Shown here in pieces: positions 1 through 64,000 of a DNA stretch of 64,000 bases. Made by a program: the position numbers and the translations under genes. This DNA is from Gemmatirosa kalamazoonensis (GTDB taxonomy: Bacteria > Gemmatimonadota > Gemmatimonadetes > Gemmatimonadales > Gemmatimonadaceae): NCBI RefSeq assembly GCF_000522985.1, contig NZ_CP007128.1:4262220-4326219 (forward strand), read 5' to 3'. A model generated the notes under the pieces. It saw only the letters and a list, made by a program, of their open reading frames with translations, searched no databases and was not told the DNA's origin. The stretch's first letter is position 1; every line of letters starts with the position of its first letter.

Positions 1-2941
1 CGAAGATGCTCGCGTTACGCGCGATGCGTGGCGGGATCTGGTAGCGGAGCGTCACGTCGCGCAGCCACACCCAGTTGATGTTGCGCTCGATGAACAGCTC
101 CTCGCTCATGCCGGTGTAGTAGCCGGTGTTCACCGCCGGCACGACGACGACGTTGTTCGGCGTCGGGTTCGCCGAGTTCTCCTTGCCGTCACGCAGCACG
201 CCCGGGATGATGCGCGGGGTGAAGCGGTCGAGCGTGCTGGTCGCGAGGCCGCGCGCCGTGAGGAACTGCTCGGTCGCGTTGAAGATGTCGCCGCCGCGGC
301 GGAAATCGACGAGGAAGTCGAGCGACAGCTTGCGGTAGCGGATCGTGTTCGACACGCCGACCGTGTACTTCGGCGTCCGGTCGTAGCCGGCGTCGATGAA
401 GTCGGCCGATCGAATCGGCAGGCCGGACGTCGGATCGATGAGCAGCTGCCCGGCCTTGTTGCGCAGGTAGAACAGCCCCGTGAGCGACTCGGTCGACAGG
501 CCGGGCATGGTGCCCGCGCGCACGTTGCCGTAGAGCCACGTGTCGGAGACGTACGACTCCACGAGGTCGTGCGGCAGCGAGAGCACCTTGCCGTGGTGCT
601 TGTCGAAGTTCACCAGCACGTCCCAGCTAAGGTCCCGCCGCTGGAGTGGCGTGCCGCGCAGCACGAGCTCGAGCCCCTGATTGCGCGTCGTCGCGCCGTT
701 GAGGTTGAACAGGATGAAGCCCGTGCCGTAGCTGCCGCGGATGTTCTGGACGATCTGGTCCGTCGTCTGGCTGCGATAGAACGTCGGCTCGACGGCGAAG
801 CGATCGTTGAAGAACGCCAGCTCGGCGCCGACCTCGTACTCCTTCTTGAACTCCGGCTTGAGGTTCCGGTTCGGGCCCCAGAAGCCGTAGCCGTAGCCAT
901 TGCCGGCCGTGGTCTTGTACTCGAGCGCGGGCGTGTACGCGTACGGCGCCGCGTCACGGCCGGCGTCGGCGTACGCCGCCTTGAGCCGCCCGGTCACGAA
1001 GCGTCGCACCGACGGGAACGCGTCGGAGAACACGAAGCTCGTCGACAGCGACGGGTAGAAGAACGAGTTGTTCGGGCGCGGGATCGTCGACGTCCAGTCG
1101 TTGCGACCCTGCACGTTCACGTACAGGTAGTGATTGAAATCGAACGACGCCTGGCCGAACGCGCCGATGCGGCGGAGCCGCCCGAGCGTCGTCAGGCTGG
1201 CGCGGCTCGACGTATTGTTGATGGAGACGAAGTTCGGATCGAGGAAGTTCGTCCCCGTCAGCGCGACCACGTTCGACTGGTTGTCGTAGATCGCGTTGCC
1301 GAGGATCCCGTTCACCCACAGGTGGTTCGGGAGGATCGGCTGCGCGTTCAGCGTGAAGATCGTCTGCGACGTGAGGTTGCGCGTGACGTCGTTCGCCTGA
1401 TCCAGGATACCGTTGTTGCTGAAGCCGTACGCGCTCTCCGGGTTGCGGAGGATCAGGTTCTGGTTCGTGTAGCTGTCCGACCCCAGCTGCGTCTTGAGGC
1501 TCCCCCACGAGAACGGCGTGAGCGTGAACGTCAGGTTCGCGATCAGGCGGTTGTTCTTCGAGTTGATCTTGTTCTTGGCGACGTTGAAGAACGGGTTGTC
1601 GACCTCGGCCCCCTGCGTCAGCGTCGTGACGCGGCGGCGGGTGCCGGCCGGCGTGAGGTAGTCGGCCGCGTTGTTGTTCACCGGCCACACGAGCAGGCCG
1701 ACGAGCGGGCCGTTGTCGCCCTTGAAGGGCTGATCGTTCGTGGCGTACGAGTAGTTCATCGACAGATCCGCGTCGAGCCACTTCGTCGCTTGCCCGTTCG
1801 ACGCGCCCGTCACGTTCACGCGGTCGTACTTCGAGTTCGGGATCACGCCCTCGGTGCGGACGAGCCCCGACGAGACGCGGTAGTTCAGGCGTCCATCCGC
1901 CGCGCCGCCGCTGAAGTTCAGGTTGTGGTTCTGCGACAGGCCGGTCTGGAAGAAGGCTGCGACGTTGTCGTAGAAGTGCGTGGTGTCGGCGTACGGCGTG
2001 CCGAAGTACTGGAACGTCGAGGTCCCGACGCCGCTCGGGCCGTACACGCGCTGGATGGCCGGCTCGTCGCGGACGTTGGAGACGCGGAAGCTGTTGGAGT
2101 ACTGGAAGCTCTGGGAGCCGGCGCGGCCACGTTTCGTCGTGATGATGATCGCGCCGTTCGACGCGTCGATGCCGTAAAGCGCAGCGGCCTCGGGGCCCTT
2201 CAGCACCGTCACCGACTCGATGTCGTTCGGGTCGATGTCGGCCGCGCGGTTGGTGAAGTCGACGCCGCGGTTGCTGAACGCGGTGTTGGAGTTCGCGTCG
2301 GACGCGAGGACGCCGGTGTTCAGCGTCTTGTTGTCCATCGGCAGCCCGTCGATGACGAACAGCGGCTGGTTGCTGCTGCTGATCGAGCTGATGCCGCGGA
2401 TGGTGATCGACGTCGACGCGCCGGGGATGCCGGAGGAGCTGTTCACCTCGACGCCGGCGACGCGGCCCTGGAGAGCGTTGACGAAGTTGTCGCGCTGCGA
2501 CGTCGCGAGCTGCTCGCCGCCGACGGTCTGCTGCGCGGCGCCGAGCGTGCGGGCGACCGCGGTCTGCCCGAGCGCCGTGACGACGACCTGGTCGAGCGTG
2601 GCGGCCGACTTGTCGACCGCGAAGTCGACGCGCGCGGTCTGGCCGGCCACGACGGTCACCGTGCGGCTGCGCGGCGTGTAGCCGATGCGCCGCACGGTGA
2701 CTTGGCGCGTGCCCGCGGGCACGTTGAGGATCGTAAAATCGCCCGTCGCGTTCGTGAGCGCGCCGAGCTGGGTGCCTGCGATCGACACCTGGGCATCGGA
2801 CACGGCCGCCTGCGCCGCGGACTCCGTGACGCGACCGCGGATGGTCCCGGTGGATTGTGCGAGCACCGAGCGGGGCGCCAGGATGGCGAGCGCCAGGGGG
2901 CAGAACAACAGCCCGGCCGCTCGCGCGAACTTAGGCGTCAT
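1..2941 (-). CDS. SusC/RagA-family TonB-linked outer membrane receptor (3' end beyond window)
   Basis: Outer-membrane TonB-dependent transporter of the SusC/RagA type, which imports oligomers such as glycans or peptides with a SusD-like lipoprotein. About 980 residues are visible, and the frame stays open to the window edge. The ATG at 2941 has GGAGAG just upstream. A signal peptide ending near residue 30 (VLAQ) is followed by a carboxypeptidase-regulatory-like domain (about 32-110), then the plug with the SusC signatures GRVAGVEV, ITIRGISS, PLFVIDGLPM and SVTVLKGPEAAALYG. The rest is beta-barrel. The last visible residues (VTLRYQIPP) resemble the final strands of SusC proteins, so little is missing. 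A SusD partner would lie to the left, outside the window; none is seen here. The substrate cannot be told from the sequence. Confidence 0.93.
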   Translation of the reverse strand, partial: MTPKFARAAGLLFCPLALAILAPRSVLAQSTGTIRGRVTESAAQAAVSDAQVSIAGTQLGALTNATGDFTILNVPAGTRQVTVRRIGYTPRSRTVTVVAGQTARVDFAVDKSAATLDQVVVTALGQTAVARTLGAAQQTVGGEQLATSQRDNFVNALQGRVAGVEVNSSSGIPGASTSITIRGISSISSSNQPLFVIDGLPMDNKTLNTGVLASDANSNTAFSNRGVDFTNRAADIDPNDIESVTVLKGPEAAALYGIDASNGAIIITTKRGRAGSQSFQYSNSFRVSNVRDEPAIQRVYGPSGVGTSTFQYFGTPYADTTHFYDNVAAFFQTGLSQNHNLNFSGGAADGRLNYRVSSGLVRTEGVIPNSKYDRVNVTGASNGQATKWLDADLSMNYSYATNDQPFKGDNGPLVGLLVWPVNNNAADYLTPAGTRRRVTTLTQGAEVDNPFFNVAKNKINSKNNRLIANLTFTLTPFSWGSLKTQLGSDSYTNQNLILRNPESAYGFSNNGILDQANDVTRNLTSQTIFTLNAQPILPNHLWVNGILGNAIYDNQSNVVALTGTNFLDPNFVSINNTSSRASLTTLGRLRRIGAFGQASFDFNHYLYVNVQGRNDWTSTIPRPNNSFFYPSLSTSFVFSDAFPSVRRFVTGRLKAAYADAGRDAAPYAYTPALEYKTTAGNGYGYGFWGPNRNLKPEFKKEYEVGAELAFFNDRFAVEPTFYRSQTTDQIVQNIRGSYGTGFILFNLNGATTRNQGLELVLRGTPLQRRDLSWDVLVNFDKHHGKVLSLPHDLVESYVSDTWLYGNVRAGTMPGLSTESLTGLFYLRNKAGQLLIDPTSGLPIRSADFIDAGYDRTPKYTVGVSNTIRYRKLSLDFLVDFRRGGDIFNATEQFLTARGLATSTLDRFTPRIIPGVLRDGKENSANPTPNNVVVVPAVNTGYYTGMSEELFIERNINWVWLRDVTLRYQIPPRIARNASIF

Positions 2942-3113
2942 TGCTCTCTCCAGAGAGGGTGAGCGGAGACCGCCGCGCGGAGCGGCGGGTCGGAACGAGC
3001 TACGCGCGCCCAGGCAGAGAGAGCCCCGGGCGCGATCGAGCGGCAAACCTATTGATTCGTGCGACGATGGTGCAAACCGCGGCGATGTCGTAGCGGCACC
3101 GCGACCCCGCAAC

Positions 3114-5345
3114 CTAGCGAAAGCGCATGCCGTTGGGCGCCACCGCGCCGGAGCGCGGCACGAAGCCGGTCTCCTTCTTCGGCCGCGGCGCGGCGGCGGC
3201 AGCGGCCTGCCGCTTCATGGTCAGCGCGATGCGGCTTCGCGCGAGATCCACCGACACGACGGTGACCGCCACCTTCTGTCCGACCCGCACAACCCGATTC
3301 GGGTCACTGACATATTGGTCGGCGAGCTGCGAGACGTGCACGAGACCATCCTGGTGCACGCCGACGTCGACGAACGCGCCGAACGCGACGACGTTCGTCA
3401 CCACGCCCTCGAGCCGCATGCCCGGGACGAGGTCCTTCGGCTCGCGCACGTCGTCGCGGAACGCGGGGAGCTCGAACGCGTCGCGCGGATCGCGTCCCGG
3501 CTTCTTCAGCTCCGACAGAATGTCGCGCAGCGTCGGCAGCCCAACCTCGTCGCTGAGATACCGCGTGGGCTCGATGCGATCCACGAGCGCGTCGTTCCCA
3601 ACGAGGTCCCCGAGCGGCGTGCCGAGGTCCGCGGCCATCCGCTCGACGAGCGCGTACCGCTCCGGGTGCACCGCCGACGCGTCGAGCGGGTGCGCGCCAC
3701 CGCGCACGCGCAGGAAGCCGGCCGACTGCTCGAACGCCTTCGCGCCGAGCCGCGGCACGTCGGCCAGCTCGCGCCGCGACCGGAAGCCTCCGCGCTCGTC
3801 GCGCGTCCTCACGACATTCTGCGCGAGCGTGGGCCCGATGCCGGCGACGTACGAGAGCAGGGCGGGCGACGCCGTGTTCACCTCGACGCCGACGCGGTTC
3901 ACGCAGCTCTCGACGATCTCGTCGAGCCGCTTCTTGAGCTGCGTCTGATTGACGTCGTGCTGGTACTGACCGACGCCGATGGACTTCGGGTCGATCTTCA
4001 CGAGCTCCGCGAGCGGATCCTGCAGCCGGCGCGCGATGGACACGGCGCCGCGCAGCGACACGTCCAGGTCGGGCAGCTCGTCGCGCGCGACGTCGCAGGC
4101 GGAGTAGACCGACGCGCCGCTCTCGTTCACGACGACGACGCGCGGCGGGGTGACATCGCCCGTTAGGCCGGCGAGGACCTCGCGCGCGAGCTTCTCCGTC
4201 TCGCGCGACGCGGTGCCGTTGCCGATCGCGATGAGCTCCGGGCGGTGCCGCGCCACGGCGCGCGCGAGCTGCTCGGCGAACCGATCCGGCTGATGGAGGT
4301 ACCAGGCGTCGGTGTCGATCACGGCGCCGGTGCGCGACAGGACGGCGACCTTCACGCCGGTGCGGAAGCCGGGATCGAGGCCAATCACGACGCGCTCGCC
4401 GGCGGGCGCGGCGAGCAGCAGCTCCTCGAGGTTGCGGCCGAAGATCCGGATCGCCTCCTCGTCGGCGCGCGCCTTCAGCTCCAGACGCAGCTCCACCGTG
4501 ATGGACGGCGCGAGCAGGCGCTTGTACGCGTCCTGCGCGACCAGCTCGAGCTGCTTCGACGCGCGGCGGTCGCCGACGACGTGGCGGCGCATGGCGCCCA
4601 TGACGTCGTCCACCGGCGCGTCGATCTGCCACGTCAGGAACCCTTCCTCCTCGCCGCGCCGGATGGCGAGCACGCGGTGCGACGGCAGGTCGCCGAGCTT
4701 CTGGGAGAAGTCGTAGTAGTCCTGGAATTTCGACACCTCCTCGCCCTTCCCCGCGACCACCGCGCAGCGCACGACGCCGCGGGCGCGCGTGAGCTCGCGC
4801 ACGGTGCCGCGCAGCGTCGCGTCCTCCGCGGCGCGCTCGGCGAGGATGTCGCGCGCACCCTGCAGCGCGTCGCTCGCGGCGGGGACCTCCTTGGCGGCGT
4901 CGACGAACGTCGCGGCCTCGCGCTCGGCGGTCGCGTCGTCGACGTCGCCGCTCCACAGCCGGTCGGCGAGCGGCTCGAGGCCGCGCTCGCGGGCGATCAT
5001 GGCGCGCGTCCGCCGCTTCGGCTTGAACGGGAGGTACAGGTCCTCGAGCGCCTGCTTCGTGTCGACGGCGTCGATGCGCGCGCGCAGGTCGTCGGTGAGC
5101 TTGCCCTGCTCCTCGATGGACTTCAGCACGGCCGCGCGGCGCGCCTCGAGCTCCTCGAGGTACTCGGCGCGATCGCGCACGTCGCGCAGCTGCACCTCGT
5201 CGAGGCCACCGGTGGCCTCCTTGCGGTAGCGCGCGATGAACGGGAGCGTGTTGCCCTCGGCGAACAGCGCGAGGGCCGCGGCGACGGGGCGCGCGTTGAG
5301 CGAGAGCTCGCGCGCGATCTGATCGACCAGGCGGAGGGACGTCAT
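3114..5345 (-). CDS. tex: Tex, S1-domain RNA-binding transcription accessory protein
   Basis: Tex-family cytoplasmic nucleic-acid-binding protein. It is linked to transcription and RNA handling, and to stress or virulence regulation in other bacteria. The product is 743 residues, slightly short of the usual 770-790. The N-terminal Tex region ends near residue 190 and is followed by a YqgF/RNase H-like domain (VVIGLDPGFRTGVKVAVL). Tandem helix-hairpin-helix segments come next (LSYVAGIGPTLAQNVV, ADVPRLGAKAFEQSAGFLR). A C-terminal S1 domain (LEGVVTNVVAFGAFVDVGV ... DGLVHVSQLAD) precedes a basic, Ala-rich tail. The ATG at 5345 (MTSLRLVDQIA) was preferred over a longer in-frame start because the family begins there. 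It is transcribed alone; the strong hairpin at 5442-5519 lies just upstream. Confidence 0.95.
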   Translation of the reverse strand: MTSLRLVDQIARELSLNARPVAAALALFAEGNTLPFIARYRKEATGGLDEVQLRDVRDRAEYLEELEARRAAVLKSIEEQGKLTDDLRARIDAVDTKQALEDLYLPFKPKRRTRAMIARERGLEPLADRLWSGDVDDATAEREAATFVDAAKEVPAASDALQGARDILAERAAEDATLRGTVRELTRARGVVRCAVVAGKGEEVSKFQDYYDFSQKLGDLPSHRVLAIRRGEEEGFLTWQIDAPVDDVMGAMRRHVVGDRRASKQLELVAQDAYKRLLAPSITVELRLELKARADEEAIRIFGRNLEELLLAAPAGERVVIGLDPGFRTGVKVAVLSRTGAVIDTDAWYLHQPDRFAEQLARAVARHRPELIAIGNGTASRETEKLAREVLAGLTGDVTPPRVVVVNESGASVYSACDVARDELPDLDVSLRGAVSIARRLQDPLAELVKIDPKSIGVGQYQHDVNQTQLKKRLDEIVESCVNRVGVEVNTASPALLSYVAGIGPTLAQNVVRTRDERGGFRSRRELADVPRLGAKAFEQSAGFLRVRGGAHPLDASAVHPERYALVERMAADLGTPLGDLVGNDALVDRIEPTRYLSDEVGLPTLRDILSELKKPGRDPRDAFELPAFRDDVREPKDLVPGMRLEGVVTNVVAFGAFVDVGVHQDGLVHVSQLADQYVSDPNRVVRVGQKVAVTVVSVDLARSRIALTMKRQAAAAAAPRPKKETGFVPRSGAVAPNGMRFR

Positions 5346-5441
5346 CGGTGCGGCGGGTAACGGGGGACCACAAGGTCGCCCGCCGAGCGGCTCCCGACAA
5401 CGGCTTGCGTGTGACGTCGCCACGCGATAAGCCGGTATTCT

Positions 5442-5519
5442 CACGCGGAGACGCGGAGAACGCGGAGACCACCAAGTGCGAAGCCGTGGTGGTCTCCGCG
5501 TTCTCCGCGTCTCCGCGTG
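5442..5519. repeat. Perfect 33-nt inverted repeat with tandem-repeat arms
   Basis: Arms 5442-5474 and 5487-5519 are exact reverse complements separated by 12 bases. Each arm is built from near-identical ACGCGGAGA units. It starts 8 bases beyond the stop codon of the cupin gene and so would form a hairpin in that gene's 3' end. There is no T-tract. It belongs to the family of 3'-end hairpins described in the findings. Confidence 0.9.
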
Positions 5520-5526
5520 GGCCGGA

Positions 5527-5868
5527 CTAGCTCTCGTCCCTCGCGTGCGCGTGCGCCGGAGGCGACGTGGCCTCGACGGCGGAGAACGTCTCGAGAATGC
5601 GGTAGGTGTGGCTGGCGCCTTGCGGCACCACCCAGGAGTCGCCCGGCTCCAGGCGCACCATCTGGCCCTCGAGGTGGAGCTCGGCGCGGCCGCTCAGCAC
5701 GTAGCCGACCGTCTCGTAGTCGCGGCTCGTCGGCGGCTTCGGCTCGGCCGGCGCCTCGTTCTCCCACAGCCGCATCGCGACGCGCTTGCCGGACGCGAGG
5801 TACCGCTGCCCCATCGCGCCGACCGGCGACTCGCGCGAATCGATCTTCGTGACCGTCGTGTCAGCCAT
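5527..5868 (-). CDS. Small cupin-domain protein
   Basis: Single-domain cupin of 113 residues. The two cupin motifs are recognisable around residues 50-85 (YVLSGRAELHLEGQMVRLEPGDSWVVPQGASHTYRI). The first is degenerate in metal ligands, while the second keeps the H of GASHTY. The ATG at 5868 follows GGAGGAAG, a strong ribosome-binding site. Small cupins of this type bind metabolites or metals, and the substrate here is unknown. It ends directly before the 5442-5519 hairpin. Its neighbours tex and infA are housekeeping genes and give no functional hint. Confidence 0.85.
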   Translation of the reverse strand: MADTTVTKIDSRESPVGAMGQRYLASGKRVAMRLWENEAPAEPKPPTSRDYETVGYVLSGRAELHLEGQMVRLEPGDSWVVPQGASHTYRILETFSAVEATSPPAHAHARDES

Positions 5869-5919
5869 CCCTTCCTCCGGATCCGTGTGACCCGGAGGCG
5901 TACAGGGATCGTGCCGCGG

Positions 5920-6141
5920 TCAGCTCTTGTGGCGGAAGGTGATGCGCCCGCGGGTCAGGTCGTACGGCGACACCTCGAGCGTGACGCGGTCGCCCTGAAG
6001 GACGCGGATACGAAACCGGCGCATGTTGCCGGCGAGCGTCGAGAGCACCTCGTGACCGCCCTTCGTGACGACCCGGAACGTGGCGTTCGGGAGCACCTCG
6101 GTCACGGTGCCTTCGAGCTCGATCGCGTCTTGCTTCGCCAT
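5920..6141 (-). CDS. infA: Translation initiation factor IF-1
   Basis: IF-1 occupies the ribosomal A site on the 30S subunit and helps IF-2 and IF-3 select the initiator tRNA. The 73-residue product is the usual length, with a single S1-like OB fold. It carries the family sequence [18 protein letters not shown], the conserved [16 protein letters not shown] stretch and the ending [13 protein letters not shown]. The start MAKQDAIE (ATG at 6141) was chosen over an upstream in-frame start because IF-1 proteins begin there. It stands alone rather than inside a ribosomal-protein operon. A possible -10 (TATCTT) lies at 6203-6208 on the minus strand. Confidence 0.97.
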
Positions 6142-6346
6142 ACGGTGGGAGAACTGGATACAGGTCGGTGGCGTGCGGCGGGCCACCCCGTCGCAGCAAC
6201 GCAAGATAGCCGCGCCGGTCCGGCCGCGCACGGTTCGCCGAGCCGGGCGGCTCGCCAGACGTTGCGGACCCGGGCGACCGCCGCCCCGTCACCGGGCAGG
6301 CGTGACGCGCGACACGCGGCGGAGCGTGGTTAACCTTCCCGACGCC

Positions 6347-6739
6347 ATGGATCCCGCCCCTGCCCCGACCGCGCCGTACGGCCCGAACACGCCGGCCATC
6401 CGCCGCTTCCTCCAGCGCTTCGCCGCCCTCGGCGAGGCCGAGTGGGACGCGGCGGCGGCGACGTTCGCGACGCTGGAGCCGACGCGCCGCTTCGCGGCCG
6501 CCGACCGCGCGCTCGCCGACGTAGTGGAGCGGCTCGACCGCACCCGCGAGCGCGACGCGGTCGTCGGACCGATCCTGCAGATCACGCGGCCGCGCGGCGC
6601 CTCCGGCGAGCCGCACCCGGTGGCGGCAGCGGCGCTCGCCGCGGCGCTCGGGCTGCTCGTGCGCGACGCGCTGCCGGAGCCCGATTTCGCGACGCTCTAC
6701 GCGCCGTTCGCGTCGCTGATCTGGGTCGACGCGCTCTGA
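6347..6739 (+). CDS. Hypothetical protein, Ala-rich, 130 residues
   Basis: I do not recognise this gene. It would encode a 130-residue Ala/Arg-rich helical protein (AIRRFLQRFAALGEAEWDA ... LPEPDFATLYAPFASLIWVDAL) with no signal peptide or membrane segment. Codon use matches the neighbours. An ATG at 6347 follows an AT-containing stretch (GGTTAACC). The frame is open upstream, but that part overlaps infA and its promoter antisense, so the internal ATG is preferred. It ends seven bases before a long inverted repeat shared with apaG. Confidence 0.6.
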   Translation: MDPAPAPTAPYGPNTPAIRRFLQRFAALGEAEWDAAAATFATLEPTRRFAAADRALADVVERLDRTRERDAVVGPILQITRPRGASGEPHPVAAAALAAALGLLVRDALPEPDFATLYAPFASLIWVDAL

Positions 6740-6745
6740 CGACAT

Positions 6746-6828
6746 CGAACCGCAGAGGACGCGGAGGACGCGGAGAAAACCAGTCTCAGTGGTTCTCCTC
6801 CGCGGCCCTCTGCGTCCGCTGCGGTTCG
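6746..6828. terminator. Long imperfect hairpin between convergent genes
   Basis: Arms at about 6746-6782 and 6790-6828 are complementary with a few mismatches and are built from GAGGACGCG-like units. It fills the gap between the 3' ends of the unknown gene (6739) and apaG (6854), so it is probably a bidirectional terminator without a T-tract. A related sequence, CCGCAGAGGAC ... CTCTGCGG, recurs at 31927-31978. Confidence 0.7.
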
Positions 6829-6853
6829 ATCCGACCAGGCCCCGAGCATCCAT

Positions 6854-7261
6854 TCAATCGTCGCGCGCCTTCGCGTCGAGTGTGAAGCGTGGGATCTGTG
6901 CCTCGAAGCGCGAGCCATCGGGGCGCACGAAGCGGTACTGGCCCTCCATGTGGCCGTGCGGCGACTTCAGCACGCAGAAGCTGCGGTACTCGTGGATGCG
7001 GCCAGGGGCGATCACGGGCTGCTCGCCGACGACGCCGTCGCCCTCGACCTCGGTGTCCTCGCCGATCGCGTCGTGGATCAGCCAGCGGCGGCTCATGAGC
7101 TGCGCGGTGCGCCCGCTCACGTTCTCGACGCGCACGTGATACACGAACACGTACTGCCGCTCGGCGGGCCGCGACTGCTCGCGCAGGTACGCCGGCCGCA
7201 CCGTGATCCGGATGCCGTCCGTCTCGCGGTAGAAGAACGGGCGCTTCGGCACGACGCTCAA
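6854..7261 (-). CDS. apaG: ApaG domain protein
   Basis: ApaG proteins are small fibronectin-III-like beta-sandwich proteins, often annotated as Co2+/Mg2+ efflux-associated; their biochemical role is poorly defined. The typical sequence is present: IRITVRPAYLREQSRPAERQYVFVYHVRVENVS, RRWLIHD, EGDGVVGEQPVIAPG, and FCVLKSPHGHMEGQYRFV. Length is 135 residues. No ATG is available. A TTG at 7261 overlaps the stop of the upstream gene (TTGA), and a GTG at 7252 is the alternative. The overlap pattern seen elsewhere in this genome favours TTG. It is the last gene of the codirectional group that begins at the aminotransferase. Confidence 0.9.
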   Translation of the reverse strand: MSVVPKRPFFYRETDGIRITVRPAYLREQSRPAERQYVFVYHVRVENVSGRTAQLMSRRWLIHDAIGEDTEVEGDGVVGEQPVIAPGRIHEYRSFCVLKSPHGHMEGQYRFVRPDGSRFEAQIPRFTLDAKARDD

Positions 7262-8823
7262 CGCACCGCGCTCACGGTGGAGGCGAGCGTCACCGCCGAC
7301 GCCGGGCTCTCGCGCCCGGCGCGGTCGACGGCGCTGACGCGCACCTCGTCGGGCGCGCCGCGCGTGGCGGGCGGACGGACCGCGATGCGGCGCTCGTCGC
7401 CGGACACGATGTCCGTGGTCCACGCGGCGCCGTAGCGCGCCCGCACGAGCCAGAGCCGCACCGGCTCGCGGTCGCCCGGCGCCACGTCGAGCGCGACCGC
7501 GGACCCGGCACGCCGCAGCACGACGCGCGGAACGGCCGGCGTGCGTCCGGGGAGCCACGGCGACGCCGGCACGAGCGCCGGCTCCGCATACGCGCCGTTG
7601 GACAGCGTGTCCGTCACGCCCCCCTGGTTGCTCATGAGCGCCTTCATGCTGAACCACACGTTGCCCCCCGCGCCGCGCTGCGCGCGCGTGAGGCGGATCT
7701 GCGAGTCGATCTCCGCCGCGGACCAACCGTTAGGCCCGTCGCCGACGCGCGACAGGTAGTTGCCGGGCCACAGGTGCCGGCCGAGCGTGTCGGCCTGCAC
7801 CCACCACGCGAGCAGCGCGGGATAGCTCTGCTGCGGGGCGGCGATCTTCCAGTACAGCTGCGGCGTGAAGTAGTCGGCCCAGCCGGCCTGCAGCCACTTC
7901 CTGGAATCCGCGTAGAGCTGCGTGTACGCGTCGAAGCAGCAGACGCCCGCGGGGTTGCCGGGACGCCAGATGCCGAACGGGCTGATGCCGACCTTCACCC
8001 ACGGCTTCTCGCGCTTCACCGTCTCGTACATCTCGTGCACGAACCGGTCGACGTTGTCGCGCCGCCAGTCGTCGCGCGCGAGCGTGCCGCCGCGCGCGCG
8101 GTACGCCGCGTAGCTCGCGCTGTCGGGGAACTCCATCCGCTTCCCCGCGGCGTCGTTCTCGGGATACGGGTAGAAGTAGTCGTCGATATGTACGCCGTCG
8201 ACGTCGTAGCGATGCACGACGTCGCGGATGACGCGCAGCGACCACTGCATCGTCTCCGGCTCGCCGGGATCCATCCACTGCATCTTCGCGTACTGCCGCA
8301 CGATCTCCGGCTTCACGCGACTGACGTGGTTCGCCGCCGGCGGCCCCTTCGCGCCGGTCTGCCGCGCGCGGTACGGGTTGAACCACGCATGCAGCTCGAG
8401 CCCGCGCCTGTGCGCCTCGGTGACCGCGAACGCGAGCGGATCCCAGAACGGATCGGGCGCGCGTCCCATCTCCCCCGTGAGGTACTCCGACCACGGCTCG
8501 AGCGGCGACGCGTAGAGCGCGTCGGTGGCGGGGCGCACCTGCAGCACGACGGCGTTGAGGCGCACGGCCTTCGCCCTGTCGAGGATGGCGAGCAGCTCCG
8601 ACTGCTGATCCGCCGTCGAGAGGCCCGCGCGCGACGGCCAGTCGATGTTGCCGACGGTGGCGACCCACACGCCGCGGAACTCGCGCGCGACGGGCGGCGG
8701 CGCGGTGGACGCCGGTGTCGGGGGCGGCGCCGGACGAGCGGCGGGGCGGCAGGCCGCGAGCAGCGCGACCGCGAGAGTGAAGCAGATTCCTCGCTTCGCT
8801 CGGAATGGGGACGTCGACGACAT
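7258..8823 (-). CDS. Glycosyl-hydrolase-like 10 (GHL10/DUF187) lipoprotein
   Basis: Secreted lipoprotein of 521 residues. An N-terminal lipobox (LLAAC, residues about 21-25) predicts lipid anchoring. The mature part opens with REFRGVWVATVGNIDWPS, the signature start of the GHL10 family (YngK-like, TIM-barrel). The family's GVHIDDYFYPYP, WVKVGISPFGIW and DYFTPQLYW follow, and a C-terminal fibronectin-like stretch (about 440-521) closes it. GHL10 members are proposed to cleave glycans, possibly cell-wall or biofilm polysaccharide, but few have been tested. The Asp pair of HIDDYF is likely catalytic. It is followed with a 4-bp overlap by apaG. Confidence 0.9.
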   Translation of the reverse strand: MSSTSPFRAKRGICFTLAVALLAACRPAARPAPPPTPASTAPPPVAREFRGVWVATVGNIDWPSRAGLSTADQQSELLAILDRAKAVRLNAVVLQVRPATDALYASPLEPWSEYLTGEMGRAPDPFWDPLAFAVTEAHRRGLELHAWFNPYRARQTGAKGPPAANHVSRVKPEIVRQYAKMQWMDPGEPETMQWSLRVIRDVVHRYDVDGVHIDDYFYPYPENDAAGKRMEFPDSASYAAYRARGGTLARDDWRRDNVDRFVHEMYETVKREKPWVKVGISPFGIWRPGNPAGVCCFDAYTQLYADSRKWLQAGWADYFTPQLYWKIAAPQQSYPALLAWWVQADTLGRHLWPGNYLSRVGDGPNGWSAAEIDSQIRLTRAQRGAGGNVWFSMKALMSNQGGVTDTLSNGAYAEPALVPASPWLPGRTPAVPRVVLRRAGSAVALDVAPGDREPVRLWLVRARYGAAWTTDIVSGDERRIAVRPPATRGAPDEVRVSAVDRAGRESPASAVTLASTVSAVR

Positions 8824-8858
8824 GCCGCCGAAGATAATGCCCTGCCCCGCCGCACGGG

Positions 8859-10208
8859 TCAGCCGAGCGCGTCGAGCGCCTCCCGCGCGGCGCGGGTCCC
8901 GCTCGCCAGCGCGCCGTGCACCGAGGCCCAGCCGCCGTCGGCCTGGGTGTGCTCGCCGGCGAAGAACAGCGTACCGGCCAGCGGCGCCGCGATCGTCGCG
9001 GGGGCGTGCACGGCGCCGACACGCACGAACGAGTACGCGCCGCGGCTGTAGGGGTCGTGCGTCCAGTCGTGGTGATGCACCGACACGAGCTGCTCACGGA
9101 GCAGCGACGGCCCGGTGCCGAACAGGTGGCCAAGCGACGCGAGCGCCGCCTCGGTGCGGTCCGCCTCGGGACGCGCGAGCAGCGCCGCTGCGGCGGGCCC
9201 GCCGCACCAGCCGACGAGCACCGGCGCACGCAGCGCGCGCTGCGTCCACCACACGGGCACCGGCTGATCGGGCGCGTGCATGAACGCGAGCTCGCTCGGA
9301 TCGCGCCCTTCGGGCATCGACGGAAGGCCGCGCTCCCAGAAGCGGCTGCGGAAGCGGAGCACGAAGCGCGCGACATCGCCCGGCTGCATACCCGCGATCG
9401 CGTCGCGCCTCGCGTCCAGCGGCGGCTCGAACACCACCGCGCCGTCATCGACCGCCCCGAGCACGCTCGCCGCGAGCACGCCTAACGGCAGCGTGACGAT
9501 GCAGGCGCGCGCGTCGAACGACTCCTCCGCCCGGGGACCGCGCGCCGTGACGCGGACGCCGGCGTCGCTCCACTCCACGCGGTGCACGACGGTCCGGAGC
9601 CGCACGTCGAGCGGGGCGCCGGCGCCGCGCGCGAGCCAGTCGACCACGGCGCCCCACCCGTCGACGATGCGGAACGCCTGCTCGTTCCCGGATGCGTCGT
9701 CCTCGGCGACGCCGAGCGCGCGCACGCTCACGCGCTCGCTCACGGCGGCGTGGAAGCCCTCGACGTAGTTGCGCGCCAGCGTGCGCGCCTCGGCGAACCG
9801 CTCGGCGGAGAACCGATCGCGCAGCAGCTGCTCGAACGACTCGTCGGGGCGGGCCGGCTGCTCGCGCCAGTCGTCGAGCGCGGCGAGCACCTCGCCGATC
9901 TCGCCGCTGAACAGGTCGCGCTCGCCGAGCCGCCCGTCGTGCAGCGCGAGATGCTCCTCGATCGCGTCGCAGACGCGGAGCTGCGCGGCGTCGACGAGGC
10001 GCCACACCGCGTCCGACGTGCCGTGCACGAACTCCGCGCCCAGCTCGATCGGCGGCGCGAAGCCCGGGAGGTGCTGCGTCCAGATCCGACCGCCTAACCG
10101 ATCGCGCGCCTCGAGCACCACGACGCGCCGGCCGGCGTCGGAGACCGCGCGCGCCGCGGCGAGTCCCGCGGCGCCGGCCCCGATCACCACCACCTCCTCG
10201 CGCGTCAC
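8859..10208 (-). CDS. Flavin-dependent amine oxidase
   Basis: FAD-containing amine oxidase of 449 residues. It has the N-terminal Rossmann dinucleotide motif (VVVIGAGAAGLAAARAV ... VLEARDRLGGRI, residues 5-45) and the C-terminal FAD contact FFAGEHTQADGGWASVHGALASG that defines the monoamine oxidase/polyamine oxidase family. The substrate cannot be assigned. The GTG start at 10208 overlaps the stop of the aminotransferase gene (GTGA), so the two are translationally coupled and may act on related amines or amino acids. An RLGG codon pair is written TTAGGC, one of the recurrent GCCTAAC words. Confidence 0.92.
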   Translation of the reverse strand: MTREEVVVIGAGAAGLAAARAVSDAGRRVVVLEARDRLGGRIWTQHLPGFAPPIELGAEFVHGTSDAVWRLVDAAQLRVCDAIEEHLALHDGRLGERDLFSGEIGEVLAALDDWREQPARPDESFEQLLRDRFSAERFAEARTLARNYVEGFHAAVSERVSVRALGVAEDDASGNEQAFRIVDGWGAVVDWLARGAGAPLDVRLRTVVHRVEWSDAGVRVTARGPRAEESFDARACIVTLPLGVLAASVLGAVDDGAVVFEPPLDARRDAIAGMQPGDVARFVLRFRSRFWERGLPSMPEGRDPSELAFMHAPDQPVPVWWTQRALRAPVLVGWCGGPAAAALLARPEADRTEAALASLGHLFGTGPSLLREQLVSVHHHDWTHDPYSRGAYSFVRVGAVHAPATIAAPLAGTLFFAGEHTQADGGWASVHGALASGTRAAREALDALG

Positions 10209-11392
10209 GCGTCGGTCGTCACGAGCATGCTGGCGAGCACGCGTCCGGCGCGGTGCGCCGCTTCGGCCATGCGATCGGGCGGGACGATGAACGACACGCG
10301 GAAGAAGCCCTCGCCGCCGGCGCCGAAGCTCGCGCCCGGAAGGACGATGACCCCTTCGTCCTCGAGCAGACGGTTCGCGAAGTCGTGGCTCGGAATCCCC
10401 TCGGGGAGCGCGATCCACAGATACATGGAGCCCTTCGGCACGTCGCACGCGAAGCCGGCCTCCCGGAACGACGCGACCGCGGCGTCGCGTCGCTGCTGGA
10501 ACACGGCGACGTTCTTCGGCGTGAACTCGGCCCAGCTCTCGAGCGCGGCGACGCCGGCGGCCTGCACGGCCATGAACGAGCCGGTGTCGACGAACGTCTT
10601 CACCTTCGCGAGCGCGCCGACGAGCGACGCGTTGCCGACCGCCCACCCCTGCCGCCAGCCGGTCATGTTGTACGTCTTCGACAGCGAGTGGAACTCGATG
10701 GCCACCTCACGCGCGCCGTCGATCTCGAAGATGCTCGGCGGCACGTACCCGTCGAACGCGATCTCCGAGTACGCGTTGTCGTAGACGAGCAGGATGTCGC
10801 GCTCGCGGCAGCGCCGGACGACGTCGGCGAGATAGTCGCGCGGCGCGATCGCGGCGGTCGGATTGTTCGGGTAGTTCAGGTACAGCAGCTTCGTGCGCCG
10901 CAGCACGTCGTTCGGGATCTCGTCGAGGTCGATGAGGAAGTTCGTGCGCGGCCGTAACGCGTACGCGTACGGGGTGGCCTCGCCGAGCAGCGTGCCGCCG
11001 GTGTAGACGAGGTATCCCGGCTCCGGCACGATCGCGACGTCGCCCTTCTCGAGGAACGCCATCGCGAAGTGCGCGATGCCTTCCTTGGACCCCAACAGCG
11101 GGATGATCTCCGAGGTCGGGTCGAACGCGAGGCCGAAGCGCCGCTGCATCCACGCCGCGATCGCCTCGCGAAACGGGAAGTACCCGAGCCCGAAGCCATA
11201 GCGGTGCATCGCCGGGATGTCGACGGCCTGCTTCAGCGCCTCGACCGCGGCCGGCGGCGCCGGGAGATCCGCGTCGCCGGCGCCGAGGTCGATGACGTCG
11301 ACGCCGCGCGCGAGCAGCTCGCGCTTCTTCAGTGGGACGTGGGCGAGCGGATATGGTGGGAGCGACTGAAAGCGGTGACTCGGTCTCGGCAT
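10205..11392 (-). CDS. Class I/II PLP aminotransferase (LL-DAP aminotransferase-like)
   Basis: Fold-type I, PLP-dependent aminotransferase of 395 residues. The PLP lysine lies in SLSKTYNMTGWRQGW (about 235-250), and YLNYPNNPTAA and VYDNAYSEIAFDG carry the cofactor-binding Asn, Asp and Tyr. Overall it resembles LL-diaminopimelate/alanine-type aminotransferases (IDLGAGDADLPAP near the N-terminus). It follows hpd and hmgA on the same strand, so an aromatic aminotransferase feeding 4-hydroxyphenylpyruvate is possible, but family resemblance alone does not decide the substrate. The ATG at 11392 lies next to the repeat hairpin 11397-11468. Confidence 0.9.
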   Translation of the reverse strand: MPRPSHRFQSLPPYPLAHVPLKKRELLARGVDVIDLGAGDADLPAPPAAVEALKQAVDIPAMHRYGFGLGYFPFREAIAAWMQRRFGLAFDPTSEIIPLLGSKEGIAHFAMAFLEKGDVAIVPEPGYLVYTGGTLLGEATPYAYALRPRTNFLIDLDEIPNDVLRRTKLLYLNYPNNPTAAIAPRDYLADVVRRCRERDILLVYDNAYSEIAFDGYVPPSIFEIDGAREVAIEFHSLSKTYNMTGWRQGWAVGNASLVGALAKVKTFVDTGSFMAVQAAGVAALESWAEFTPKNVAVFQQRRDAAVASFREAGFACDVPKGSMYLWIALPEGIPSHDFANRLLEDEGVIVLPGASFGAGGEGFFRVSFIVPPDRMAEAAHRAGRVLASMLVTTDA

Positions 11393-11396
11393 GTCT

Positions 11397-11468
11397 GAGC
11401 GTAGAGCGTAGAGCGTAGAGCGCAGAGTGGCAGGCGTTCTCTGCGCTCTGCGCTCTGCGCTCTGCGCT
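11397..11468. repeat. Hairpin with four-unit tandem arms
   Basis: The left arm is three CGTAGAG units plus CGCAGAG. The right arm is four CTCTGCG units. The arms pair with a few G-T type mismatches. It lies between the 3' end of hmgA (11472) and the start codon of the aminotransferase (11392), so it likely ends or attenuates the hpd-hmgA transcript. Confidence 0.85.
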
Positions 11469-11471
11469 GGG

Positions 11472-12680
11472 TTAGTCGGTGAGTGGCAGCGCGGGCCCCT
11501 TCGCGGCGACGCGCTCGTGCTGCGCCTCGATCCAGGAGCGGTGGTACGACGGGTCCTCGATCTTCGTCGCGGCCTTCGCGACCTTCAGCGGACGGAACGA
11601 GTCCATCATCACCGCGAGCTCGTTCGTGTGCGTCTGGCCGATCGACGCCTCGTACCGTCCCGGGTGCGGGCCGTGCGGGATGCCGTCGGGGTGGTGCGTC
11701 ACGGAGCCGAACTCGATCCCCTTGCGGCTCATGAACTCGTCCGACGCGTAGAACAGCACCTCGTCGGAGTCCACGTTGCTGTGATTGTACGGCGCGGGGA
11801 TGGCGTTCGGGTCGAAGTCGTACGGGCGCGGGCAGAACGAGCAGATCACGAAGCCGTCGCCCTGGAAGGTCTGGTGCACCGGCGGCGGCTGGTGCACGCG
11901 GCCGACGATCGGCTCGAAGTCGCGGATGTTGAAGATCCACGGGTAGAAGTAGCCGTCCCATCCCACCACGTCGAACGGGTGGTGGTCGAGCACGAACTCG
12001 TTCAACCCGTCGTACTGCTTCACGAGGATGGGGAAGTCGCCCATCTCGTCGTGCGTCTTCAGCTCGGTGGGCCGGCGGATGTCGCGCTCCGAGTACGGCG
12101 CGCCCTCGAGCAGCTGGCCGAACTCGTTGCGGTAGCGCTTCGGCCACCGCACGTGGCCGCGGCTCTCGAACACGCAGAACTTCTGCGGCGTCGTGAGGTC
12201 GAGCTTCCACCGGTGCATGATGCCGCGGTGGATCATGACGTAGTCGCCCTCGCCGTACGGCAGGTCGCCGAACTGTGTCTCGAGCACGCCGCGCCCCTTC
12301 GCGACGTACACGACCTCGTCGGCCTGCGCGTTCCGGTAGAAGTGCGCGTCCTGCTCGTCGGGCTCGACGTACAGCATCGCGATGTCGGCGTTGAACAGCA
12401 GCAGCGTGCGGTCGAGCGTGGGCGAGCCGCCGGGCTTCACCTGCGACGTGCGGAAGTGGCGGTGCTTCAGCGTCGCGTCGTCGTCGGCCTCCCACGCGAG
12501 CTCGCGCACCCGTCGCACGCTGCGCACCGTGGTCGGCGGGTGCACGTGATAGAGCAGCGACGAGGTGCCGGTGAAGCCCTCGTGCCCCATGAGCTGCTCC
12601 GAGTAGACACCGCCGTCGGGCTTGCGCATGGCGGTGTGCCGCTTCTGCGGCACGCGGCCTAACGTGTGGTAGATGGGCAT
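11472..12680 (-). CDS. hmgA: Homogentisate 1,2-dioxygenase
   Basis: Cytoplasmic non-heme Fe(II) dioxygenase that opens the ring of homogentisate to maleylacetoacetate in tyrosine catabolism. The 402-residue protein has the family's cupin fold. The metal-site region HHPDGIPHGPHPG (about 345-357) is present, as are FDVVGWDGYFYPWIFNI and HTNELAVMMDSFRPL. Length matches the shorter bacterial form rather than the roughly 440-residue mammalian enzyme. It starts nine bases after hpd stops, so the two form an operon in pathway order. Maleylacetoacetate isomerase and fumarylacetoacetase are not in the window. Confidence 0.96.
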   Translation of the reverse strand: MPIYHTLGRVPQKRHTAMRKPDGGVYSEQLMGHEGFTGTSSLLYHVHPPTTVRSVRRVRELAWEADDDATLKHRHFRTSQVKPGGSPTLDRTLLLFNADIAMLYVEPDEQDAHFYRNAQADEVVYVAKGRGVLETQFGDLPYGEGDYVMIHRGIMHRWKLDLTTPQKFCVFESRGHVRWPKRYRNEFGQLLEGAPYSERDIRRPTELKTHDEMGDFPILVKQYDGLNEFVLDHHPFDVVGWDGYFYPWIFNIRDFEPIVGRVHQPPPVHQTFQGDGFVICSFCPRPYDFDPNAIPAPYNHSNVDSDEVLFYASDEFMSRKGIEFGSVTHHPDGIPHGPHPGRYEASIGQTHTNELAVMMDSFRPLKVAKAATKIEDPSYHRSWIEAQHERVAAKGPALPLTD

Positions 12681-12689
12681 GAGGCGGCC

Positions 12690-13826
12690 TCAGAGGTTGC
12701 CGCGCAGTTCCTGCTCGCGCTCGATGGCCTCGAACAGCGCCTTGAAGTTGCCCTTGCCGAAGCTCTTGGCGCCCTTGCGCTGGATGATCTCGTAGAAGAG
12801 CGTCGGCCGATCCTCGACCGGCTTCGTGAAGATCTGCAGCAGGTAGCCGTCAGGGTCGCGGTCGACGAGGATGCCGAGCTCCTCGAGCACGTCGAGCGGC
12901 TCGTCGATCCGGCCGACGCGCTCCTGCAGCTCGCGGTAGTACGTCGTCGGCGCGGCGAGGAACTCGACGCCGCGGTCGCGGAGCGCGGCGACGGTGGCGA
13001 TGATGTCGTCCGTCGCGAGCGCGAGGTGCTGCGCGCCCGGGCCGTGGTAGAAGTCGAGGTACTCCTCGATCTGCGACTTCTTCTTGCCGCTCGCCGGCTC
13101 GTTGATCGGGAACTTGATGCGGTCGTTGCCGTTCGCCATCACCTTCGACATGAGCGACGAGTACTCGGTGCTGATGTCCTCGTCGTCGAACGTGATGAGG
13201 TTCCGGAAGCCCATGACGTCGGCGTAGTACTGCACCCACCGGTTCATCTGCCCGAGCTCCACGTTGCCGACGCAGTGGTCGACGTACTGCAGCCCGACGT
13301 CGACAGGCTGGAAGCGCGGCGTGACCGCGCGGAAGCCGGGCAGGAACGGGCCGCGGTAGTTCCGCCGCTCGACGAGCGAGTGGATCGTGTCGCCGTACGT
13401 GCCGATCGCGGCGATCACGACCTCGCCGTCGGCGTCGCGCTCGACGCGCGGCTCGTGCACCGCAATCGCGCCGCGCTCGACGGCGGCCGCGTAGGCGGCA
13501 CGCGCGTCCTCCACCCACAGCGCGTAGTCGCGCACGCCGTCGCCGTGACGGTGCACGTGCTCCGCGATCGGCGAGTCGGGGGAGAGCGCGGTCGTCAGCA
13601 CGAGGCGGATCTTCCCCTGCTGCATCAGGTAGCTCGCGCGGTCGCGCACCCCGGTCTCCGGGCCGCGATAGGCGACGAGCTGGAAGCCGAACGCGGCGCG
13701 ATAGAAGTGACTCGCCTGCTTCGCGTTGCCGACGAAGAACTCGACGTAGTCCGTGCCGTTGATCGGAAAGGTGTCGTGCGCCTCGGCGGCGACGGGGCGC
13801 GAGGTGGTCTCGAGAGTGGTAGCCAT
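12690..13826 (-). CDS. hpd: 4-Hydroxyphenylpyruvate dioxygenase
   Basis: Fe(II) dioxygenase that converts 4-hydroxyphenylpyruvate to homogentisate. The 378-residue protein has two vicinal-oxygen-chelate halves. Iron ligands are visible as the His of DHCVGN (about 190), the His of GAQHLALATDDI (about 270) and the Glu of LFYEIIQR (about 350). The ATG at 13826 follows GGAGGATCCC. It is the first gene of the hpd-hmgA operon, transcribed away from the esterase gene across a 243-bp divergent intergenic region in which I see no clear -35/-10 pair. Confidence 0.97.
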   Translation of the reverse strand: MATTLETTSRPVAAEAHDTFPINGTDYVEFFVGNAKQASHFYRAAFGFQLVAYRGPETGVRDRASYLMQQGKIRLVLTTALSPDSPIAEHVHRHGDGVRDYALWVEDARAAYAAAVERGAIAVHEPRVERDADGEVVIAAIGTYGDTIHSLVERRNYRGPFLPGFRAVTPRFQPVDVGLQYVDHCVGNVELGQMNRWVQYYADVMGFRNLITFDDEDISTEYSSLMSKVMANGNDRIKFPINEPASGKKKSQIEEYLDFYHGPGAQHLALATDDIIATVAALRDRGVEFLAAPTTYYRELQERVGRIDEPLDVLEELGILVDRDPDGYLLQIFTKPVEDRPTLFYEIIQRKGAKSFGKGNFKALFEAIEREQELRGNL

Positions 13827-14069
13827 GGGATCCTCCGGGATCGGCAAGTGTGGGGAACGCGGCGCGATGCTCAGCGGCCGCGCGTCCACCCTGGATCGCA
13901 GCGCCGGTTGCCCGGCTTCTCGTCTTTCCCGGCCATGGTCGGTCCCTCCCTGGGCGTCCCCCGAAAACTCGGCACCGCGCCGAGTGACGGCAAGCGCGCG
14001 CGCGTGGTTGCGACCCCGCCGGCCGGCATCGATCTTGGCGCACGGCCCTCACCTCCAGCCCCCGGTCCC

Positions 14070-15299
14070 ATGCGCCGTCTCGTCCTGCTCGCGCTCGTCG
14101 CTGCGCTCCCGGCCATGGCTCAGTCGCCCGCCGACACGTCCGCGAAGCCGATCACGATCGGCGTGCAGACGGCGATCCGCTCGACGATCCTCGGCGAGGA
14201 GCGGCCGCTGATGATCCACCTGCCCCCTTCGTACACCGCGCGGCCGAAGGCGGTCTACCCGGTGGTCTATCTGCTCGACGGGGACGCGCACTTCGCCGCC
14301 GTGAGCGCGATGGCGGACTTCCTGGCGCGGAACAGTCGCGCGCCGGAGATGATCGTCGTCGCGATCCCGAACACGAAGGACCGGACGCACGATCTCACGC
14401 CGCCCGCCGCCGCCGGCGTCACGAAGCTCGCGGTGAGCGACCGGGACACGGTGACGCAGAGCTTCCCGACCGCCGGAGGCGCGGCGAAGCTGCGCGCGTT
14501 CATCACGGACGAGCTGGCGCCGTGGGTCCAGTCGCGCTATCGGACCGCGCCGTACCGCATCCTCGTCGGCCACTCGTTCGGCGGGCTGTTCGCCGTCGAC
14601 GCGCTGGCGAGCACGCCGCGCGCGTTCGACGCGTACGTCGCGATCAGCCCGTCGCTGTGGTGGGACGACGGCAAGTACGTGAAGCGCGCCGAGACCGCGA
14701 TCGCGGCCGCGGCGCTCGACGGCCGCGCACTGTACATGACGACGGGCGAGCGCGAGGGGAGCTCGATGATCGACCCCGCGCGCGAGCTCGCCGCGACGCT
14801 CGACGCACGGCACCCGGCCGGGTTCCGGTCGTGGTATCGCGTGATGCCGACGGAGACGCACAACAGCAATCCGCTGCGCACGGAGTACGACGCGCTCGAG
14901 CGGATCTTCGCCGGATGGGAGCCGCCGGACAGCGTGACGATGGCGGCGGTGGTCAAGGGCGACGTCGCGCCGCTCGAGGCGTACCACGCGGCGCTCACCA
15001 AGCGGTTCGGCATCCCGACCGCCGTGTCGCCCGACGACATCAACCAGATGGCGTACTACCACCTGCAGCAGAAGCACCTCGACATCGCGCTGAAGCTGTT
15101 CCGCCACAACGTGGAGCGGTCGCCGGACTACGCAAACGGGTGGGACAGCCTGGCCGACGGCCTCGAGGCGCAGGGAGATCTCGCGGGAGCGATCCGGTCG
15201 CAGGAGAAGGCGGTGGCGGTCGGCGAGGCGCAGCAGGACCCGGCGCTGCCGACGTTTCGCGCGCACCTGGAGCGGCTGCGCGGGGCGGCGAAGCGTTAG
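14070..15299 (+). CDS. Secreted esterase (Esterase D/Fes-like alpha/beta hydrolase) with TPR-like tail
   Basis: Exported alpha/beta hydrolase of 409 residues. The signal peptide (RRLVLLALVAALPAMAQ) is clear. The body has the putative-esterase pattern: oxyanion region VYLLDGDAHF, nucleophile elbow VGHSFGGLFA (Ser about 168), acid region and the catalytic His in TETHNSNP (about 268). Residues 330-405 look like TPR helices (HLDIALKLFRHNVERSPDYANGW). Such IroE/Fes-like enzymes cut esters of siderophores or other small molecules; the substrate is unknown. The stop codon TAG sits inside a GTTAGGC word. The long antisense frames across hpd are not part of the gene; the ATG at 14070 opens the signal peptide. 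Confidence 0.88.
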   Translation: MRRLVLLALVAALPAMAQSPADTSAKPITIGVQTAIRSTILGEERPLMIHLPPSYTARPKAVYPVVYLLDGDAHFAAVSAMADFLARNSRAPEMIVVAIPNTKDRTHDLTPPAAAGVTKLAVSDRDTVTQSFPTAGGAAKLRAFITDELAPWVQSRYRTAPYRILVGHSFGGLFAVDALASTPRAFDAYVAISPSLWWDDGKYVKRAETAIAAAALDGRALYMTTGEREGSSMIDPARELAATLDARHPAGFRSWYRVMPTETHNSNPLRTEYDALERIFAGWEPPDSVTMAAVVKGDVAPLEAYHAALTKRFGIPTAVSPDDINQMAYYHLQQKHLDIALKLFRHNVERSPDYANGWDSLADGLEAQGDLAGAIRSQEKAVAVGEAQQDPALPTFRAHLERLRGAAKR

Positions 15300-15350
15300 G
15301 CGGGAGCACCGGCGGGCGAGACAGGCCTAACAACACCCGGAGGTGTCGTC

Positions 15351-15674
15351 ATGCACGCGGTCATCCGGCAGTGGTCGGGAGCGACGCCGCTCATCGAGGC
15401 GATGGAGAGCCGGCGCGGCGAGGTGCAGCAGATCATCGGCGGTGTGCGGGGCTTCGTCGCCTACTACGCGGTGCGCGACGGCGATCGGCTGACGTCGATC
15501 ACCGTCTGCGAGGATCGCGCGGGGACGGAGGAGTCGACGCGGCGCGCCGGTCAGTGGGTGCGGGACAACCTGCCGGGCGTGAGCCTCGCCGCACCGGAGA
15601 TCCGCGAGGGTGAGGCCTTCATCTCGTTCGGTGCCGCGACGCCGTCGCTCGGCTCCGCCGTGAACGCCGTGTAG
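15351..15674 (+). CDS. Conserved small protein, possible ABM-like fold
   Basis: A 107-residue protein preceded by a good ribosome-binding site (GGAGGTG, 8 bases from the ATG). Its sequence (GFVAYYAVRDGDRLTSITVCEDRAGTEESTRRAGQWVRDNLPG) resembles small dimeric alpha/beta ferredoxin-like proteins of the antibiotic-biosynthesis-monooxygenase group. That is a loose resemblance only, so I leave the function open. It lies 51 bases after the esterase gene and ends convergently with paaZ. Confidence 0.75.
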   Translation: MHAVIRQWSGATPLIEAMESRRGEVQQIIGGVRGFVAYYAVRDGDRLTSITVCEDRAGTEESTRRAGQWVRDNLPGVSLAAPEIREGEAFISFGAATPSLGSAVNAV

Positions 15675-15692
15675 TCGCCGCCTCCTCTCCGC

Positions 15693-17828
<2,136 letters not shown>

Positions 17829-17882
17829 CGATTGACCCTTCTATTCGGGGGCAGACGGTGGAGGCGGAAGGCGAGTACTCAT

Positions 17883-17931
17883 GGGGATCCGACGGCGATC
17901 CGAAGATCCGAGCGATCGCCGTCGGATCCCC
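17883..17931. terminator. Perfect 18-bp hairpin after paaY
   Basis: Arms 17883-17900 and 17914-17931 are exact reverse complements with a 13-base loop. It lies 21 bases beyond the paaY stop and before the paaZ start. There is no T-tract. Confidence 0.75.
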
Positions 17932-17952
17932 TGAAGCAGTTGCCACCCACCT

Positions 17953-18561
17953 CTATTCTTTTCGCGTCTCGTTCCACGTGCGGTAGATCGCCCGCTGCGA
18001 CGCGCGCAGCGCCTCCTGCTCCAGCGTCGTCTCGCGCAGCGGCTCGCGTGCTCGGAGCTCGGCGTGGAGTCGCGCGGGCAGCCCCTGGTACAGGCGCGTG
18101 CCCTCGGTCTTCCACGCGAGCATCTCGTCGCTCACGTCCTTCACCACGCGCGCCGGGTTGCCGACGACGACCTTGCGCTCGGGGATCATCATGTCGGCCG
18201 GCACGAACGTGAGCGCGCCGACGATCGATCCCGCGCCGACGTGCGCGCGGTCCATGACGACCGCGTTCATGCCGATCAACACGTTGCGGCCGAGCCGCGC
18301 GCCGTGGATCACCGCACCGTGGCCGACGTGCGCCGCCTCCTCGAGCACGACCAGGGCGCCGGGGAAGACGTGGATGGTGCAGCTCTCCTGTACGTTGCAG
18401 CCGTCCTCGATCACGATGCCGCCCCAGTCCCCGCGGATGGCGGCGCCGGGACCGACGTACACGTCGCGGCCGATGGTCACGTTGCCGGTGACCGCGGCCT
18501 GCGGGTGCACGAACGCGCTCTCGTGCACGACGGGGATCATCCCCTCGAACTCGTAGATCAT
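17953..18561 (-). CDS. paaY: PaaY, hexapeptide-repeat (gamma-carbonic-anhydrase-like) thioesterase
   Basis: Left-handed beta-helix protein of 202 residues with repeated hexapeptides (VTGNVTIGRDVYVGPGAAIRGDW, HVGHGAVIHGARLGRNVLIGMNAVV). The metal-binding histidines of the gamma-carbonic-anhydrase fold are in HVFPG, HVGHGAVIHG. In phenylacetate catabolism PaaY is a thioesterase that clears inhibitory CoA intermediates. The C-terminal extension (LHAELRAREPL ... YRTWNETRKE) is typical of PaaY rather than general gamma-CAs. The ATG at 18561 (MIYEFEG) matches the family start. It sits between the thiolase gene and paaZ in the first paa block. Confidence 0.93.
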   Translation of the reverse strand: MIYEFEGMIPVVHESAFVHPQAAVTGNVTIGRDVYVGPGAAIRGDWGGIVIEDGCNVQESCTIHVFPGALVVLEEAAHVGHGAVIHGARLGRNVLIGMNAVVMDRAHVGAGSIVGALTFVPADMMIPERKVVVGNPARVVKDVSDEMLAWKTEGTRLYQGLPARLHAELRAREPLRETTLEQEALRASQRAIYRTWNETRKE

Positions 18562-18570
18562 GGATGCTCG

Positions 18571-18650
18571 TCCACGCTCCACGCTCCACGCTCCTCGCTC
18601 GCCACGTCGCGGCGGGATAGGGAGCGTGGAGCGTGAAGCGTCGAGCGTGA
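18571..18650. repeat. Tandem-armed hairpin after the thiolase gene
   Basis: The left arm (18571-18594) is three copies of TCCACGC/CTCCACG. The right arm (18621-18650) is GGAGCGTGGAGCGTGAAGCG-type tandem units on the same strand, giving partial complementarity. It lies between the thiolase stop (18659) and the paaY start (18561). Confidence 0.8.
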
Positions 18651-18658
18651 AGAGGACT

Positions 18659-19864
18659 TCATGGTCTTTCGATGACGGTCGCCATCCCCTGCCCCACGCC
18701 GACGCACATGGTGCACAGCGCGTAGCGCTCGCCGCGCTCGCGCAGCTCGTGGGCCGCCGTGAGCAGCAGGCGCGCGCCGGACATGCCTAACGGATGGCCG
18801 AGCGCGATGGCGCCGCCGTTCGGATTCACGCGCGCGTCGTCGTCGGCCACCCCGAGCTCCCGGAGGCAGCCGAGGACCTGCGCGGCGAACGCCTCGTTCA
18901 GCTCCAGCAGCCCGAGGTCGTCGAGCGACAGCTTCGCTTTGCGAAGCGCCTCGCGCGTCGCCGGGACGGGCCCGAGGCCCATGACGCGCGGCTCCACGCC
19001 CGCCACCGCCGTGCTGACCACGCGCGCGAGCGGCTCGACGCCGAGCTCCTTTACGACGTCCTCCGACGCGACGAGCAGCGCGCACGCGCCGTCGTTCAGC
19101 CCCGAGGCGTTGCCCGCGGTGACGCTCCCGCCCTCGCGGAACGCCGGGCGCAGCTTGGCGAGCCCGTCGAGCGTCGTGTCGGGGCGTATGAACTCGTCGT
19201 GCTCGACGCGCACGGTGCCCTTGCGACCTGCCGGCACGTCGACCGGCGTGATCTCCATCGCGAAGCGTCCGCGCGCGCGCGCCGCGGCGGCCTTCTGCTG
19301 CGAGCGGCACGCGAACAGGTCCTGGTCCGCGCGCGAGATGCCCATGCGCTCGACGACGTTCTCCGCCGTCTCGCCCATCGCGTCGGTGCCGTACGCGGCG
19401 CGCATCCTCGGGTTCACGAAGCGCCAGCCCAACGACGTGTCGAACAGCTCGACGTCGCGGCCGAACGGCTTGGACGCCTTCGACATCACGAACGGCGCGC
19501 GCGTCATGCTCTCGACGCCGCCCGCGACGTAGACGTCGCCGTCGCCGAGCATCACCGCGCGCGCCGCGTGCGCCGTCGCCGCCATACCCGACGCGCACAG
19601 GCGGTTCACCGTCTCGCCGGGCACGGTGACGGGCAAGCCGGCGAGCAGCCCCGCCATGCGCGCGACGTTGCGGTTGTCCTCGCCCGCCTGGTTCGCGCAG
19701 CCCAGGATCACGTCGCCGACGCGCGCCGGATCGAGCCTCGCGTGGCGCTCGAGCAGCGCGCGGATGACGTGCGCGGCGAGGTCGTCGGGACGCGCCTCGG
19801 CGAGCGCGCCGGCGAGGCTGCCGATCGGAGTGCGGGTGCCGTCTAGGAGGAAAGCGGATCGCAT
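18659..19864 (-). CDS. paaJ: 3-Oxoadipyl-CoA / 3-oxo-5,6-dehydrosuberyl-CoA thiolase
   Basis: Thiolase of 401 residues that cleaves the last phenylacetate-pathway intermediates to acetyl-CoA and succinyl-CoA. Active-site elements are complete: nucleophilic Cys in [11 protein letters not shown] (about 91), His in [14 protein letters not shown] (about 355) and the second Cys in [12 protein letters not shown] (about 387). The start is taken at the ATG 19864 ([15 protein letters not shown]); a TTG one codon upstream is an alternative. The PLGM codons contain TTAGGC. It is the centre of the block paaG-paaH-paaI-paaJ-paaY-paaZ. Confidence 0.95.
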
Positions 19865-19869
19865 CAAAG

Positions 19870-19928
19870 GCTGCGTGGCTGCGTCGCTGCGTGGCTGCGT
19901 GGACGTACCGTCACGCAGCCGCGCAACG
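19870..19928. repeat. Tandem-armed hairpin after paaI
   Basis: GCTGCGTG units repeated four times (19870-19902) face the complementary CACGCAGCCGCGCA (19912-19925). It occupies the gap between paaI (stop at 19933) and the thiolase start (19864). The same unit, in a different arrangement, forms the hairpin at 30597-30648. Confidence 0.8.
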
Positions 19929-19932
19929 ACTC

Positions 19933-20355
19933 TCAGGTGTGTCGTCTCCCCGTGTCATACACCGTCCCGCGGAAATGGGCCACGGGCTCGTCGCGCTGGT
20001 TCGTGACGGCGACGCGGTAGAAGCTCACGCGCCGGCCGGTGCTCTCCGCCTCGCAGCGCGCGGTCAGCACATCGCCGACGCTCGCCGACGACGCGTAGCC
20101 GATGGCGTTCTCGATGCTCACCGTGACATTGCCGTGCGAGTTGCTCGCGAACGCGAGCGCGCTGTCGGCGAGCGCGAACGTGACGCCGCCGTGGCAGATG
20201 CCGAACCCGTTCACCATGTCGTCGCGCACGGTGAGTCGCACGACGGCGCGTCGCGGCGCGATCTCCAGCACCTGCATGCCGAGCGCGCGCGTGAACGCGT
20301 CGCCAGCGAGCATGTGCGCCAGGACCGACTCGGCCAGCGCCTGGAGCTCGCTCAC
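19933..20355 (-). CDS. paaI: PaaI, hydroxyphenylacetyl-CoA thioesterase
   Basis: Hotdog-fold thioesterase of 140 residues, the same length as E. coli PaaI. It keeps the family sequence [25 protein letters not shown], including the Asn/Gly/His loop and the Asp on the helix. It hydrolyses ring-hydroxylated phenylacetyl-CoA by-products to release trapped CoA. The GTG at 20355 overlaps the paaH stop (GTGA), indicating coupled translation. Confidence 0.93.
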
Positions 20356-21530
20356 GACAGGAGCGACCGCTCGTCGCGCACGGCCTGCATCAGATGGAGG
20401 CTCGGGCGGTAGCGGTCCTCGCGATACGTCTCGCGCAGTGCCTCCATCTCCTCGAGGATCACGTCGGCGCCGATCTCGTCGCCCCACGCGAGCAGGCCGC
20501 GCGGATAGTTGACGCCCTTCGTCATCGCGATCTCGACGTCGGCGGCGCTCGCCACGCGCCAGTACACGGCGTCGGCGGCCTCGTTCACGAGCATCGCCAG
20601 CACGCGCCGCAGGATCCGCTCGCCGAGCGCGCGGTCCTCCGTGGCCGCGGGCCGCTCCGCGCCCTCGGCGTAATCGTAGAAGCCGAGTCCCGTCTTGCGA
20701 CCGAGCCGTCCGGCCTCGACGAGGCGCTGCTGGGTGAGCGAGGGACGGTAGCGCGGGTCGTGGAACGTCGCCTCGTAGACCGAGCGCGTGACGGCGTAGT
20801 TCACGTCGAGGCCGATGAAGTCCATCAGCTCGAACGGTCCCATGCGAAACCCACCGATCGCGCGCATCGCCCAGTCGATCGTCGCCGCGTCGGCCAAGCC
20901 TTCGTCGAGCAGACGAAGGCTCTCTCCGTAGAACGGCCGCGCGACGCGGTTCACGATGAACCCGGGCGTGTCGCTCGCGAGCACCGTCGTCTTGCCCCAC
21001 CCGTCGACGAGCTGCCTAACGGCGATCGCGATCGCCGGCGACGTGGCGAGCGCGGGGACGATCTCGACGAGCGGCAGCACCGGCGCGGGGTTGAAGAAGT
21101 GCACGCCGACGACGCGCTCCGGCCGGCGGCACGCGCCGGCGATCGACGCGACGGAGAGGGACGACGTGTTCGTCGCCAGCACCGCCTCGTCCGTCACCAC
21201 GTCCTCCAGCCGCCGGAAGCTCTCGCGCTTCACGCCGAGATCCTCGACGACGGCCTCGATCACGAGCCCGCACTCGGCGAACGGCGCGAGATCCTCCGTG
21301 CCGCGCACGATGGTGAGCCGCCGATGCGCCCCGTTCGCCGCCGCGGGGGTCAGCCGCCCCTTCTCCACCTCGCGCGCGAGCGCCCTGCCTAACGTCTCGC
21401 TCGCCCGCTCCGCCGCGTCGGGGCGCGCGTCGGCGAGCACCACGCGGTGGCCGCGCACGAGCGCGACCTGCGCGATGCCGGTGCCCATCGCGCCAGCGCC
21501 CAGCACGCCCACCACCGTCCCCTGGTCCAT
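20352..21530 (-). CDS. paaH: PaaH, 3-hydroxyadipyl-CoA dehydrogenase
   Basis: NAD-dependent 3-hydroxyacyl-CoA dehydrogenase of 392 residues. The N-terminal NAD motif is VGVLGAGAMGTGIAQVAL. The catalytic His is in GVHFFNPAPVLPLVEIV, and the substrate-site Asn/Ser are in ATNTSSLSV and DTPGFIVNRVARPFYGE. The C-terminal 3HCDH domain is duplicated (MRAIGGFRMGPFELMDFIGLD). It oxidises 3-hydroxyadipyl-CoA in the phenylacetate pathway; the assignment rests on family plus paa context. It overlaps paaG by ATGA and paaI by GTGA. Confidence 0.93.
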   Translation of the reverse strand: MDQGTVVGVLGAGAMGTGIAQVALVRGHRVVLADARPDAAERASETLGRALAREVEKGRLTPAAANGAHRRLTIVRGTEDLAPFAECGLVIEAVVEDLGVKRESFRRLEDVVTDEAVLATNTSSLSVASIAGACRRPERVVGVHFFNPAPVLPLVEIVPALATSPAIAIAVRQLVDGWGKTTVLASDTPGFIVNRVARPFYGESLRLLDEGLADAATIDWAMRAIGGFRMGPFELMDFIGLDVNYAVTRSVYEATFHDPRYRPSLTQQRLVEAGRLGRKTGLGFYDYAEGAERPAATEDRALGERILRRVLAMLVNEAADAVYWRVASAADVEIAMTKGVNYPRGLLAWGDEIGADVILEEMEALRETYREDRYRPSLHLMQAVRDERSLLS

Positions 21531-22321
21531 CACCGCCCCAGGAACACGGGCGCGCGCTTGCCGAGGAACGCCGCGACGCCCTCGCGGAAGTCCGCCGTCG
21601 CCGCCGCCTCCGCCTGCAGATCCGCTTCCAGCTCGAGCTGCGCGTCGAGATCGTTCTCGAGCGACGCGTTCAGCAGACGCTTGATGAGACCGAACGCGCG
21701 CGTCGGCTGCGTGGCGAGGCGGGCGGCGAGGGCGCGGGCCTCGTCCATGAGGGACGCCGCCGGCACGACGCGCCAGATCATGCCCATCGCCTGCGCGTCG
21801 GTGGCGGTGAGCTTGTCGCCCAGCAGCATGAGCGCCGAGGCGCGCGCCATCCCGACGACGCGCGGGAGGAAGAACGTCCCGCCGGTGTCGGGCACGAGGC
21901 CGATCTTCGCGAACGCCTGGACGAACGACGCCGAGTCGGCCGCGAGCACGATGTCGCACGCGAGCGCGAGGTTCGCGCCGGCGCCTGCCGCGACGCCGTT
22001 CACCGCGCAGACCACCGGCTTCTCCATCGAGCGGAGCGCGCGCACCACCGGGTTGTACGTCTGCCGCACGATGCCGGCGATCGGCGGCGGCGCGCTGCCG
22101 TCGGGCGGGACCGCTTCGGCGAGGTCCTGGCCGGCGCAGAAGCCGCGCCCCGCGCCGGTGAGCACGACGGCGCGCACCGTCGCGTCGTCGGCCAAGCGGC
22201 GCAAAGCGTCCTGGAGCTCGGCCGACATCGGGCGGGTGAAGCTGTTGAGGACCTCCGGCCGGTTCAGCGTCAGCGTGGCGACGCCGTCGGCGACCTCGTA
22301 GCGAACGTGCTGGTAGTCCAT
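21530..22321 (-). CDS. paaG: PaaG, ring-1,2-epoxyphenylacetyl-CoA isomerase
   Basis: Crotonase-fold protein of 263 residues with the oxyanion-hole loops LTGAGRGFCAGQDLAE and CAVNGVAAGAGANLALACD. The active-site region SASFVQAFAKIGLVPDTGG carries the Asp expected of isomerase-type members (PaaG) instead of the usual hydratase Glu. It converts ring-1,2-epoxyphenylacetyl-CoA to oxepin-CoA. It is the first gene of the minus-strand block; the promoter should lie in the 145-bp gap to the divergent permease gene. Confidence 0.93.
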   Translation of the reverse strand: MDYQHVRYEVADGVATLTLNRPEVLNSFTRPMSAELQDALRRLADDATVRAVVLTGAGRGFCAGQDLAEAVPPDGSAPPPIAGIVRQTYNPVVRALRSMEKPVVCAVNGVAAGAGANLALACDIVLAADSASFVQAFAKIGLVPDTGGTFFLPRVVGMARASALMLLGDKLTATDAQAMGMIWRVVPAASLMDEARALAARLATQPTRAFGLIKRLLNASLENDLDAQLELEADLQAEAAATADFREGVAAFLGKRAPVFLGR

Positions 22322-22466
22322 GCGCGCGTGGGAGGGAAGTTCCGCGGCTGGCGGCCGGCGCCGCGGCCCGGCATAACGTAACGGCCGCGGCGCGCTCCGC
22401 GGCAGCGGCCATGTTGGGCCGTCCGCCGGGCCGCAACAAGCGCGCGATCTCCCCCGTAGAGCCCGC

Positions 22467-23906
22467 ATGACTCTCTTCTCCGCCTCGGCCGCACTCCGCT
22501 CCGGCTTCGCCGCGCTCCGCACGAACCCCCTCCGGACGTTCCTCTCCGCGCTCGGCGTCGTCATCGGCATCGGCGCCATGATCTCCGTGCTCGCCCTCTC
22601 CGACGGCGTCGAATCGTCGATCCGCAAGCAGCTCGCGGCCGACGGCCGGGTGCTCACGATGCGGATCGAGCCGAAGACCACCGAGTTCGTCGACGGCCTG
22701 CAGATGCCGCGTGCGCGCTTCGCCGTCTTCGGTTCGGCGGACGCGGAGGCGCTCGGCGCGGTGGTCGGCACGGCCGGCACGGTCGACCTGTCGGTGACGG
22801 GGCCGTCGTACGTGACCGTCGGCGACGCCGGGAAGCGACGCGGGATGATGCTGCGCGGGCTCAACTTCCCACCGCCGTACGTCCGCGAGCACCCGCCGGC
22901 CGCCGGGCGGTTCTTCGCGGCCGACGAGGGACGATCCGGCGCCCGCGTGCTCGTCCTGTCCGACGCGCTCGCCGCCGCGCTCGCGCAGACGCTGAAGGAG
23001 AGCCCCGCAGCGGCCGACGTGGTACCCGCGACGACGACGGGGCGACGCGACGCGGCCGCCGCGCGCCCGAAGCGGGTGCAGCCGACCACCGCCGAATGCC
23101 GCGCGCTCGTCGGCCGGAGCGTGACCGTCGGCGACGAGCCGTGGACCATCATCGGCATCCTCCAGCCTCCGGAAGACGCGCCGACCGCGTGCAGCGGCAA
23201 GCCGGCGGCGACGCGACTGCCCGGCGGGCCGTCGATGGGGCTTCCGAGCGCGGTGGCTCCGACCGGGGCCGCGCTCCGTGCCGTCGTCGCGATGCCCGGC
23301 CGGCCGATCGCTCCGACACTCGTGCTCACCGCGGCGCGCGTCGAGGACCTCCCGACGCTCCGCGCGGCGGCGCAGCGGTGGCTGTCGATGCGGTTCGGCA
23401 AGCCGACCGGATCGGGCGCCTCGGCCAGCGGCGGGTGGCACGACCAGGTCGACCTCTCCAGCTACGAGCGCGAGAGCGAGGGGATCCGACAGGGGATGCT
23501 CGTGTTCCGACTGCTGATGGGCGCCATCACCGGCATCTCGCTCGTCGTCGGCGGCGTGGGGATCATGAACGTGCTGCTCGCCACGGTGACGGAGCGCACG
23601 CGCGAGATCGGGATCAGCAAGGCGGTGGGCGCGCGCCGCCGCGACGTCCTGGTACAGTACCTCGCCGAGTCGGTCGCGATCTCCGCGATGGGCGCGGTGC
23701 TCGGCACCGCCCTGGGCTACGCGGTGGCGCAGGTCGTCGCCGCGTTCATGCGCACGCAGGCGACGATGCCCGTGCACGCGGGCTTCTCGCTGTCGACGAT
23801 GCTCGTCGCCGTCGGCGCGCCGCTCGTCGTGGGCGTCGCGTTCGGGATGTACCCGGCGCTGCGCGCGTCGCGGCTGTCGCCGATCGACGCGATACGGCAT
23901 GAATGA
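22467..23906 (+). CDS. MacB/FtsX-type ABC transporter permease
   Basis: Inner-membrane permease of 479 residues in the MacB_PCD-FtsX arrangement. It has an N-terminal membrane helix (NPLRTFLSALGVVIGIGAMISVLAL), a periplasmic domain of about 300 residues and three C-terminal helices. The family sequence GGVGIMNVLLATVTERTREIGISKAVGARRRD is present. It ends in ALRASRLSPIDAIRHE, as MacB-type permeases do. Such proteins are mechanotransmitters for export or lipoprotein handling and need an ATPase and often a membrane-fusion protein. No ATPase gene is adjacent, so it must pair with one elsewhere. Confidence 0.93.
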   Translation: MTLFSASAALRSGFAALRTNPLRTFLSALGVVIGIGAMISVLALSDGVESSIRKQLAADGRVLTMRIEPKTTEFVDGLQMPRARFAVFGSADAEALGAVVGTAGTVDLSVTGPSYVTVGDAGKRRGMMLRGLNFPPPYVREHPPAAGRFFAADEGRSGARVLVLSDALAAALAQTLKESPAAADVVPATTTGRRDAAAARPKRVQPTTAECRALVGRSVTVGDEPWTIIGILQPPEDAPTACSGKPAATRLPGGPSMGLPSAVAPTGAALRAVVAMPGRPIAPTLVLTAARVEDLPTLRAAAQRWLSMRFGKPTGSGASASGGWHDQVDLSSYERESEGIRQGMLVFRLLMGAITGISLVVGGVGIMNVLLATVTERTREIGISKAVGARRRDVLVQYLAESVAISAMGAVLGTALGYAVAQVVAAFMRTQATMPVHAGFSLSTMLVAVGAPLVVGVAFGMYPALRASRLSPIDAIRHE

Positions 23907-23907
23907 A

Positions 23908-24168
23908 CGGCGGGACGACTGGCGGCGGGACGTCTTCACCGCGGGACGTCTCACCGCGGGACGATCGACGGCGGGAACAGCAGCGGCGCGTACCTAGGTC
24001 CCAGGGGGGCTCCCCCCCCTTCGCCCAAGGTGCTACATGCGCGAACGGCCGCGGCACCAATCCGGCGCACACTGGATCCCGCCCAACGCAACACGGACCC
24101 GCCGTGGATCGTCCCGCGTTCGATCGTCCCGCAGTGGCTCGTCCCGCCGTCAGATCGTCCCGCCGTTT
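23908..24168. repeat. Inverted arrays of a 15-nt-period repeat
   Basis: Five GCGGGACG units start at about 23910, 23925, 23941, 23956 and 23971. Four inverted units TCGTCCCGC start at about 24109, 24124, 24139 and 24155. Both sets keep a 15-16 base period, so the two arrays can pair as a long stem with about 130 bases between them. It begins right after the permease stop codon. Confidence 0.85.
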
Positions 24169-24180
24169 TAGATTCTCCCC
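24169..24180 (+). promoter_or_regulatory. Possible -10 element at leaderless distance from the E1 start
   Basis: TAGATT at 24169-24174 is followed by only six bases before the ATG at 24181. If used as a -10 box, transcription would start at or next to the A of the ATG. No clear -35 is seen because the preceding bases are the repeat arm. Confidence 0.35.
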
Positions 24181-26307
24181 ATGCCCGTCTCCTCGCAGCC
24201 GAAACCGAAGGCCCCGCCGCGTGATCTCCTGAGCCGCGTCGACTGGCGCCGCGTCGCATACCACACGCTCGTGTCGCGCAGGCTCGACGACGTCGAGGAG
24301 GCGACGAACCGGAACAAGGCGAGCGTGCCGCGCGAGCACGTGGTGCTGTACCAGTTCTCCGCCCGCGGACACGACGTCGCGCAGACGATCCTCGGCGCGC
24401 TGCTCGACCACCCCCACGACGCCGCGGGAGCGTACTACCGCTCGCGGCCACTGCTGCTCTCGGTCGGCCTGTCGATCGAGGATGCGCTCGCGAGCCCACT
24501 CGGCCGCGCCGGCGGGTTCAGCGACGGACGCGACATCGGCGTCGTCTGCAACCTGCCGAACCGGAACGGGCCGGTCGTGCTGCCCATGTCGGGCGACGTC
24601 GGTGGGCAGTACACGCCGGTCGCGGGATGGGCGCAGGCGATCGGCTACCACCGCGACGTGCTCGGCGACGCGTCGTGGGCGGGCGCGATCGGCGTGTCGT
24701 TAGGCGGCGAGGCGTCGGTGGCGACGAACGGGTTCTGGTCGGCGCTCACCATGGCGACGACGCTGTCGCTGCCGATGCTGTTCTACGTCGAGGACAACGG
24801 CCTCGGGATCTCGGTGCCCAGCCGCTTCCAGACGCCGGGCGCGAACGTGGCGCGCAACCTCGCGTCGTTCGGCAACCTGCACGTGCGCGACGGCGACGGC
24901 TGCGACCCGCTGGAGACGGTGAAGCTGCTCACGGATTGCGTCGACCACGTGCGCGCGGGACGCGGACCGGCGCTCGTGCGTCTGACCGTGCCGCGCCTGT
25001 CGAGCCACTCCGGCCCCGACAACCAGAAGGCGTATCGATCGCCCGACGACATCGCCGCCGACGAGGCGCGCGATCCGCTGCCGCGGCTCCGTCGATTCCT
25101 CGCCGAGCACGTGCTCGACGCCGTCGAGCTGGAGTCGATCGAGCGGCAGGCGGAGCGCGACGTCGCCACGGCGCTCGACGCGGCGCGCGCGCGGCCGGTG
25201 TCCGATCCCGCGCGCGTGAAGCGATTCATCTACGCCGAGCCAGTCACGCCGGGCGACGAGACGCCGACGGGCGGCGTCCCCGAGGAGACGCTCGCCGCGT
25301 TAGGCAGCAGTGACGCGCCCGCGAGCGACGGCCCCACCGTGCGGTTCGCGGAAGCGGTGCGCCGCACGATCGCGAACGAGCTCGAGGTGAACCCGCGCGT
25401 CGTCGTGTTCGGCGAGGACGTCGGCGTGAAGGGCGGCGTGCACCTCGTGACCGAGGGGCTGCAGAAGCGCTTCGGCGAGCGGCGCGTGTTCGACACGTCG
25501 CTGTCCGAGGAGGGGATCGTCGGCCGTGCCGTCGGGATGGCCTACGCGGGGCTCATGCCCGTGGCCGAGATACAGTTCCGTAAGTACGCCGACCCGGCGA
25601 CCGAGCAGCTCAACAACTGCGGCACCGTGCGCTGGCGCACGAACAACCGCTTCGCCGCACCGATCGTCGTCCGCATGCCCGGCGGCTTCGGCAAGGACGT
25701 CGGCGACCCGTGGCACTCGCTGAGCGACGAGGTCCGCTTCGCGCATGCGCTGGGCTGGCAGGTGGCGATGCCGTCGAACGCCGCCGACGCAGTGGGGCTG
25801 CTGCGCGCCGCGATGCGATCGAAGAATCCGTCGATCTTCTTCGAGCACCGCGCCCTGCTCATGACGAGCGACGGCAGCGCGCACTATCCGGGCGACGACT
25901 ACGTCCTGCCGTTCGGGAAAGCCGCGGTGCTGCGCGAGGGAAGCGACGTCACGCTCGTGACGTGGGGCGCGATGGTGCACCGCTGCCGCGAGGCCGCCGA
26001 GCGGCTCGGCGATCGCGTGGAGCTTATCGATCTGCGCACCGTGGCGCCGTGGGATCGCGCGTGCGTGCTGGCGTCGGTGCGGAAGACGGGGCGCTGTCTC
26101 GTCGTGCACGAGGATACGCTGACGGCCGGCTTCGGCGCGGAGATCGTCGCGACGCTCGCGAAGGACGCGTTCTGGTGGCTGGATGCGCCGGTGGAGCGGC
26201 TGTGCGTGGAGGACGTGCCGATGCCGTACCACCCCGTGCTGCTCGAGGCCGTGCTGCCCAGCGCCGCGGCGATCGGCGCGCGATTGGAGGCGTTGCTTTC
26301 CGTCTGA
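24181..26307 (+). CDS. Fused E1 alpha-beta 2-oxoacid dehydrogenase
   Basis: Thiamine-diphosphate E1 component with alpha (about 1-375) and beta (about 385-708) subunits in one chain. The alpha part shows LPMSGDVGGQYTPVAGWAQAIGYH and the TPP/Mg region GVSLGGEASVATNGFWSAL ... VEDNGLGIS. The beta part shows VVVFGEDVGVKGGVHLVTEGL and RRVFDTSLSEEGIVGRAVGMAYAG. It is closest in style to branched-chain 2-oxoacid dehydrogenase E1. Single-chain forms are known in several phyla. It decarboxylates a 2-oxoacid for an E2 acyltransferase, and no E2 or E3 gene is in the window. Its place between the two paa blocks raises the possibility of phenylpyruvate as substrate, which is inference. Confidence 0.93.
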   Translation: MPVSSQPKPKAPPRDLLSRVDWRRVAYHTLVSRRLDDVEEATNRNKASVPREHVVLYQFSARGHDVAQTILGALLDHPHDAAGAYYRSRPLLLSVGLSIEDALASPLGRAGGFSDGRDIGVVCNLPNRNGPVVLPMSGDVGGQYTPVAGWAQAIGYHRDVLGDASWAGAIGVSLGGEASVATNGFWSALTMATTLSLPMLFYVEDNGLGISVPSRFQTPGANVARNLASFGNLHVRDGDGCDPLETVKLLTDCVDHVRAGRGPALVRLTVPRLSSHSGPDNQKAYRSPDDIAADEARDPLPRLRRFLAEHVLDAVELESIERQAERDVATALDAARARPVSDPARVKRFIYAEPVTPGDETPTGGVPEETLAALGSSDAPASDGPTVRFAEAVRRTIANELEVNPRVVVFGEDVGVKGGVHLVTEGLQKRFGERRVFDTSLSEEGIVGRAVGMAYAGLMPVAEIQFRKYADPATEQLNNCGTVRWRTNNRFAAPIVVRMPGGFGKDVGDPWHSLSDEVRFAHALGWQVAMPSNAADAVGLLRAAMRSKNPSIFFEHRALLMTSDGSAHYPGDDYVLPFGKAAVLREGSDVTLVTWGAMVHRCREAAERLGDRVELIDLRTVAPWDRACVLASVRKTGRCLVVHEDTLTAGFGAEIVATLAKDAFWWLDAPVERLCVEDVPMPYHPVLLEAVLPSAAAIGARLEALLSV

Positions 26308-26349
26308 CGTCGGCCGGACTCCACGTACGAGTTCGTGTGGGACTGAAGA

Positions 26350-26424
26350 AGGACTGAAGAGAGACTGAAGAAGGACCAAACACAAAGGGTGTTGTCGGTC
26401 CTTCTTCAGTCCTCCTTCAGTCCT
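26350..26424. repeat. Tandem-armed hairpin after the E1 gene
   Basis: Arms at 26350-26377 and 26397-26424 are nearly perfect complements made of GGACTGAAG / CTTCAGTCC units, 28 bases each, with a 19-base loop. It follows the E1 stop by about 43 bases. The rest of the 290-bp gap to the lipoprotein gene shows no other structure. Confidence 0.85.
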
Positions 26425-26598
26425 CCAGAAACACGTACGTGGAGTCATGAGTGCCGCGCCGACCGGCACGCGGTCATCACCGTCGCACCCGAGGTGACAC
26501 GCGTCACGGTCGTCCCGCCGACACGACGAGACCGTTCTATCAGGCCAGGCACCGAAGCTGCACGTGCAGCCAGGATCGACCCACTGGAGACCCACGAG

Positions 26599-27012
26599 AT
26601 GCACCCGACTCGACCGCTCGCGCTCGGCGCCGCGCTGCTCCTCGCGGCGTGCGCGACCGCGCCGGGACCACGCCCCCTCACGACGATCGAGTCGCCCGGC
26701 GAGGTGTCGCTCGCCGACGCGGCAGCGCCGGTCGTCATCCACGTGTCGAGCCGGTTCGCCGGTCCGCTCGCGATCTACTCCGTGAGCGCCGGCGTCGCGA
26801 CGCGGCTCGGCGACGTGCCGGGTGGGCGTGCGGAGCAGTTCCGCCTGCAGGCGACCCAGATCCCGGCCAACGGCCTAACGCTGCTCGCCGTCCCGCAGAC
26901 GGGGCCCGCGCGCGCGTCCACCGGCGTGCTGCGCGTCGCGCCCGGCTCCGTCGTCGACTTCACGATCGGCGCGTCGCTCGCCGACGCGCGCGCCGGCGTC
27001 AGATCGCCTTGA
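26599..27012 (+). CDS. Small lipoprotein of unknown function
   Basis: A 137-residue predicted lipoprotein. The signal peptide MHPTRPLALGAALLLAAC ends in a clear lipobox with the acylated Cys at residue 18. The mature part (VIHVSSRFAGPLAIYSVSAGVATRLGDVPGG ... GVLRVAPGSVVDFTIG) looks like a small beta-sandwich. I do not recognise the family. ATG at 26599 follows GGAGA. Its last 14 bases overlap the 3' end of paaD on the other strand. Confidence 0.75.
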   Translation: MHPTRPLALGAALLLAACATAPGPRPLTTIESPGEVSLADAAAPVVIHVSSRFAGPLAIYSVSAGVATRLGDVPGGRAEQFRLQATQIPANGLTLLAVPQTGPARASTGVLRVAPGSVVDFTIGASLADARAGVRSP

Positions 27013-27499
27013 ACTCCTCGAACGGCTGGCGGCAGGCGTCGCAGAAGTGGATCGCCTTGCACGCCGTCGAGCCGAACTCGCTGCGCAGCGTGGTGCGCTC
27101 CGAGCCGCAGTAGGGGCACGGTACCACGCGCCGGCGGCGCAGCGGGATGAGGTCCGGCCCCTCGGGCGGCCCTGGCGGCGCGATGCCGTAGGCGCGGAGC
27201 TTCTCGCGCGCGTCGTCGTCGATCCACGCGGTCGTCCACGCCGGCGTGTACGTCGTACGCACCGCCACCCGCGCGAAGCCGCGCACCTCGAGCGCCGCGA
27301 CGATGTCGCGCTCGATCTCGCGCATCGCGGGACAGCCGGAGTACGTCGGCGTGATCGTCACCGTCACCGCGTCGCCGTCGACCGCCACGTCGCGCACGAT
27401 CCCGAGCTCCACGACGCTGATCACCGGCACCTCGGGGTCCGGCACCTCGCGCAGCGCGGCCCAGACGTCTGCCGTCCCCCCAGCGAACGCGGAGGTCAC
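26999..27499 (-). CDS. paaD: PaaD, phenylacetyl-CoA epoxidase assembly protein
   Basis: PaaD combines a DUF59/MIP18-like domain (EVPDPEVPVISVVELGIV ... ITPTYSGCPAMREIERDIV) with a C-terminal zinc-ribbon-like region (VPCPYCGSERTTLRSEFGSTACKAIHFCDACRQPFEEFK). It is thought to help mature the epoxidase iron site or the reductase cluster. Length is 166 residues. The GTG at 27499 overlaps the paaC stop (GTGA); another GTG one codon upstream is possible. It is the last gene of the block paaA-paaB-paaC-paaD, and the expected fifth gene, paaE, does not follow. Confidence 0.94.
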   Translation of the reverse strand: MTSAFAGGTADVWAALREVPDPEVPVISVVELGIVRDVAVDGDAVTVTITPTYSGCPAMREIERDIVAALEVRGFARVAVRTTYTPAWTTAWIDDDAREKLRAYGIAPPGPPEGPDLIPLRRRRVVPCPYCGSERTTLRSEFGSTACKAIHFCDACRQPFEEFKAI

Positions 27500-28368
27500 C
27501 ACTGCGCCCCGGGGTGCGCCCGCGCCACGCTCTGCATCTCGGCCAGCATGTGCCCGAGGTATTCCGTGTGCCGGCCGCGGCGCCCGCCGCTCGCCATCAC
27601 GCCGTCGTTAGGCACGCGCAGCGTCGCCTCGGCGAGCACCGCCTCCACGCGCGTGCGCCAGCGCGGCCGCAGCGTCGACGGGTCGACGCCGATCCCCTGC
27701 TCCGCGACGGCGCGGTCGACGTCGTCCGACTCGAACAGCTCGCCCGTGAACCGCCACAGGTCGTCGAACGCGGACTGCACGCGCGCGTGACTCTCCGGCG
27801 TGCCGTCGCCGAGCTTGAGGATCCAGTCGGTGCTGTGGCGCAGGTGGTAGCGGATCTCCTTGTGCGCCTTGGACGCGATTCCCGCGAGCTCCGCGTGCGT
27901 GCTGCGCGCGAGCTCCGCGTAGCAGAGCTCCGAGTACGCGTCGAACAGGAACTGCCGCGCGATCGTGAAGCCGAAGTCGCCCTTCGGCAGCTCCACGAGC
28001 TGCACGTTGCGGAACTCCACCGCGTCGCGCAGGAACGCGAGCGCGTCCTCGTCGCGCCCCTTCCCCTCCGTCTCGCCGGCGAGCTTCAGCAGCAGCGCCG
28101 CCTGGCCGAACAGGTCGAGCGAGATGTTCGCGAGCGCGATGTCCTCCTCGAGGATCGGCCCGTGGCCGCACCACTCGGCCAGCCGCTGGCCGAGCACCAG
28201 CCGGTCGTCGCCGAGCCGCAGCAGGTACTCGGCGAGCGCGTTGTCGGTGACGCCCGACGTCCACGTGGGGACGACGTGGCCCGCGGTCGCGCTCAGCGGC
28301 CGGACGGCAGGCGGCGCGTCGGACCCGGCCCCGGTCTCCGGCTCGTCGGGCGGATTGCCGTAGCCCAC
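27496..28368 (-). CDS. paaC: PaaC, structural subunit of phenylacetyl-CoA epoxidase
   Basis: Ferritin-like non-catalytic partner of PaaA in the multicomponent epoxidase. Recognisable sequence includes YLLRLGDDRLVLGQRLAEWCGHGPILEEDIALANISLDLFGQA, FLFDAYSELCYAEL and KAHKEIRYHLRHSTDWILKLGDGTPESHARVQ. With the GTG at 28368, one base after paaB stops, it is 290 residues. The first 40 residues (VGYGNPPDEPETGAG) are an extension compared with the 248-residue E. coli protein. A later GTG is an alternative start. Confidence 0.94.
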   Translation of the reverse strand: MGYGNPPDEPETGAGSDAPPAVRPLSATAGHVVPTWTSGVTDNALAEYLLRLGDDRLVLGQRLAEWCGHGPILEEDIALANISLDLFGQAALLLKLAGETEGKGRDEDALAFLRDAVEFRNVQLVELPKGDFGFTIARQFLFDAYSELCYAELARSTHAELAGIASKAHKEIRYHLRHSTDWILKLGDGTPESHARVQSAFDDLWRFTGELFESDDVDRAVAEQGIGVDPSTLRPRWRTRVEAVLAEATLRVPNDGVMASGGRRGRHTEYLGHMLAEMQSVARAHPGAQW

Positions 28369-28369
28369 G

Positions 28370-28693
28370 TCAGTACACCCGCACGCCGCGCGGCACCTTG
28401 TAGAACTGCGGGTGCCGGTACGGCTTGTCGTTGCCCGGATCGAAGAAGGGGCCCATGTCGTCGGGCGTCGACGCCGTGATCGACGCGGTGGGCACCACCC
28501 ACACGCTGACGATCTTGCCGCGCCGCGCATAGACGTCGCGCGCGTTCTGCAGCGCCTGTTCGGCGTCCACGGCGTGCACGCTTCCCGCGTGCTCGTGCGG
28601 CGCGCCCTGCCCTTCCTGCGTGAACACCTCCCACAGCGGCCACTGCGTGTCGGACGAGTCGAGACTCGAGGCGCGGGACTCGGGACTCGTCAT
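28370..28693 (-). CDS. paaB: PaaB, small subunit of phenylacetyl-CoA epoxidase
   Basis: PaaB bridges PaaA-PaaC heterodimers. Core sequence [44 protein letters not shown] and the ending [14 protein letters not shown] fit the family. At 107 residues it is slightly long. The extra N-terminus ([13 protein letters not shown]) is encoded by the repeat hairpin at 28653-28691. The ATG at 28693 overlaps the paaA stop (ATGA), so a later start would break the coupling, but the first dozen residues look non-conserved. Confidence 0.92.
28653..28691. repeat. Repeat hairpin inside the paaB 5' end, with a tandem array in the paaA 3' end
   Basis: GACGAGTC (28653-28660) pairs with GACTCGTC (28684-28691) around GGGACTCG-type repeats. 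Just beyond, at about 28714-28745, the last codons of paaA contain four tandem copies of CGCGTCC on the plus strand. Both stretches are translated. Confidence 0.7.
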
Positions 28694-29703
28694 GCCACGC
28701 TCGATTGCGCAACCGCGTCCCGCGTCCCGCGTCCCGCGTCCCGACGCGAGTCGCGCTTCGCGGCATACGCCTCGGCGGCGGCGCGCACCCACGCGCCCTC
28801 GTCGTGCGCCTTGTTGCGCGCCGCCAGCCGCTCGCGGTTGCACGGGCCGTCGCCCTTCACGACGCGCCAGAACTCGTCCCAGTCGATCTGACCGAACACC
28901 CAGCTCTCCGACGCCGCGTCGTAGCGCAGCTCCGGATCCGGGAGCGACACGTTCACGGCCTGCGCCTGCGGCACCGTGAGGTTCACGAAGCGCTGCCGCA
29001 GCTCGTCGTTCGTGAAGCGCTTCACGCGCCAGCGCAGCAGCTCCCCGCTGTTCGGCGAATCCTTGTCGCTCGGCCCGAACATCATGAGCGTCGGCCACCA
29101 CCAGCGGTTCACGGCGTCCTGCACCATCTCGCGCTGCGCCGGCGTGCCGGCGGCGAGCGTGGCGACGATCTCGAAGCCCTGCCGCTTGTGGAAGTTCTCT
29201 TCCTTGCAGATGCGGATCATCGCGCGGGCGTACGGGCCGTAGCTCGTCTTCGCGAGCACCGTCTGGTTCACGATCGCCGCGCCGTCGACGAACCAGCCGA
29301 TCACGCCGATGTCGGCCCACGTCAGCGTCGGGTAGTTGAAGATGCTGGAGTACTTCGCCTTCCCCGACAGCAGCTCGGCCACGAGCTCCGCGCGATCGAC
29401 GCCGAGCGTCTCCGTGCCGCAGTAGATGTACAGCCCATGCCCGGCCTCGTCCTGCACCTTGGCGATGAGCGACATCTTCCGCCGCAGGCTCGGCGCGCGC
29501 GTGATCCAGTTCCCCTCCGGCAGCATGCCGACGATCTCGGAGTGGGCGTGCTGGCTCATCATGCGCACGAGCTGCTTGCGGTAGCGCTCGGGCATCCAAT
29601 CCTTCGGCTCGATCGTCTCCCCGGCCGCGATGCGCGCCTCGAACTCGGCGAGTCGGGCGCTCTCGTCGGCGGGGATGCTCTCGGGCGTGGCCAGCGTGCT
29701 CAC
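28690..29703 (-). CDS. paaA: PaaA, catalytic subunit of phenylacetyl-CoA epoxidase
   Basis: Diiron monooxygenase subunit that epoxidises the ring of phenylacetyl-CoA. Ligand motifs are visible in [15 protein letters not shown] (about 125-140) and [16 protein letters not shown] (about 178-193). Further family sequence includes [39 protein letters not shown] and [13 protein letters not shown]. The start is taken as the GTG at 29703 (VSTLATPES), 337 residues; a longer upstream GTG cannot be excluded. The C-terminus [17 protein letters not shown] is encoded by tandem repeats and is probably dispensable. A TATATT -10-like element lies at 29753-29758 in the divergent intergenic region. Confidence 0.95.
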
Positions 29704-29801
29704 GGGCGATGCTCCGGCTACTGGGATCTCGGGACGCTTCCGTTCGACGTTAAATATAGCCGACCCTCCCCTGGTATAGAGCCGACGCCCGCGAGAGTTC
29801 C
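29704..29801. promoter_or_regulatory. Divergent promoter region between paaA and an enoyl-CoA hydratase gene
   Basis: A 98-bp gap contains the only AT-rich stretch nearby. TATATT (minus strand, 29753-29758) is suitably placed for paaABCD. TATAGA (plus strand, 29775-29780) lies 22 bases before the ATG of the enoyl-CoA hydratase gene. I see no convincing -35 boxes and no clear dyad. Confidence 0.5.
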
Positions 29802-30593
29802 ATGACCGTGCCCCCCGCATCGCCCCTCCACGCGCTCCCGGCATACGGGCGCGTCGTCGTCGACGTGCACGACGGCGTGGCCACCGTGCGCTTCGGCCAC
29901 CCGAAGGGGAACTCGCTCCCCGCCGCGCTGCTGCGCGACCTCGCCGAGCGCGTCGCCGACGCCGGCCGCCAGCGCGACGTGCGCGTCATCGTGCTGCGCA
30001 GCGACGGCCCCGGCCCGTTCTGCGCCGGCGCGTCGTTCGACGAGCTGACGGCGATCGCGGACGCCGACGCGGGCAAGGAGTTCTTCCTCGGCTTCGCGCG
30101 CGTCATCCTCGCCATGCTGCGCTGCCCGCAGTTCGTCGTCGCGGCGGTGCACGGCAAGGTCGCCGGCGGCGGCGTCGGTCTCGTCGCAGCGTCGGACTAC
30201 TCGGTCGCGGTGACGACGGCGGCGTGCAAGCTGAGCGAGCTCGCCGTCGGCATCGGCCCGTTCGTCGTCGGCCCGGTGATCGAGCGCAAGATCGGCCTCG
30301 CCGCGTTCCAGGGCATGGCGGTGGACGCCGACTGGCGCGACGCGCGGTGGGCGCACACGCACGGGCTCTACACGCAGCTCGCCGAGACGCCGATGGAGCT
30401 CGAGGAGCGCGTGCAGGTGCTCGCCGCACGCCTCGCCGCGTCGAACCCCGAGGCCATGGCGCTCATCAAGCGCGCCGCGTGGTCCGGCACCGACGACTGG
30501 GACGAGCTGCTCGCGCGCCGCGCCGAGATGAGCGGGCGGCTCGTGCTGTCGGACTTCACGCGGAACGCGATCGCGAAATTCAAGAACCGGTGA
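29802..30593 (+). CDS. Enoyl-CoA hydratase/isomerase family protein
   Basis: Crotonase-fold protein of 263 residues. The CoA-binding and oxyanion loops are present ([44 protein letters not shown]). The active-site stretch [25 protein letters not shown] differs from classical hydratases, so the exact reaction is unclear. It is divergent from paaA with a shared promoter region. A role as the PaaF-type hydratase of the phenylacetate pathway is plausible, since no other hydratase for 2,3-dehydroadipyl-CoA is in the window. That assignment is inference. Confidence 0.88.
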
Positions 30594-30596
30594 GTC

Positions 30597-30648
30597 GCTG
30601 CGTGGCTGCGTGACCGCCTAACGGTACGCAGCCACGCAGCCACGCAGC
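30597..30648. terminator. Tandem-armed hairpin with GCCTAAC as its loop, between convergent genes
   Basis: GCTGCGTGGCTGCGTGACC (30597-30615) and its complement (30623-30640, followed by another CACGCAGC) enclose exactly GCCTAAC (30616-30622). It sits between the 3' ends of the hydratase gene (30593) and the dehydrogenase gene (30648). Confidence 0.8.
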
Positions 30649-31859
30649 TACGCCGTATAGATCGCCCGCGCCGCGTCCTGGAAGCTCTCGCGGAAGCGCC
30701 CCGCGACCACGCGCACCGTCGCCTCGAGCCCCACGTCGTACAGCCGGTGCGCGGCGTGCAGCAGCGTGGTGACGTCGAACGGCGTGCCCTGGCGGCGCGC
30801 GAGGTATTCCTCGACGGCGGTGAGGTAGCCCATCATGCCGCCGAGCTCCGGGTGGCAGTAGACCTTCCCCGCGCCGAGCAGCACGCGCTCGTTCGCCGCG
30901 TTAGGCATGGCGAGGTTCTCCGAGCCGCAGACGACCCGCACGTGCGGGTTCGCGGCGATCGCGTGGACGGCCGCGTCGTCGAGCGAGCCGCCGGCGGCGT
31001 TGACGAGCACCGCGTCCACCGGCAGCGCCAGCGCCTCGAGCTTCCGCTCCGCGGGCCACGCGCTCACACCGCGCTCCGCGAGACGGGCCCGCGCGTCGGG
31101 CGACGGCTCCACGGCGGTGATCGATCCGACGCCGGTCTCCAACAGCCGCTCGGTGATCCGGCGGCCGATGTTGCCCGCGCCTAACAGCGCGACGCGCGCG
31201 CGCTCCATCGGCACGCCGGCGCCGGCGAGCATGCCGCGCAGCAGCTGGAAGTTGCCCTCCGCCGTCGGCGCCGAGGTGTCCGCGGTGACGCTGCCGTCGA
31301 ACCGCGCATGCATGTAGGCGAGCGACGTCGTGCGGCCGTCGCTCATGGCGCCGTGCCCGAGGTCCTGGCCGGTGACGACCTGGATGTCGCCCGACGCGTT
31401 CACGTCGCGCAGGCACTGCACGGCGAAGTCGAGCAGCTCGTGGTCGCGCGGCTGGCCCACCCGCGCCTCCGGCGTCGGCAGCAGCACGCACTTGCCGCCC
31501 ACGATGCGGTCGAGGTGCCGTCGCCCGAGCGGGCCGGCGACGCGGAGCACGCGCGACCAGTACACCTTCTCCTCCATGCCGACCGCGAGCTCGATCGCCT
31601 CGCGGTCGTTGTCGTAGCCGGGCAGCGCGGCGCGGCTGGGCGGGGCGATGCGGAAGCCGCCGAGCGACATGCGCTCCGAGCCGGGCGCGGCGAGCGTCGC
31701 CACGCTGAGGCTCCAGCCGGCGTCGGGCTCGTGGTAGCGGTACACCCACACGTCGGGCGCGGACGGGGTCGCGAGCGCCGGGTCGATGCGGCGCGCCTCG
31801 TCGGGGTCGAGCAGCTCGGCCCGGAGGTGCGGCAGGCCGAAACGGACGGAAACGGTCAC
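30648..31859 (-). CDS. Divergent Glu/Leu/Phe/Val-type amino-acid dehydrogenase
   Basis: The 403-residue product has a C-terminal Rossmann domain (RVALLGAGNIGRRITERLLETGVGSITAVEPSPDARARL, about 215-255) and an N-terminal region that aligns with ELFV dehydrogenases. VGGKCVLL corresponds to the GGGK substrate lysine loop and VVTGQDLGHG to the catalytic-Asp EDVG motif. It should oxidatively deaminate an amino acid to a 2-oxoacid with NAD(P). The GTG at 31859 is preferred over the ATG at 31919, because the extra 20 codons are codon-atypical and contain a -10-like TAGATT and a dyad. The overall sequence is divergent, so substrate and even activity are uncertain. Confidence 0.72.
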   Translation of the reverse strand: MTVSVRFGLPHLRAELLDPDEARRIDPALATPSAPDVWVYRYHEPDAGWSLSVATLAAPGSERMSLGGFRIAPPSRAALPGYDNDREAIELAVGMEEKVYWSRVLRVAGPLGRRHLDRIVGGKCVLLPTPEARVGQPRDHELLDFAVQCLRDVNASGDIQVVTGQDLGHGAMSDGRTTSLAYMHARFDGSVTADTSAPTAEGNFQLLRGMLAGAGVPMERARVALLGAGNIGRRITERLLETGVGSITAVEPSPDARARLAERGVSAWPAERKLEALALPVDAVLVNAAGGSLDDAAVHAIAANPHVRVVCGSENLAMPNAANERVLLGAGKVYCHPELGGMMGYLTAVEEYLARRQGTPFDVTTLLHAAHRLYDVGLEATVRVVAGRFRESFQDAARAIYTA

Positions 31860-31884
31860 GGTCGTGATCTCGGAGACGAGAGAG

Positions 31885-31908
31885 TTCGTACGATCCTCGT
31901 ACAATCTA
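31885..31908 (-). promoter_or_regulatory. Putative promoter and dyad upstream of the ELFV-type dehydrogenase
   Basis: On the minus strand, TAGATT (31908-31903) is followed by TCGTACGA-like half-sites (31904-31897 and 31893-31886) separated by three bases. This would place the transcription start inside the dyad, about 37 bases before the GTG at 31859. It also argues against the upstream ATG. Confidence 0.4.
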
Positions 31909-31926
31909 CTCGCGGGCATGGCTCGG

Positions 31927-31978
31927 CCGCAGAGGACTGCTGCTGACGCCCTCTGCGGCCCTCTGCGTCCTCTGCGGT
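31927..31978. repeat. Tandem-armed hairpin after the solute-binding protein gene
   Basis: CCGCAGAGGAC on the left faces three CTCTGCG(G/T) units on the right (31951-31977). It ends 24 bases from the stop of the solute-binding protein gene (32002) and shares units with the hairpin at 6746-6828. Confidence 0.7.
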
Positions 31979-32001
31979 TCGATTCGCCGAGCCGCCGTGA
32001 G

Positions 32002-33699
32002 TCAGCGCGCGGACGCCGTACGCAGCCCGATCTTGTCGCGCGCGATCCGCTCTCCGGCCGGGATCGACCAGTCGCCGAGCGCCGCCCACCACGCGTCGGC
32101 GCGCACCCCGGCCGGACGGACGCGACGGTGCACCCCGGCGAAGTTGCGCAGCTCGTAGATCCACACCGCCGGCGCGTCGTCCGTCAGCGTGTCGTATGCA
32201 CGGGCGTAGAGCTGCTTCTGCTGCGCCGGGTCGAACGCGAGCGCGGCCGAGTCGATGAGCGCGTCGAACGCGCGGCTGGCGTAGCCCGCGACGTTCGGGC
32301 TCCCCGGCGCGTTCGCCGCCGCCGAGCCCCACGACTGCCGCACCGTCGACGGCGACGGATCCGCGTGCCACGCATGCAGCATCGCGTCGAACTTGTGCGT
32401 GCCCAGGCGCTGCATCATCGCGTTCGGCTCCAGCTGCTCGATCGTCACCTTCGCGCCGATCTGCTTCAGCTGCTCCTGCAGCAGCACCGCGAGCCGGATG
32501 CGCACCTGGCTCGTCGTCGGCACCATGAGCCCGAACGCGAGCGGCTTGCCGCTCTTCGCGCGCACCGAGTCCGGCCCCATGCGCCAGCCCAACGAGTCGA
32601 GCGTGCGCGCCGCCGCGGCGAGATCGTGCGTGATCGCGCCGTGCGGCTTGCCGTCGAGCGCGCGCGGCGCGGGGCCCGTCGCCACGTACGCGAGCGTGTC
32701 GAGCGCGCTGCGCACGAGGCCCTCACGGTCGATCGACTCGGCGAGCGCCCGACGCAGCGCGCGATCGGCGAACATGCCGCCCCGCACGTTGAACAGCAGG
32801 AACCCGACGTCGAGCGACGCGTACGGCATCGCGCGCAGCGACGCCTTCGACGCCACCTGCCCGATCGCGTCGCCGCGCAGCATCTCCCACAGGTCCGCCT
32901 CGCCCGAGAGCAGCTTCGCCGTCGCCGCCGCCGGATCCGGCGCGAACGACCAGATCACGCGATCGAGCTTCGGGCGCCCGCGCCAGTTCGTCGTGTCGGC
33001 CACGATCTCGATGCGCTGGTTCGGCTCCCAGCGCACGAAGCGGAAGCGCCCCGTGCCCACCGGCTGCCGCGCGAACGGCGTCGTGCGCAGCGCCGCGTGC
33101 GGCGTGCCGCCTAACAGATGCTGCGGCAGCACGTAGACGTTGTACACGAAGTCGAAGAACTGCTCCGGGCGGCGCGACTTGAAGTGCACCACCGCAGTGA
33201 GCGAGTCGGGCGCGTCCACGGATGCGACGTTCTGCAGCAGCTCCGTCGCCGGCGAGCCGGTCGCCGGATCCGCGTAGACCTCGTAGCTGAACTTCACGTC
33301 CGCCGCGCGCACCGGCGTGCCGTCGTGCCACCGCGCGCGCGGATCGAGCGCGAACCGCACCGACAGCGAGTCGCCGGACCACGTCCAGCTCTTCGCGAGC
33401 CGCGGGGCGAACGCGGCGTCGCCCACCGTGTTCATCGTGCTGTCGATCTCCGCCAGCCGGTCGAAGAGCTGCGACGTGATCTGCGCCGCCTGCAGGCTCG
33501 CGACGAGCGGCGGCAGCAGGATGTCGGCGTCGCCGGCCGTCGCGATCACGAGCGTGCCGCCGACGTCCCCCGCGCCGCTCCCCGACCCGGCGCCGCTCGC
33601 GGGTCGGTCGCGTCCACACGCGGCGAGGGCGAGGAGCGCGGCGGCGCTCATGGAGAGGCGGGCGCGGCGCGACGGCGAGCGGAGGATGGAAGTGGACAT
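32002..33699 (-). CDS. Peptide/nickel-type (SBP_bac_5) solute-binding lipoprotein
   Basis: Extracytoplasmic solute-binding protein of 565 residues for an oligopeptide-type ABC importer. The signal peptide ends in a lipobox (LLALAACG, Cys about 28). Family sequence includes FAPRLAKSWTWSGDSLSVRFALDPRARWHDGTPVRAADVKFSYE, PVGTGRFRFVRWEPNQRIEIVAD, and LRRALAESIDREGLV. No permease or ATPase genes adjoin it, so it is an orphan binding protein or uses a transporter encoded elsewhere. It is divergent from the lipoprotein gene at 34005. Confidence 0.93.
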   Translation of the reverse strand: MSTSILRSPSRRARLSMSAAALLALAACGRDRPASGAGSGSGAGDVGGTLVIATAGDADILLPPLVASLQAAQITSQLFDRLAEIDSTMNTVGDAAFAPRLAKSWTWSGDSLSVRFALDPRARWHDGTPVRAADVKFSYEVYADPATGSPATELLQNVASVDAPDSLTAVVHFKSRRPEQFFDFVYNVYVLPQHLLGGTPHAALRTTPFARQPVGTGRFRFVRWEPNQRIEIVADTTNWRGRPKLDRVIWSFAPDPAAATAKLLSGEADLWEMLRGDAIGQVASKASLRAMPYASLDVGFLLFNVRGGMFADRALRRALAESIDREGLVRSALDTLAYVATGPAPRALDGKPHGAITHDLAAAARTLDSLGWRMGPDSVRAKSGKPLAFGLMVPTTSQVRIRLAVLLQEQLKQIGAKVTIEQLEPNAMMQRLGTHKFDAMLHAWHADPSPSTVRQSWGSAAANAPGSPNVAGYASRAFDALIDSAALAFDPAQQKQLYARAYDTLTDDAPAVWIYELRNFAGVHRRVRPAGVRADAWWAALGDWSIPAGERIARDKIGLRTASAR

Positions 33700-34004
33700 C
33701 GGAGGCGGCGGGGCCCTACGGCTGAGGTCGGTTTGCCTGGGACGTGCGCTGGGTCACACGGGAGGACGCCCCCACCCGTGACCGGGTCACGGACCGTCTC
33801 GTCGTTTCGCCAGTGGGACGTCCCACGCCCCGGCCCGCCGCCACCCAGCCTCAAGTTCCCGGCAAGGAGCGCCGAGACTGCCGCCAGAGGTATGGCTCCA
33901 GCACGTGGTGGACTGGGCGGCTTTGGGGGCGGGACGCGAACGACCGAGCAGGACGGGGTGACGCACGATGCCCCGCAACCCATGCCCATGGAGTTGGAAC
34001 TCGT
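33700..34004. promoter_or_regulatory. 305-bp divergent intergenic region with palindromes
   Basis: It holds no gene I can support. It contains a perfect 14-bp palindrome GTGGGACGTCCCAC (33813-33826) and a second dyad GTGACCGGGTCAC (33778-33790). Parts of each recur as direct repeats nearby: TGGGACGT at about 33738 and GGGTCAC at about 33751. The cluster looks like operator sites for the divergent solute-binding protein and lipoprotein genes. Confidence 0.5.
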
Positions 34005-34586
34005 ATGACTGGACTTCGCACCGCTCGACTCGCTGTCGTCGCCGCCGCCGTGGTCGCCCTCGGCGCGTGCGATGACGCGTCCCGGACGCAGCTCAGCCCC
34101 AGCATCCCTTCGCTCTCGTCGTCGTCCACGGCGGTGCGCGTCGCCACCGTGCAGCGTCGCACGCCGCTCGGCGACGACGTCACGCGCCGCGTGGTCGTCG
34201 ACCGCAACGGCGCGGTGATCCGCCTCGATGCCGCGGGGCTGAAGGTGAAGGTGCCGAGCAACGCGCTCCCCGCGGGCACCGAGTCGCTCGAGATCACCGT
34301 CACGGCGATCGCGGGTTCGCAGTTCGCGTACGAGTTCGAGCCGTCGGGCGCGACGTTCACGCGACCGCTGGAGATCGAGCAGGACATCCGCGACGCCGTG
34401 GTCGACGGGCACGACGGCGGCTCGCCGATCGTGTCGTACTTCAAGACGCGCAGCGACGTCGACGCGGCGGCCGGCACGGCCAACTCGTTCGAGGATCTCA
34501 ACACCAGCATGGACGTGCGCGGCCACAAGCTGCGCACCGACATCTGGCACTTCTCCGGCTACATCGTCTCCTGGGGCCGCCACTGA
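34005..34586 (+). CDS. Lipoprotein with ZU5-like beta domain
   Basis: A 193-residue predicted lipoprotein whose signal peptide ends in VVALGAC (Cys about 21). The mature protein contains VVVDRNGAVIRLDAAGLKVKVPSNALPAGTESLEITVTAI, which resembles ZU5-type or similar beta-sandwich repeats of surface proteins. It also has a C-terminal HFSGYIVSWGRH. The function is unknown. ATG at 34005 was chosen because it opens the signal peptide. It is followed 56 bases later by the TPR/HD-GYP gene. Confidence 0.78.
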   Translation: MTGLRTARLAVVAAAVVALGACDDASRTQLSPSIPSLSSSSTAVRVATVQRRTPLGDDVTRRVVVDRNGAVIRLDAAGLKVKVPSNALPAGTESLEITVTAIAGSQFAYEFEPSGATFTRPLEIEQDIRDAVVDGHDGGSPIVSYFKTRSDVDAAAGTANSFEDLNTSMDVRGHKLRTDIWHFSGYIVSWGRH

Positions 34587-34642
34587 CGCAGCCCCCGCGG
34601 CGGCGCGCGTTCGACTGAGCGCGTCGCCGCCCCCACCTCTCG

Positions 34643-36847
34643 ATGACGCGCCCACTCTCCTCCGACCCGGTCTTCGGCAAGCCTCTCGCGGCGGCGCCCG
34701 TGCGTCGCACGCCCGAGGAGCTGCTCGATGCCGCGCGGTCCGCCGTCATGGCGGGCCGGCTCGCGGAGGCGCGTGCGATGTCGGGCGAGGTGCTGCGCGG
34801 CCTGCCGCGCACCGGCGACGCGCCGACGATCGCCGCGGAAGCGCTGCGCGTGAGCGCGCGCAGCTTCCACATCGAGGGGAACGCCGAGGCCGCGCTCGAC
34901 TGTCTCGAGGCAGCGCTCGCCGTGTGCACCGCCTCGGGTGACGACGGCGGTGCCGGCCAGGCGCTGAACAACGCGGGCATCGTCCATCTGCAGCTCGGTC
35001 AGCTCGACGACGCCGAGCGGCTGTTCGGCGACGCGATGGCCCGCGCGCGCGTCGCGAACTCCGGCCGCGTGCGCGCGTTCGCGACCATGCACCTCGGCAT
35101 CGTGTCGACGGTGCGCGGCGACCTGCAGCTCGCGCTCTCTCACTATCAGAGCGCGCTCGCCGAGTACCGCGCCGCGGGGCTCGTGCGCGACGTGGCCGCG
35201 ACGCTGAACAACATGGGTATGCTGCACGTCGACCTCGGCCAGTGGGCCGAGGCCGAGCGCGTGTACGCGGAAGCGTCGAGCATCATCACCGGCATCGGCG
35301 ACCTCGACGCGCTCGCGCTGATGCACGTGAACCTCGCCGAGATGTGGGTCGCGCGCGGCGACACCCAGAACGCGCGCAAGGCCGTCGAGTCGGCGATGGA
35401 CGTCTGCGGCCGCACCACGCACTCCGCCGGCATCGGCGACGCGCACAAGATGTTCGGCGTCGTCGCGCGCGAGCAGGGCGCGTACGCGGAGGCCGAGCAG
35501 CATCTCGACCGCGCGCGCGAGAACGCGGAGTCGCGCGGCGACCTGCTGCTGAAGGCCGAGACGGCGCGCGAGCAGGCGGAGCTCTTCCGTCGCCAGGGTC
35601 GCAACGCCGACACCCTGAAGGCGCTCAACTCCGCGCACAAGCTGTTCGAGGCGCTGCGCGCGCGACGCGACCTCGCCGACATCGGCCGCCGCGTCGGCCG
35701 CATCGAGGACGAGTTCGTCGAGGTCGCGCGCCGCTGGGGTGAGTCCATCGAGGCGAAGGACCGGTACACCCAGGGTCACTGCAAGCGCGTCGCGGATCTG
35801 TCGTGCATGATCGCCGAGGAGGCGGGGCTCGACGAGCAGTCGCTGTTCTGGTTCCGCATCGGCGCGCTGCTGCACGACGTCGGCAAGCTCGTGATCCCGG
35901 AGGAGGTGCTGAACAAGCCGGGCAAGCTCTCCGACGAGGAGTGGGCGCTCATGCGCAGCCACACGGTCGCCGGCGTCGACATGCTCTCCGGCATCGAGTT
36001 CCCGTGGGACGTGCGGCCGATCGTGCTGTCGCACCACGAGCGGTGGGACGGCAAGGGCTACCCGAACGGCCTCCAGGGCGAGGACATCCCGTTCGTCGCG
36101 CGCATCCTGTGCGTGGCCGACGTGTACGACGCGCTGACGTCGGTGCGCTCGTACAAGCGCGCGCTGTCGCACGACGAGGCGATGGCGATCCTGCGCAAGG
36201 ACATCGGCACCGCGTTCGATCCGGCGGTGTTCGAGAAGTTCGAGAAGGTCGCGCCGGCGTGGGCGCCGCGCACCGCGGAGATGCAGCGTCTCGCCGCGGC
36301 GGAGCTGATGGCCGGCCCCGATGCGCTCCCCCTCCCTCCCGGCCACGACCCGCTGACGCGGCTCCCGCTCGCGCCGCTCGTGCACGCGGAGTGCGGGCGG
36401 CTGCTCTCGTCGCGCGGCGCGGCGATCCGCACGGTCGCGGTGCTCGTCGTCACGATCGACGCGGCCGACGCGCTCGCGCGACGGCAGTCGGCGGGCGCCG
36501 CGCCGACGACGCTCGACGAGCTGCGGCGCCGGGTCGCGGACGCGCTGTGTCGCAACACGCGCGGCGGCGACTTCGTGGGTCGTCTCGCCGACGACGAGTT
36601 CGCCGTGCTGCTGCCGGACACGCAGCCGAGCGAGGCGCGCGGCGCCGCCGACCGCCTGCGCGACGCGGCGACCGGCGTGCTCGCCGCGCCGCGCCCCACC
36701 ACGCGCAGCACCCACGTCCGCATCGGCGTCGCCGTCGCGCCGGGCCAGGGCCGCACCGCCGACACGCTGTTCGCCGCCGCGCGCGAGTCCGCCGCGCAGG
36801 CGGCGGCGACGTCGGGGATGTACGCGGCGATCGACTCGGCGGCCTAA
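34643..36847 (+). CDS. TPR - HD-GYP - degenerate GGDEF signalling protein
   Basis: Cytoplasmic 734-residue protein. Residues about 30-345 are TPR-like helices (ALNNAGIVHLQLGQLDDAERLFGDAM and similar). Residues about 372-540 form an HD-GYP phosphodiesterase with HDVGK (about 410-414) and HHERWDGKGYPNGL, so cyclic-di-GMP hydrolysis is expected. Residues about 570-720 look like a GGDEF domain (DPLTRLPLAPLVHAECGRL) whose signature reads ADDEF within GRLADDEFAVLLP, so cyclase activity is doubtful. There is no membrane segment; input probably comes through protein contacts of the TPR part. The TAA stop lies inside a GCCTAAC word, directly before a hairpin. Confidence 0.93.
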   Translation: MTRPLSSDPVFGKPLAAAPVRRTPEELLDAARSAVMAGRLAEARAMSGEVLRGLPRTGDAPTIAAEALRVSARSFHIEGNAEAALDCLEAALAVCTASGDDGGAGQALNNAGIVHLQLGQLDDAERLFGDAMARARVANSGRVRAFATMHLGIVSTVRGDLQLALSHYQSALAEYRAAGLVRDVAATLNNMGMLHVDLGQWAEAERVYAEASSIITGIGDLDALALMHVNLAEMWVARGDTQNARKAVESAMDVCGRTTHSAGIGDAHKMFGVVAREQGAYAEAEQHLDRARENAESRGDLLLKAETAREQAELFRRQGRNADTLKALNSAHKLFEALRARRDLADIGRRVGRIEDEFVEVARRWGESIEAKDRYTQGHCKRVADLSCMIAEEAGLDEQSLFWFRIGALLHDVGKLVIPEEVLNKPGKLSDEEWALMRSHTVAGVDMLSGIEFPWDVRPIVLSHHERWDGKGYPNGLQGEDIPFVARILCVADVYDALTSVRSYKRALSHDEAMAILRKDIGTAFDPAVFEKFEKVAPAWAPRTAEMQRLAAAELMAGPDALPLPPGHDPLTRLPLAPLVHAECGRLLSSRGAAIRTVAVLVVTIDAADALARRQSAGAAPTTLDELRRRVADALCRNTRGGDFVGRLADDEFAVLLPDTQPSEARGAADRLRDAATGVLAAPRPTTRSTHVRIGVAVAPGQGRTADTLFAAARESAAQAAATSGMYAAIDSAA

Positions 36848-36852
36848 CGGTC

Positions 36853-36934
36853 GAGGGCAGGAGGGCAAGAGGGCAAGAGGGCAGGAGAGTCGTTAGGCCC
36901 TCCTGCCCTCTTGCCCTCCTGCCCTCCTGCCCTC
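36853..36934. terminator. 34-bp hairpin with GAGGGCA tandem arms, between convergent genes
   Basis: Arms 36853-36886 and 36901-36934 are complementary with two mismatches and consist of four GAGGGCA(G/A) units. The 14-base loop contains GTTAGGC. It separates the 3' ends of the HD-GYP gene (36847) and the Rad52-family gene (36940). Confidence 0.85.
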
Positions 36935-36939
36935 GCCGG

Positions 36940-37620
36940 TCAGGCGGCCCGCTGCGACTCCGTCTCCACGGCGATGCGAGCTTCCAGGAAGCGGATCGCG
37001 TCGTCGGCCGCGGCGCGGGTCAGCCCTTCGGCGACGCGCTTGCGGATGCCGCCCGCGACCTTCGCATTGCGCACCTGGCTGAGCAGCGCGTCGATGCGCG
37101 CGAGCTGATCGACGGACGCGACCTGCGCCTTCGGCAGCGCCCACTCCGGCATCGTCGGCGGGTCCCACTTGAACCACTTGCCGTCCTTCGTCTTCGCGCT
37201 GAAGCGGCCGCCGTCGTGCACCTGCGCCCACCCCTCCTCGAGATCATACAGGTAGCGGCCGAGGCCCCACTGCACCGCCGCACGCTTCATCGAGTTCGAG
37301 AGCCCGCCCTTCACCGGCTCGACGTCGCTGTTCTCCGCGCCGTCCCACTTCGTCACCCACTCGCTCGTGCCGTCCGACCGCGCGACGCGGACCGAGAGCC
37401 CGCAGATCACGCCGCCGGCAGGGCCTTCCTTGTACACGTTCTGCCAGTTCGCCGGCCCCACGACCTCGTCGAGGCGGTCCATGATCGCGCGGTTCGTGAC
37501 GTAGGCGAGCACGCGCGCCCACGGCTTCCCGTTCTTCTCGCCGGCGGTCTGCACCCGCCACTCGATGTCCTCGGGCGCGAAGGGGTCGCGCAGCCGGGTC
37601 AGCTCGGTCTCCTGTGCCAT
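36940..37620 (-). CDS. Rad52/Rad22-family DNA annealing protein
   Basis: A 226-residue protein with a Rad52/22-type core: FAPEDIEWRVQTAGEKNGKPWARVLAYVTNRAIMDRLDEVVGPANWQNVYKEGP, then GGLSNSMKRAAVQWGLGRYLYDL. Members anneal complementary single strands. In bacteria they are best known from phages and from a few chromosomes. A basic C-terminal helix region (about 165-226) follows, possibly for DNA or SSB contact. GGAGGAG sits eight bases before the ATG at 37620. No phage genes surround it, and base composition matches the neighbours, so it looks resident. Confidence 0.88.
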   Translation of the reverse strand: MAQETELTRLRDPFAPEDIEWRVQTAGEKNGKPWARVLAYVTNRAIMDRLDEVVGPANWQNVYKEGPAGGVICGLSVRVARSDGTSEWVTKWDGAENSDVEPVKGGLSNSMKRAAVQWGLGRYLYDLEEGWAQVHDGGRFSAKTKDGKWFKWDPPTMPEWALPKAQVASVDQLARIDALLSQVRNAKVAGGIRKRVAEGLTRAAADDAIRFLEARIAVETESQRAA

Positions 37621-37743
37621 GTCGGTCTCCTCCAGGCGGTGTCGTCCAGTCCGCTGCGCCGCCCGACCGGGCCGGCACAGGCTCCCCACGGAGCGGGAAC
37701 TGGTACCCCGAACAGAGACCGCAGGTTCCCCTGGGCTACCGCA

Positions 37744-38325
37744 TCATTCCCACTTCAGGTCCCACTCGCAGAACGCATCGCCTTCCAGCGCGCAGCGGAC
37801 GTGACGGACGCGCGCGCGTTCGCCCCCCGCGATCTCCACCGCCTTCGCGAGTCCCCCGGTCTGACGGCGGCAGAAGTGGCGGCTCGTGTGGTCGAAGCCG
37901 ACGAGCCGGAGCACCACCCGCCCGCCCCGATCGCCGATCGACTCCGTCTCCACCACCTTCATGTCGCCCGGGTGGTAGTACAGCCGGAACAGCGACACGC
38001 TCTGCGTCGCGAACGCGAGCGGCGACGACTTGCGCAGGATGCCGCCGTAGAGCTGCACGCCGAGCGACTCGATGGCGAGCGCGCCGGCGCGCTCCGGCCA
38101 GTCCGGCACCGCCGGACCGACCACCGCGTCGGTCGCCTCGGAGACGCGCAGCCAGAGCGCGAACGGCACCTCGTCCGTCGCGCTGAGCGACTCGACGAGC
38201 GCGCGGTCCGCGTCGGACAGCCGCGTCAGCACCTCGCGCCGCGCCGCCTCGCCGCGCGTGCTCGACACGAACTCCAGCGTCGCACGGATCGTCGATCCCT
38301 TCGCGACGAGCTCCGCCACGGTCAC
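37744..38325 (-). CDS. V4R/DUF2378-like protein at the end of the LacI operon
   Basis: A 193-residue protein starting VTVAELVAKGSTIRATLEFV and ending RHVRCALEGDAFCEWDLKWE. The layout fits the myxobacterial DUF2378 family and the 4-vinyl-reductase (V4R) ligand-binding fold, whose C-terminus carries H-x-x-R-C ... C-E-W. It may sense a small molecule or bind metal through the two Cys residues; no activity can be assigned. The GTG at 38325 overlaps the acyl-CoA ligase stop (GTGA). It is the last gene of the long minus-strand operon. Confidence 0.7.
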   Translation of the reverse strand: MTVAELVAKGSTIRATLEFVSSTRGEAARREVLTRLSDADRALVESLSATDEVPFALWLRVSEATDAVVGPAVPDWPERAGALAIESLGVQLYGGILRKSSPLAFATQSVSLFRLYYHPGDMKVVETESIGDRGGRVVLRLVGFDHTSRHFCRRQTGGLAKAVEIAGGERARVRHVRCALEGDAFCEWDLKWE

Positions 38326-39893
38326 GACTCCGCTCCCGCGCGCGCGGCGAGCGCCGCGCGGTCCACCTTCCCCGAGCCGAGCCGCGGCAGCTCGGCCAGC
38401 ACCGTTAGGCGCTTCGGCAGCTTGTAGCCGGCGAGCGCGCCGCGCGCGTGCGCGAGCACCGCCGCCGGATCGATCGACGCGCCGCGCGCGGCGACGAGGA
38501 ACGCGTGCCCCACCTCGCCCCACTTCGCGTCGGGCACGCCGACGACGGCCGCCTCCGCGACGTCGGGCGCGTCGCACAGCACCGCCTCCACCTCGCCCGG
38601 AAAGACGTTCTCGCCACCCGAGATGTACATCTCCTTCTTCCGGCCGCAGATCGTGTAACGCCCCGCCGCGTCGCGGCACGCGAGATCGCCCGTGCGCAGC
38701 CAGCCGTCGGACGTCACCGCTTCGGCGGTGCGATCCGGCGCGCGGAAGTAGCCGGCGAACATCTGCGGGCCGCGCAGCCACAGCTCGCCCGGCTCGTCGA
38801 CGTCGGCCGTGGTGCCGTCGTCGCGCACGAGCCGCATCTCGAGCCCCACGTTGGGCCAGCCGACGGTGTGCGGATGCGCGTCCGCGGTCTCGTCGTTCGT
38901 CGCGAAGCAGTTCGGGCCGCACTCCGTCAGACCGTACCCCTGCCGCATGCCGTAGCCCGCCGCGCGCACCGCGGCGCGCACGCTCGGCGGACACGGCGCG
39001 CCGCCGGAGATGAAGTAGCGAAGCCGCGGCAGCGGCGTGCCCCACCGCGGCGAGGCGAGCAGCATCGTGAGCTGCGTCGGCACCGCGAACGCGACCGTGC
39101 ACGCCTGCTCGTCGAGCGCGGCGAGAAACCGGTCCGCGTCGAACCCGTCGCACAGCACGACCGTCGCGCCGACGTGCAGCAACGGCGTCGTGAACACGTG
39201 CCACCCGCCGGTGTGGAACATCGGCGTCGCCACCGGCGCCACGTCGTCGGGACCGAGCCGCCAGCCGACGGTCGTCGCGATCGCGTTGAACAGCAGCTGG
39301 CGGCGCGGGAGCACGACGCCCTTCGGCCGACCGGTGCTCCCCGACGTGTACAGGATCATCGTCGCGTCGTCGGCCGCGCCGGCGACGACGTTAGGCACGC
39401 GCGTCGAATCCTCGTCGTCCGCGGCGTCGAGGGCCAGCGCGGGCGTCGCGGCGCCGCGCTCCGCCTCGGCGCGCGCGGCGACCGTCGCGTGGCGCTCGTC
39501 GATCACCAGCACCGCCGGCTCGGCGTCCGTGAGCACGCGCGCGAGCTCGGGGACCGAGAGCCGCCAGTTCAGCGGCACGAGCGCCGCGCCGAGCCGCAGG
39601 CAGGCGTGGAACAGCGCCACGCACTCCACGCGCGTCCCCGCGAGCAGCGCCACCCGGTCGCCACGCCGCACGCCGTGGCGCGCGAGCCGCGCCGCCCACC
39701 GCATCGCCATCGCGTCGAGCGCCGCGTACGTCGTGCGACGCCCCGTCACGCCGTCGATCACCGCCGCGCGCTGCGGCGCCAGCCGCGCCCACCGCGCGAC
39801 CGCGTCGTCGCCCTCCGGAAAGCTTGGCCACGCCGTGACCACGCCCCTCGTGGGCGTCGCGTACGCGGCGCCGACCTGCGCGCTCGTCGTCAC
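38322..39893 (-). CDS. Acyl-CoA ligase (AMP-forming), class I adenylate-forming
   Basis: ANL-superfamily enzyme of 523 residues. P-loop-like motif LYTSGSTGRPKGVV lies near residue 180, the A5 motif YGLTECGPNCF near 320, the hinge GELWLRGPQMFAGYF ... DGWLRTGDLACRDAAGRYTICGRKKEMYISGGENVFP near 400, and the catalytic Lys in LPRLGSGKVDRAAL near the C-terminus. It resembles medium/long-chain or aromatic acyl-CoA ligases. With the esterase just upstream (4-bp overlap) it probably activates the acid that the esterase releases. The GTG start at 39893 overlaps the esterase stop. Confidence 0.93.
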   Translation of the reverse strand: MTTSAQVGAAYATPTRGVVTAWPSFPEGDDAVARWARLAPQRAAVIDGVTGRRTTYAALDAMAMRWAARLARHGVRRGDRVALLAGTRVECVALFHACLRLGAALVPLNWRLSVPELARVLTDAEPAVLVIDERHATVAARAEAERGAATPALALDAADDEDSTRVPNVVAGAADDATMILYTSGSTGRPKGVVLPRRQLLFNAIATTVGWRLGPDDVAPVATPMFHTGGWHVFTTPLLHVGATVVLCDGFDADRFLAALDEQACTVAFAVPTQLTMLLASPRWGTPLPRLRYFISGGAPCPPSVRAAVRAAGYGMRQGYGLTECGPNCFATNDETADAHPHTVGWPNVGLEMRLVRDDGTTADVDEPGELWLRGPQMFAGYFRAPDRTAEAVTSDGWLRTGDLACRDAAGRYTICGRKKEMYISGGENVFPGEVEAVLCDAPDVAEAAVVGVPDAKWGEVGHAFLVAARGASIDPAAVLAHARGALAGYKLPKRLTVLAELPRLGSGKVDRAALAARAGAES

Positions 39894-40816
39894 TCGTCCC
39901 TCGGATGCCGCGCGAAGAACGCGAGCATCAGCTCCGTCGCCTCGGGGCCCGCCTCGTCGGCGAACGTGCCGGCGCGCGAGCCGCCCGACCACGCGTGCCC
40001 GAGCTCCGACACCACCGCGAGCTCGACGAGCGTCGACCCGCCGCGGCCCCACCGCGCCAGCTCCACGCGCCGCCCGCGCACCTCGGCCGACTCCGGCGCG
40101 CCGTTAGGCACGGGGCCGAACGCCATCGCCCACTGCTCCGCGATCTGGCGCGCATTGCGCGCGCTCACGGTGTTGTCCGCGAGCCCGTGCACGACCAGCA
40201 GCGGCACCGCGCGACTCGGCTCGCCCGCGACCGCGAGCAGCCGCGCGGCGAGGTCCATGCCGTCCGGCGCACCGGTGCGCATCATCGCCCACGCCGCCTC
40301 CGCCGTGACCGCGACGCCGACCGCCACGCCAGAGTGCGACGCCGCCGAAGCGTAGAGCTCCGGGTGCGACGCGGCGACGATGAGCGCCATGGCGCCGCCG
40401 GCGGAGATCCCCGCGAGGTACACGCGCCGCGCGTCGACGGCGAACCGCTGCATCACCTCGCGCGTGATCCCCGCCACGAGCGCCACCTCCTCGCCGTCGC
40501 GCCGCTGCTGCGCGGCCTCGAACCACCGCCAGCAGCGCAGCGGGTTCGCCGTCGCGACCTGCTCGGGGTACGCGACGAGCGCGCCGGAGCGCTCGGCCGC
40601 CGCGTTCATCCGCGTGCCGCGCGCGAGGTCGTCGGGATCCTGCGTGCAGCCGTGCAACATCACGACGAGCGGCGCGGGTCGGCGCGCGTCGTAGCTCGCC
40701 GGCACGTACAGCTTGTACCGGCGGGCACCCGGCGCTCCGGCGTACGTGTGCCACTCGAACCGCCCCTCCGCTGCCGGCACCGTGACGGCCGGCGGCTGCG
40801 TCGGCGCCGCGGTCAC
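39890..40816 (-). CDS. PHB-depolymerase-family esterase without a signal peptide
   Basis: Alpha/beta hydrolase of the PHB depolymerase/CE1 group, 308 residues. It shows PLVVMLHGCTQDPDDLARGTRMNAAAERSG, LVAYPEQ, NPLRCWRWF, the nucleophile elbow YLAGISAGGAMAL (Ser about 131), VVHGLADNTV (acid) and ELGHAWSGG (His). Secreted relatives cut short-chain polyhydroxyalkanoates, feruloyl or acetylxylan esters. Here the N-terminus (VTAAPTQPPAVTVPAAEG) has no signal peptide, so it likely acts on imported ester oligomers in the cytoplasm. It overlaps the TonB receptor gene and the acyl-CoA ligase by GTGA. Confidence 0.92.
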   Translation of the reverse strand: MTAAPTQPPAVTVPAAEGRFEWHTYAGAPGARRYKLYVPASYDARRPAPLVVMLHGCTQDPDDLARGTRMNAAAERSGALVAYPEQVATANPLRCWRWFEAAQQRRDGEEVALVAGITREVMQRFAVDARRVYLAGISAGGAMALIVAASHPELYASAASHSGVAVGVAVTAEAAWAMMRTGAPDGMDLAARLLAVAGEPSRAVPLLVVHGLADNTVSARNARQIAEQWAMAFGPVPNGAPESAEVRGRRVELARWGRGGSTLVELAVVSELGHAWSGGSRAGTFADEAGPEATELMLAFFARHPRDE

Positions 40817-43413
40817 CGCTGGAACCGCACGCCGAGGAACGCGATCGGTCCGATCTCGGGCATGTTGATCATCTCGACGTGGCGGCGATTGAACCCACAC
40901 GAGCGGTCCTCCTGGTCGATGATGCTGTTCGGCTGCGCGCCCGTCGGGAGCTTGCTGGCCGGCACGTAGGTCACGTCCTGCGCCGTGCACGAGAGCAGGT
41001 TGCTCACGCCGAGGTTGAGCATCGTGTTCTGCAGCGTCGAGAGCTTCAGCGACACCGACGCGTCGAGCGTGCCGAACGTCGGAACGACGCCCTGGTTCGA
41101 GCCCGAGCGGAAGTAGTACGCGTTCACGTTGCGCCACGTCGCGCCGAACGTGAGCGGTCCGACGTCGCGCGCGGTCCCGCCGAACGTCCACTTCGTCGTC
41201 GGCGAGTTCAGCGACGTCGCCTCGGGGCTCGCGCCGCTCGGCGTCGTCAGCTCGTCGATCTTCACCGTCGACACCGTGCCGCGCAGCTCGACGTGCGGCG
41301 TGGCGACGAAGTTCGCGCCGATGTCCGTGCCCGAGACCTTCGCGTTCCCGAGGTTGTAATAGATCAGGACGATCGGCGAGATGTTCGCCTGGTTCACGAT
41401 GCGTCCCTGCGCGTTCACCGGGATGTGGTTCCCCGGGTTCTCGGTCGGCACGGCCCACGTCGCCGCGCCGCCCGCGGCGAACGGGTTCCCGACGATCGTC
41501 AGGGGGCTCATGAAGTTCTGGTAGTCCGAGCGGAAGTATGTCGCGTCGAGGTACAGCCGCTGCGCGAGCACGCCCTTGTAGCCGAACTCCCACGTCTTGT
41601 TCGTCTCCGGCACCATCGCGCCGTACGTCGACACCGTGTTGCCCGCGGCGTTCACCGTCTTGAAGCCCGTCGTGTTGCCGTAGATCGAGATGATGCTCGT
41701 CCAGTCGGGGATGAAGAAGTTCGTCTGCAGGATCGTCGGCGACTTGAACGCGCGGTTGAACGTCACGCGCAGCGCCTGGTCCGCGATCGGCTTCACCACC
41801 ACGCCCGCCTTCGGGCTCCACTGCGCGTGATACACGCTCGGCTTGTCGTAGCGCCCGGCGAGCACCACGTCGAGCCACGGCATCACCGGCGTCGTGGTCT
41901 GCGCGTACACGCCCTTCTGGTCGTTGCTGATGTCGGAGCCCGTGATGCGGTCCGTCAGCCACTGCCGGTCGCTGCTCACCACGTCGTCCCGGTACTGCGC
42001 CCCGAACACGACGGCAGTGTTGCGCAGCGGTGCCACGACGTAGTTGCCCTGTGCCTCGCCGGCGTACATCCGACCGTCGCTCGGCCAGTCCGACAGCATG
42101 CGCAGTGAGTCGGGCGACAGGCTCGCGGTCGCCGGCGTGAGCTGCGCGCCCGCGTAGCGGTTCAGCGCGAAGGACTTGCCGCTCTGCGACTGCGCGCGAT
42201 AGGCGTTGAGGTACCAGTGCGGCGTCGTGTAGCGCGCCTGCGCGACGTTGTACTTCCACCCCGAGAGCTGGTTGCGGCCGACGTTCGTCTGCCCCACGCC
42301 GTCGGTGACGCTCATCCCCGCGTTCACCTCGAGACGGTTCTCGCCGTCGTACCAGACGACCGCGCCGGTGCCGCGCGCGACCTTCGCCTTCCAGTCGATC
42401 GGGGTCTTCAGGTTGTCCTCGCGCACGAGTCCCGTCGCGCACGTCGGCTTCTGTCCTGCGGCGAACGACACCGCGCCGCCGGCCGTGTAGCACAGGTAGT
42501 TCGCCCAGTCGTTCGCCGTCTGGTACTCGCCGGCCACCTTGAAGCCGAGCGCACCGCTCGACGTCGTGTTCGCGTAGCGCCCCTGGATGTCGGCGTAGCT
42601 CCGGTTGCCGCCGGTGATCTCCAGCGTCGCGCCCTTGTATTGCCGCGGATCCTTCGTGCGCAGCGACAGCACGCCGTTCGACGCATCGGGCCCATACAGC
42701 GCGGAGCCCGGGCCGACGAGCACCTCGAGCCCGGCGAGATCCACCTTCGGTGTCGGCGTGAACGAGCCGACCGGCAGCCCGTTCTCGGGCAGCACCGAGA
42801 TGCGGCCGTCCTCCACCATGAGGAACCGGTTGTTGAACGACGAGTTGAACCCGCGCGCGTTGATCGCGATCGCCGTCATGCCGACCTGGATGAAGTCGAC
42901 CCCCTTCGCCTCCTTCAGCGCGCCGGCGAACGTGTTGCCGACCGACTGGTCCAGCGTCTCCGTGCCGATGCTGGAGATGGTCGCCGGCGCGTCGGTGATC
43001 TTCTCCACGCGCCGCGACGCCGACACCACGACCCCGCCTAACGACGCCGCGGCCGCCTCCAGCGACGCGTCCGCCGCGGTGGCCTCGCCCGCGCGGACCA
43101 CGACGTTCGGCACCGACCGCGGGCGCTGTCCGATGCGCTGCACGCGCACCTCGTACGTGCCGGCCGGCACGCCGCCGATCACGTAGCGCCCGTCGAGCCC
43201 CGAGAGCGCGCCGAGCCTCGTGCCGGTGAGCGAGACCTGCGCGCCCTGCACCGGCGCGTGGTTCTCGTCCGTGATCACGCCGACCACGCGGCCCGTCGCC
43301 GTGGCCTGCGCCGCGAGCGACGCGGGGACGGCGACGAGCGTGATCAGCGCGACCAGCGGCGCCGCGCGCACGACGAGCGCGCACGCGAGCGAGCGGTGGG
43401 ACAGCCTCTGCAT
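40813..43413 (-). CDS. TonB-dependent outer membrane receptor
   Basis: Outer-membrane receptor of 866 residues. A signal peptide (LVAVPASLAAQA) is followed by a carboxypeptidase-regulatory-like domain (VVGVITDENHAPVQGAQVSL ... VRVQRIGQRPR). The plug (APATISSIGTETLDQ, LEVLVGPGSALYGPDASNGVLSLRTKDP) precedes a 22-strand-type barrel ending IAFLGVRFQR, with the terminal aromatic/Arg pattern. The ATG at 43413 follows GGAGGAATCCCC. It begins 61 bases after the symporter stop and overlaps the esterase gene, so it delivers the operon's substrate across the outer membrane. Confidence 0.94.
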   Translation of the reverse strand: MQRLSHRSLACALVVRAAPLVALITLVAVPASLAAQATATGRVVGVITDENHAPVQGAQVSLTGTRLGALSGLDGRYVIGGVPAGTYEVRVQRIGQRPRSVPNVVVRAGEATAADASLEAAAASLGGVVVSASRRVEKITDAPATISSIGTETLDQSVGNTFAGALKEAKGVDFIQVGMTAIAINARGFNSSFNNRFLMVEDGRISVLPENGLPVGSFTPTPKVDLAGLEVLVGPGSALYGPDASNGVLSLRTKDPRQYKGATLEITGGNRSYADIQGRYANTTSSGALGFKVAGEYQTANDWANYLCYTAGGAVSFAAGQKPTCATGLVREDNLKTPIDWKAKVARGTGAVVWYDGENRLEVNAGMSVTDGVGQTNVGRNQLSGWKYNVAQARYTTPHWYLNAYRAQSQSGKSFALNRYAGAQLTPATASLSPDSLRMLSDWPSDGRMYAGEAQGNYVVAPLRNTAVVFGAQYRDDVVSSDRQWLTDRITGSDISNDQKGVYAQTTTPVMPWLDVVLAGRYDKPSVYHAQWSPKAGVVVKPIADQALRVTFNRAFKSPTILQTNFFIPDWTSIISIYGNTTGFKTVNAAGNTVSTYGAMVPETNKTWEFGYKGVLAQRLYLDATYFRSDYQNFMSPLTIVGNPFAAGGAATWAVPTENPGNHIPVNAQGRIVNQANISPIVLIYYNLGNAKVSGTDIGANFVATPHVELRGTVSTVKIDELTTPSGASPEATSLNSPTTKWTFGGTARDVGPLTFGATWRNVNAYYFRSGSNQGVVPTFGTLDASVSLKLSTLQNTMLNLGVSNLLSCTAQDVTYVPASKLPTGAQPNSIIDQEDRSCGFNRRHVEMINMPEIGPIAFLGVRFQR

Positions 43414-43474
43414 GGGGATTCCTCCACGAGCGTTGAAGGTCGACATCGCCACGAAACGTCTCGGCCTCTCTGCG

Positions 43475-45010
43475 CTACACGTCCATCACGAGCCGCACGT
43501 CGCCGTCGATCGCCGCCGCGGCGCGCGCGCGCGTCAGCCACGATCCGGCGAAGAACACCAGCAGCGACAGCACCAGGCCCACCGCGGTCCCGCTCACGCC
43601 CGCCGGAAACGCGTACAGCTTCAGGTACGCGAGCGTCTCCAGCGTCAGCGTGGTGGCGAGCCCCGTCACGATCGACGCGATCGCGCCCGCGCGCGTCGCG
43701 CCCGCCCAGTTCAACCCGATCGCGAGCGCGGGCACCGTCGTCGATGCGAACAGCCCCCAGCCGAACACGCCGAGGAACGCCACCAGCGCGCCCGAGTACT
43801 GCGCGATGAGCCCCGCCAGCAGCGCGAGCACGAGCGTCGAGATGCGCCCCCACCGCAGCTCGTTCCGCAGCGGGCGGCCCAATGCCGTCGGCAGGTCGTG
43901 CGTCACCACCGCCGCGCCGATGTTGATGAACGAGTTCGTCGCCCCCATCGTCGCCGCGGCCACGCCGGCGAACACGATGCCCGCGAGCAGCGCGGGCGTG
44001 AACTGCAGCAGGAAGCTCGGCGTCGCGGCGTCCGGCTTCGCGAGCGGCGCCATCCGCTGCGCGGACACGAGCGCCTTCACGCCGACGCCCACGCCGAAGT
44101 ACAGCAGCAGCACCACGAGCTGGCCCACCGTCTTCAGCATCGGGTACCACTTGAGCTGCTTCGGGTCGCGCAGCATGTAGTACTTGTGCACGGCCTGCGG
44201 CTGGCCTAACGAGCCCATGCCGAACACGAAGAACAGCGACAGCGCGGCGAGCGGTGTCATCTTCCCGAACGGTCCGAGGAACCCCGCGTCCGTCGGCGTG
44301 ATCGCGTTCGACAGGCCGGCCATGCCCCCGCCCAGCTTCAGCACGTACACGAATACCGCCGACGACGCGACGGCCATCAGCGTGCCCTGGAACACGTCGT
44401 TGTAGATCCCGGCGAGGATGCCGCCCGCCACCGAGTACGCGAGCGTGACGCCCATCCCGATCCAGATCCCCCACGTCACGCCGACGCCGAAGATCGCGTC
44501 GAGCACGTAGCCCATCGCCAGGCAGTTCGTCGCCATGTAGCCGACGATGCCGACGAGGATCGCGATGCCCGACAGCCCCTGCGCCATCGGCGACCGGTAC
44601 CGCGCGCCGATCGCGTCCGGCACCGTCATCAGCCCGCGCACCTCGCCGAGCAGCCGCATGCGCTTCGCGAGCACCCACGCGCCGAGCACGTTCGTCACCG
44701 CTGCGGGGAGGATGAGAAAGAGCGCGCCGAGCCCCACCGAGTACAGCAGCCCGGGGCCGCCGATGAACGCGAAGCCCGACACCGACGTCGACACCGACGC
44801 CACCGTCAGCGCCACGAGCCCGATCCCGTGCCCGGCGACGAAGAAGTCGCTCGCCGTCCGCGTGCGCCGCGCCGCCCACACGCTGACGCCCACGATCACC
44901 GCGAAGTACGCGAGCGCCACGCCGACGATGGTCGGGTCGCCGAACCGGTCGAGCTGCGCGGCGCCGGTCTTCTGCTGCACCAGCGCGAGCGAAGCGAGGG
45001 AGCTGCTCAT
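43475..45010 (-). CDS. Sodium:solute symporter (SSS family)
   Basis: Integral inner-membrane transporter of 511 residues with about 13 helices. The SSS signature region is seen in DFFVAGHGIGLVALTVASVSTSVSGFAFIGGPGLLY and the later VAAATMGATNSFINIGAAVVTHDL. Members move acetate, proline, pantothenate, sugars or other solutes with Na+. Together with the preceding small membrane protein (ATGA overlap) the arrangement resembles ActP-YjcH-type monocarboxylate transporters. A substrate that is a small acid released from an ester is therefore plausible, but this is inference. Confidence 0.94.
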   Translation of the reverse strand: MSSSLASLALVQQKTGAAQLDRFGDPTIVGVALAYFAVIVGVSVWAARRTRTASDFFVAGHGIGLVALTVASVSTSVSGFAFIGGPGLLYSVGLGALFLILPAAVTNVLGAWVLAKRMRLLGEVRGLMTVPDAIGARYRSPMAQGLSGIAILVGIVGYMATNCLAMGYVLDAIFGVGVTWGIWIGMGVTLAYSVAGGILAGIYNDVFQGTLMAVASSAVFVYVLKLGGGMAGLSNAITPTDAGFLGPFGKMTPLAALSLFFVFGMGSLGQPQAVHKYYMLRDPKQLKWYPMLKTVGQLVVLLLYFGVGVGVKALVSAQRMAPLAKPDAATPSFLLQFTPALLAGIVFAGVAAATMGATNSFINIGAAVVTHDLPTALGRPLRNELRWGRISTLVLALLAGLIAQYSGALVAFLGVFGWGLFASTTVPALAIGLNWAGATRAGAIASIVTGLATTLTLETLAYLKLYAFPAGVSGTAVGLVLSLLVFFAGSWLTRARAAAAIDGDVRLVMDV

Positions 45011-45564
45011 GCCCGTTCCCTCCTGCCCGCGCGCCACGAGACGGCCGCCTCGCGCACGCGTGCGAGATCCTCGTCGCGCAGCGTCTGCGCGTCGAACGTG
45101 AGCGCGTACGCCGCCGGCAGCACGAACACCGGCAGCAGCCCCACGCCGTACACGATGATCGCCGCCCGCCGTGGAAGGCCTAACAGCAGCGGCTCCGTTT
45201 CCCCGGCACCCGCGGCGGGCAGCGCGAGCGCGAGACAGAAGCCGCCCGCCAGCATCAGGCCCACGAGCGCGAACGCCGCGCCTAACGTGCCGGGCAGGCG
45301 TCCGGCGCGCGCCGCGCCGAGCACCATCACACCCACCAGCGCGAGCGGCACGCCGGTCGCCAGCAGCCACGCCGCCCACCCCGGCGGTCCGGCCGTGCGG
45401 AACGCGCTCGCGTAGGCCACCGCGATCGCGAGCGTCGCGGCGACCAGCAGCGCGATCGCCACGCGCGTCGCGGGCCCCTGCGCCACCGGGCGCGACGCGC
45501 CATGCGCCGTGTCGCGCGGCGCCGCGTACGTGTCGCGCGCCGTCGGATCCATCGTCGTGCTCAC
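45007..45564 (-). CDS. Small membrane protein partner of the symporter
   Basis: A 185-residue protein with four predicted membrane helices (ATRVAIALLVAATLAIAVAYA, AAWLLATGVPLALVGVMVLG, TLGAAFALVGLMLAGGFCLALAL, AAIIVYGVGLLPVFVLPAAYALTF) and a cytoplasmic C-terminus (EDLARVREAAVSWR). I cannot name the family. Its coupling to the symporter (ATGA) parallels the small accessory subunits DUF485/DUF4212 of other SSS transporters. The GTG at 45564 overlaps the acyl-CoA ligase stop; an ATG four codons later is an alternative. Confidence 0.75.
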   Translation of the reverse strand: MSTTMDPTARDTYAAPRDTAHGASRPVAQGPATRVAIALLVAATLAIAVAYASAFRTAGPPGWAAWLLATGVPLALVGVMVLGAARAGRLPGTLGAAFALVGLMLAGGFCLALALPAAGAGETEPLLLGLPRRAAIIVYGVGLLPVFVLPAAYALTFDAQTLRDEDLARVREAAVSWRAGRRERA

Positions 45565-47342
45565 CGGAACAGCGCCTCCACCGCATCCGCGTGTCGCGCG
45601 GCGACGACCGCGCGCTTGACCTTGAGCGTCGCCGTGAGCTCGCCGGCGCTCTCCCGGAGCTCCCCCGGCACCGCGCGCCACCGCCGCACCTGCTCGTGCG
45701 GCGCGAGCGTCGCGTTCACTTCGCGCACGTGCGCGTCGAGCGACGCGTCGTCGGCCGCGGCGCCGTCGCGCAGGAACAGCAGCGCGCCCACGTGCTTGCG
45801 GCCGTCGCCGAACACCACCGCCTGCGCGACGCGCGGGTGCTCCGCGAGCCGTCCCTCGATCGGGAGCGGCGCCACCTTCTTGCCCGTCGACAGCGCGAGC
45901 AGCTCCTTCTTGCGCCCCGTGATCGCGAGCCGTCCGCGCTCGTCGATCCGCGCCAGATCGCCGGTGCGCAGCCAGCGCCCGTCGTCCGTGAACGCGTCGC
46001 GCGTCGCCTCGGGTCGTCCCCAGTAGCCCGCGAACGTCAGCGCGCCGCGGCCGATCAACAGCTCGCCGTCGGCCGCGATGCGGAGCTCCGTGCCGAGCAT
46101 CGGACGGCCGACGCTGTCGAAGTCGTAGTCGTCCGGACGATGGAACGCGACGCACAGGTGCTCGGTCTGCCCGTACGCCCCGAGCACCGTCACGCCCATC
46201 GCGTCGAGCGCTTCCGCGACGTCGGGCGCGAGTGGCGCGCCCCCCGACGTCGCGAGCCGCATCCGGTCGCCGAAGATCGACGCGAGCGGCGCTGCCGCGA
46301 CGTCGCGCAGCGACGCCCAGGCGCGTTCGAGATCCGCGGGCACCGCGGCGCCCGCGCGCCGCAGCCGCGAGCGATCGACGCCGACGCGGAGCAGCTCGTC
46401 CCAGCGCAGGCGCGCCTCGTTAGGCACCGCGGCGCGTGCCGCGAGCAGCGCGTCGCGCGCTCGCTCGTACAGCCGCGGCAGCCCGCCGAACACCGTCGGG
46501 CGGAACGTCCGCGCGGCCTCCCACAGCCGCGACGCGTCGGCCACGAGCCCCGCCTCCATCCCCACGACGATCCGCGTGTAGTGGCCGAACACCCGCTCCG
46601 CGGCGTGCGCGTACGGCAGCACGGACAGCGAGCTGTCGCCCGCCACGAGCTTCAGCGCGTCCGCGATCGACTCCGCCGACGCGAGCAGGTACTCGTGCGA
46701 CACGCAGGCGCCCTTCGGCTCCCCCGTCGAGCCGGACGTGTAGATCAGCCCCGCGACGTCGTCGGGCGCCGCGGCGCGCGCACGGCGCGCGATCTCCGCC
46801 GCCACCGCCTCGTCGGCCAGCGCGCGCCGGCCGCCGTCGAGCCACTCGTCCCACGTCGCCGCGCTCACGATCCGGCGTCCGTCGCTCGGCGACACCTTCG
46901 CGAGCTGCGCGGCGCCGTCGACGAGAAGCACGCGCGCGCCACAGTCGCCGAGCAGCGCATCGGCCTGCGCCGCGGTGCACGTCGGGAACAGCCCGACGAC
47001 GATCGTGCCGGCGAGCAGCGCGCCGACGTCGACGATCGGCCACAGCGGTGTGTTGCCGGCGAGGATCGCGACCCGGTCTCCGGCGCGCACGCCATCGGAG
47101 ACCAGCGCCGCCGCGACGCACGCCGCCGCCGATGCCCACTCGCTCCACGTGATCGTCTCGTCCGCCGCCGCGCCGCCGGCCGCCAGCGCGCGCAGCGCCG
47201 CGACGTCGGGCGTCGACTCCGCGCGCGCGAGGAACCGCCGCAGCACCGTGTCGTGCGCCAGCGCGTCCGCTCGAACCGGCACCCGCGGCATCTCGCTCGG
47301 CGCGTACGCGTTCGCGCGCTCGGCACGCGTCGGCGTGCTCAC
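45561..47342 (-). CDS. Long-chain-type acyl-CoA ligase (AMP-forming)
   Basis: ANL enzyme of 593 residues resembling FadD15-type ligases. Motifs: LIYTSGSTGEPKGACVSHEYLLAS (about 195-218), PYAHAAERVFGHY, GAYGQTEHLCVAFH, and DGRWLRTGDLARIDERGRLAITGRKKELLALSTGKKVAPLPIE, with the C-terminal ELTATLKVKRAVV. It activates a carboxylic acid to its CoA thioester. It is the second ligase of the operon; the two may act on different chain lengths or on acid and hydroxy-acid products. GTG start overlapping the KAS III-like gene stop. Confidence 0.92.
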   Translation of the reverse strand: MSTPTRAERANAYAPSEMPRVPVRADALAHDTVLRRFLARAESTPDVAALRALAAGGAAADETITWSEWASAAACVAAALVSDGVRAGDRVAILAGNTPLWPIVDVGALLAGTIVVGLFPTCTAAQADALLGDCGARVLLVDGAAQLAKVSPSDGRRIVSAATWDEWLDGGRRALADEAVAAEIARRARAAAPDDVAGLIYTSGSTGEPKGACVSHEYLLASAESIADALKLVAGDSSLSVLPYAHAAERVFGHYTRIVVGMEAGLVADASRLWEAARTFRPTVFGGLPRLYERARDALLAARAAVPNEARLRWDELLRVGVDRSRLRRAGAAVPADLERAWASLRDVAAAPLASIFGDRMRLATSGGAPLAPDVAEALDAMGVTVLGAYGQTEHLCVAFHRPDDYDFDSVGRPMLGTELRIAADGELLIGRGALTFAGYWGRPEATRDAFTDDGRWLRTGDLARIDERGRLAITGRKKELLALSTGKKVAPLPIEGRLAEHPRVAQAVVFGDGRKHVGALLFLRDGAAADDASLDAHVREVNATLAPHEQVRRWRAVPGELRESAGELTATLKVKRAVVAARHADAVEALFR

Positions 47343-48361
47343 GCGTCCCTCCAGCGCAGCGCCACGCAGCCCATCGACAGCCCCGCGCCCGACCCGGTGA
47401 GCAGCACCAGGTCGCCGTCGCCGAGGCGCCCGGCGCGCGCTGCGTCGTCGAGCGCCATCGGAAGGCACGCCGATCCGGTGTATCCCCACTTGTGCATGAC
47501 CGTGTGCGCGCGCTCCATCGGCGCGTCGAGCGTGCGCATCACCGTCTCGATCGTCGAGCGGTTCACCTGCGTCCACAGCCACAGGCCGACGTCGTCCACC
47601 GATGCGCCCGCGCGCGCGAGCACCGAGCGCGCGATGCGCGGCCATCCTTCCTCGTTCACCGAGGCTGGATACTTCTGCACGAACCGCAGCCGGTTGCGGT
47701 ATCCCTCGCGCAGCACCGCTTCGGTGATCGGCTCCGCGGTGCCGCCGGCGAACACACCCATCCCCGGCGCCAGTCGTCCGTCGGCGTACAGCTCCGACGC
47801 GACGATCCCGTGCGCGCGCGACGCCTCGAGCATCACCGCGCCGGCGCCGTCGGCGAAGATCGTCGACGTCTTCTTGTCGGCGCGGTCGAGGAACTTCGAC
47901 ATCGCGTACGCGCCGACCACCAGCACGCGCGAGTACCGCTCGTCGGCGCGCACGTACTTCCACGCCACGTCGAGCGCCGTCACGAACCCCGCGCAGCCGC
48001 TGTTGACGTCGAACGTGCCGGCGCGCCACGCGCCCAACCGCCCCTGTACCACCGCCGACGTCGCCGGCGACACGTACTCCGGCGTGTCGGTCGCGACGAT
48101 GAGCAGGTCCACGTCCTCGGCGGCGACGCCCGCATCGTTCAGCGCGCGTCGTGCCGCCCGCTCCGCGAGGTCGGCGGTCGACTCGTCGTCCGCGCACCAC
48201 CGCCGCTCGCGGATGCCTAACGTGTTCGACACGAAGTCGTCGACGTCGGTGCCCAGCGCCGCGGAGAGCTCCGCGTTCGTCACCACGCGCGCCGGCGCGT
48301 ACGAGCCCGTGCCCGTGATCGCGGCGTGGCGCACGCCGGCGGAGGATCCGTTCGCCGTCAC
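47339..48361 (-). CDS. KAS III-like thiolase-fold protein with altered active site
   Basis: FabH-like protein of 340 residues. The nucleophilic Cys is present in FDVNSGCAGFVTALD (about 123). The FabH His of PHQAN aligns with Thr in LWLWTQVNRSTIE, and the Asn of GNTSAAS aligns with Tyr in HKWGYTGSACLP. The usual Cys-His-Asn triad is therefore incomplete, unless the nearby His of MHKWGY substitutes. This suggests acyl transfer or another thioester reaction rather than fatty-acid initiation. It lies between LacI and an acyl-CoA ligase with 4-bp overlaps on both sides, so it belongs to the operon rather than to a fab cluster. Confidence 0.9.
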   Translation of the reverse strand: MTANGSSAGVRHAAITGTGSYAPARVVTNAELSAALGTDVDDFVSNTLGIRERRWCADDESTADLAERAARRALNDAGVAAEDVDLLIVATDTPEYVSPATSAVVQGRLGAWRAGTFDVNSGCAGFVTALDVAWKYVRADERYSRVLVVGAYAMSKFLDRADKKTSTIFADGAGAVMLEASRAHGIVASELYADGRLAPGMGVFAGGTAEPITEAVLREGYRNRLRFVQKYPASVNEEGWPRIARSVLARAGASVDDVGLWLWTQVNRSTIETVMRTLDAPMERAHTVMHKWGYTGSACLPMALDDAARAGRLGDGDLVLLTGSGAGLSMGCVALRWRDA

Positions 48362-49434
48362 GAGACCGGCCCCGACGTCCCGCGCGCCACCAGCTTCACG
48401 GGCAGCAGTGCGGCACGCGCGCGCGGCGGCTCGCCGCCGAGCTGTCGCACGAGCAGGCGCGCGGCGCGTGCCCCGAGCTCGCGCGCCGGCACCGCGACCG
48501 TCGTGAGCTCCGGCGTCACGAGGCGCGCCATCTCGATGTCGTCGCACCCGACGATCGACAGCTCCGCGGGCACGCGCACTCCTGCCGCCGCGCAGCGCTT
48601 CAGCGCGCCGATCGCGACGAGATCGTTCGCGCAGAACACCGCCGTCGGCCGCGTGCGCTCGGCGAGCAGCGCGCGCATCGCCTCGTCGCCACCGCGGACG
48701 GTGGCCGGCGCGCGCCGCAGCATCGGCGACGGCAGCGACAGCCCCGCCTCGCGCAGCCGCTGCACGAACCCGCGCTCGCGCATCCGGAACGCGTGGACGT
48801 CCGCCGCCGGCCCGATGAACGCGAGCCGCGTGTGGCCGAGCGCGAGCAGGTGCGTCGTCGCCTGTCGACCCGCGTCGAGCGCGTCGCTCGCCACGCCGGG
48901 CCACTGCTCGCTCGGCTCGTCGACGAGCACCACGTTCAGGCCGGCGAGCGCGTCCTCGTCGAGCGCGGCCGCGTTCACCGCGTCGATGATCACGCCGTCG
49001 ATCTGTCGGCTGACCAGCGTCGCGAGGTGCTCGCCGGCCGGGCGCTCCGCGGCGCCGCAGAGCAGCAGCGCGTACCCCGCCGCTCCGGCCACGCGCTCGG
49101 CGCCGCTCACGACGTCGGCGAAGAACGGGTTCCGCAGGTCCGGGACGATGACGCCCAGCGCGAACGACCGGCCGCGGGCGAGGCCACGGGCGAGCACGTT
49201 CGGTCGGTAGCCGAGCGCGTGCGCGGCGGCGAGGACCCGGGCGCGCGTTGCGGGCGCGACGCGGGCGGTGGGATGGTTGCCGAGGACGAGCGACGCCGTG
49301 GGCTGTGACACACCGGCCGCGCGCGCGACGTCGCGGACGGTCACCCGCGCGCCGGCCCCGGTGGCAGGGGCGGTCGGCGGCACGCCCGTGGCCGCGGCGT
49401 CGGAGAGGGATCGCGACGCGGGCCGGGGGGTCAT
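48358..49434 (-). CDS. LacI-family transcriptional regulator
   Basis: A 358-residue LacI/GalR protein with an unusually long N-terminal tail of about 30 residues (TPRPASRSLSDAAATGVPP). The helix-turn-helix follows (VTVRDVARAAGVSQPTASLVLGNH), with the hinge helix RVLAAAHALGYRPNVLARGLARG. The periplasmic-binding-protein-like sensor domain follows (LGVIVPDLRNPFFADVVSGAE, VVLVDEP, FCANDLVAIGAL). ATG at 49434 is preferred over the TTG at 49440, which would lie inside the operator. It is the first gene of the operon and almost surely regulates it and itself through the palindromes at 49436-49477. Its ligand is unknown. Confidence 0.95.
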   Translation of the reverse strand: MTPRPASRSLSDAAATGVPPTAPATGAGARVTVRDVARAAGVSQPTASLVLGNHPTARVAPATRARVLAAAHALGYRPNVLARGLARGRSFALGVIVPDLRNPFFADVVSGAERVAGAAGYALLLCGAAERPAGEHLATLVSRQIDGVIIDAVNAAALDEDALAGLNVVLVDEPSEQWPGVASDALDAGRQATTHLLALGHTRLAFIGPAADVHAFRMRERGFVQRLREAGLSLPSPMLRRAPATVRGGDEAMRALLAERTRPTAVFCANDLVAIGALKRCAAAGVRVPAELSIVGCDDIEMARLVTPELTTVAVPARELGARAARLLVRQLGGEPPRARAALLPVKLVARGTSGPVS

Positions 49435-49435
49435 C

Positions 49436-49453
49436 GGCAAATGCGTATTGGCA
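49436..49453. promoter_or_regulatory. LacI-type operator O1 (start-codon proximal)
   Basis: GGCAAATGCGTATTGGCA is an imperfect palindrome centred on CG (12 of 18 positions symmetric). It abuts the lacI start codon. It matches O2 best in its right half (ATTGGCA), and the two centres are 24 bp apart. Confidence 0.6.
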
Positions 49454-49459
49454 TCGGGG

Positions 49460-49477
49460 TGCTAATACGCATTGGCA
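49460..49477. promoter_or_regulatory. LacI-type operator O2 over the -10 region
   Basis: TGCTAATACGCATTGGCA is an 18-bp palindrome centred on CG with 14 of 18 symmetric positions, the typical LacI/GalR operator architecture. It covers the -10 region of the lacI promoter, so binding should block transcription of the whole operon. Confidence 0.72.
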
Positions 49478-49492
49478 CTCGACCGTTGTCAA
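49463..49492 (-). promoter_or_regulatory. Promoter of the lacI operon
   Basis: Reading the minus strand, a consensus -35 TTGACA (49492-49487) is followed by candidate -10 boxes CGTATT after 17 bases or TATTAG after 19 bases. Both lie inside operator O2. The likely transcription start falls between the two operators, leaving a short leader before the ATG at 49434. Confidence 0.65.
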
Positions 49493-49590
49493 GAGCGGGC
49501 GCGATTCCCGGGCGCTGTACCGGCTCCGCCGACCGCCGCGTGCGCCACCCGCGCCGCGGCGGCGTTAGGTTTGCGCTCGGTACCCTCCCG

Positions 49591-50508
49591 ATGACCAGCT
49601 CTCCCGCGCCCGTTCCGTCGCCGTCGCCGCGCACGCCCCTCGTGGGCCCGTCGCCGAACCAGACGATGGAGCTCCCCGCCTATGCCCCCGGGGAGCTGCT
49701 CGACGTCCCGTCGCCCGACATCACGCTCCCCACCCGCGGCATCCGGCCACGGCGGCACAGCCGGGTCCAGCGCATCCTGATCGCGCTGTCGGGGGGCACG
49801 CTCCTCATCGTCATCGGCGGCGTCCTCGCGCTCGCCACGCTGCTCTCTCCCCTCGGCGCCCGCTCCGCGGCACGCCGTCTCGCCGAGCAGGAGCTGCGGA
49901 GCGAGCTGGAGGAGGGGGAGCACGTCATCGGCCAGGCGTACGTCTCGCAGCGGAACTGGTGGGACAACTTCCGTGAGTCGTTCGGCGTCCTCGCCGCCAC
50001 CGACCGGCGGCTGCTGTTCGTCGGCGTCCCGCCGGCGAGCTGGCTGCGCCGCAGCGAGGACGACGGCCCGCCGGAGCTCCGCGTCCAGAGTCTCTCGTAC
50101 GACGCGCCGTTCACGGCGCAGACACGCCGCATCCTGCTCTTTCCTGGCGTCGTGATCCAGACGACGAGCGGCGACCTCACGTTCCTCGTCCCGCGGGGCG
50201 AGGCGAGCCGCGTCGACGAGATCGAGCGCGTCGTCGAGCGGGCGCAGGTCGCGCAGAGCCAGGCCACGCAGCAGGAGCAGCTCGGCCGCATCGCGCCGCC
50301 GCCGCCGCCGCCACCGGTCTACGTCACGCATGTCGTGCACAGCGGCGAGTCGGTCACGTCCATCGCGCGCACCTACCGCACGACCCCCGACGTGATCCGC
50401 CAGCTGAACCGCCTGCCGACCGACCGCATCCGCATCGGCCAGCGCCTCCGCGTCCCGCAGGCGCCTAACGCCGCCCCCCCACAGCCGCAGCCGGCGAACG
50501 TGCCGTGA
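49591..50508 (+). CDS. Membrane-anchored LysM protein
   Basis: A 305-residue protein with a cytoplasmic N-terminus, one membrane helix (ILIALSGGTLLIVIGGVLALATLL, about 60-83) and a middle domain (EGEHVIGQAYVSQRNWWDNFRESFGVLAATDRRLLFVGVPP) that resembles a PH/bPH-like beta domain. A poly-Pro linker leads to a C-terminal LysM motif (HVVHSGESVTSIARTYRTTPDVIRQLNRLPTDRIRIGQRLRVP). LysM would bind peptidoglycan on the periplasmic side. ATG at 49591 follows the lacI regulatory region; a promoter was not identified with confidence. Confidence 0.85.
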   Translation: MTSSPAPVPSPSPRTPLVGPSPNQTMELPAYAPGELLDVPSPDITLPTRGIRPRRHSRVQRILIALSGGTLLIVIGGVLALATLLSPLGARSAARRLAEQELRSELEEGEHVIGQAYVSQRNWWDNFRESFGVLAATDRRLLFVGVPPASWLRRSEDDGPPELRVQSLSYDAPFTAQTRRILLFPGVVIQTTSGDLTFLVPRGEASRVDEIERVVERAQVAQSQATQQEQLGRIAPPPPPPPVYVTHVVHSGESVTSIARTYRTTPDVIRQLNRLPTDRIRIGQRLRVPQAPNAAPPQPQPANVP

Positions 50509-50520
50509 CGGCTGCTGCAG

Positions 50521-51504
50521 CTACTGGTTCAGGATCAGCGCGAACATCAACGGCGCCACGATCGACGCGTCGCTCTCGATCACGTACATCGGCGTCTCCC
50601 CGCCGAGCTTCCCCCACGTGATCTTCTCGTTCGGCGGCGCGCCCGAGTAGCCGCCGTAGCTCGTCGTCGCCTCGCTGATCTGACAGAAGTAGCCCCACAG
50701 CGGCACGTTCTCGCGCTGCAGGTCCTGGTGCAGCATCGGCACCACGCAGATCGGGAAGTCGCCCGCGATCCCGCCGCCGATCTGGAAGAAGCCTAACGAG
50801 TGCTCCGCCGTCAGCGACGTGTACCAGTCGGCGAGCCACACCATGTACTCGATCCCCGAGCGCACGGTGTGCACGTTCTTCACCTCGCCCGTGATCACGT
50901 GCGACGCGTACATGTTGCCCGTCGTCGAGTCCTCCCAGCCGGGCGTCACGATCGGCAGGTTCTTCTCCGCCGCCGCGATCATCCACGAGTCCTTCGGATC
51001 GATCTGGTAGTACTGCTCCAGCTTTCCCGCGCGCAGGATCCGATAGTAGAACTCGTGTGGGAAGTACCGTTCCCCCGCCGCGTCCGCCGCCATCCACTCC
51101 TCGAGCACCACCTTCTCGAGGCGGCGCATCGCCTCCGCCTCCGGGATGCACGTGTCGGTCACGCGGTTCATGTGCCGCTGGAGCAGCGCCTCCTCCTCCT
51201 TGATTGACAGCGTGCGGTAGTGCGGCACGCGCTCGTACGCGTCGTGCGCCACGAGGTTGAACAGATCCTCCTCGAGGTTCGCGCCTGTGCAGCTGATCGC
51301 GTGCACCTTGTCCTGCCGGATCATCTCGGCGAGCGAGATCCCGAGCTCCGCCGTGCTCATCGCGCCGGCGAGCGTGACGAGCATCTTCCCGCCCTTGTCG
51401 AGATGGCGGACGTAGCCGTCGGTCGCGTCGATCAGCGCGGCGGCGTTGAAGTGCCGGAAGTTGTGTCGCAGGAACTGCGAGACGGGCCCGTTCGCGTTCG
51501 GCAT
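50521..51504 (-). CDS. Deoxyhypusine-synthase-like protein lacking the active-site lysine
   Basis: A 327-residue member of the deoxyhypusine synthase (DHS) family: MLVTLAGAMSTAELGISLAEMIRQDKVHAISCTGANLEEDLFNLVAHDAYERVPHYRTL, and DSWMIAAAEKNLPIVTPGWEDSTTGNMYASH. Eukaryotic and archaeal DHS use a Lys in the motif GGGxxKHH to make hypusine on eIF5A. Here the equivalent stretch reads FFQIGGGIAGDFPICVVPML with no Lys. Bacteria generally lack eIF5A, so another reaction is likely, perhaps polyamine-related as in homospermidine synthase-like relatives; this is inference. It is transcribed alone after the DUF2156 gene on the same strand. Confidence 0.9.
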   Translation of the reverse strand: MPNANGPVSQFLRHNFRHFNAAALIDATDGYVRHLDKGGKMLVTLAGAMSTAELGISLAEMIRQDKVHAISCTGANLEEDLFNLVAHDAYERVPHYRTLSIKEEEALLQRHMNRVTDTCIPEAEAMRRLEKVVLEEWMAADAAGERYFPHEFYYRILRAGKLEQYYQIDPKDSWMIAAAEKNLPIVTPGWEDSTTGNMYASHVITGEVKNVHTVRSGIEYMVWLADWYTSLTAEHSLGFFQIGGGIAGDFPICVVPMLHQDLQRENVPLWGYFCQISEATTSYGGYSGAPPNEKITWGKLGGETPMYVIESDASIVAPLMFALILNQ

Positions 51505-51538
51505 GGCAGTTAGGCGGTGGTGAGTTCGACGGCGGAAT

Positions 51539-52690
51539 CTAATCGCGACCGCCCGCTGGATTGCTAGCGCGGCTCCGCGTGCTGTCGCCGTGCTCGCGCC
51601 GCGCCGCGAGCCAGCGCGCCTCCTGCGCCGCCGCGCGTCCGACCGCGTGCATCATGAGCGTCACCGGTGACCGCGCGCCGAACGCGCCCGCGATCGCCCA
51701 CAGCGCCCGCGGCGGGAACGTGCGGCCGTGCCCCGTGCGCGCGATCGCGTACACCGGCTCCCACCACTCCGGCTGGAACTTCGCCTTGAATGCGTCGAGT
51801 CCGTCGAAGTTGTAGAACCGTCGCCCGTGCGCGCGCACCCAGCGAAGCACCAGCCGCAGCCACGTCGCGTCGCTCGTCTGCCGCGGACCGAAGCGCGACA
51901 GCGGCGCGAGTCCGAGCGTCACGTACTCCGCGCTGTGTGCCGCCATGCGCTGCACCGCCGCGTCGAGCAGCAGCTCGATCGTGCCGTTCACCGCCGCCCG
52001 CCCGCGCACGAACTGCTCCACGAGCCACCCGCGCCGCGCGGGAACCGGCGACGTCACGACGAATGCGGTCACCGCGCCGCCGCGACGCGCGACGAACACG
52101 AGGCGATCCTCCAGCCGATCCAGCGTCTGCGGCTCCACCAGGAAGTGCAGCGGCGGCAGCCCTCGCGTCGACAGCCACTCGTCGAGCACGCGACGCAGCG
52201 CGGCGCGATCGGCGTCCGCGCCCGGTCGCCACTCCTCCACCACGACGTCCTTGTTGCGCGCGCGGTTCACCTGCGCGCGCAGCGACGACCGCGACCGCAC
52301 GATCTCCACGAACCCGGTCGGCCGCCACGCCGGCTGCGCGCCGAGCGCCAGCAGCGCGTGTCGCGAGCTCCCGCCGAGCACCTGCTCCAGCCGCGCCTCC
52401 GCGCCGAAGTAGCAGACGTGGTCCCCCGCCGCGGTGCTGGCCCGCTCGAACTCCTCGACCACCGACGCGAGCCGGTCCGCCGCGCACACCGGTGCGCCCG
52501 CGACGACCCGCGTGCGCGCGTGGCGCACGTAGCCCACCACCGCGTCGCCCCCCGCCGCGAACCAGTGCTGGATCCCCGGGTTCACGATCTGGTACGCGGT
52601 CGCGTTCCAGCCGTGCGCCAGCACCAGCTCGCGCACGCGCTGCACGGGTGCCGGCCAGCGTGGCGCGTCGAGTGCGGTGTCGGCTGACAC
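51539..52690 (-). CDS. DUF2156 (GNAT-like, MprF-type) protein
   Basis: A 383-residue soluble protein with the DUF2156 fold found in the catalytic domain of phosphatidylglycerol lysyltransferases: NPGIQHWFAAGGDAVVGYVRHARTRVVAGAPVCAADRL, LRAQVNRARNKDVVVEEW, and RRFYNFDGLDAFKAKFQPEWWEPVYAI. No membrane helices are present, so it is the stand-alone form, which may transfer an aminoacyl or acyl group from a charged carrier. The only start after the upstream stop is GTG at 52690. It follows the geranylgeranyl-reductase-family gene by 32 bases; together they suggest modification of a lipid. Confidence 0.85.
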   Translation of the reverse strand: MSADTALDAPRWPAPVQRVRELVLAHGWNATAYQIVNPGIQHWFAAGGDAVVGYVRHARTRVVAGAPVCAADRLASVVEEFERASTAAGDHVCYFGAEARLEQVLGGSSRHALLALGAQPAWRPTGFVEIVRSRSSLRAQVNRARNKDVVVEEWRPGADADRAALRRVLDEWLSTRGLPPLHFLVEPQTLDRLEDRLVFVARRGGAVTAFVVTSPVPARRGWLVEQFVRGRAAVNGTIELLLDAAVQRMAAHSAEYVTLGLAPLSRFGPRQTSDATWLRLVLRWVRAHGRRFYNFDGLDAFKAKFQPEWWEPVYAIARTGHGRTFPPRALWAIAGAFGARSPVTLMMHAVGRAAAQEARWLAARREHGDSTRSRASNPAGGRD

Positions 52691-52722
52691 GTGCGTTCGT
52701 GCGTGCGCGGTGAGCGTCGCCG

Positions 52723-53901
52723 TCAGGCGAGCAGCGCCCGCAGCAGCCCGCGCGGCGAGATCACGCGCGACGGCTCCACGGTCTCGTTCAGCATGCCGGA
52801 GAACGCCGCACGCAGACGCGGCCGATGGCGGGCGCGCCAGAACAGCGCGTCGGCGAGGCCGGGCACGGCGATCCACCGCTGCGCCGCCTCGTAGCCCGCG
52901 TACTTCGGCCGCAGCTCGCGCGCGAGCCGCTCGCTGTACGCCGCGAGCGGTGTCGTGGTCCCCGCACGCAGCGCCGCGTCCGCGAGCGACGCGCCGATCG
53001 CCGCCGTCTCCATCGCCTTGCCGATTCCCTCGCCCGTGAGCGGATACGTGCTGCCCACCGCCTCGCCGACCGCGAATACCGCGCCCCCGCCGTGCGGCCG
53101 CGCGCCGGTGAGCCCATAGCGCAGCAGCGCGCCGCGCACCGCCTCGCGCCGCGCCTCGGCGCGCACGAGTGCCCTGCCTAACGGAAATGCGTCGAGGAAC
53201 ACGCCGAGCATCGCGCGCAGGTCCGTGTCCGGGGTCGCGGTGCCCGTGACCACGCCGCAGCCGACGTTGAACGTCCCGCCGCCCATCGGGAAGATCCATC
53301 CGTAGCCGGGAAGGATGTGGCGATCGAACGACACCACGAGCCGGTCCAGCGGATGGTCCGAGTGCACGTACGTCCGGATCGCGACGGCGCTCGGCGCGGG
53401 CCGCTCCAGCATGCCGCAGCGCTCCAGCAGCGAGACGTTCGCGCCCGTGGCGATGCACGCTAGCCGCGCGCGCAGCTCGCCGCCGCCGGCGAGCCGCAGC
53501 GTCGTCCCGCTCTCGCCGGCGTCGTCGATCTCCGTGACCATGCCCTGCACGAGCGTCGCGCCGGCCTCCGTCGCCGCGGCGACGAGCTCCGCGTCGAGCA
53601 CCGCGCGCCGGATCGTCAGCAGGTCGGTGTCGATGTCGACCGACATGCGATAGGGCCCGTACACCGTGCCCACCGTCCACCGCGCGGCCTTGGCCTCCAC
53701 GCGCGCCAGCAGCCCGTACCGCGCGAGCAGCGCCAGCGCGTCGGGAATCAGCGCGTCGCCGCACGCCTTGTCCCGCGGGAAGCGCCGGCGGTCCACCAGC
53801 AGCACGCGGCGGCCCGCGCGCGCGAGTATCAGCCCGGCGATCGCGCCGGCTGGTCCCGCCCCGACGACGGCGACGTCCCACACCTCCGGATCGGTTGGCA
53901 T
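52723..53901 (-). CDS. Geranylgeranyl-reductase-family flavoprotein
   Basis: FAD-dependent oxidoreductase of 392 residues. N-terminal dinucleotide motif DVAVVGAGPAGAIAGLILARAGRRVLLVDRRRFPRDKACGDALIP is followed by GYGWIFPMGGGTFNVGCGVV and FAVGEAVGSTYPLTGEGIGKAMETA. These are the signatures of geranylgeranyl reductase and related alkene-reducing or oxidising flavoenzymes. It may saturate isoprenoid chains such as menaquinone tails or other lipids. ATG at 53901 was preferred over a longer frame because the FAD motif lies right after it. The tRNA terminator lies upstream. Confidence 0.9.
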   Translation of the reverse strand: MPTDPEVWDVAVVGAGPAGAIAGLILARAGRRVLLVDRRRFPRDKACGDALIPDALALLARYGLLARVEAKAARWTVGTVYGPYRMSVDIDTDLLTIRRAVLDAELVAAATEAGATLVQGMVTEIDDAGESGTTLRLAGGGELRARLACIATGANVSLLERCGMLERPAPSAVAIRTYVHSDHPLDRLVVSFDRHILPGYGWIFPMGGGTFNVGCGVVTGTATPDTDLRAMLGVFLDAFPLGRALVRAEARREAVRGALLRYGLTGARPHGGGAVFAVGEAVGSTYPLTGEGIGKAMETAAIGASLADAALRAGTTTPLAAYSERLARELRPKYAGYEAAQRWIAVPGLADALFWRARHRPRLRAAFSGMLNETVEPSRVISPRGLLRALLA

Positions 53902-53962
53902 GCGCGCAAAGCTGACGATGCCGTCGCCCCTCCGAAAGATCGCCGCACCGGGCTGGGGGCAC

Positions 53963-54000
53963 AAAAAAACGCGCCCCAGCGAACTGCGTGCTGGGGCGCG
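53963..54000 (-). terminator. Intrinsic terminator of the tRNA-Ile transcript
   Basis: A perfect 11-bp stem (53970-53980 with 53990-54000) and 9-base loop, followed on the minus strand by seven T residues (53969-53963). It begins 14 bases after the tRNA 3' end. It is the only classical hairpin-plus-T-tract terminator I found in the window. Confidence 0.9.
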
Positions 54001-54013
54001 GGTATTTCGGGAA

Positions 54014-54087
<74 letters not shown>

Positions 54088-54101
54088 GTGGTAGAGGGTT
54101 A

Positions 54102-54130
54102 AGTGTAGTTTGTACCATGGCATAGGTCAA
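54102..54130 (-). promoter_or_regulatory. Promoter of tRNA-Ile
   Basis: On the minus strand TTGACC (54130-54125), a 17-base spacer and TACACT (54107-54102) form a good sigma-70-type promoter. Its -10 lies 14 bases before the first base of the tRNA. Confidence 0.75.
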
Positions 54131-54404
54131 TCGGGAGTAGTTACCGTGGTCGACCGTGGCCCGTCTCCTGCCTGTGAACGCGTTGCAGAATCGCTTGCCC
54201 GGATGCAACTTGCGCCATGCGCACGTCGACCTCTTGCCGGCTCAGGCCGGCACGAGGCTCATCCGGCTCGCGAGTCGCCCTCGACAGCCGTGGCCGCGCC
54301 CGACCTCCGAGTGGTGCGGCGCGTGCCCCAGACGTTGCGGACGCGTCCCGAGCGTTCTCCCACCGTGATGCGCGCGCCGGCGGCCTTCCCTCTCTCTGAC
54401 GCGG
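54131..54404. other. Intergenic stretch upstream of the FHA gene
   Basis: Together with the tRNA promoter this makes a 317-bp gene-free region. I see no convincing gene, dyad or promoter in it. A 100-codon open frame (54110-54412) overlaps the FHA start and lacks coding character, so it was not called. Transcription of the FHA-kinase pair probably begins here. Confidence 0.4.
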
Positions 54405-55250
54405 ATGCTTGACGGACCCAAGATCGGTCTGCTCGTTCTGGCCATCGTACTCCCGCTCGTGATCCTCGGGATCTACCTGGTCGAACGGCGACACGGCGGA
54501 CGCGGGCGGCGCCGCGAGCGCGAGCCCCAGCGCCTGCCGCTGTTCGGGACCGACCAGCTGGCGATCCGCTCGGCCGACGGCACGTTCGAGGAGGAGGAGG
54601 ACGACGCTCCCCGGCGTCCGATCCCGCCGATCTCGCACGCGCCGCAGGTCGCCGCCCCGAAGTCGGTCGTGCCCGCGTCGAGCAATGGCCGGTCGTACCA
54701 CGCGCCCCCGCCGCCCGCGGCCCCCCTGCGCCCGCCGACGCCGCGCGACGGCTATCACGCGATGCCCGCCCCCGCCGCGAGCGCGATCACGGCCACGGCC
54801 GAGCGCCCGTCCGTGCCCGCGCCTCGGCCGCTCCCCACGCCGGCGGGCATGCCGGACCTCGCGCTCATCGAGGGCGAGACGTTGCGCTTCGCGATCCCGA
54901 CCGACGGCGCGGTCGAGTTCATCCCCGGCCGGCTCGAGATCGTCGCCGGGCCCGAGGCCGGACGCGAGATCCGGTTCGTCCGCACGACCGGCGAGGAGAA
55001 CGTCGAGGTCACGTTCGGCCGCAGCGAGGGGCCGCCGAACCGCCACGTGCAGATCCTCGCGCGCACGGTCAGCCGTCGCCACGCCGTGATGTCGCTCATC
55101 GACGAGCACTGGCAGCTGACGAACCTCTCGTCGACCAACCCGGTCGTGCTGAACGGCCGTGTGCTCGCCGGCAACGAGGTCGCGCCCCTCCTCGTCGAGG
55201 GCGATCGGATCGAGATGGGCGAGGTGGCGTTCGTCTTCCACGACGACTGA
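54405..55250 (+). CDS. Membrane-anchored FHA-domain protein
   Basis: A 281-residue protein with an N-terminal membrane helix (IGLLVLAIVLPLVILGIYLV, about 6-25), a long Pro/Ala-rich cytoplasmic linker, and a C-terminal FHA domain (about 195-278). Phosphothreonine-binding elements are visible in TFGRSEGPPNRHVQI, TVSRRHAVMSLI and LTNLSSTNPVVLNGRVL. FHA domains bind phosphothreonine, and the Ser/Thr kinase encoded 29 bases downstream is the obvious partner or regulator. The two form an operon. ATG at 54405 gives the membrane helix. Confidence 0.9.
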   Translation: MLDGPKIGLLVLAIVLPLVILGIYLVERRHGGRGRRREREPQRLPLFGTDQLAIRSADGTFEEEEDDAPRRPIPPISHAPQVAAPKSVVPASSNGRSYHAPPPPAAPLRPPTPRDGYHAMPAPAASAITATAERPSVPAPRPLPTPAGMPDLALIEGETLRFAIPTDGAVEFIPGRLEIVAGPEAGREIRFVRTTGEENVEVTFGRSEGPPNRHVQILARTVSRRHAVMSLIDEHWQLTNLSSTNPVVLNGRVLAGNEVAPLLVEGDRIEMGEVAFVFHDD

Positions 55251-55279
55251 GCGGGCGCCTCGCCCGCTCGCTCGAACCG

Positions 55280-57925
55280 ATGACCGAAACAGCCCTCGGC
55301 GGAGAGCTCGCGCAGCTAACGGCTGAGTACGAGATCCTCGGCGAGCTCGGTCGCGGCGGTAGCGCCGTCGTCTATCGCGCCCGCGACCGCAGCCTCGGGC
55401 GCGACGTCGCGATCAAGGTCGTCCACCCCCGCCCGCTCTCCCCCGACGACGACGCCGTCGCCCGCCTCGCCCGCGAGGCGCGCACCGTCGCGCAGCTCCA
55501 GCACCCGAACATCGTCACGGTGTTCGCGGTCAAGCGGCTCTCCGGCGGCGGGCTCGCCCTCGTGATGCAGCTCGTCCCGGGGCGCACGCTGAAGGCGATC
55601 GTCCAGCAGGACGGCCCCGTGGAGCCCGAGCGATGCCAGCGCATCCTGCGCGACGTCGCGGAGGCGCTCGCGTACGCGCACGCGCGCGGCGTCGTGCACC
55701 GCGACGTGAAGCCCGAGAACATCTTCGTCGACGAGGACACCGGGCGCGCGCTCCTCTCGGACTTCGGGATCGCGCGGTCCGACGAGCACGAGTCGATGAC
55801 GCTCACCGGCACGGCAATCGGCACGCCGTTCTACATGTCGCCGGAGCAGATCGACGGCGGCGCGATCGACGGGCGCTCGGATCTCTACAGCCTCGGTCTG
55901 GTCGCCTGGGAGATGCTGACCGGCCGCCGCCCGTGGGACGGCGAGAGCCTGTACAACGTCATCTTCAAGCAGAAGCACGAGGAGCTGCCGCCGATCGAGG
56001 CGCTGCGCTCCGGCGTGCCGCTGCGCCTGCAGTACATCATCGACCGGATGCTGCAGAAGAAGGCCGCCGCGCGCTGGGCTGGCGCCGAGGGCCTGCTCGC
56101 CCAGCTCGCGCACACCGTGCTGCCCGGCGACTACGGCCGGTGGCAGGCGGCGCTCCGCAAGCGCGTCGAGAAGTACCGCGCGGAGCTCAAGGAACGTGAG
56201 CGCACGGCCGCCGACGCCGTCGCAGGCGGCACGTCCGGTGGGCTGATCGCGTCGACCATGCGCTTCGTGCGCGTCGCCACCGGTCGCTTCGACACGCGTC
56301 GCGCCGAGCCGTCGCGGGCGGACGCGCAGGCGCTCTCCGACACGATGGCGGTGTCGCGCGGCGCGCTCGACGCGCTCCCGATCGCGACGGCGCCGGTTCT
56401 CGACGCCGCGGCCGTTCCCGTCGCCGTTGAGCGCCCGGTGCCCGCGTGGCGCGCACCGTTCCGACGGCCTAACGCTCTGTCGACTCCCGCGCGCGTACGC
56501 ACGGAAGAGCCGATCGTTCCCCCGAGCTGGGAGGTGCGGCCGCGACGCACCGGTCGTCGGCTGGTCCTCGGTGCGCTCGCCGTGGGCCTCGTCGCGGCCG
56601 CGGTGCTCGGAGCGATGCATCCCGCCTGGGTGCGCGAGCACGCGTCCGCACTCGGTGCTCGACTCGCGGTGCTCGATCCGCGGACGCCGCCGACGGATGC
56701 GCGTGTCTCGCTCGTTGCTGCCGTGACAGCCGACCCGCAAACGCCTGCCGGCGCCGCGGCGGACAGTCCGACCGCCGCCGCGCTCACCGGTGCCGCGCCG
56801 ACGAGCATCGGCACGCTGCCGCACTCCGTGCTCTCGCTCGGCGCGCGCCACACGTGCGCGGTCACGATCGACGGCGCCGCGCACTGCTGGGGCGCCAACG
56901 AGCGCGGACAGCTCGGCGACGGCACGGCGCAGCGACAGATCGCGCCCGTGCGCGTCGCCGCCGAGCTCACGTTCGCGAGCATCGCCGCGGGCTCGTCGCA
57001 GAGCTGCGGCGTCACGCGGACGGGCGACGTCTACTGCTGGGGGAACGACGCCTCCGGCCAGCTCGGTGACGCGACGACGGTGCGCCGCAACGCCCCCGTG
57101 CGCGTCGCCGGTCCTGGCGTGTATCGCAGCGCGACGAGCGGCGACGCGCATTCGTGCGCCCTCACCGTCGAGGGCATGGTGCACTGCTGGGGCGCGAACG
57201 GGCACGGCCAGCTCGGCGACGGCACGACGCGGGCGCACACCGTACCGACGCCGATCGGCGCCGTGCCCGCGCGCTTCGTACAGGTCGCCGCGGGCGCGAT
57301 GCACACGTGTGCGCTCACGACCGAGGGCGTCGCGTATTGCTGGGGTGCCAACGATCGCGGGCAGCTGGGGATGGCCGGCGGCGACCAGCACCTGCCGACG
57401 CCCGTCGCCGGCGACACGCGCTTCGCCATGCTGTCGACGGGCACGCAGCACACGTGCGGTCTGTCGGTCGACGGGAGCGTGTGGTGCTGGGGGGGAAACG
57501 CGCGCGGCCAGCTCGGCGTCGGCGCGCGCACGGCCAGCGACCGGTCGCCGCAGCGCGTGCGGCTCGCCGTGCCCGCGGTCGCCGTCGCGTCGGGTGGGCA
57601 GCACGCGTGCGCGCTCACGGCGAGCGGCGACGCGTTCTGCTGGGGCGCGAACGGGGCGGGCCAGCTCGGTATCGGCTCGCAGAGCGACGCATCATTGCCG
57701 ACGCGCGTGGCCTCGGCCGAGCCGTTCGGCGCGATCGCGGCCGGTGCGACCCACACGTGCGGCGCGACGACGGCCGGCGCGCTGCTCTGCTGGGGGAACA
57801 ACGTCGACGGCCAGCTCGGCGACGCGACGCAGAGCGTCCGCGCGGTGCCGACGCGAGTGGCCTTCGCGGACAACGCCTCGCATGCGGACGGCCCGCGGCC
57901 GCCGGCGTCCCGGACCCGCCGTTAG
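55280..57925 (+). CDS. Membrane Ser/Thr protein kinase with seven RCC1 repeats outside
   Basis: An 881-residue receptor-like kinase. The cytoplasmic kinase domain (about 17-275) is complete: glycine loop LGRGGSAVVYRA, VAIKVV, HRDVKPENIFV, SDFGIAR, GTPFYMSPEQ. A low-complexity juxtamembrane linker leads to one membrane helix (LVLGALAVGLVAAAVLGA, about 428-446). The extracytoplasmic part (about 515-865) has seven RCC1-type repeats, each with HxCA...CWGxNxxGQLG, enough for one closed beta-propeller. Each repeat carries two Cys, suggesting one disulfide per blade. It likely senses an external ligand and signals through the FHA protein upstream. The TAG stop is inside a GTTAGGC word. Confidence 0.95.
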   Translation: MTETALGGELAQLTAEYEILGELGRGGSAVVYRARDRSLGRDVAIKVVHPRPLSPDDDAVARLAREARTVAQLQHPNIVTVFAVKRLSGGGLALVMQLVPGRTLKAIVQQDGPVEPERCQRILRDVAEALAYAHARGVVHRDVKPENIFVDEDTGRALLSDFGIARSDEHESMTLTGTAIGTPFYMSPEQIDGGAIDGRSDLYSLGLVAWEMLTGRRPWDGESLYNVIFKQKHEELPPIEALRSGVPLRLQYIIDRMLQKKAAARWAGAEGLLAQLAHTVLPGDYGRWQAALRKRVEKYRAELKERERTAADAVAGGTSGGLIASTMRFVRVATGRFDTRRAEPSRADAQALSDTMAVSRGALDALPIATAPVLDAAAVPVAVERPVPAWRAPFRRPNALSTPARVRTEEPIVPPSWEVRPRRTGRRLVLGALAVGLVAAAVLGAMHPAWVREHASALGARLAVLDPRTPPTDARVSLVAAVTADPQTPAGAAADSPTAAALTGAAPTSIGTLPHSVLSLGARHTCAVTIDGAAHCWGANERGQLGDGTAQRQIAPVRVAAELTFASIAAGSSQSCGVTRTGDVYCWGNDASGQLGDATTVRRNAPVRVAGPGVYRSATSGDAHSCALTVEGMVHCWGANGHGQLGDGTTRAHTVPTPIGAVPARFVQVAAGAMHTCALTTEGVAYCWGANDRGQLGMAGGDQHLPTPVAGDTRFAMLSTGTQHTCGLSVDGSVWCWGGNARGQLGVGARTASDRSPQRVRLAVPAVAVASGGQHACALTASGDAFCWGANGAGQLGIGSQSDASLPTRVASAEPFGAIAAGATHTCGATTAGALLCWGNNVDGQLGDATQSVRAVPTRVAFADNASHADGPRPPASRTRR

Positions 57926-57990
57926 GCACCGTGGTGTGAGGCGCTCCGACGAGCGCTAGCGGGTCGCGTCAGGCATGGGTACGACGCACC

Positions 57991-58024
57991 GAGCCCCGAG
58001 TTCACCGGGGTGAACTCGGGGCTC
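57991..58024. terminator. Hairpin terminating 16S rRNA (minus) and kinase (plus) transcripts
   Basis: Arms 57991-58006 and 58009-58024 are perfect 16-bp complements. It lies between the kinase 3' end and the 16S processing stem, so it probably ends transcription from both sides. No T-tract follows on either strand. Confidence 0.75.
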
Positions 58025-58034
58025 GGGAATGAGC

Positions 58035-58063
58035 TGACAATCGAGTGAGGGTCGTGCGATGGC
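58035..58063 (-). other. 3' half of the pre-16S processing stem
   Basis: This 29-base trailer segment is complementary to 59754-59783 in the 16S leader, apart from one bulge and about one mismatch. Together they form a long double-stranded stem around the 16S, the usual RNase III cleavage substrate. Confidence 0.85.
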
Positions 58064-58113
58064 GCGACTTCCGAGGACTTTCGAACTCTGAGGAGTTGTA
58101 CTCGTCGCTCCGG

Positions 58114-59638
<1,525 letters not shown>

Positions 59639-59948
59639 AGAATCTGTCTGCTCTTCGAACGCGGTTCCACGTCACAGACGCGGAAGCCCGCGTCCGGAAT
59701 CATTCGTGTCTTGACCTCTCCCCGCTGCCCACGAGAGCCGCGGATCGTTGAGGGCCATCGCACGATTCCTCACTCGATTGTCAATCAACCGTTCGTCGGC
59801 CGCTGCTCGTCGCGGCGGCCGCCCGGCGCCGCCGGGGAACGATAAGTATAGCGCCTCAAGGGCCGACTTCAAGGGGAAGGAACAGCTTTTTGTCCGTCCC
59901 ACCACCCCGCCTCACGGTCGAGGCCGTCGACCCGGTCCACTCGACCCG
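59639..59948 (-). promoter_or_regulatory. 16S rRNA promoter, leader and 5' processing stem
   Basis: The 310-bp gene-free region holds the rRNA control region. On the minus strand TTGAAG (59872-59867), a 16-base spacer and TATACT (59850-59845) make a strong promoter, giving a leader of about 200 nt. The leader contains a GC-rich hairpin near 59815-59840 and the 5' half of the pre-16S stem (59754-59783). A run of T on the plus strand at 59886-59891 has no hairpin before it. Confidence 0.8.
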
Positions 59949-60266
59949 TTACGCGTCGTAATCCTCGTCCTCGACGTCGTCCAGCTCCTCGTCGTCGAGA
60001 TCCTCGTCGTCCAGATCCTCGTCGTCGAGATCGTCCTCGTCGTCGTCGAGATCGTCCTCGTCTTCGTCGAGATCGTCGTCGTCGTCCTCATCCTCGTCGT
60101 CGAGATCGTCGATGTCGTCGAACTCGTCGTCGAGATCGTCATCCGCATCGTCGAATCCGTCCTCGTCGGGTTCGTCGTCATCCTCCCGACGCGGCGACAT
60201 CGCCAGCGGTCCGAACCCCTCATCCGCCAGGGTCTCCGGCCACGCCGACTCGAGCTTGTCCGACAT
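59949..60266 (-). CDS. Extremely acidic Asp/Glu-repeat protein
   Basis: A 105-residue protein whose last 75 residues are almost only Asp, Glu and Leu (units such as DDLDDEDLDDE). The N-terminus MSDKLESAWPETLADEGFGPLAMSPRRE is ordinary. AAGGAG nine bases before the ATG at 60266 makes translation credible. I do not recognise a family. Such acidic tails occur in histone-like or ribosome-associated chaperones and in DNA mimics, and no specific role can be claimed. It lies between typA and the rRNA promoter. The tail is a GAC/GAG codon repeat that probably grows by slippage. Confidence 0.8.
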   Translation of the reverse strand: MSDKLESAWPETLADEGFGPLAMSPRREDDDEPDEDGFDDADDDLDDEFDDIDDLDDEDEDDDDDLDEDEDDLDDDEDDLDDEDLDDEDLDDEELDDVEDEDYDA

Positions 60267-60397
60267 ACGAGGGCTCTCCTTGCAGGGTCGAGTGAGTAGA
60301 AGGAACTGCGCGCGGCCCGCACAAAGCGGACCGCGCAGTCGATGCCACCGGACCACCACGCTACCAGGCGACGACGTGCCGACGCGACCCGCGCCCG

Positions 60398-62236
60398 CTA
60401 CAACGCGGCGCGCTCGCGTTCCCGCTTCGCCTCCCGCGAGATCTTCTTCCGGTCGCTCGCGCTGAGGAGACGCTTGCGCAGGCGGATGCTCTGCGGCGTC
60501 ACCTCGATGAGCTCATCGTCCTCGATATACTCCAACGCGCTTTCCAAGGTCAACACCCGCGGCGGCTCGAGGTTCACGTTCTCGTCCGTCGACTTCGTGC
60601 GGATGTTCGTCAGCTTCTTCTCCTTGCTCGGGTTGACGTCCATGTCCCCCGGGCGCGAGTTCTCGCCGACCACCATCCCCTCGTACACCGCGTCGCCCGG
60701 CGACACGAACAGCGTCGCGCGCTCCTGCAGCGACATGAGCGCGAACGCCACCACCGTTCCGTTCTCCATCGACACGAGCACGCCCCGCGACCGTCCGGCG
60801 AGCGGCCCGGCCCACGGCCCGTACTCGAGATACCGATGGTGCATGATCCCGGTGCCGCGCGTGTCGGTCAGGAATTCGGAACGGTAGCCGAACAGCCCGC
60901 GCGCCGGAATCCGGTACAGCAGCCGCACGAGCCCCTGCCCCGGGTTCTTCATCTCGATCATCTCGGCGCGCCGCTGCCCGAGCTTCTCCATCACCGCGCC
61001 GAGGAAGTCCTCGGGCACGTCGATGGACAGCTCCTCGTACGGCTCGAGACGCTCGCCGTTCAGCCCTTCCTTCGTGATCACGCGCGGGCGCGACACCTGG
61101 AACTCGTAGCCCTCGCGGCGCATCGTCTCCATCAGGATGGAGAGGTGCAGCTCACCGCGCCCGGACACCGCCCACGAGTCGGTGCTCTCCGTGTCCTCCA
61201 CGCGCAGCGCGACGTTCCGCTCCAGCTCCTTGTACAGCCGCTCACGCAGCTGCCGCGACGTCACGAACTTTCCGTCCTTGCCGGCGAACGGCGAGTTGTT
61301 CACGACGAAGTCGACGGAGATCGTCGGCTCTTCGACGCTGATGCCGGCGAGCCGCTCGGGGTGCTCGATGTCGGTGACCGTGAGGCCGATCTCGACGCCT
61401 TCGAGCCCTGCGAGCTGCACGATCTCGCCGGCCGACGCGCTCTCGATCTCGATGCGCTCGAGCCCCTCGATGCCGAATAGCTTCGTGACGCGTCCACGCT
61501 CCATCGGCCGCGTCGGCTCGAGCGGGAGCAGCGCGACCGCGTCGCCGACCTTGATGGTCCCGCGCTCGATGCGGCCGATCGCGAGCCGGCCGAGGTACGG
61601 CGAGTAGTCGATCGTCGACACCAGCATCTGGAACGGCCCCGCCGCGTCGCTCGGCGGCGGCACGTGCGCCACGATCGTGTCGAACAGCGGCGACAGGTCG
61701 GTGAGCGGTGTGTCGAGATCGAGCGTCGAGACGCCGTCACGCGCCGACGCGTAGACGACCGGCGCGTCGAGCTGCGCCTCGTCGGCCTCCAGCTCGATGA
61801 ACAGCGACAGCACCTCGTCGTGCACGCGCAGCGGATCGGCGCCGGGACGGTCGATCTTGTTGATGACGATCACCGGCGTGCGTCCGAGCTCCAGCGCCTT
61901 GCGCAGGACGAAGCGCGTCTGCGGCATCGGGCCGTCGAACGCGTCGACGACGAGCAGCACGCCGTCGACCATGCGGAGAATGCGCTCCACCTCGCCGCCA
62001 AAGTCGGCGTGCCCCGGCGTGTCGACGACGTTGATCTTCACGTCCTTCCAGTGGATGGACGTGTTCTTCGCGAGAATCGTGATGCCGCGCTCGCGCTCGA
62101 GCGGGTTCGAGTCCATCACCCGCTCCTGCACGACCTGGTTGTCGCGGAAGGCTCCGGACTGCCGGAGCATCTTGTCCACGAGCGTCGTCTTGCCGTGGTC
62201 GACGTGCGCGATGATGGCGATGTTCCTAATCTGCAT
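60398..62236 (-). CDS. typA: TypA/BipA ribosome-associated translational GTPase
   Basis: A 612-residue GTPase with all G motifs: AHVDHGKTTLVDKML (G1), RERGITI (G2), DTPGHADFGGEV (G3), NKIDRPGADP (G4) and SAR (G5). Elongation-factor-like domains II, III and V follow, plus the BipA-specific C-terminal domain (GDAVYEGMVVGENSRPGDMDVNPSKEKKLTN). It acts on 30S/50S assembly and stress adaptation. ATG at 62236 (MQIRNIAII) is the family start. The -10 box lies only eight bases upstream, so the mRNA may be leaderless. It is followed by the acidic-protein gene on the same strand. Confidence 0.97.
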   Translation of the reverse strand: MQIRNIAIIAHVDHGKTTLVDKMLRQSGAFRDNQVVQERVMDSNPLERERGITILAKNTSIHWKDVKINVVDTPGHADFGGEVERILRMVDGVLLVVDAFDGPMPQTRFVLRKALELGRTPVIVINKIDRPGADPLRVHDEVLSLFIELEADEAQLDAPVVYASARDGVSTLDLDTPLTDLSPLFDTIVAHVPPPSDAAGPFQMLVSTIDYSPYLGRLAIGRIERGTIKVGDAVALLPLEPTRPMERGRVTKLFGIEGLERIEIESASAGEIVQLAGLEGVEIGLTVTDIEHPERLAGISVEEPTISVDFVVNNSPFAGKDGKFVTSRQLRERLYKELERNVALRVEDTESTDSWAVSGRGELHLSILMETMRREGYEFQVSRPRVITKEGLNGERLEPYEELSIDVPEDFLGAVMEKLGQRRAEMIEMKNPGQGLVRLLYRIPARGLFGYRSEFLTDTRGTGIMHHRYLEYGPWAGPLAGRSRGVLVSMENGTVVAFALMSLQERATLFVSPGDAVYEGMVVGENSRPGDMDVNPSKEKKLTNIRTKSTDENVNLEPPRVLTLESALEYIEDDELIEVTPQSIRLRKRLLSASDRKKISREAKRERERAAL

Positions 62237-62244
62237 AGCCTTTA

Positions 62245-62274
62245 AATATATCGGGCACCGGCGAGCGCTTGCAA
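62245..62274 (-). promoter_or_regulatory. typA promoter at leaderless distance
   Basis: On the minus strand TTGCAA (62274-62269), an 18-base spacer and TATATT (62250-62245) lie so close to the ATG (62236) that transcription should begin within about two bases of it. Only a weak AAAGG would serve as a ribosome-binding site. Confidence 0.6.
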
Positions 62275-62439
62275 GTCCGCGCGGGAAGGACACTTACGCC
62301 GTCCGACGGCGGACCCGCACCGAGCGGCCGCCTCGTCCGCGACGCTCCAGCACGCCGAGTCCCGTGGGCTGCCACGGACTTGCGGCACGACGAGTGCGGC
62401 GGGAACTTGGTCCACACACGCTCTACGGAGGATCCGCCA

Positions 62440-62661
62440 ATGGAGCAGCGCGAGCAGCAGTCCGAGAACGACTACCCTCACGGCCGGGGCTACGGCCACG
62501 ACTACATGCGCGGCGGCGAGGTGTTCGGTGGCTACGGCTACAGCGAACGCCCAGAGTACGCGCGGCGACGTGGAGAGAGCGACGGCACCTTCGACCTAGC
62601 GGACAGCGGCGAGCGCAGACGCGCGAGCGACAGCATCGACAGTGAGGGCACGGACGGCTGA
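62440..62661 (+). CDS. Small Gly/Tyr/Arg-rich protein
   Basis: A 73-residue hydrophilic protein (NDYPHGRGYGHDYMRGGEVFGGYGYSERPEYARRRG, then an acidic Ser/Asp-rich tail) that looks intrinsically disordered. GGAGG lies ten bases before the ATG at 62440, and codon use is coding-like. I do not recognise a family. It converges on pilT and ends 16 bases before a perfect 25-bp hairpin. Confidence 0.65.
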   Translation: MEQREQQSENDYPHGRGYGHDYMRGGEVFGGYGYSERPEYARRRGESDGTFDLADSGERRRASDSIDSEGTDG

Positions 62662-62676
62662 CGGCTGATGCGACGG

Positions 62677-62742
62677 CGAGAACGGCGGAAGCGGATACCG
62701 CAAGGCACGCAGGTGCCGCGGTATCCGCTTCCGCCGTTCTCG
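62677..62742. terminator. Perfect 25-bp hairpin between convergent genes
   Basis: Arms 62677-62701 and 62718-62742 are exact complements with a 16-base loop. It separates the 3' ends of the small Gly/Tyr-rich gene and pilT. There is no T-tract. Confidence 0.85.
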
Positions 62743-62752
62743 CTTCCGCAGG

Positions 62753-63979
62753 TCAGGATTTGATCGACTCGACGAAGCTCGTGTCGTGGCCGCGCGCCTT
62801 CAGCGTGGCGAGCAGGTTCGGCTTGTCGACGCACTTCATGTAGGCCTCCTTCGGCTCCACCGCGCCGGCGTCGACGTGCTCCATGAGCGCGTCGTTCAGC
62901 GTGACCATGCCGAGCCGCTTGCTCGTCTGCATCACGCTCTGGATCTGCACCGTCTTCCCCTCGCGAATCAGGTTCGCGACCGCGGAGTTGGCGAGCAGGA
63001 TCTCGCGCGCGGCGACGCGGCCACCGCCGATCTTCTTGCACAGCGTCTGCGAGATGACGCCCTTGATCGACTCGCTCAGCATCATGCGGATCTGCTCCTG
63101 CCGGTCGGCGGGAAACTGATCGATGATGCGGTCGACGGTGCCGGCGGCCGTCGTCGTGTGCAGCGTGCCGAACACGAGGTGCCCCGTCTCCGCGGTCTCG
63201 ATCGCGATCGAGACGGTCTCGAGGTCGCGCAGCTCGCCGACGAGGATGACGTCGGGATCCTCACGCAGCGCCGCGCGCAACGCGGTCTTGAACGACTCGG
63301 TGTGCACGCCGACCTGTCGCTGCGTGACGAGGCACTTCTTGTTCGGGTGCACGAACTCGATCGGATCCTCGATCGTGAGGATGTGATCGCCGCGCGAGCG
63401 GTTTACGAGGTCGACGAGCGAGCAGAGCGTCGTCGACTTGCCCGAGCCGGTCGGACCGGTGACGAGCACGAGCCCCTTCGTGAGGTACGCGAGGTTCTGC
63501 ACTTCCTGCGACAGCCCCATGTCCTCGACGCTCACGATCTTCGCCGGAATGACGCGGAACACCGCCGCCGGGCCCTTGCGATCGCGCAGCGCGTTCGCGC
63601 GGAAGCGCGCGACGCCGTCGATCTCGTAGGCGTAGTCGGTGTCGCTGCGCTCCACGAACTCCGCGCGGTTGCGCTCGGGCATGATCGCGACGAGCATCGC
63701 CTCGAGGTCGGGCGCGTGCATCGGCGGCTCCTCGAGCCGCTCGAGCTCACCCGACGCGCGGATGACCGGCGGCTCGCCGACGCGCAGATGCAGGTCCGAC
63801 CCGCCACGCTCGACGAGCGTGCGCAGCAGCCGATCCATGGCGTTCTTCGCACGGTCGTCGCCCACGCGGGGCGCCGCGCTCGGCGCTGGAACGGCCGCGC
63901 GCTGGGACGCGTCGTCGACCGACGCAGGCTCCGCGGCGACGGTGGCCGACCACCGCTCGTCGATGCGCATGACACGCAC
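62753..63979 (-). CDS. pilT: PilT-family type IV pilus retraction ATPase
   Basis: Hexameric ATPase that drives pilus retraction, twitching motility and often DNA uptake. Motifs: LVTGPTGSGKSTTLCSLVD (Walker A, about 180), ILTIEDPIEFVH (Asp box), REDPDVILVGELRDLETV (Walker B, about 248), ETGHLVFGTLHT (His box) and the C-terminal retraction region ANLIREGKTVQIQSVMQ. From the GTG at 63979 it is 408 residues, longer than the usual 345-370 because of an N-terminal extension. An ATG at 63970 is an alternative, and the frame is open to the window edge, so the true start could lie outside. Confidence 0.94.
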   Translation of the reverse strand: MRVMRIDERWSATVAAEPASVDDASQRAAVPAPSAAPRVGDDRAKNAMDRLLRTLVERGGSDLHLRVGEPPVIRASGELERLEEPPMHAPDLEAMLVAIMPERNRAEFVERSDTDYAYEIDGVARFRANALRDRKGPAAVFRVIPAKIVSVEDMGLSQEVQNLAYLTKGLVLVTGPTGSGKSTTLCSLVDLVNRSRGDHILTIEDPIEFVHPNKKCLVTQRQVGVHTESFKTALRAALREDPDVILVGELRDLETVSIAIETAETGHLVFGTLHTTTAAGTVDRIIDQFPADRQEQIRMMLSESIKGVISQTLCKKIGGGRVAAREILLANSAVANLIREGKTVQIQSVMQTSKRLGMVTLNDALMEHVDAGAVEPKEAYMKCVDKPNLLATLKARGHDTSFVESIKS

Positions 63980-64000
63980 GAGGAATCGCCCTTCACTCGC

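Follow-up and report, generated by a model that had tools for sequence, protein, structure and literature searches.

A conserved LacI-linked operon in Gemmatirosa kalamazoonensis predicted to scavenge an exogenous ester, possibly of the polyhydroxyalkanoate type

Nine genes of Gemmatirosa kalamazoonensis form a real unit, which we read, at a probability of roughly one half, as a self-contained, LacI-repressed operon through which the cell would scavenge an exogenous ester; short-chain polyhydroxyalkanoate (PHA) fragments (poly- or oligo-3-hydroxyacids) are its most likely substrate. If this is right, the Gemmatimonadota, a phylum common in soil and sparsely represented in culture, would own a dedicated and old system for the polyester fragments of others. 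The operon is apparently undescribed, as the first-pass annotation had thought possible, and no description of it was found in the open-licence literature. It also offers clonable targets, namely a LacI with a predicted operator, a receptor-tied PHB-depolymerase-type enzyme, and a protein of KAS III fold with changed catalytic residues.

Operon structure and control

All nine open reading frames are present in the G. kalamazoonensis window (the whole 64,000-nucleotide stretch of DNA that was analyzed), running from 49434 to 37744 on the minus strand (Table 1). Adjacent genes overlap by 4 bp at six junctions (lacI/kas, kas/lig1, mem/sss, tbdr/est, est/lig2, and lig2/v4r), a further overlap, lig1/mem, exists only if mem uses a possible alternative GTG start at 45564, and one 61-bp gap interrupts the series. 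A terminator scan of the minus strand, including this gap, found none. The one-strand, mostly overlapping arrangement in the first-pass annotation was thus confirmed, and family searches agreed with its calls of LacI, a KAS III fold, two AMP-binding ligases, an SSS symporter, a TonB receptor, and a PHB-depolymerase-family esterase.

Table 1. Features of the operon and its head region, with window coordinates (all genes on the minus strand)
Feature	Position	Sequence or length	Description
Operator O1	49460..49477	TGCTAATACGCATTGGCA	Perfect consensus match; palindrome kept at operon head in relatives
Operator O2	49436..49453	GGCAAATGCGTATTGGCA	Two mismatches; 24 bp from O1; immediately before lacI start
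lacI	48358..49434		LacI-family repressor, 358 aa; first gene
kas	47339..48361		KAS III-like protein, 340 aa
lig1	45561..47342		Acyl-CoA ligase 1, FadD11-like, AMP-binding + AMP-binding_C_3, 593 aa
mem	45007..45552		Small four-TM membrane protein, 181 aa; symporter's partner gene
sss	43475..45010		Sodium:solute symporter (SSS), 511 aa; optional inner-membrane importer
Intergenic gap	43414..43474	61 bp	Site of the PhaJ-like MaoC hydratase gene in relatives
tbdr	40813..43413		TonB-dependent outer-membrane receptor, 866 aa; signal peptide and CarboxypepD_reg domain
est	39890..40816		PHB-depolymerase-type esterase, 308 aa; without signal peptide
lig2	38322..39893		Acyl-CoA ligase 2, 523 aa
v4r	37744..38325		H-NOX-fold/V4R-like protein without heme His, 193 aa; usual last gene

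The order lacI-kas-lig1-mem-sss-(maoC)-tbdr-est-lig2-v4r was found in four Gemmatimonadota families at protein identities of 45–80%, and chance is ruled out as its origin because distant genomes keep the same gene order. The mem protein, which matched no Pfam family, is encoded beside sss at almost every locus, while sss occurs without the other operon genes in many relatives; mem-sss is a separable unit, and the symporter is not an obligate part of the operon. The pair was rejected as substrate-defining, since pair and operon each occur without the other. A search of genome contigs with the symporter returned three loci only, and plasmid searches with the receptor and with the V4R-like protein gave no useful match.

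LacI regulators are mostly sugar sensors. The LacI protein encoded here carries a helix-turn-helix and a periplasmic-binding-like domain (PF00356, 50 bits; PF13377, 140 bits), and a LacI-type palindrome with a central CG, TGCYAATRCGYATTRGCA, lies at the head of nearly all lacI-bearing loci, adjoining lacI in relatives too. In the 7.48-Mb genome, only two good copies (two mismatches at most) were found, both just upstream of lacI, against a chance expectation of 0.03 sites in the window; a genome-wide search found no wider regulon, the other sites having three mismatches and being little above control. Therefore, LacI reads as a repressor of this one operon, and lacI probably autoregulates. Scanning the minus strand for promoters gave no sigma-70 consensus. 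There is a TTGACA at 49492-49487, but its distance of 19 nt to a TATTAG within O1 is outside the spacing rule of the scan, and it was not counted. Synteny across families and the operator motif strengthen the reading of one LacI-controlled operon for ester uptake, hydrolysis, and CoA activation beyond the evidence from which it was first proposed.

Candidate substrates

The esterase scored 288.6 bits against the NCBIfam model of the scl-PHA depolymerase catalytic domain type 1 (NF050058; cut-off, 150 bits), and it is far nearer to LtPHBase, a proven PHB depolymerase and its closest solved structure (8daj), than to a feruloyl esterase (E-values of 4e-72 and 1e-15, respectively). Of 31 sequences aligned, at least 97% keep the Ser-Asp-His triad (S138, D214, H274). 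Judged by eye, the window esterase lacks an export signal, as had been noted earlier, and in this it departs from the extracellular enzymes of NF050058. However, the generalization drawn from that absence, that oligomers enter the cell before cleavage, was not borne out, as about half of the orthologues (about six of eleven) look exported; going by these sequences, absence of the signal peptide is a local trait.

In relatives, a PhaJ-like MaoC hydratase gene (5cpg, E 2e-32; 1iq6, E 3e-23 among solved structures) is inserted precisely at the 61-bp gap. It is absent from the operon in G. kalamazoonensis and several relatives, and a 42% homologue is encoded elsewhere in the G. kalamazoonensis genome. 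A FabG-like SDR is present in two operon variants (L046 and L186), and by sequence both partners point to (R)-3-hydroxyacyl chemistry. Among the substrates proposed in the first-pass annotation, PHA-type oligomers emerge as the best candidate, given the nearness of the esterase to PHB depolymerase and the PhaJ-like gene in the gap of relatives. A search of the genome found no PhaC (PHA synthase); therefore, no PHA store of its own was detected, which favors an ester taken from outside.

From this gene content, we infer the following sequence of steps. Without inducer, LacI would sit on both operators and block transcription. The TonB receptor would carry esters through the outer membrane, and the esterase would cut them in the cytoplasm in G. 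kalamazoonensis, or in the periplasm or outside the cell in relatives whose enzyme has a signal peptide. Where present, the SSS symporter and its small partner would move the acids through the inner membrane, the two ligases would turn them into CoA thioesters, the PhaJ-like hydratase would connect (R)-3-hydroxyacyl-CoA with beta-oxidation, and the KAS III-like protein may act on the CoA ester in a further step. Counted against a PHA substrate were the nearness of lig2 to feruloyl-CoA synthetase, the mostly sugar-sensing nature of LacI regulators, the missing MaoC gene here, the promiscuity of the esterase family, and the KAS III-like protein, for which we know of no role in PHA use.

Both ligases keep a C-terminal lysine in at least 97% of orthologues (K574 in lig1, K509 in lig2). 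Lig1 falls among the fatty acid ligases of the FadD type (FadD11, 284 bits), which would suit another aliphatic ester, such as cutin or suberin hydroxy-acids, esters of longer acyl chains, or an ester of a sugar that serves as the LacI ligand, with the ligases splitting the acids by length; the sugar sensing usual in the LacI family agrees with the last of these. LtPHBase-type enzymes are also promiscuous, LtPHBase itself cleaving PLA and PCL (PMC11544428), and the esterase family therefore does not fix the substrate. However, no recognizable glycosidase, sugar kinase, or sugar transporter was found in the operon versions examined, and the PhaJ and FabG-like partners suggest (R)-3-hydroxyacyl chemistry instead, so that we consider such an ester somewhat unlikely.

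The closest solved structure to lig2 is feruloyl-CoA synthetase (8weu/8wev, E 5e-94), which favors an aromatic, hydroxycinnamoyl-type ester: the esterase would free the acid, lig2 would form an aryl-propenoyl-CoA, MaoC would hydrate this product, and its shortening would fall to the KAS III-like protein or other enzymes. The PHB-depolymerase family borders feruloyl esterases, and the phenol sensor domain of PoxR falls in the H-NOX/V4R fold class, a weak pointer in the same direction. Against this, a genome search covering LigB-type and intradiol routes turned up no dioxygenase of the LigB type and, for the intradiol (protocatechuate) type, nothing more convincing than one marginal 75-residue match inside a 1401-aa frame, and the esterase sides with PHB depolymerase. 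The feruloyl-type substrate raised in the first-pass annotation is thereby weakened, despite lig2, and we regard it as unlikely.

The KAS III-like and H-NOX-like proteins

The KAS III-like call stood as to fold, but the protein is no ordinary condensing enzyme, because Thr and Tyr replace the catalytic His and Asn. In an alignment to E. coli FabH, C123 is kept, T264 takes the place of the His and Y294 that of the Asn, and all three residues are invariant in 23 of the 23 orthologues aligned, so that the FabH Cys-His-Asn triad is absent throughout. An OleA-type identity was rejected, the match being weak and the same His and Asn missing. Lipid and polyketide synthesis also use KAS III proteins with CoA ligases, and the two could in principle build an acyl product here, the receptor having a separate purpose; however, with the condensation residues lost in every orthologue aligned, and with importers and a hydrolase but no carrier protein in the operon, a biosynthetic role is highly improbable.

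Within a PHA-scavenging operon, the altered active site would predict new chemistry. Several observations support one such reading: (i) the Tyr and Thr are fixed; (ii) a Chloroflexota plasmid carries a 43% homologue that has the same Tyr/Thr and lies beside genes for FabG, DUF35, a CoA-transferase, and a hydrolase of the alpha/beta type; (iii) in one genus the Cys is replaced by Gly and the Tyr retained; and (iv) a minimal kas-lig2 pair occurs, in which the KAS III-like gene travels with the ligase. By analogy with Sal and Ltp2, the protein might represent a new subfamily of KAS III fold with a new reaction, namely a retro-aldol or related C-C cleavage of a 3-hydroxyacyl-CoA that the ligases and PhaJ-like hydratase would make or handle, an idea we hold to be speculative and quite doubtful.

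The V4R-like call fell below threshold in Pfam (PF02830, 19.6 bits; cut-off, 31), and a sequence profile found nothing meaningful among solved structures; the fold search did match, and the predicted structure has a complete H-NOX fold (Z 17.2, 168 residues, rmsd 2.3), which bears out the fold class. A Cys3His zinc motif (C152-H175-C178-C186) is invariant, no proximal heme His or YxSxR was found, and across 32 sequences no His other than H175 of the zinc motif is invariant. This heme-less protein probably senses a ligand or the redox state.

Comparison with known systems

FabH (KAS III) has its fold (TM about 0.85-0.9) and the Cys at the nucleophile position in common with the KAS III-like protein, which differs in its His-to-Thr and Asn-to-Tyr replacements and in its catabolic neighborhood. 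The steroid aldolase-hydratase pairs Sal/Shy and Ltp2/ChsH2 (PMC12329534, PMC11321319) also set a thiolase-superfamily protein that lacks the customary catalytic residues beside a MaoC-type hydratase, with a CoA ester as substrate. However, those proteins are SCP-2-thiolase-like, with a DUF35 partner, YDCY/YDHF residues, and steroid substrates, whereas the operon protein has the KAS III fold; neither a YDCY/YDHF motif in it nor a DUF35 gene among the operon genes was found, and the likeness is therefore one of analogy only.

LtPHBase of Lihuaxuella thermophila (8daj, 9byu), the closest solved relative of the esterase, has the Ser-His-Asp triad in common with it, but is known as a polymer-degrading enzyme and not from an uptake operon. 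Bacterial H-NOX proteins with a Cys3His zinc site (Shewanella oneidensis, Vibrio cholerae; PMC7108781) have matching zinc ligands (spacing 23-3-8 in the operon protein against 22-3-8), and Nostoc H-NOX matches over the complete fold (Z 17); the operon protein, in contrast, lacks the conserved proximal heme His, stands alone, and is encoded alongside LacI and a TonB receptor. Alteromonas macleodii MASE_06600 (PMC7190382) likewise couples a TonB-type outer-membrane receptor with a neighboring PHB depolymerase, its substrate also being only predicted, from the gene neighborhood; the passages on this locus describe the pairing, but not a LacI operator, ligases, a symporter, or KAS III-like and H-NOX-like proteins. 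If the PHA reading is right, the G. kalamazoonensis operon would be comparable to polysaccharide utilization loci, but for esters.

Conservation of the operon

The window (C2:4262220-4326219, from a 7.48 Mb genome on four contigs whose nearest named relatives are records labelled Gemmatimonadaceae) carries on its minus strand, from 49434 to 37744, the nine-gene operon described in the first-pass annotation; six of its gene junctions overlap by 4 bp, and a single gap measures 61 bp. The genes encode, in order, LacI, a KAS III-like protein (kas), a FadD11-like ligase (lig1), a four-TM protein without family (mem), an SSS symporter (sss; 80% identical to a homologue in Roseisolibacter sp. H3M3-2), a TonB receptor (tbdr), a PHB-depolymerase-type esterase (est), an AMP-binding ligase (lig2) and a product that reaches no family cut-off (v4r).

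The suggested synteny survey took in up to 20 kb of sequence surrounding homologues at about 85 places. The nine-gene locus is a real unit, because the order lacI-kas-lig1-mem-sss-maoC-tbdr-est-lig2-v4r is repeated across many genera of the family (L034, L043, L044, L047, L051, L052, L136 and contig-limited others) and in three other families, f4, f5 and f6 (L179, L182, L185, L201-L205); v4r is usually last. The hydratase gene maoC is absent from the operon in the window and in L034, a second esterase gene is present in several f6 genomes, and lig2 is missing from its usual place in several f5 genomes. Rearranged forms include genus g5 (L036, L037), with the receptor relocated upstream and an additional ligase and alpha/beta hydrolase; L060 and L142 (lacI-tbdr-est-v4r-mem-sss-maoC); L046 (lacI-tbdr-v4r-hydrolase-ligase-SDR-mem-sss); and L186 (lacI-v4r-tbdr-ligase-hydrolase-mem-sss-est-SDR). 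The constant core is LacI, the receptor and the V4R-like protein. Within the family, 20 of 148 genomes carry a close KAS orthologue (69-83% identity); phylum-wide, an identity of at least 64% is reached in about 37 of 395 genomes. A few matches at 50-53% come next, then a large set at roughly 41% or less, and this last set we take for housekeeping FabH. The parts are of known kinds; their combination, regulation and depth of conservation appear undescribed, as had been suspected.

Features of the window and of related loci
Feature	Location	Remark
Operator site	window 49460-49477	perfect match to TGCYAATRCGYATTRGCA
Operator site	window 49436-49453	2 mismatches to TGCYAATRCGYATTRGCA
LysM protein gene	window 49642-50508	adjoins next gene; this left flank of the operon is kept in several genera
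Deoxyhypusine-synthase-like protein	window 50521-51504	score far below every curated cut-off
Four-TM protein gene	window 45007-45552	unannotated; adjoins this SSS gene almost everywhere
Genes read as 4-hydroxyphenylpyruvate dioxygenase, homogentisate dioxygenase, aminotransferase	window 8859-13826	clustered; corresponding block adjoins operon site in relatives
Operon vs mem-sss without it, same site	L034 vs L035; L044 vs L048; L047 vs L053; L052 vs L056 and L058	
Second, divergent KAS III-like gene within operon	L185:3095-4120; L205:6413-7450	28% identity; no nucleophilic Cys
TetR-headed relative	L199:2721-10868	TetR-kas-sss-ligase-maoC
Catabolic-looking operon around KAS III homologue	L195 (CP069395.1), 8179-18993	includes DUF35, CoA-transferase, ABC importer

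Regulation and the V4R-like protein

Palindromes heading the operon in relatives share TGCYAATRCGYATTRGCA, of which the window holds two sites against 0.03 expected; all others genome-wide have 3 mismatches each. In 22 of 25 lacI-bearing loci, lacI is adjoined by a site with no more than 3 mismatches, L039 alone having none, and in L036 and L037 the palindrome lies upstream of the relocated receptor, the new operon head. This tracking of the operon head is strong evidence that LacI controls its own operon, as first proposed; a whole-genome motif scan of the window strain found no second target.

The predicted model of the V4R-like protein (pLDDT 95) aligns with H-NOX from end to end (Z 17). 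C152, H175, C178 and C186, invariant in 32 sequences, match the zinc ligands Cys139, His161, Cys164 and Cys172 of S. oneidensis H-NOX (PMC7108781). Because these sequences hold no invariant His besides H175, the protein probably lacks haem and may plausibly sense redox state or a hydrophobic ligand.

Symporter history and candidate substrate

The mem-sss pair occurs in 76 of 148 family members, mostly once per genome and often without other operon genes at the same site. Conversely, L131, L132, L133 and L189 carry the cassette without mem-sss between the DHS-LysM genes and acetoacetyl-CoA synthetase, where other genomes of that genus have mem-sss only. The symporter, part of the window operon as first annotated, therefore also serves outside it and is not an obligate part of it; the four-TM protein is possibly its small subunit. 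A quick tree of the symporter shows 12 changes of the cassette label, of which well-supported branches force at least 9. The best explanation for this distribution is an ancestor with the full operon, followed by reciprocal losses; exchange between lineages is a less likely alternative.

The esterase, with its Ser, Asp and His triad conserved across orthologues, has LtPHBase as its best match among solved structures (8daj, E 4e-72); this PHB depolymerase accepts PLA and PCL as well (PMC11544428). Feruloyl esterase is far behind. Its reported lack of a signal peptide holds by eye for the window copy, L036, L037, L039, L045 and L060 but not generally, as L034, L043, L044, L047, L051 and L052 show one. 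The 61-bp gap marks the missing maoC, found between sss and tbdr in relatives and nearest to PhaJ (5cpg, 1iq6); a 42% identical homologue lies elsewhere in the window genome. The nearest solved structure to lig2 is feruloyl-CoA synthetase, and lig1 is nearest to no single solved ligase. Searches of the window genome found neither PhaC nor a LigB-type dioxygenase, and only a marginal fragment match to intradiol dioxygenase. On balance, an exogenous PHA-type ester is the best candidate substrate, followed by another aliphatic or aromatic ester. The observation is upheld, and so is its general interpretation as ester uptake and activation; the substrate is a plausible candidate, and some details were wrong.

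The KAS III-like protein

Of the operon's products, the KAS III-like protein, predicted to have a FabH fold (pLDDT 85), is the likeliest source of novelty. Among 23 aligned orthologues C123 is invariant, as are T264 and Y294 at the FabH His and Asn positions. A 43% identical homologue on the Chloroflexota plasmid CP069395 has the same Thr/Tyr substitutions (TQV, WGYTGSACLPM) beside FabG, CoA-transferase, a DUF35 protein, an alpha/beta hydrolase and an ABC transporter. The TetR-headed locus of L199 apparently also encodes a hydrolase that is a lipoprotein and a protein of outer-membrane type. In genus g22, three genomes (L197, L198, L200) have a kas-lig2 pair alone, upstream of acetoacetyl-CoA synthetase and, where the contig shows it, at the operon's chromosomal site (LysM/DHS on the left in L197 and L198); in the two that were aligned, Gly replaces the nucleophilic Cys and the Tyr is retained. 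The steroid aldolases Sal and Ltp2 are thiolase-superfamily proteins that cleave 3-hydroxyacyl-CoA with Tyr-based sites beside a MaoC hydratase, and one has Gly instead of the nucleophilic Cys (PMC12329534). For the KAS III-like protein, these aldolases serve as an analogy.
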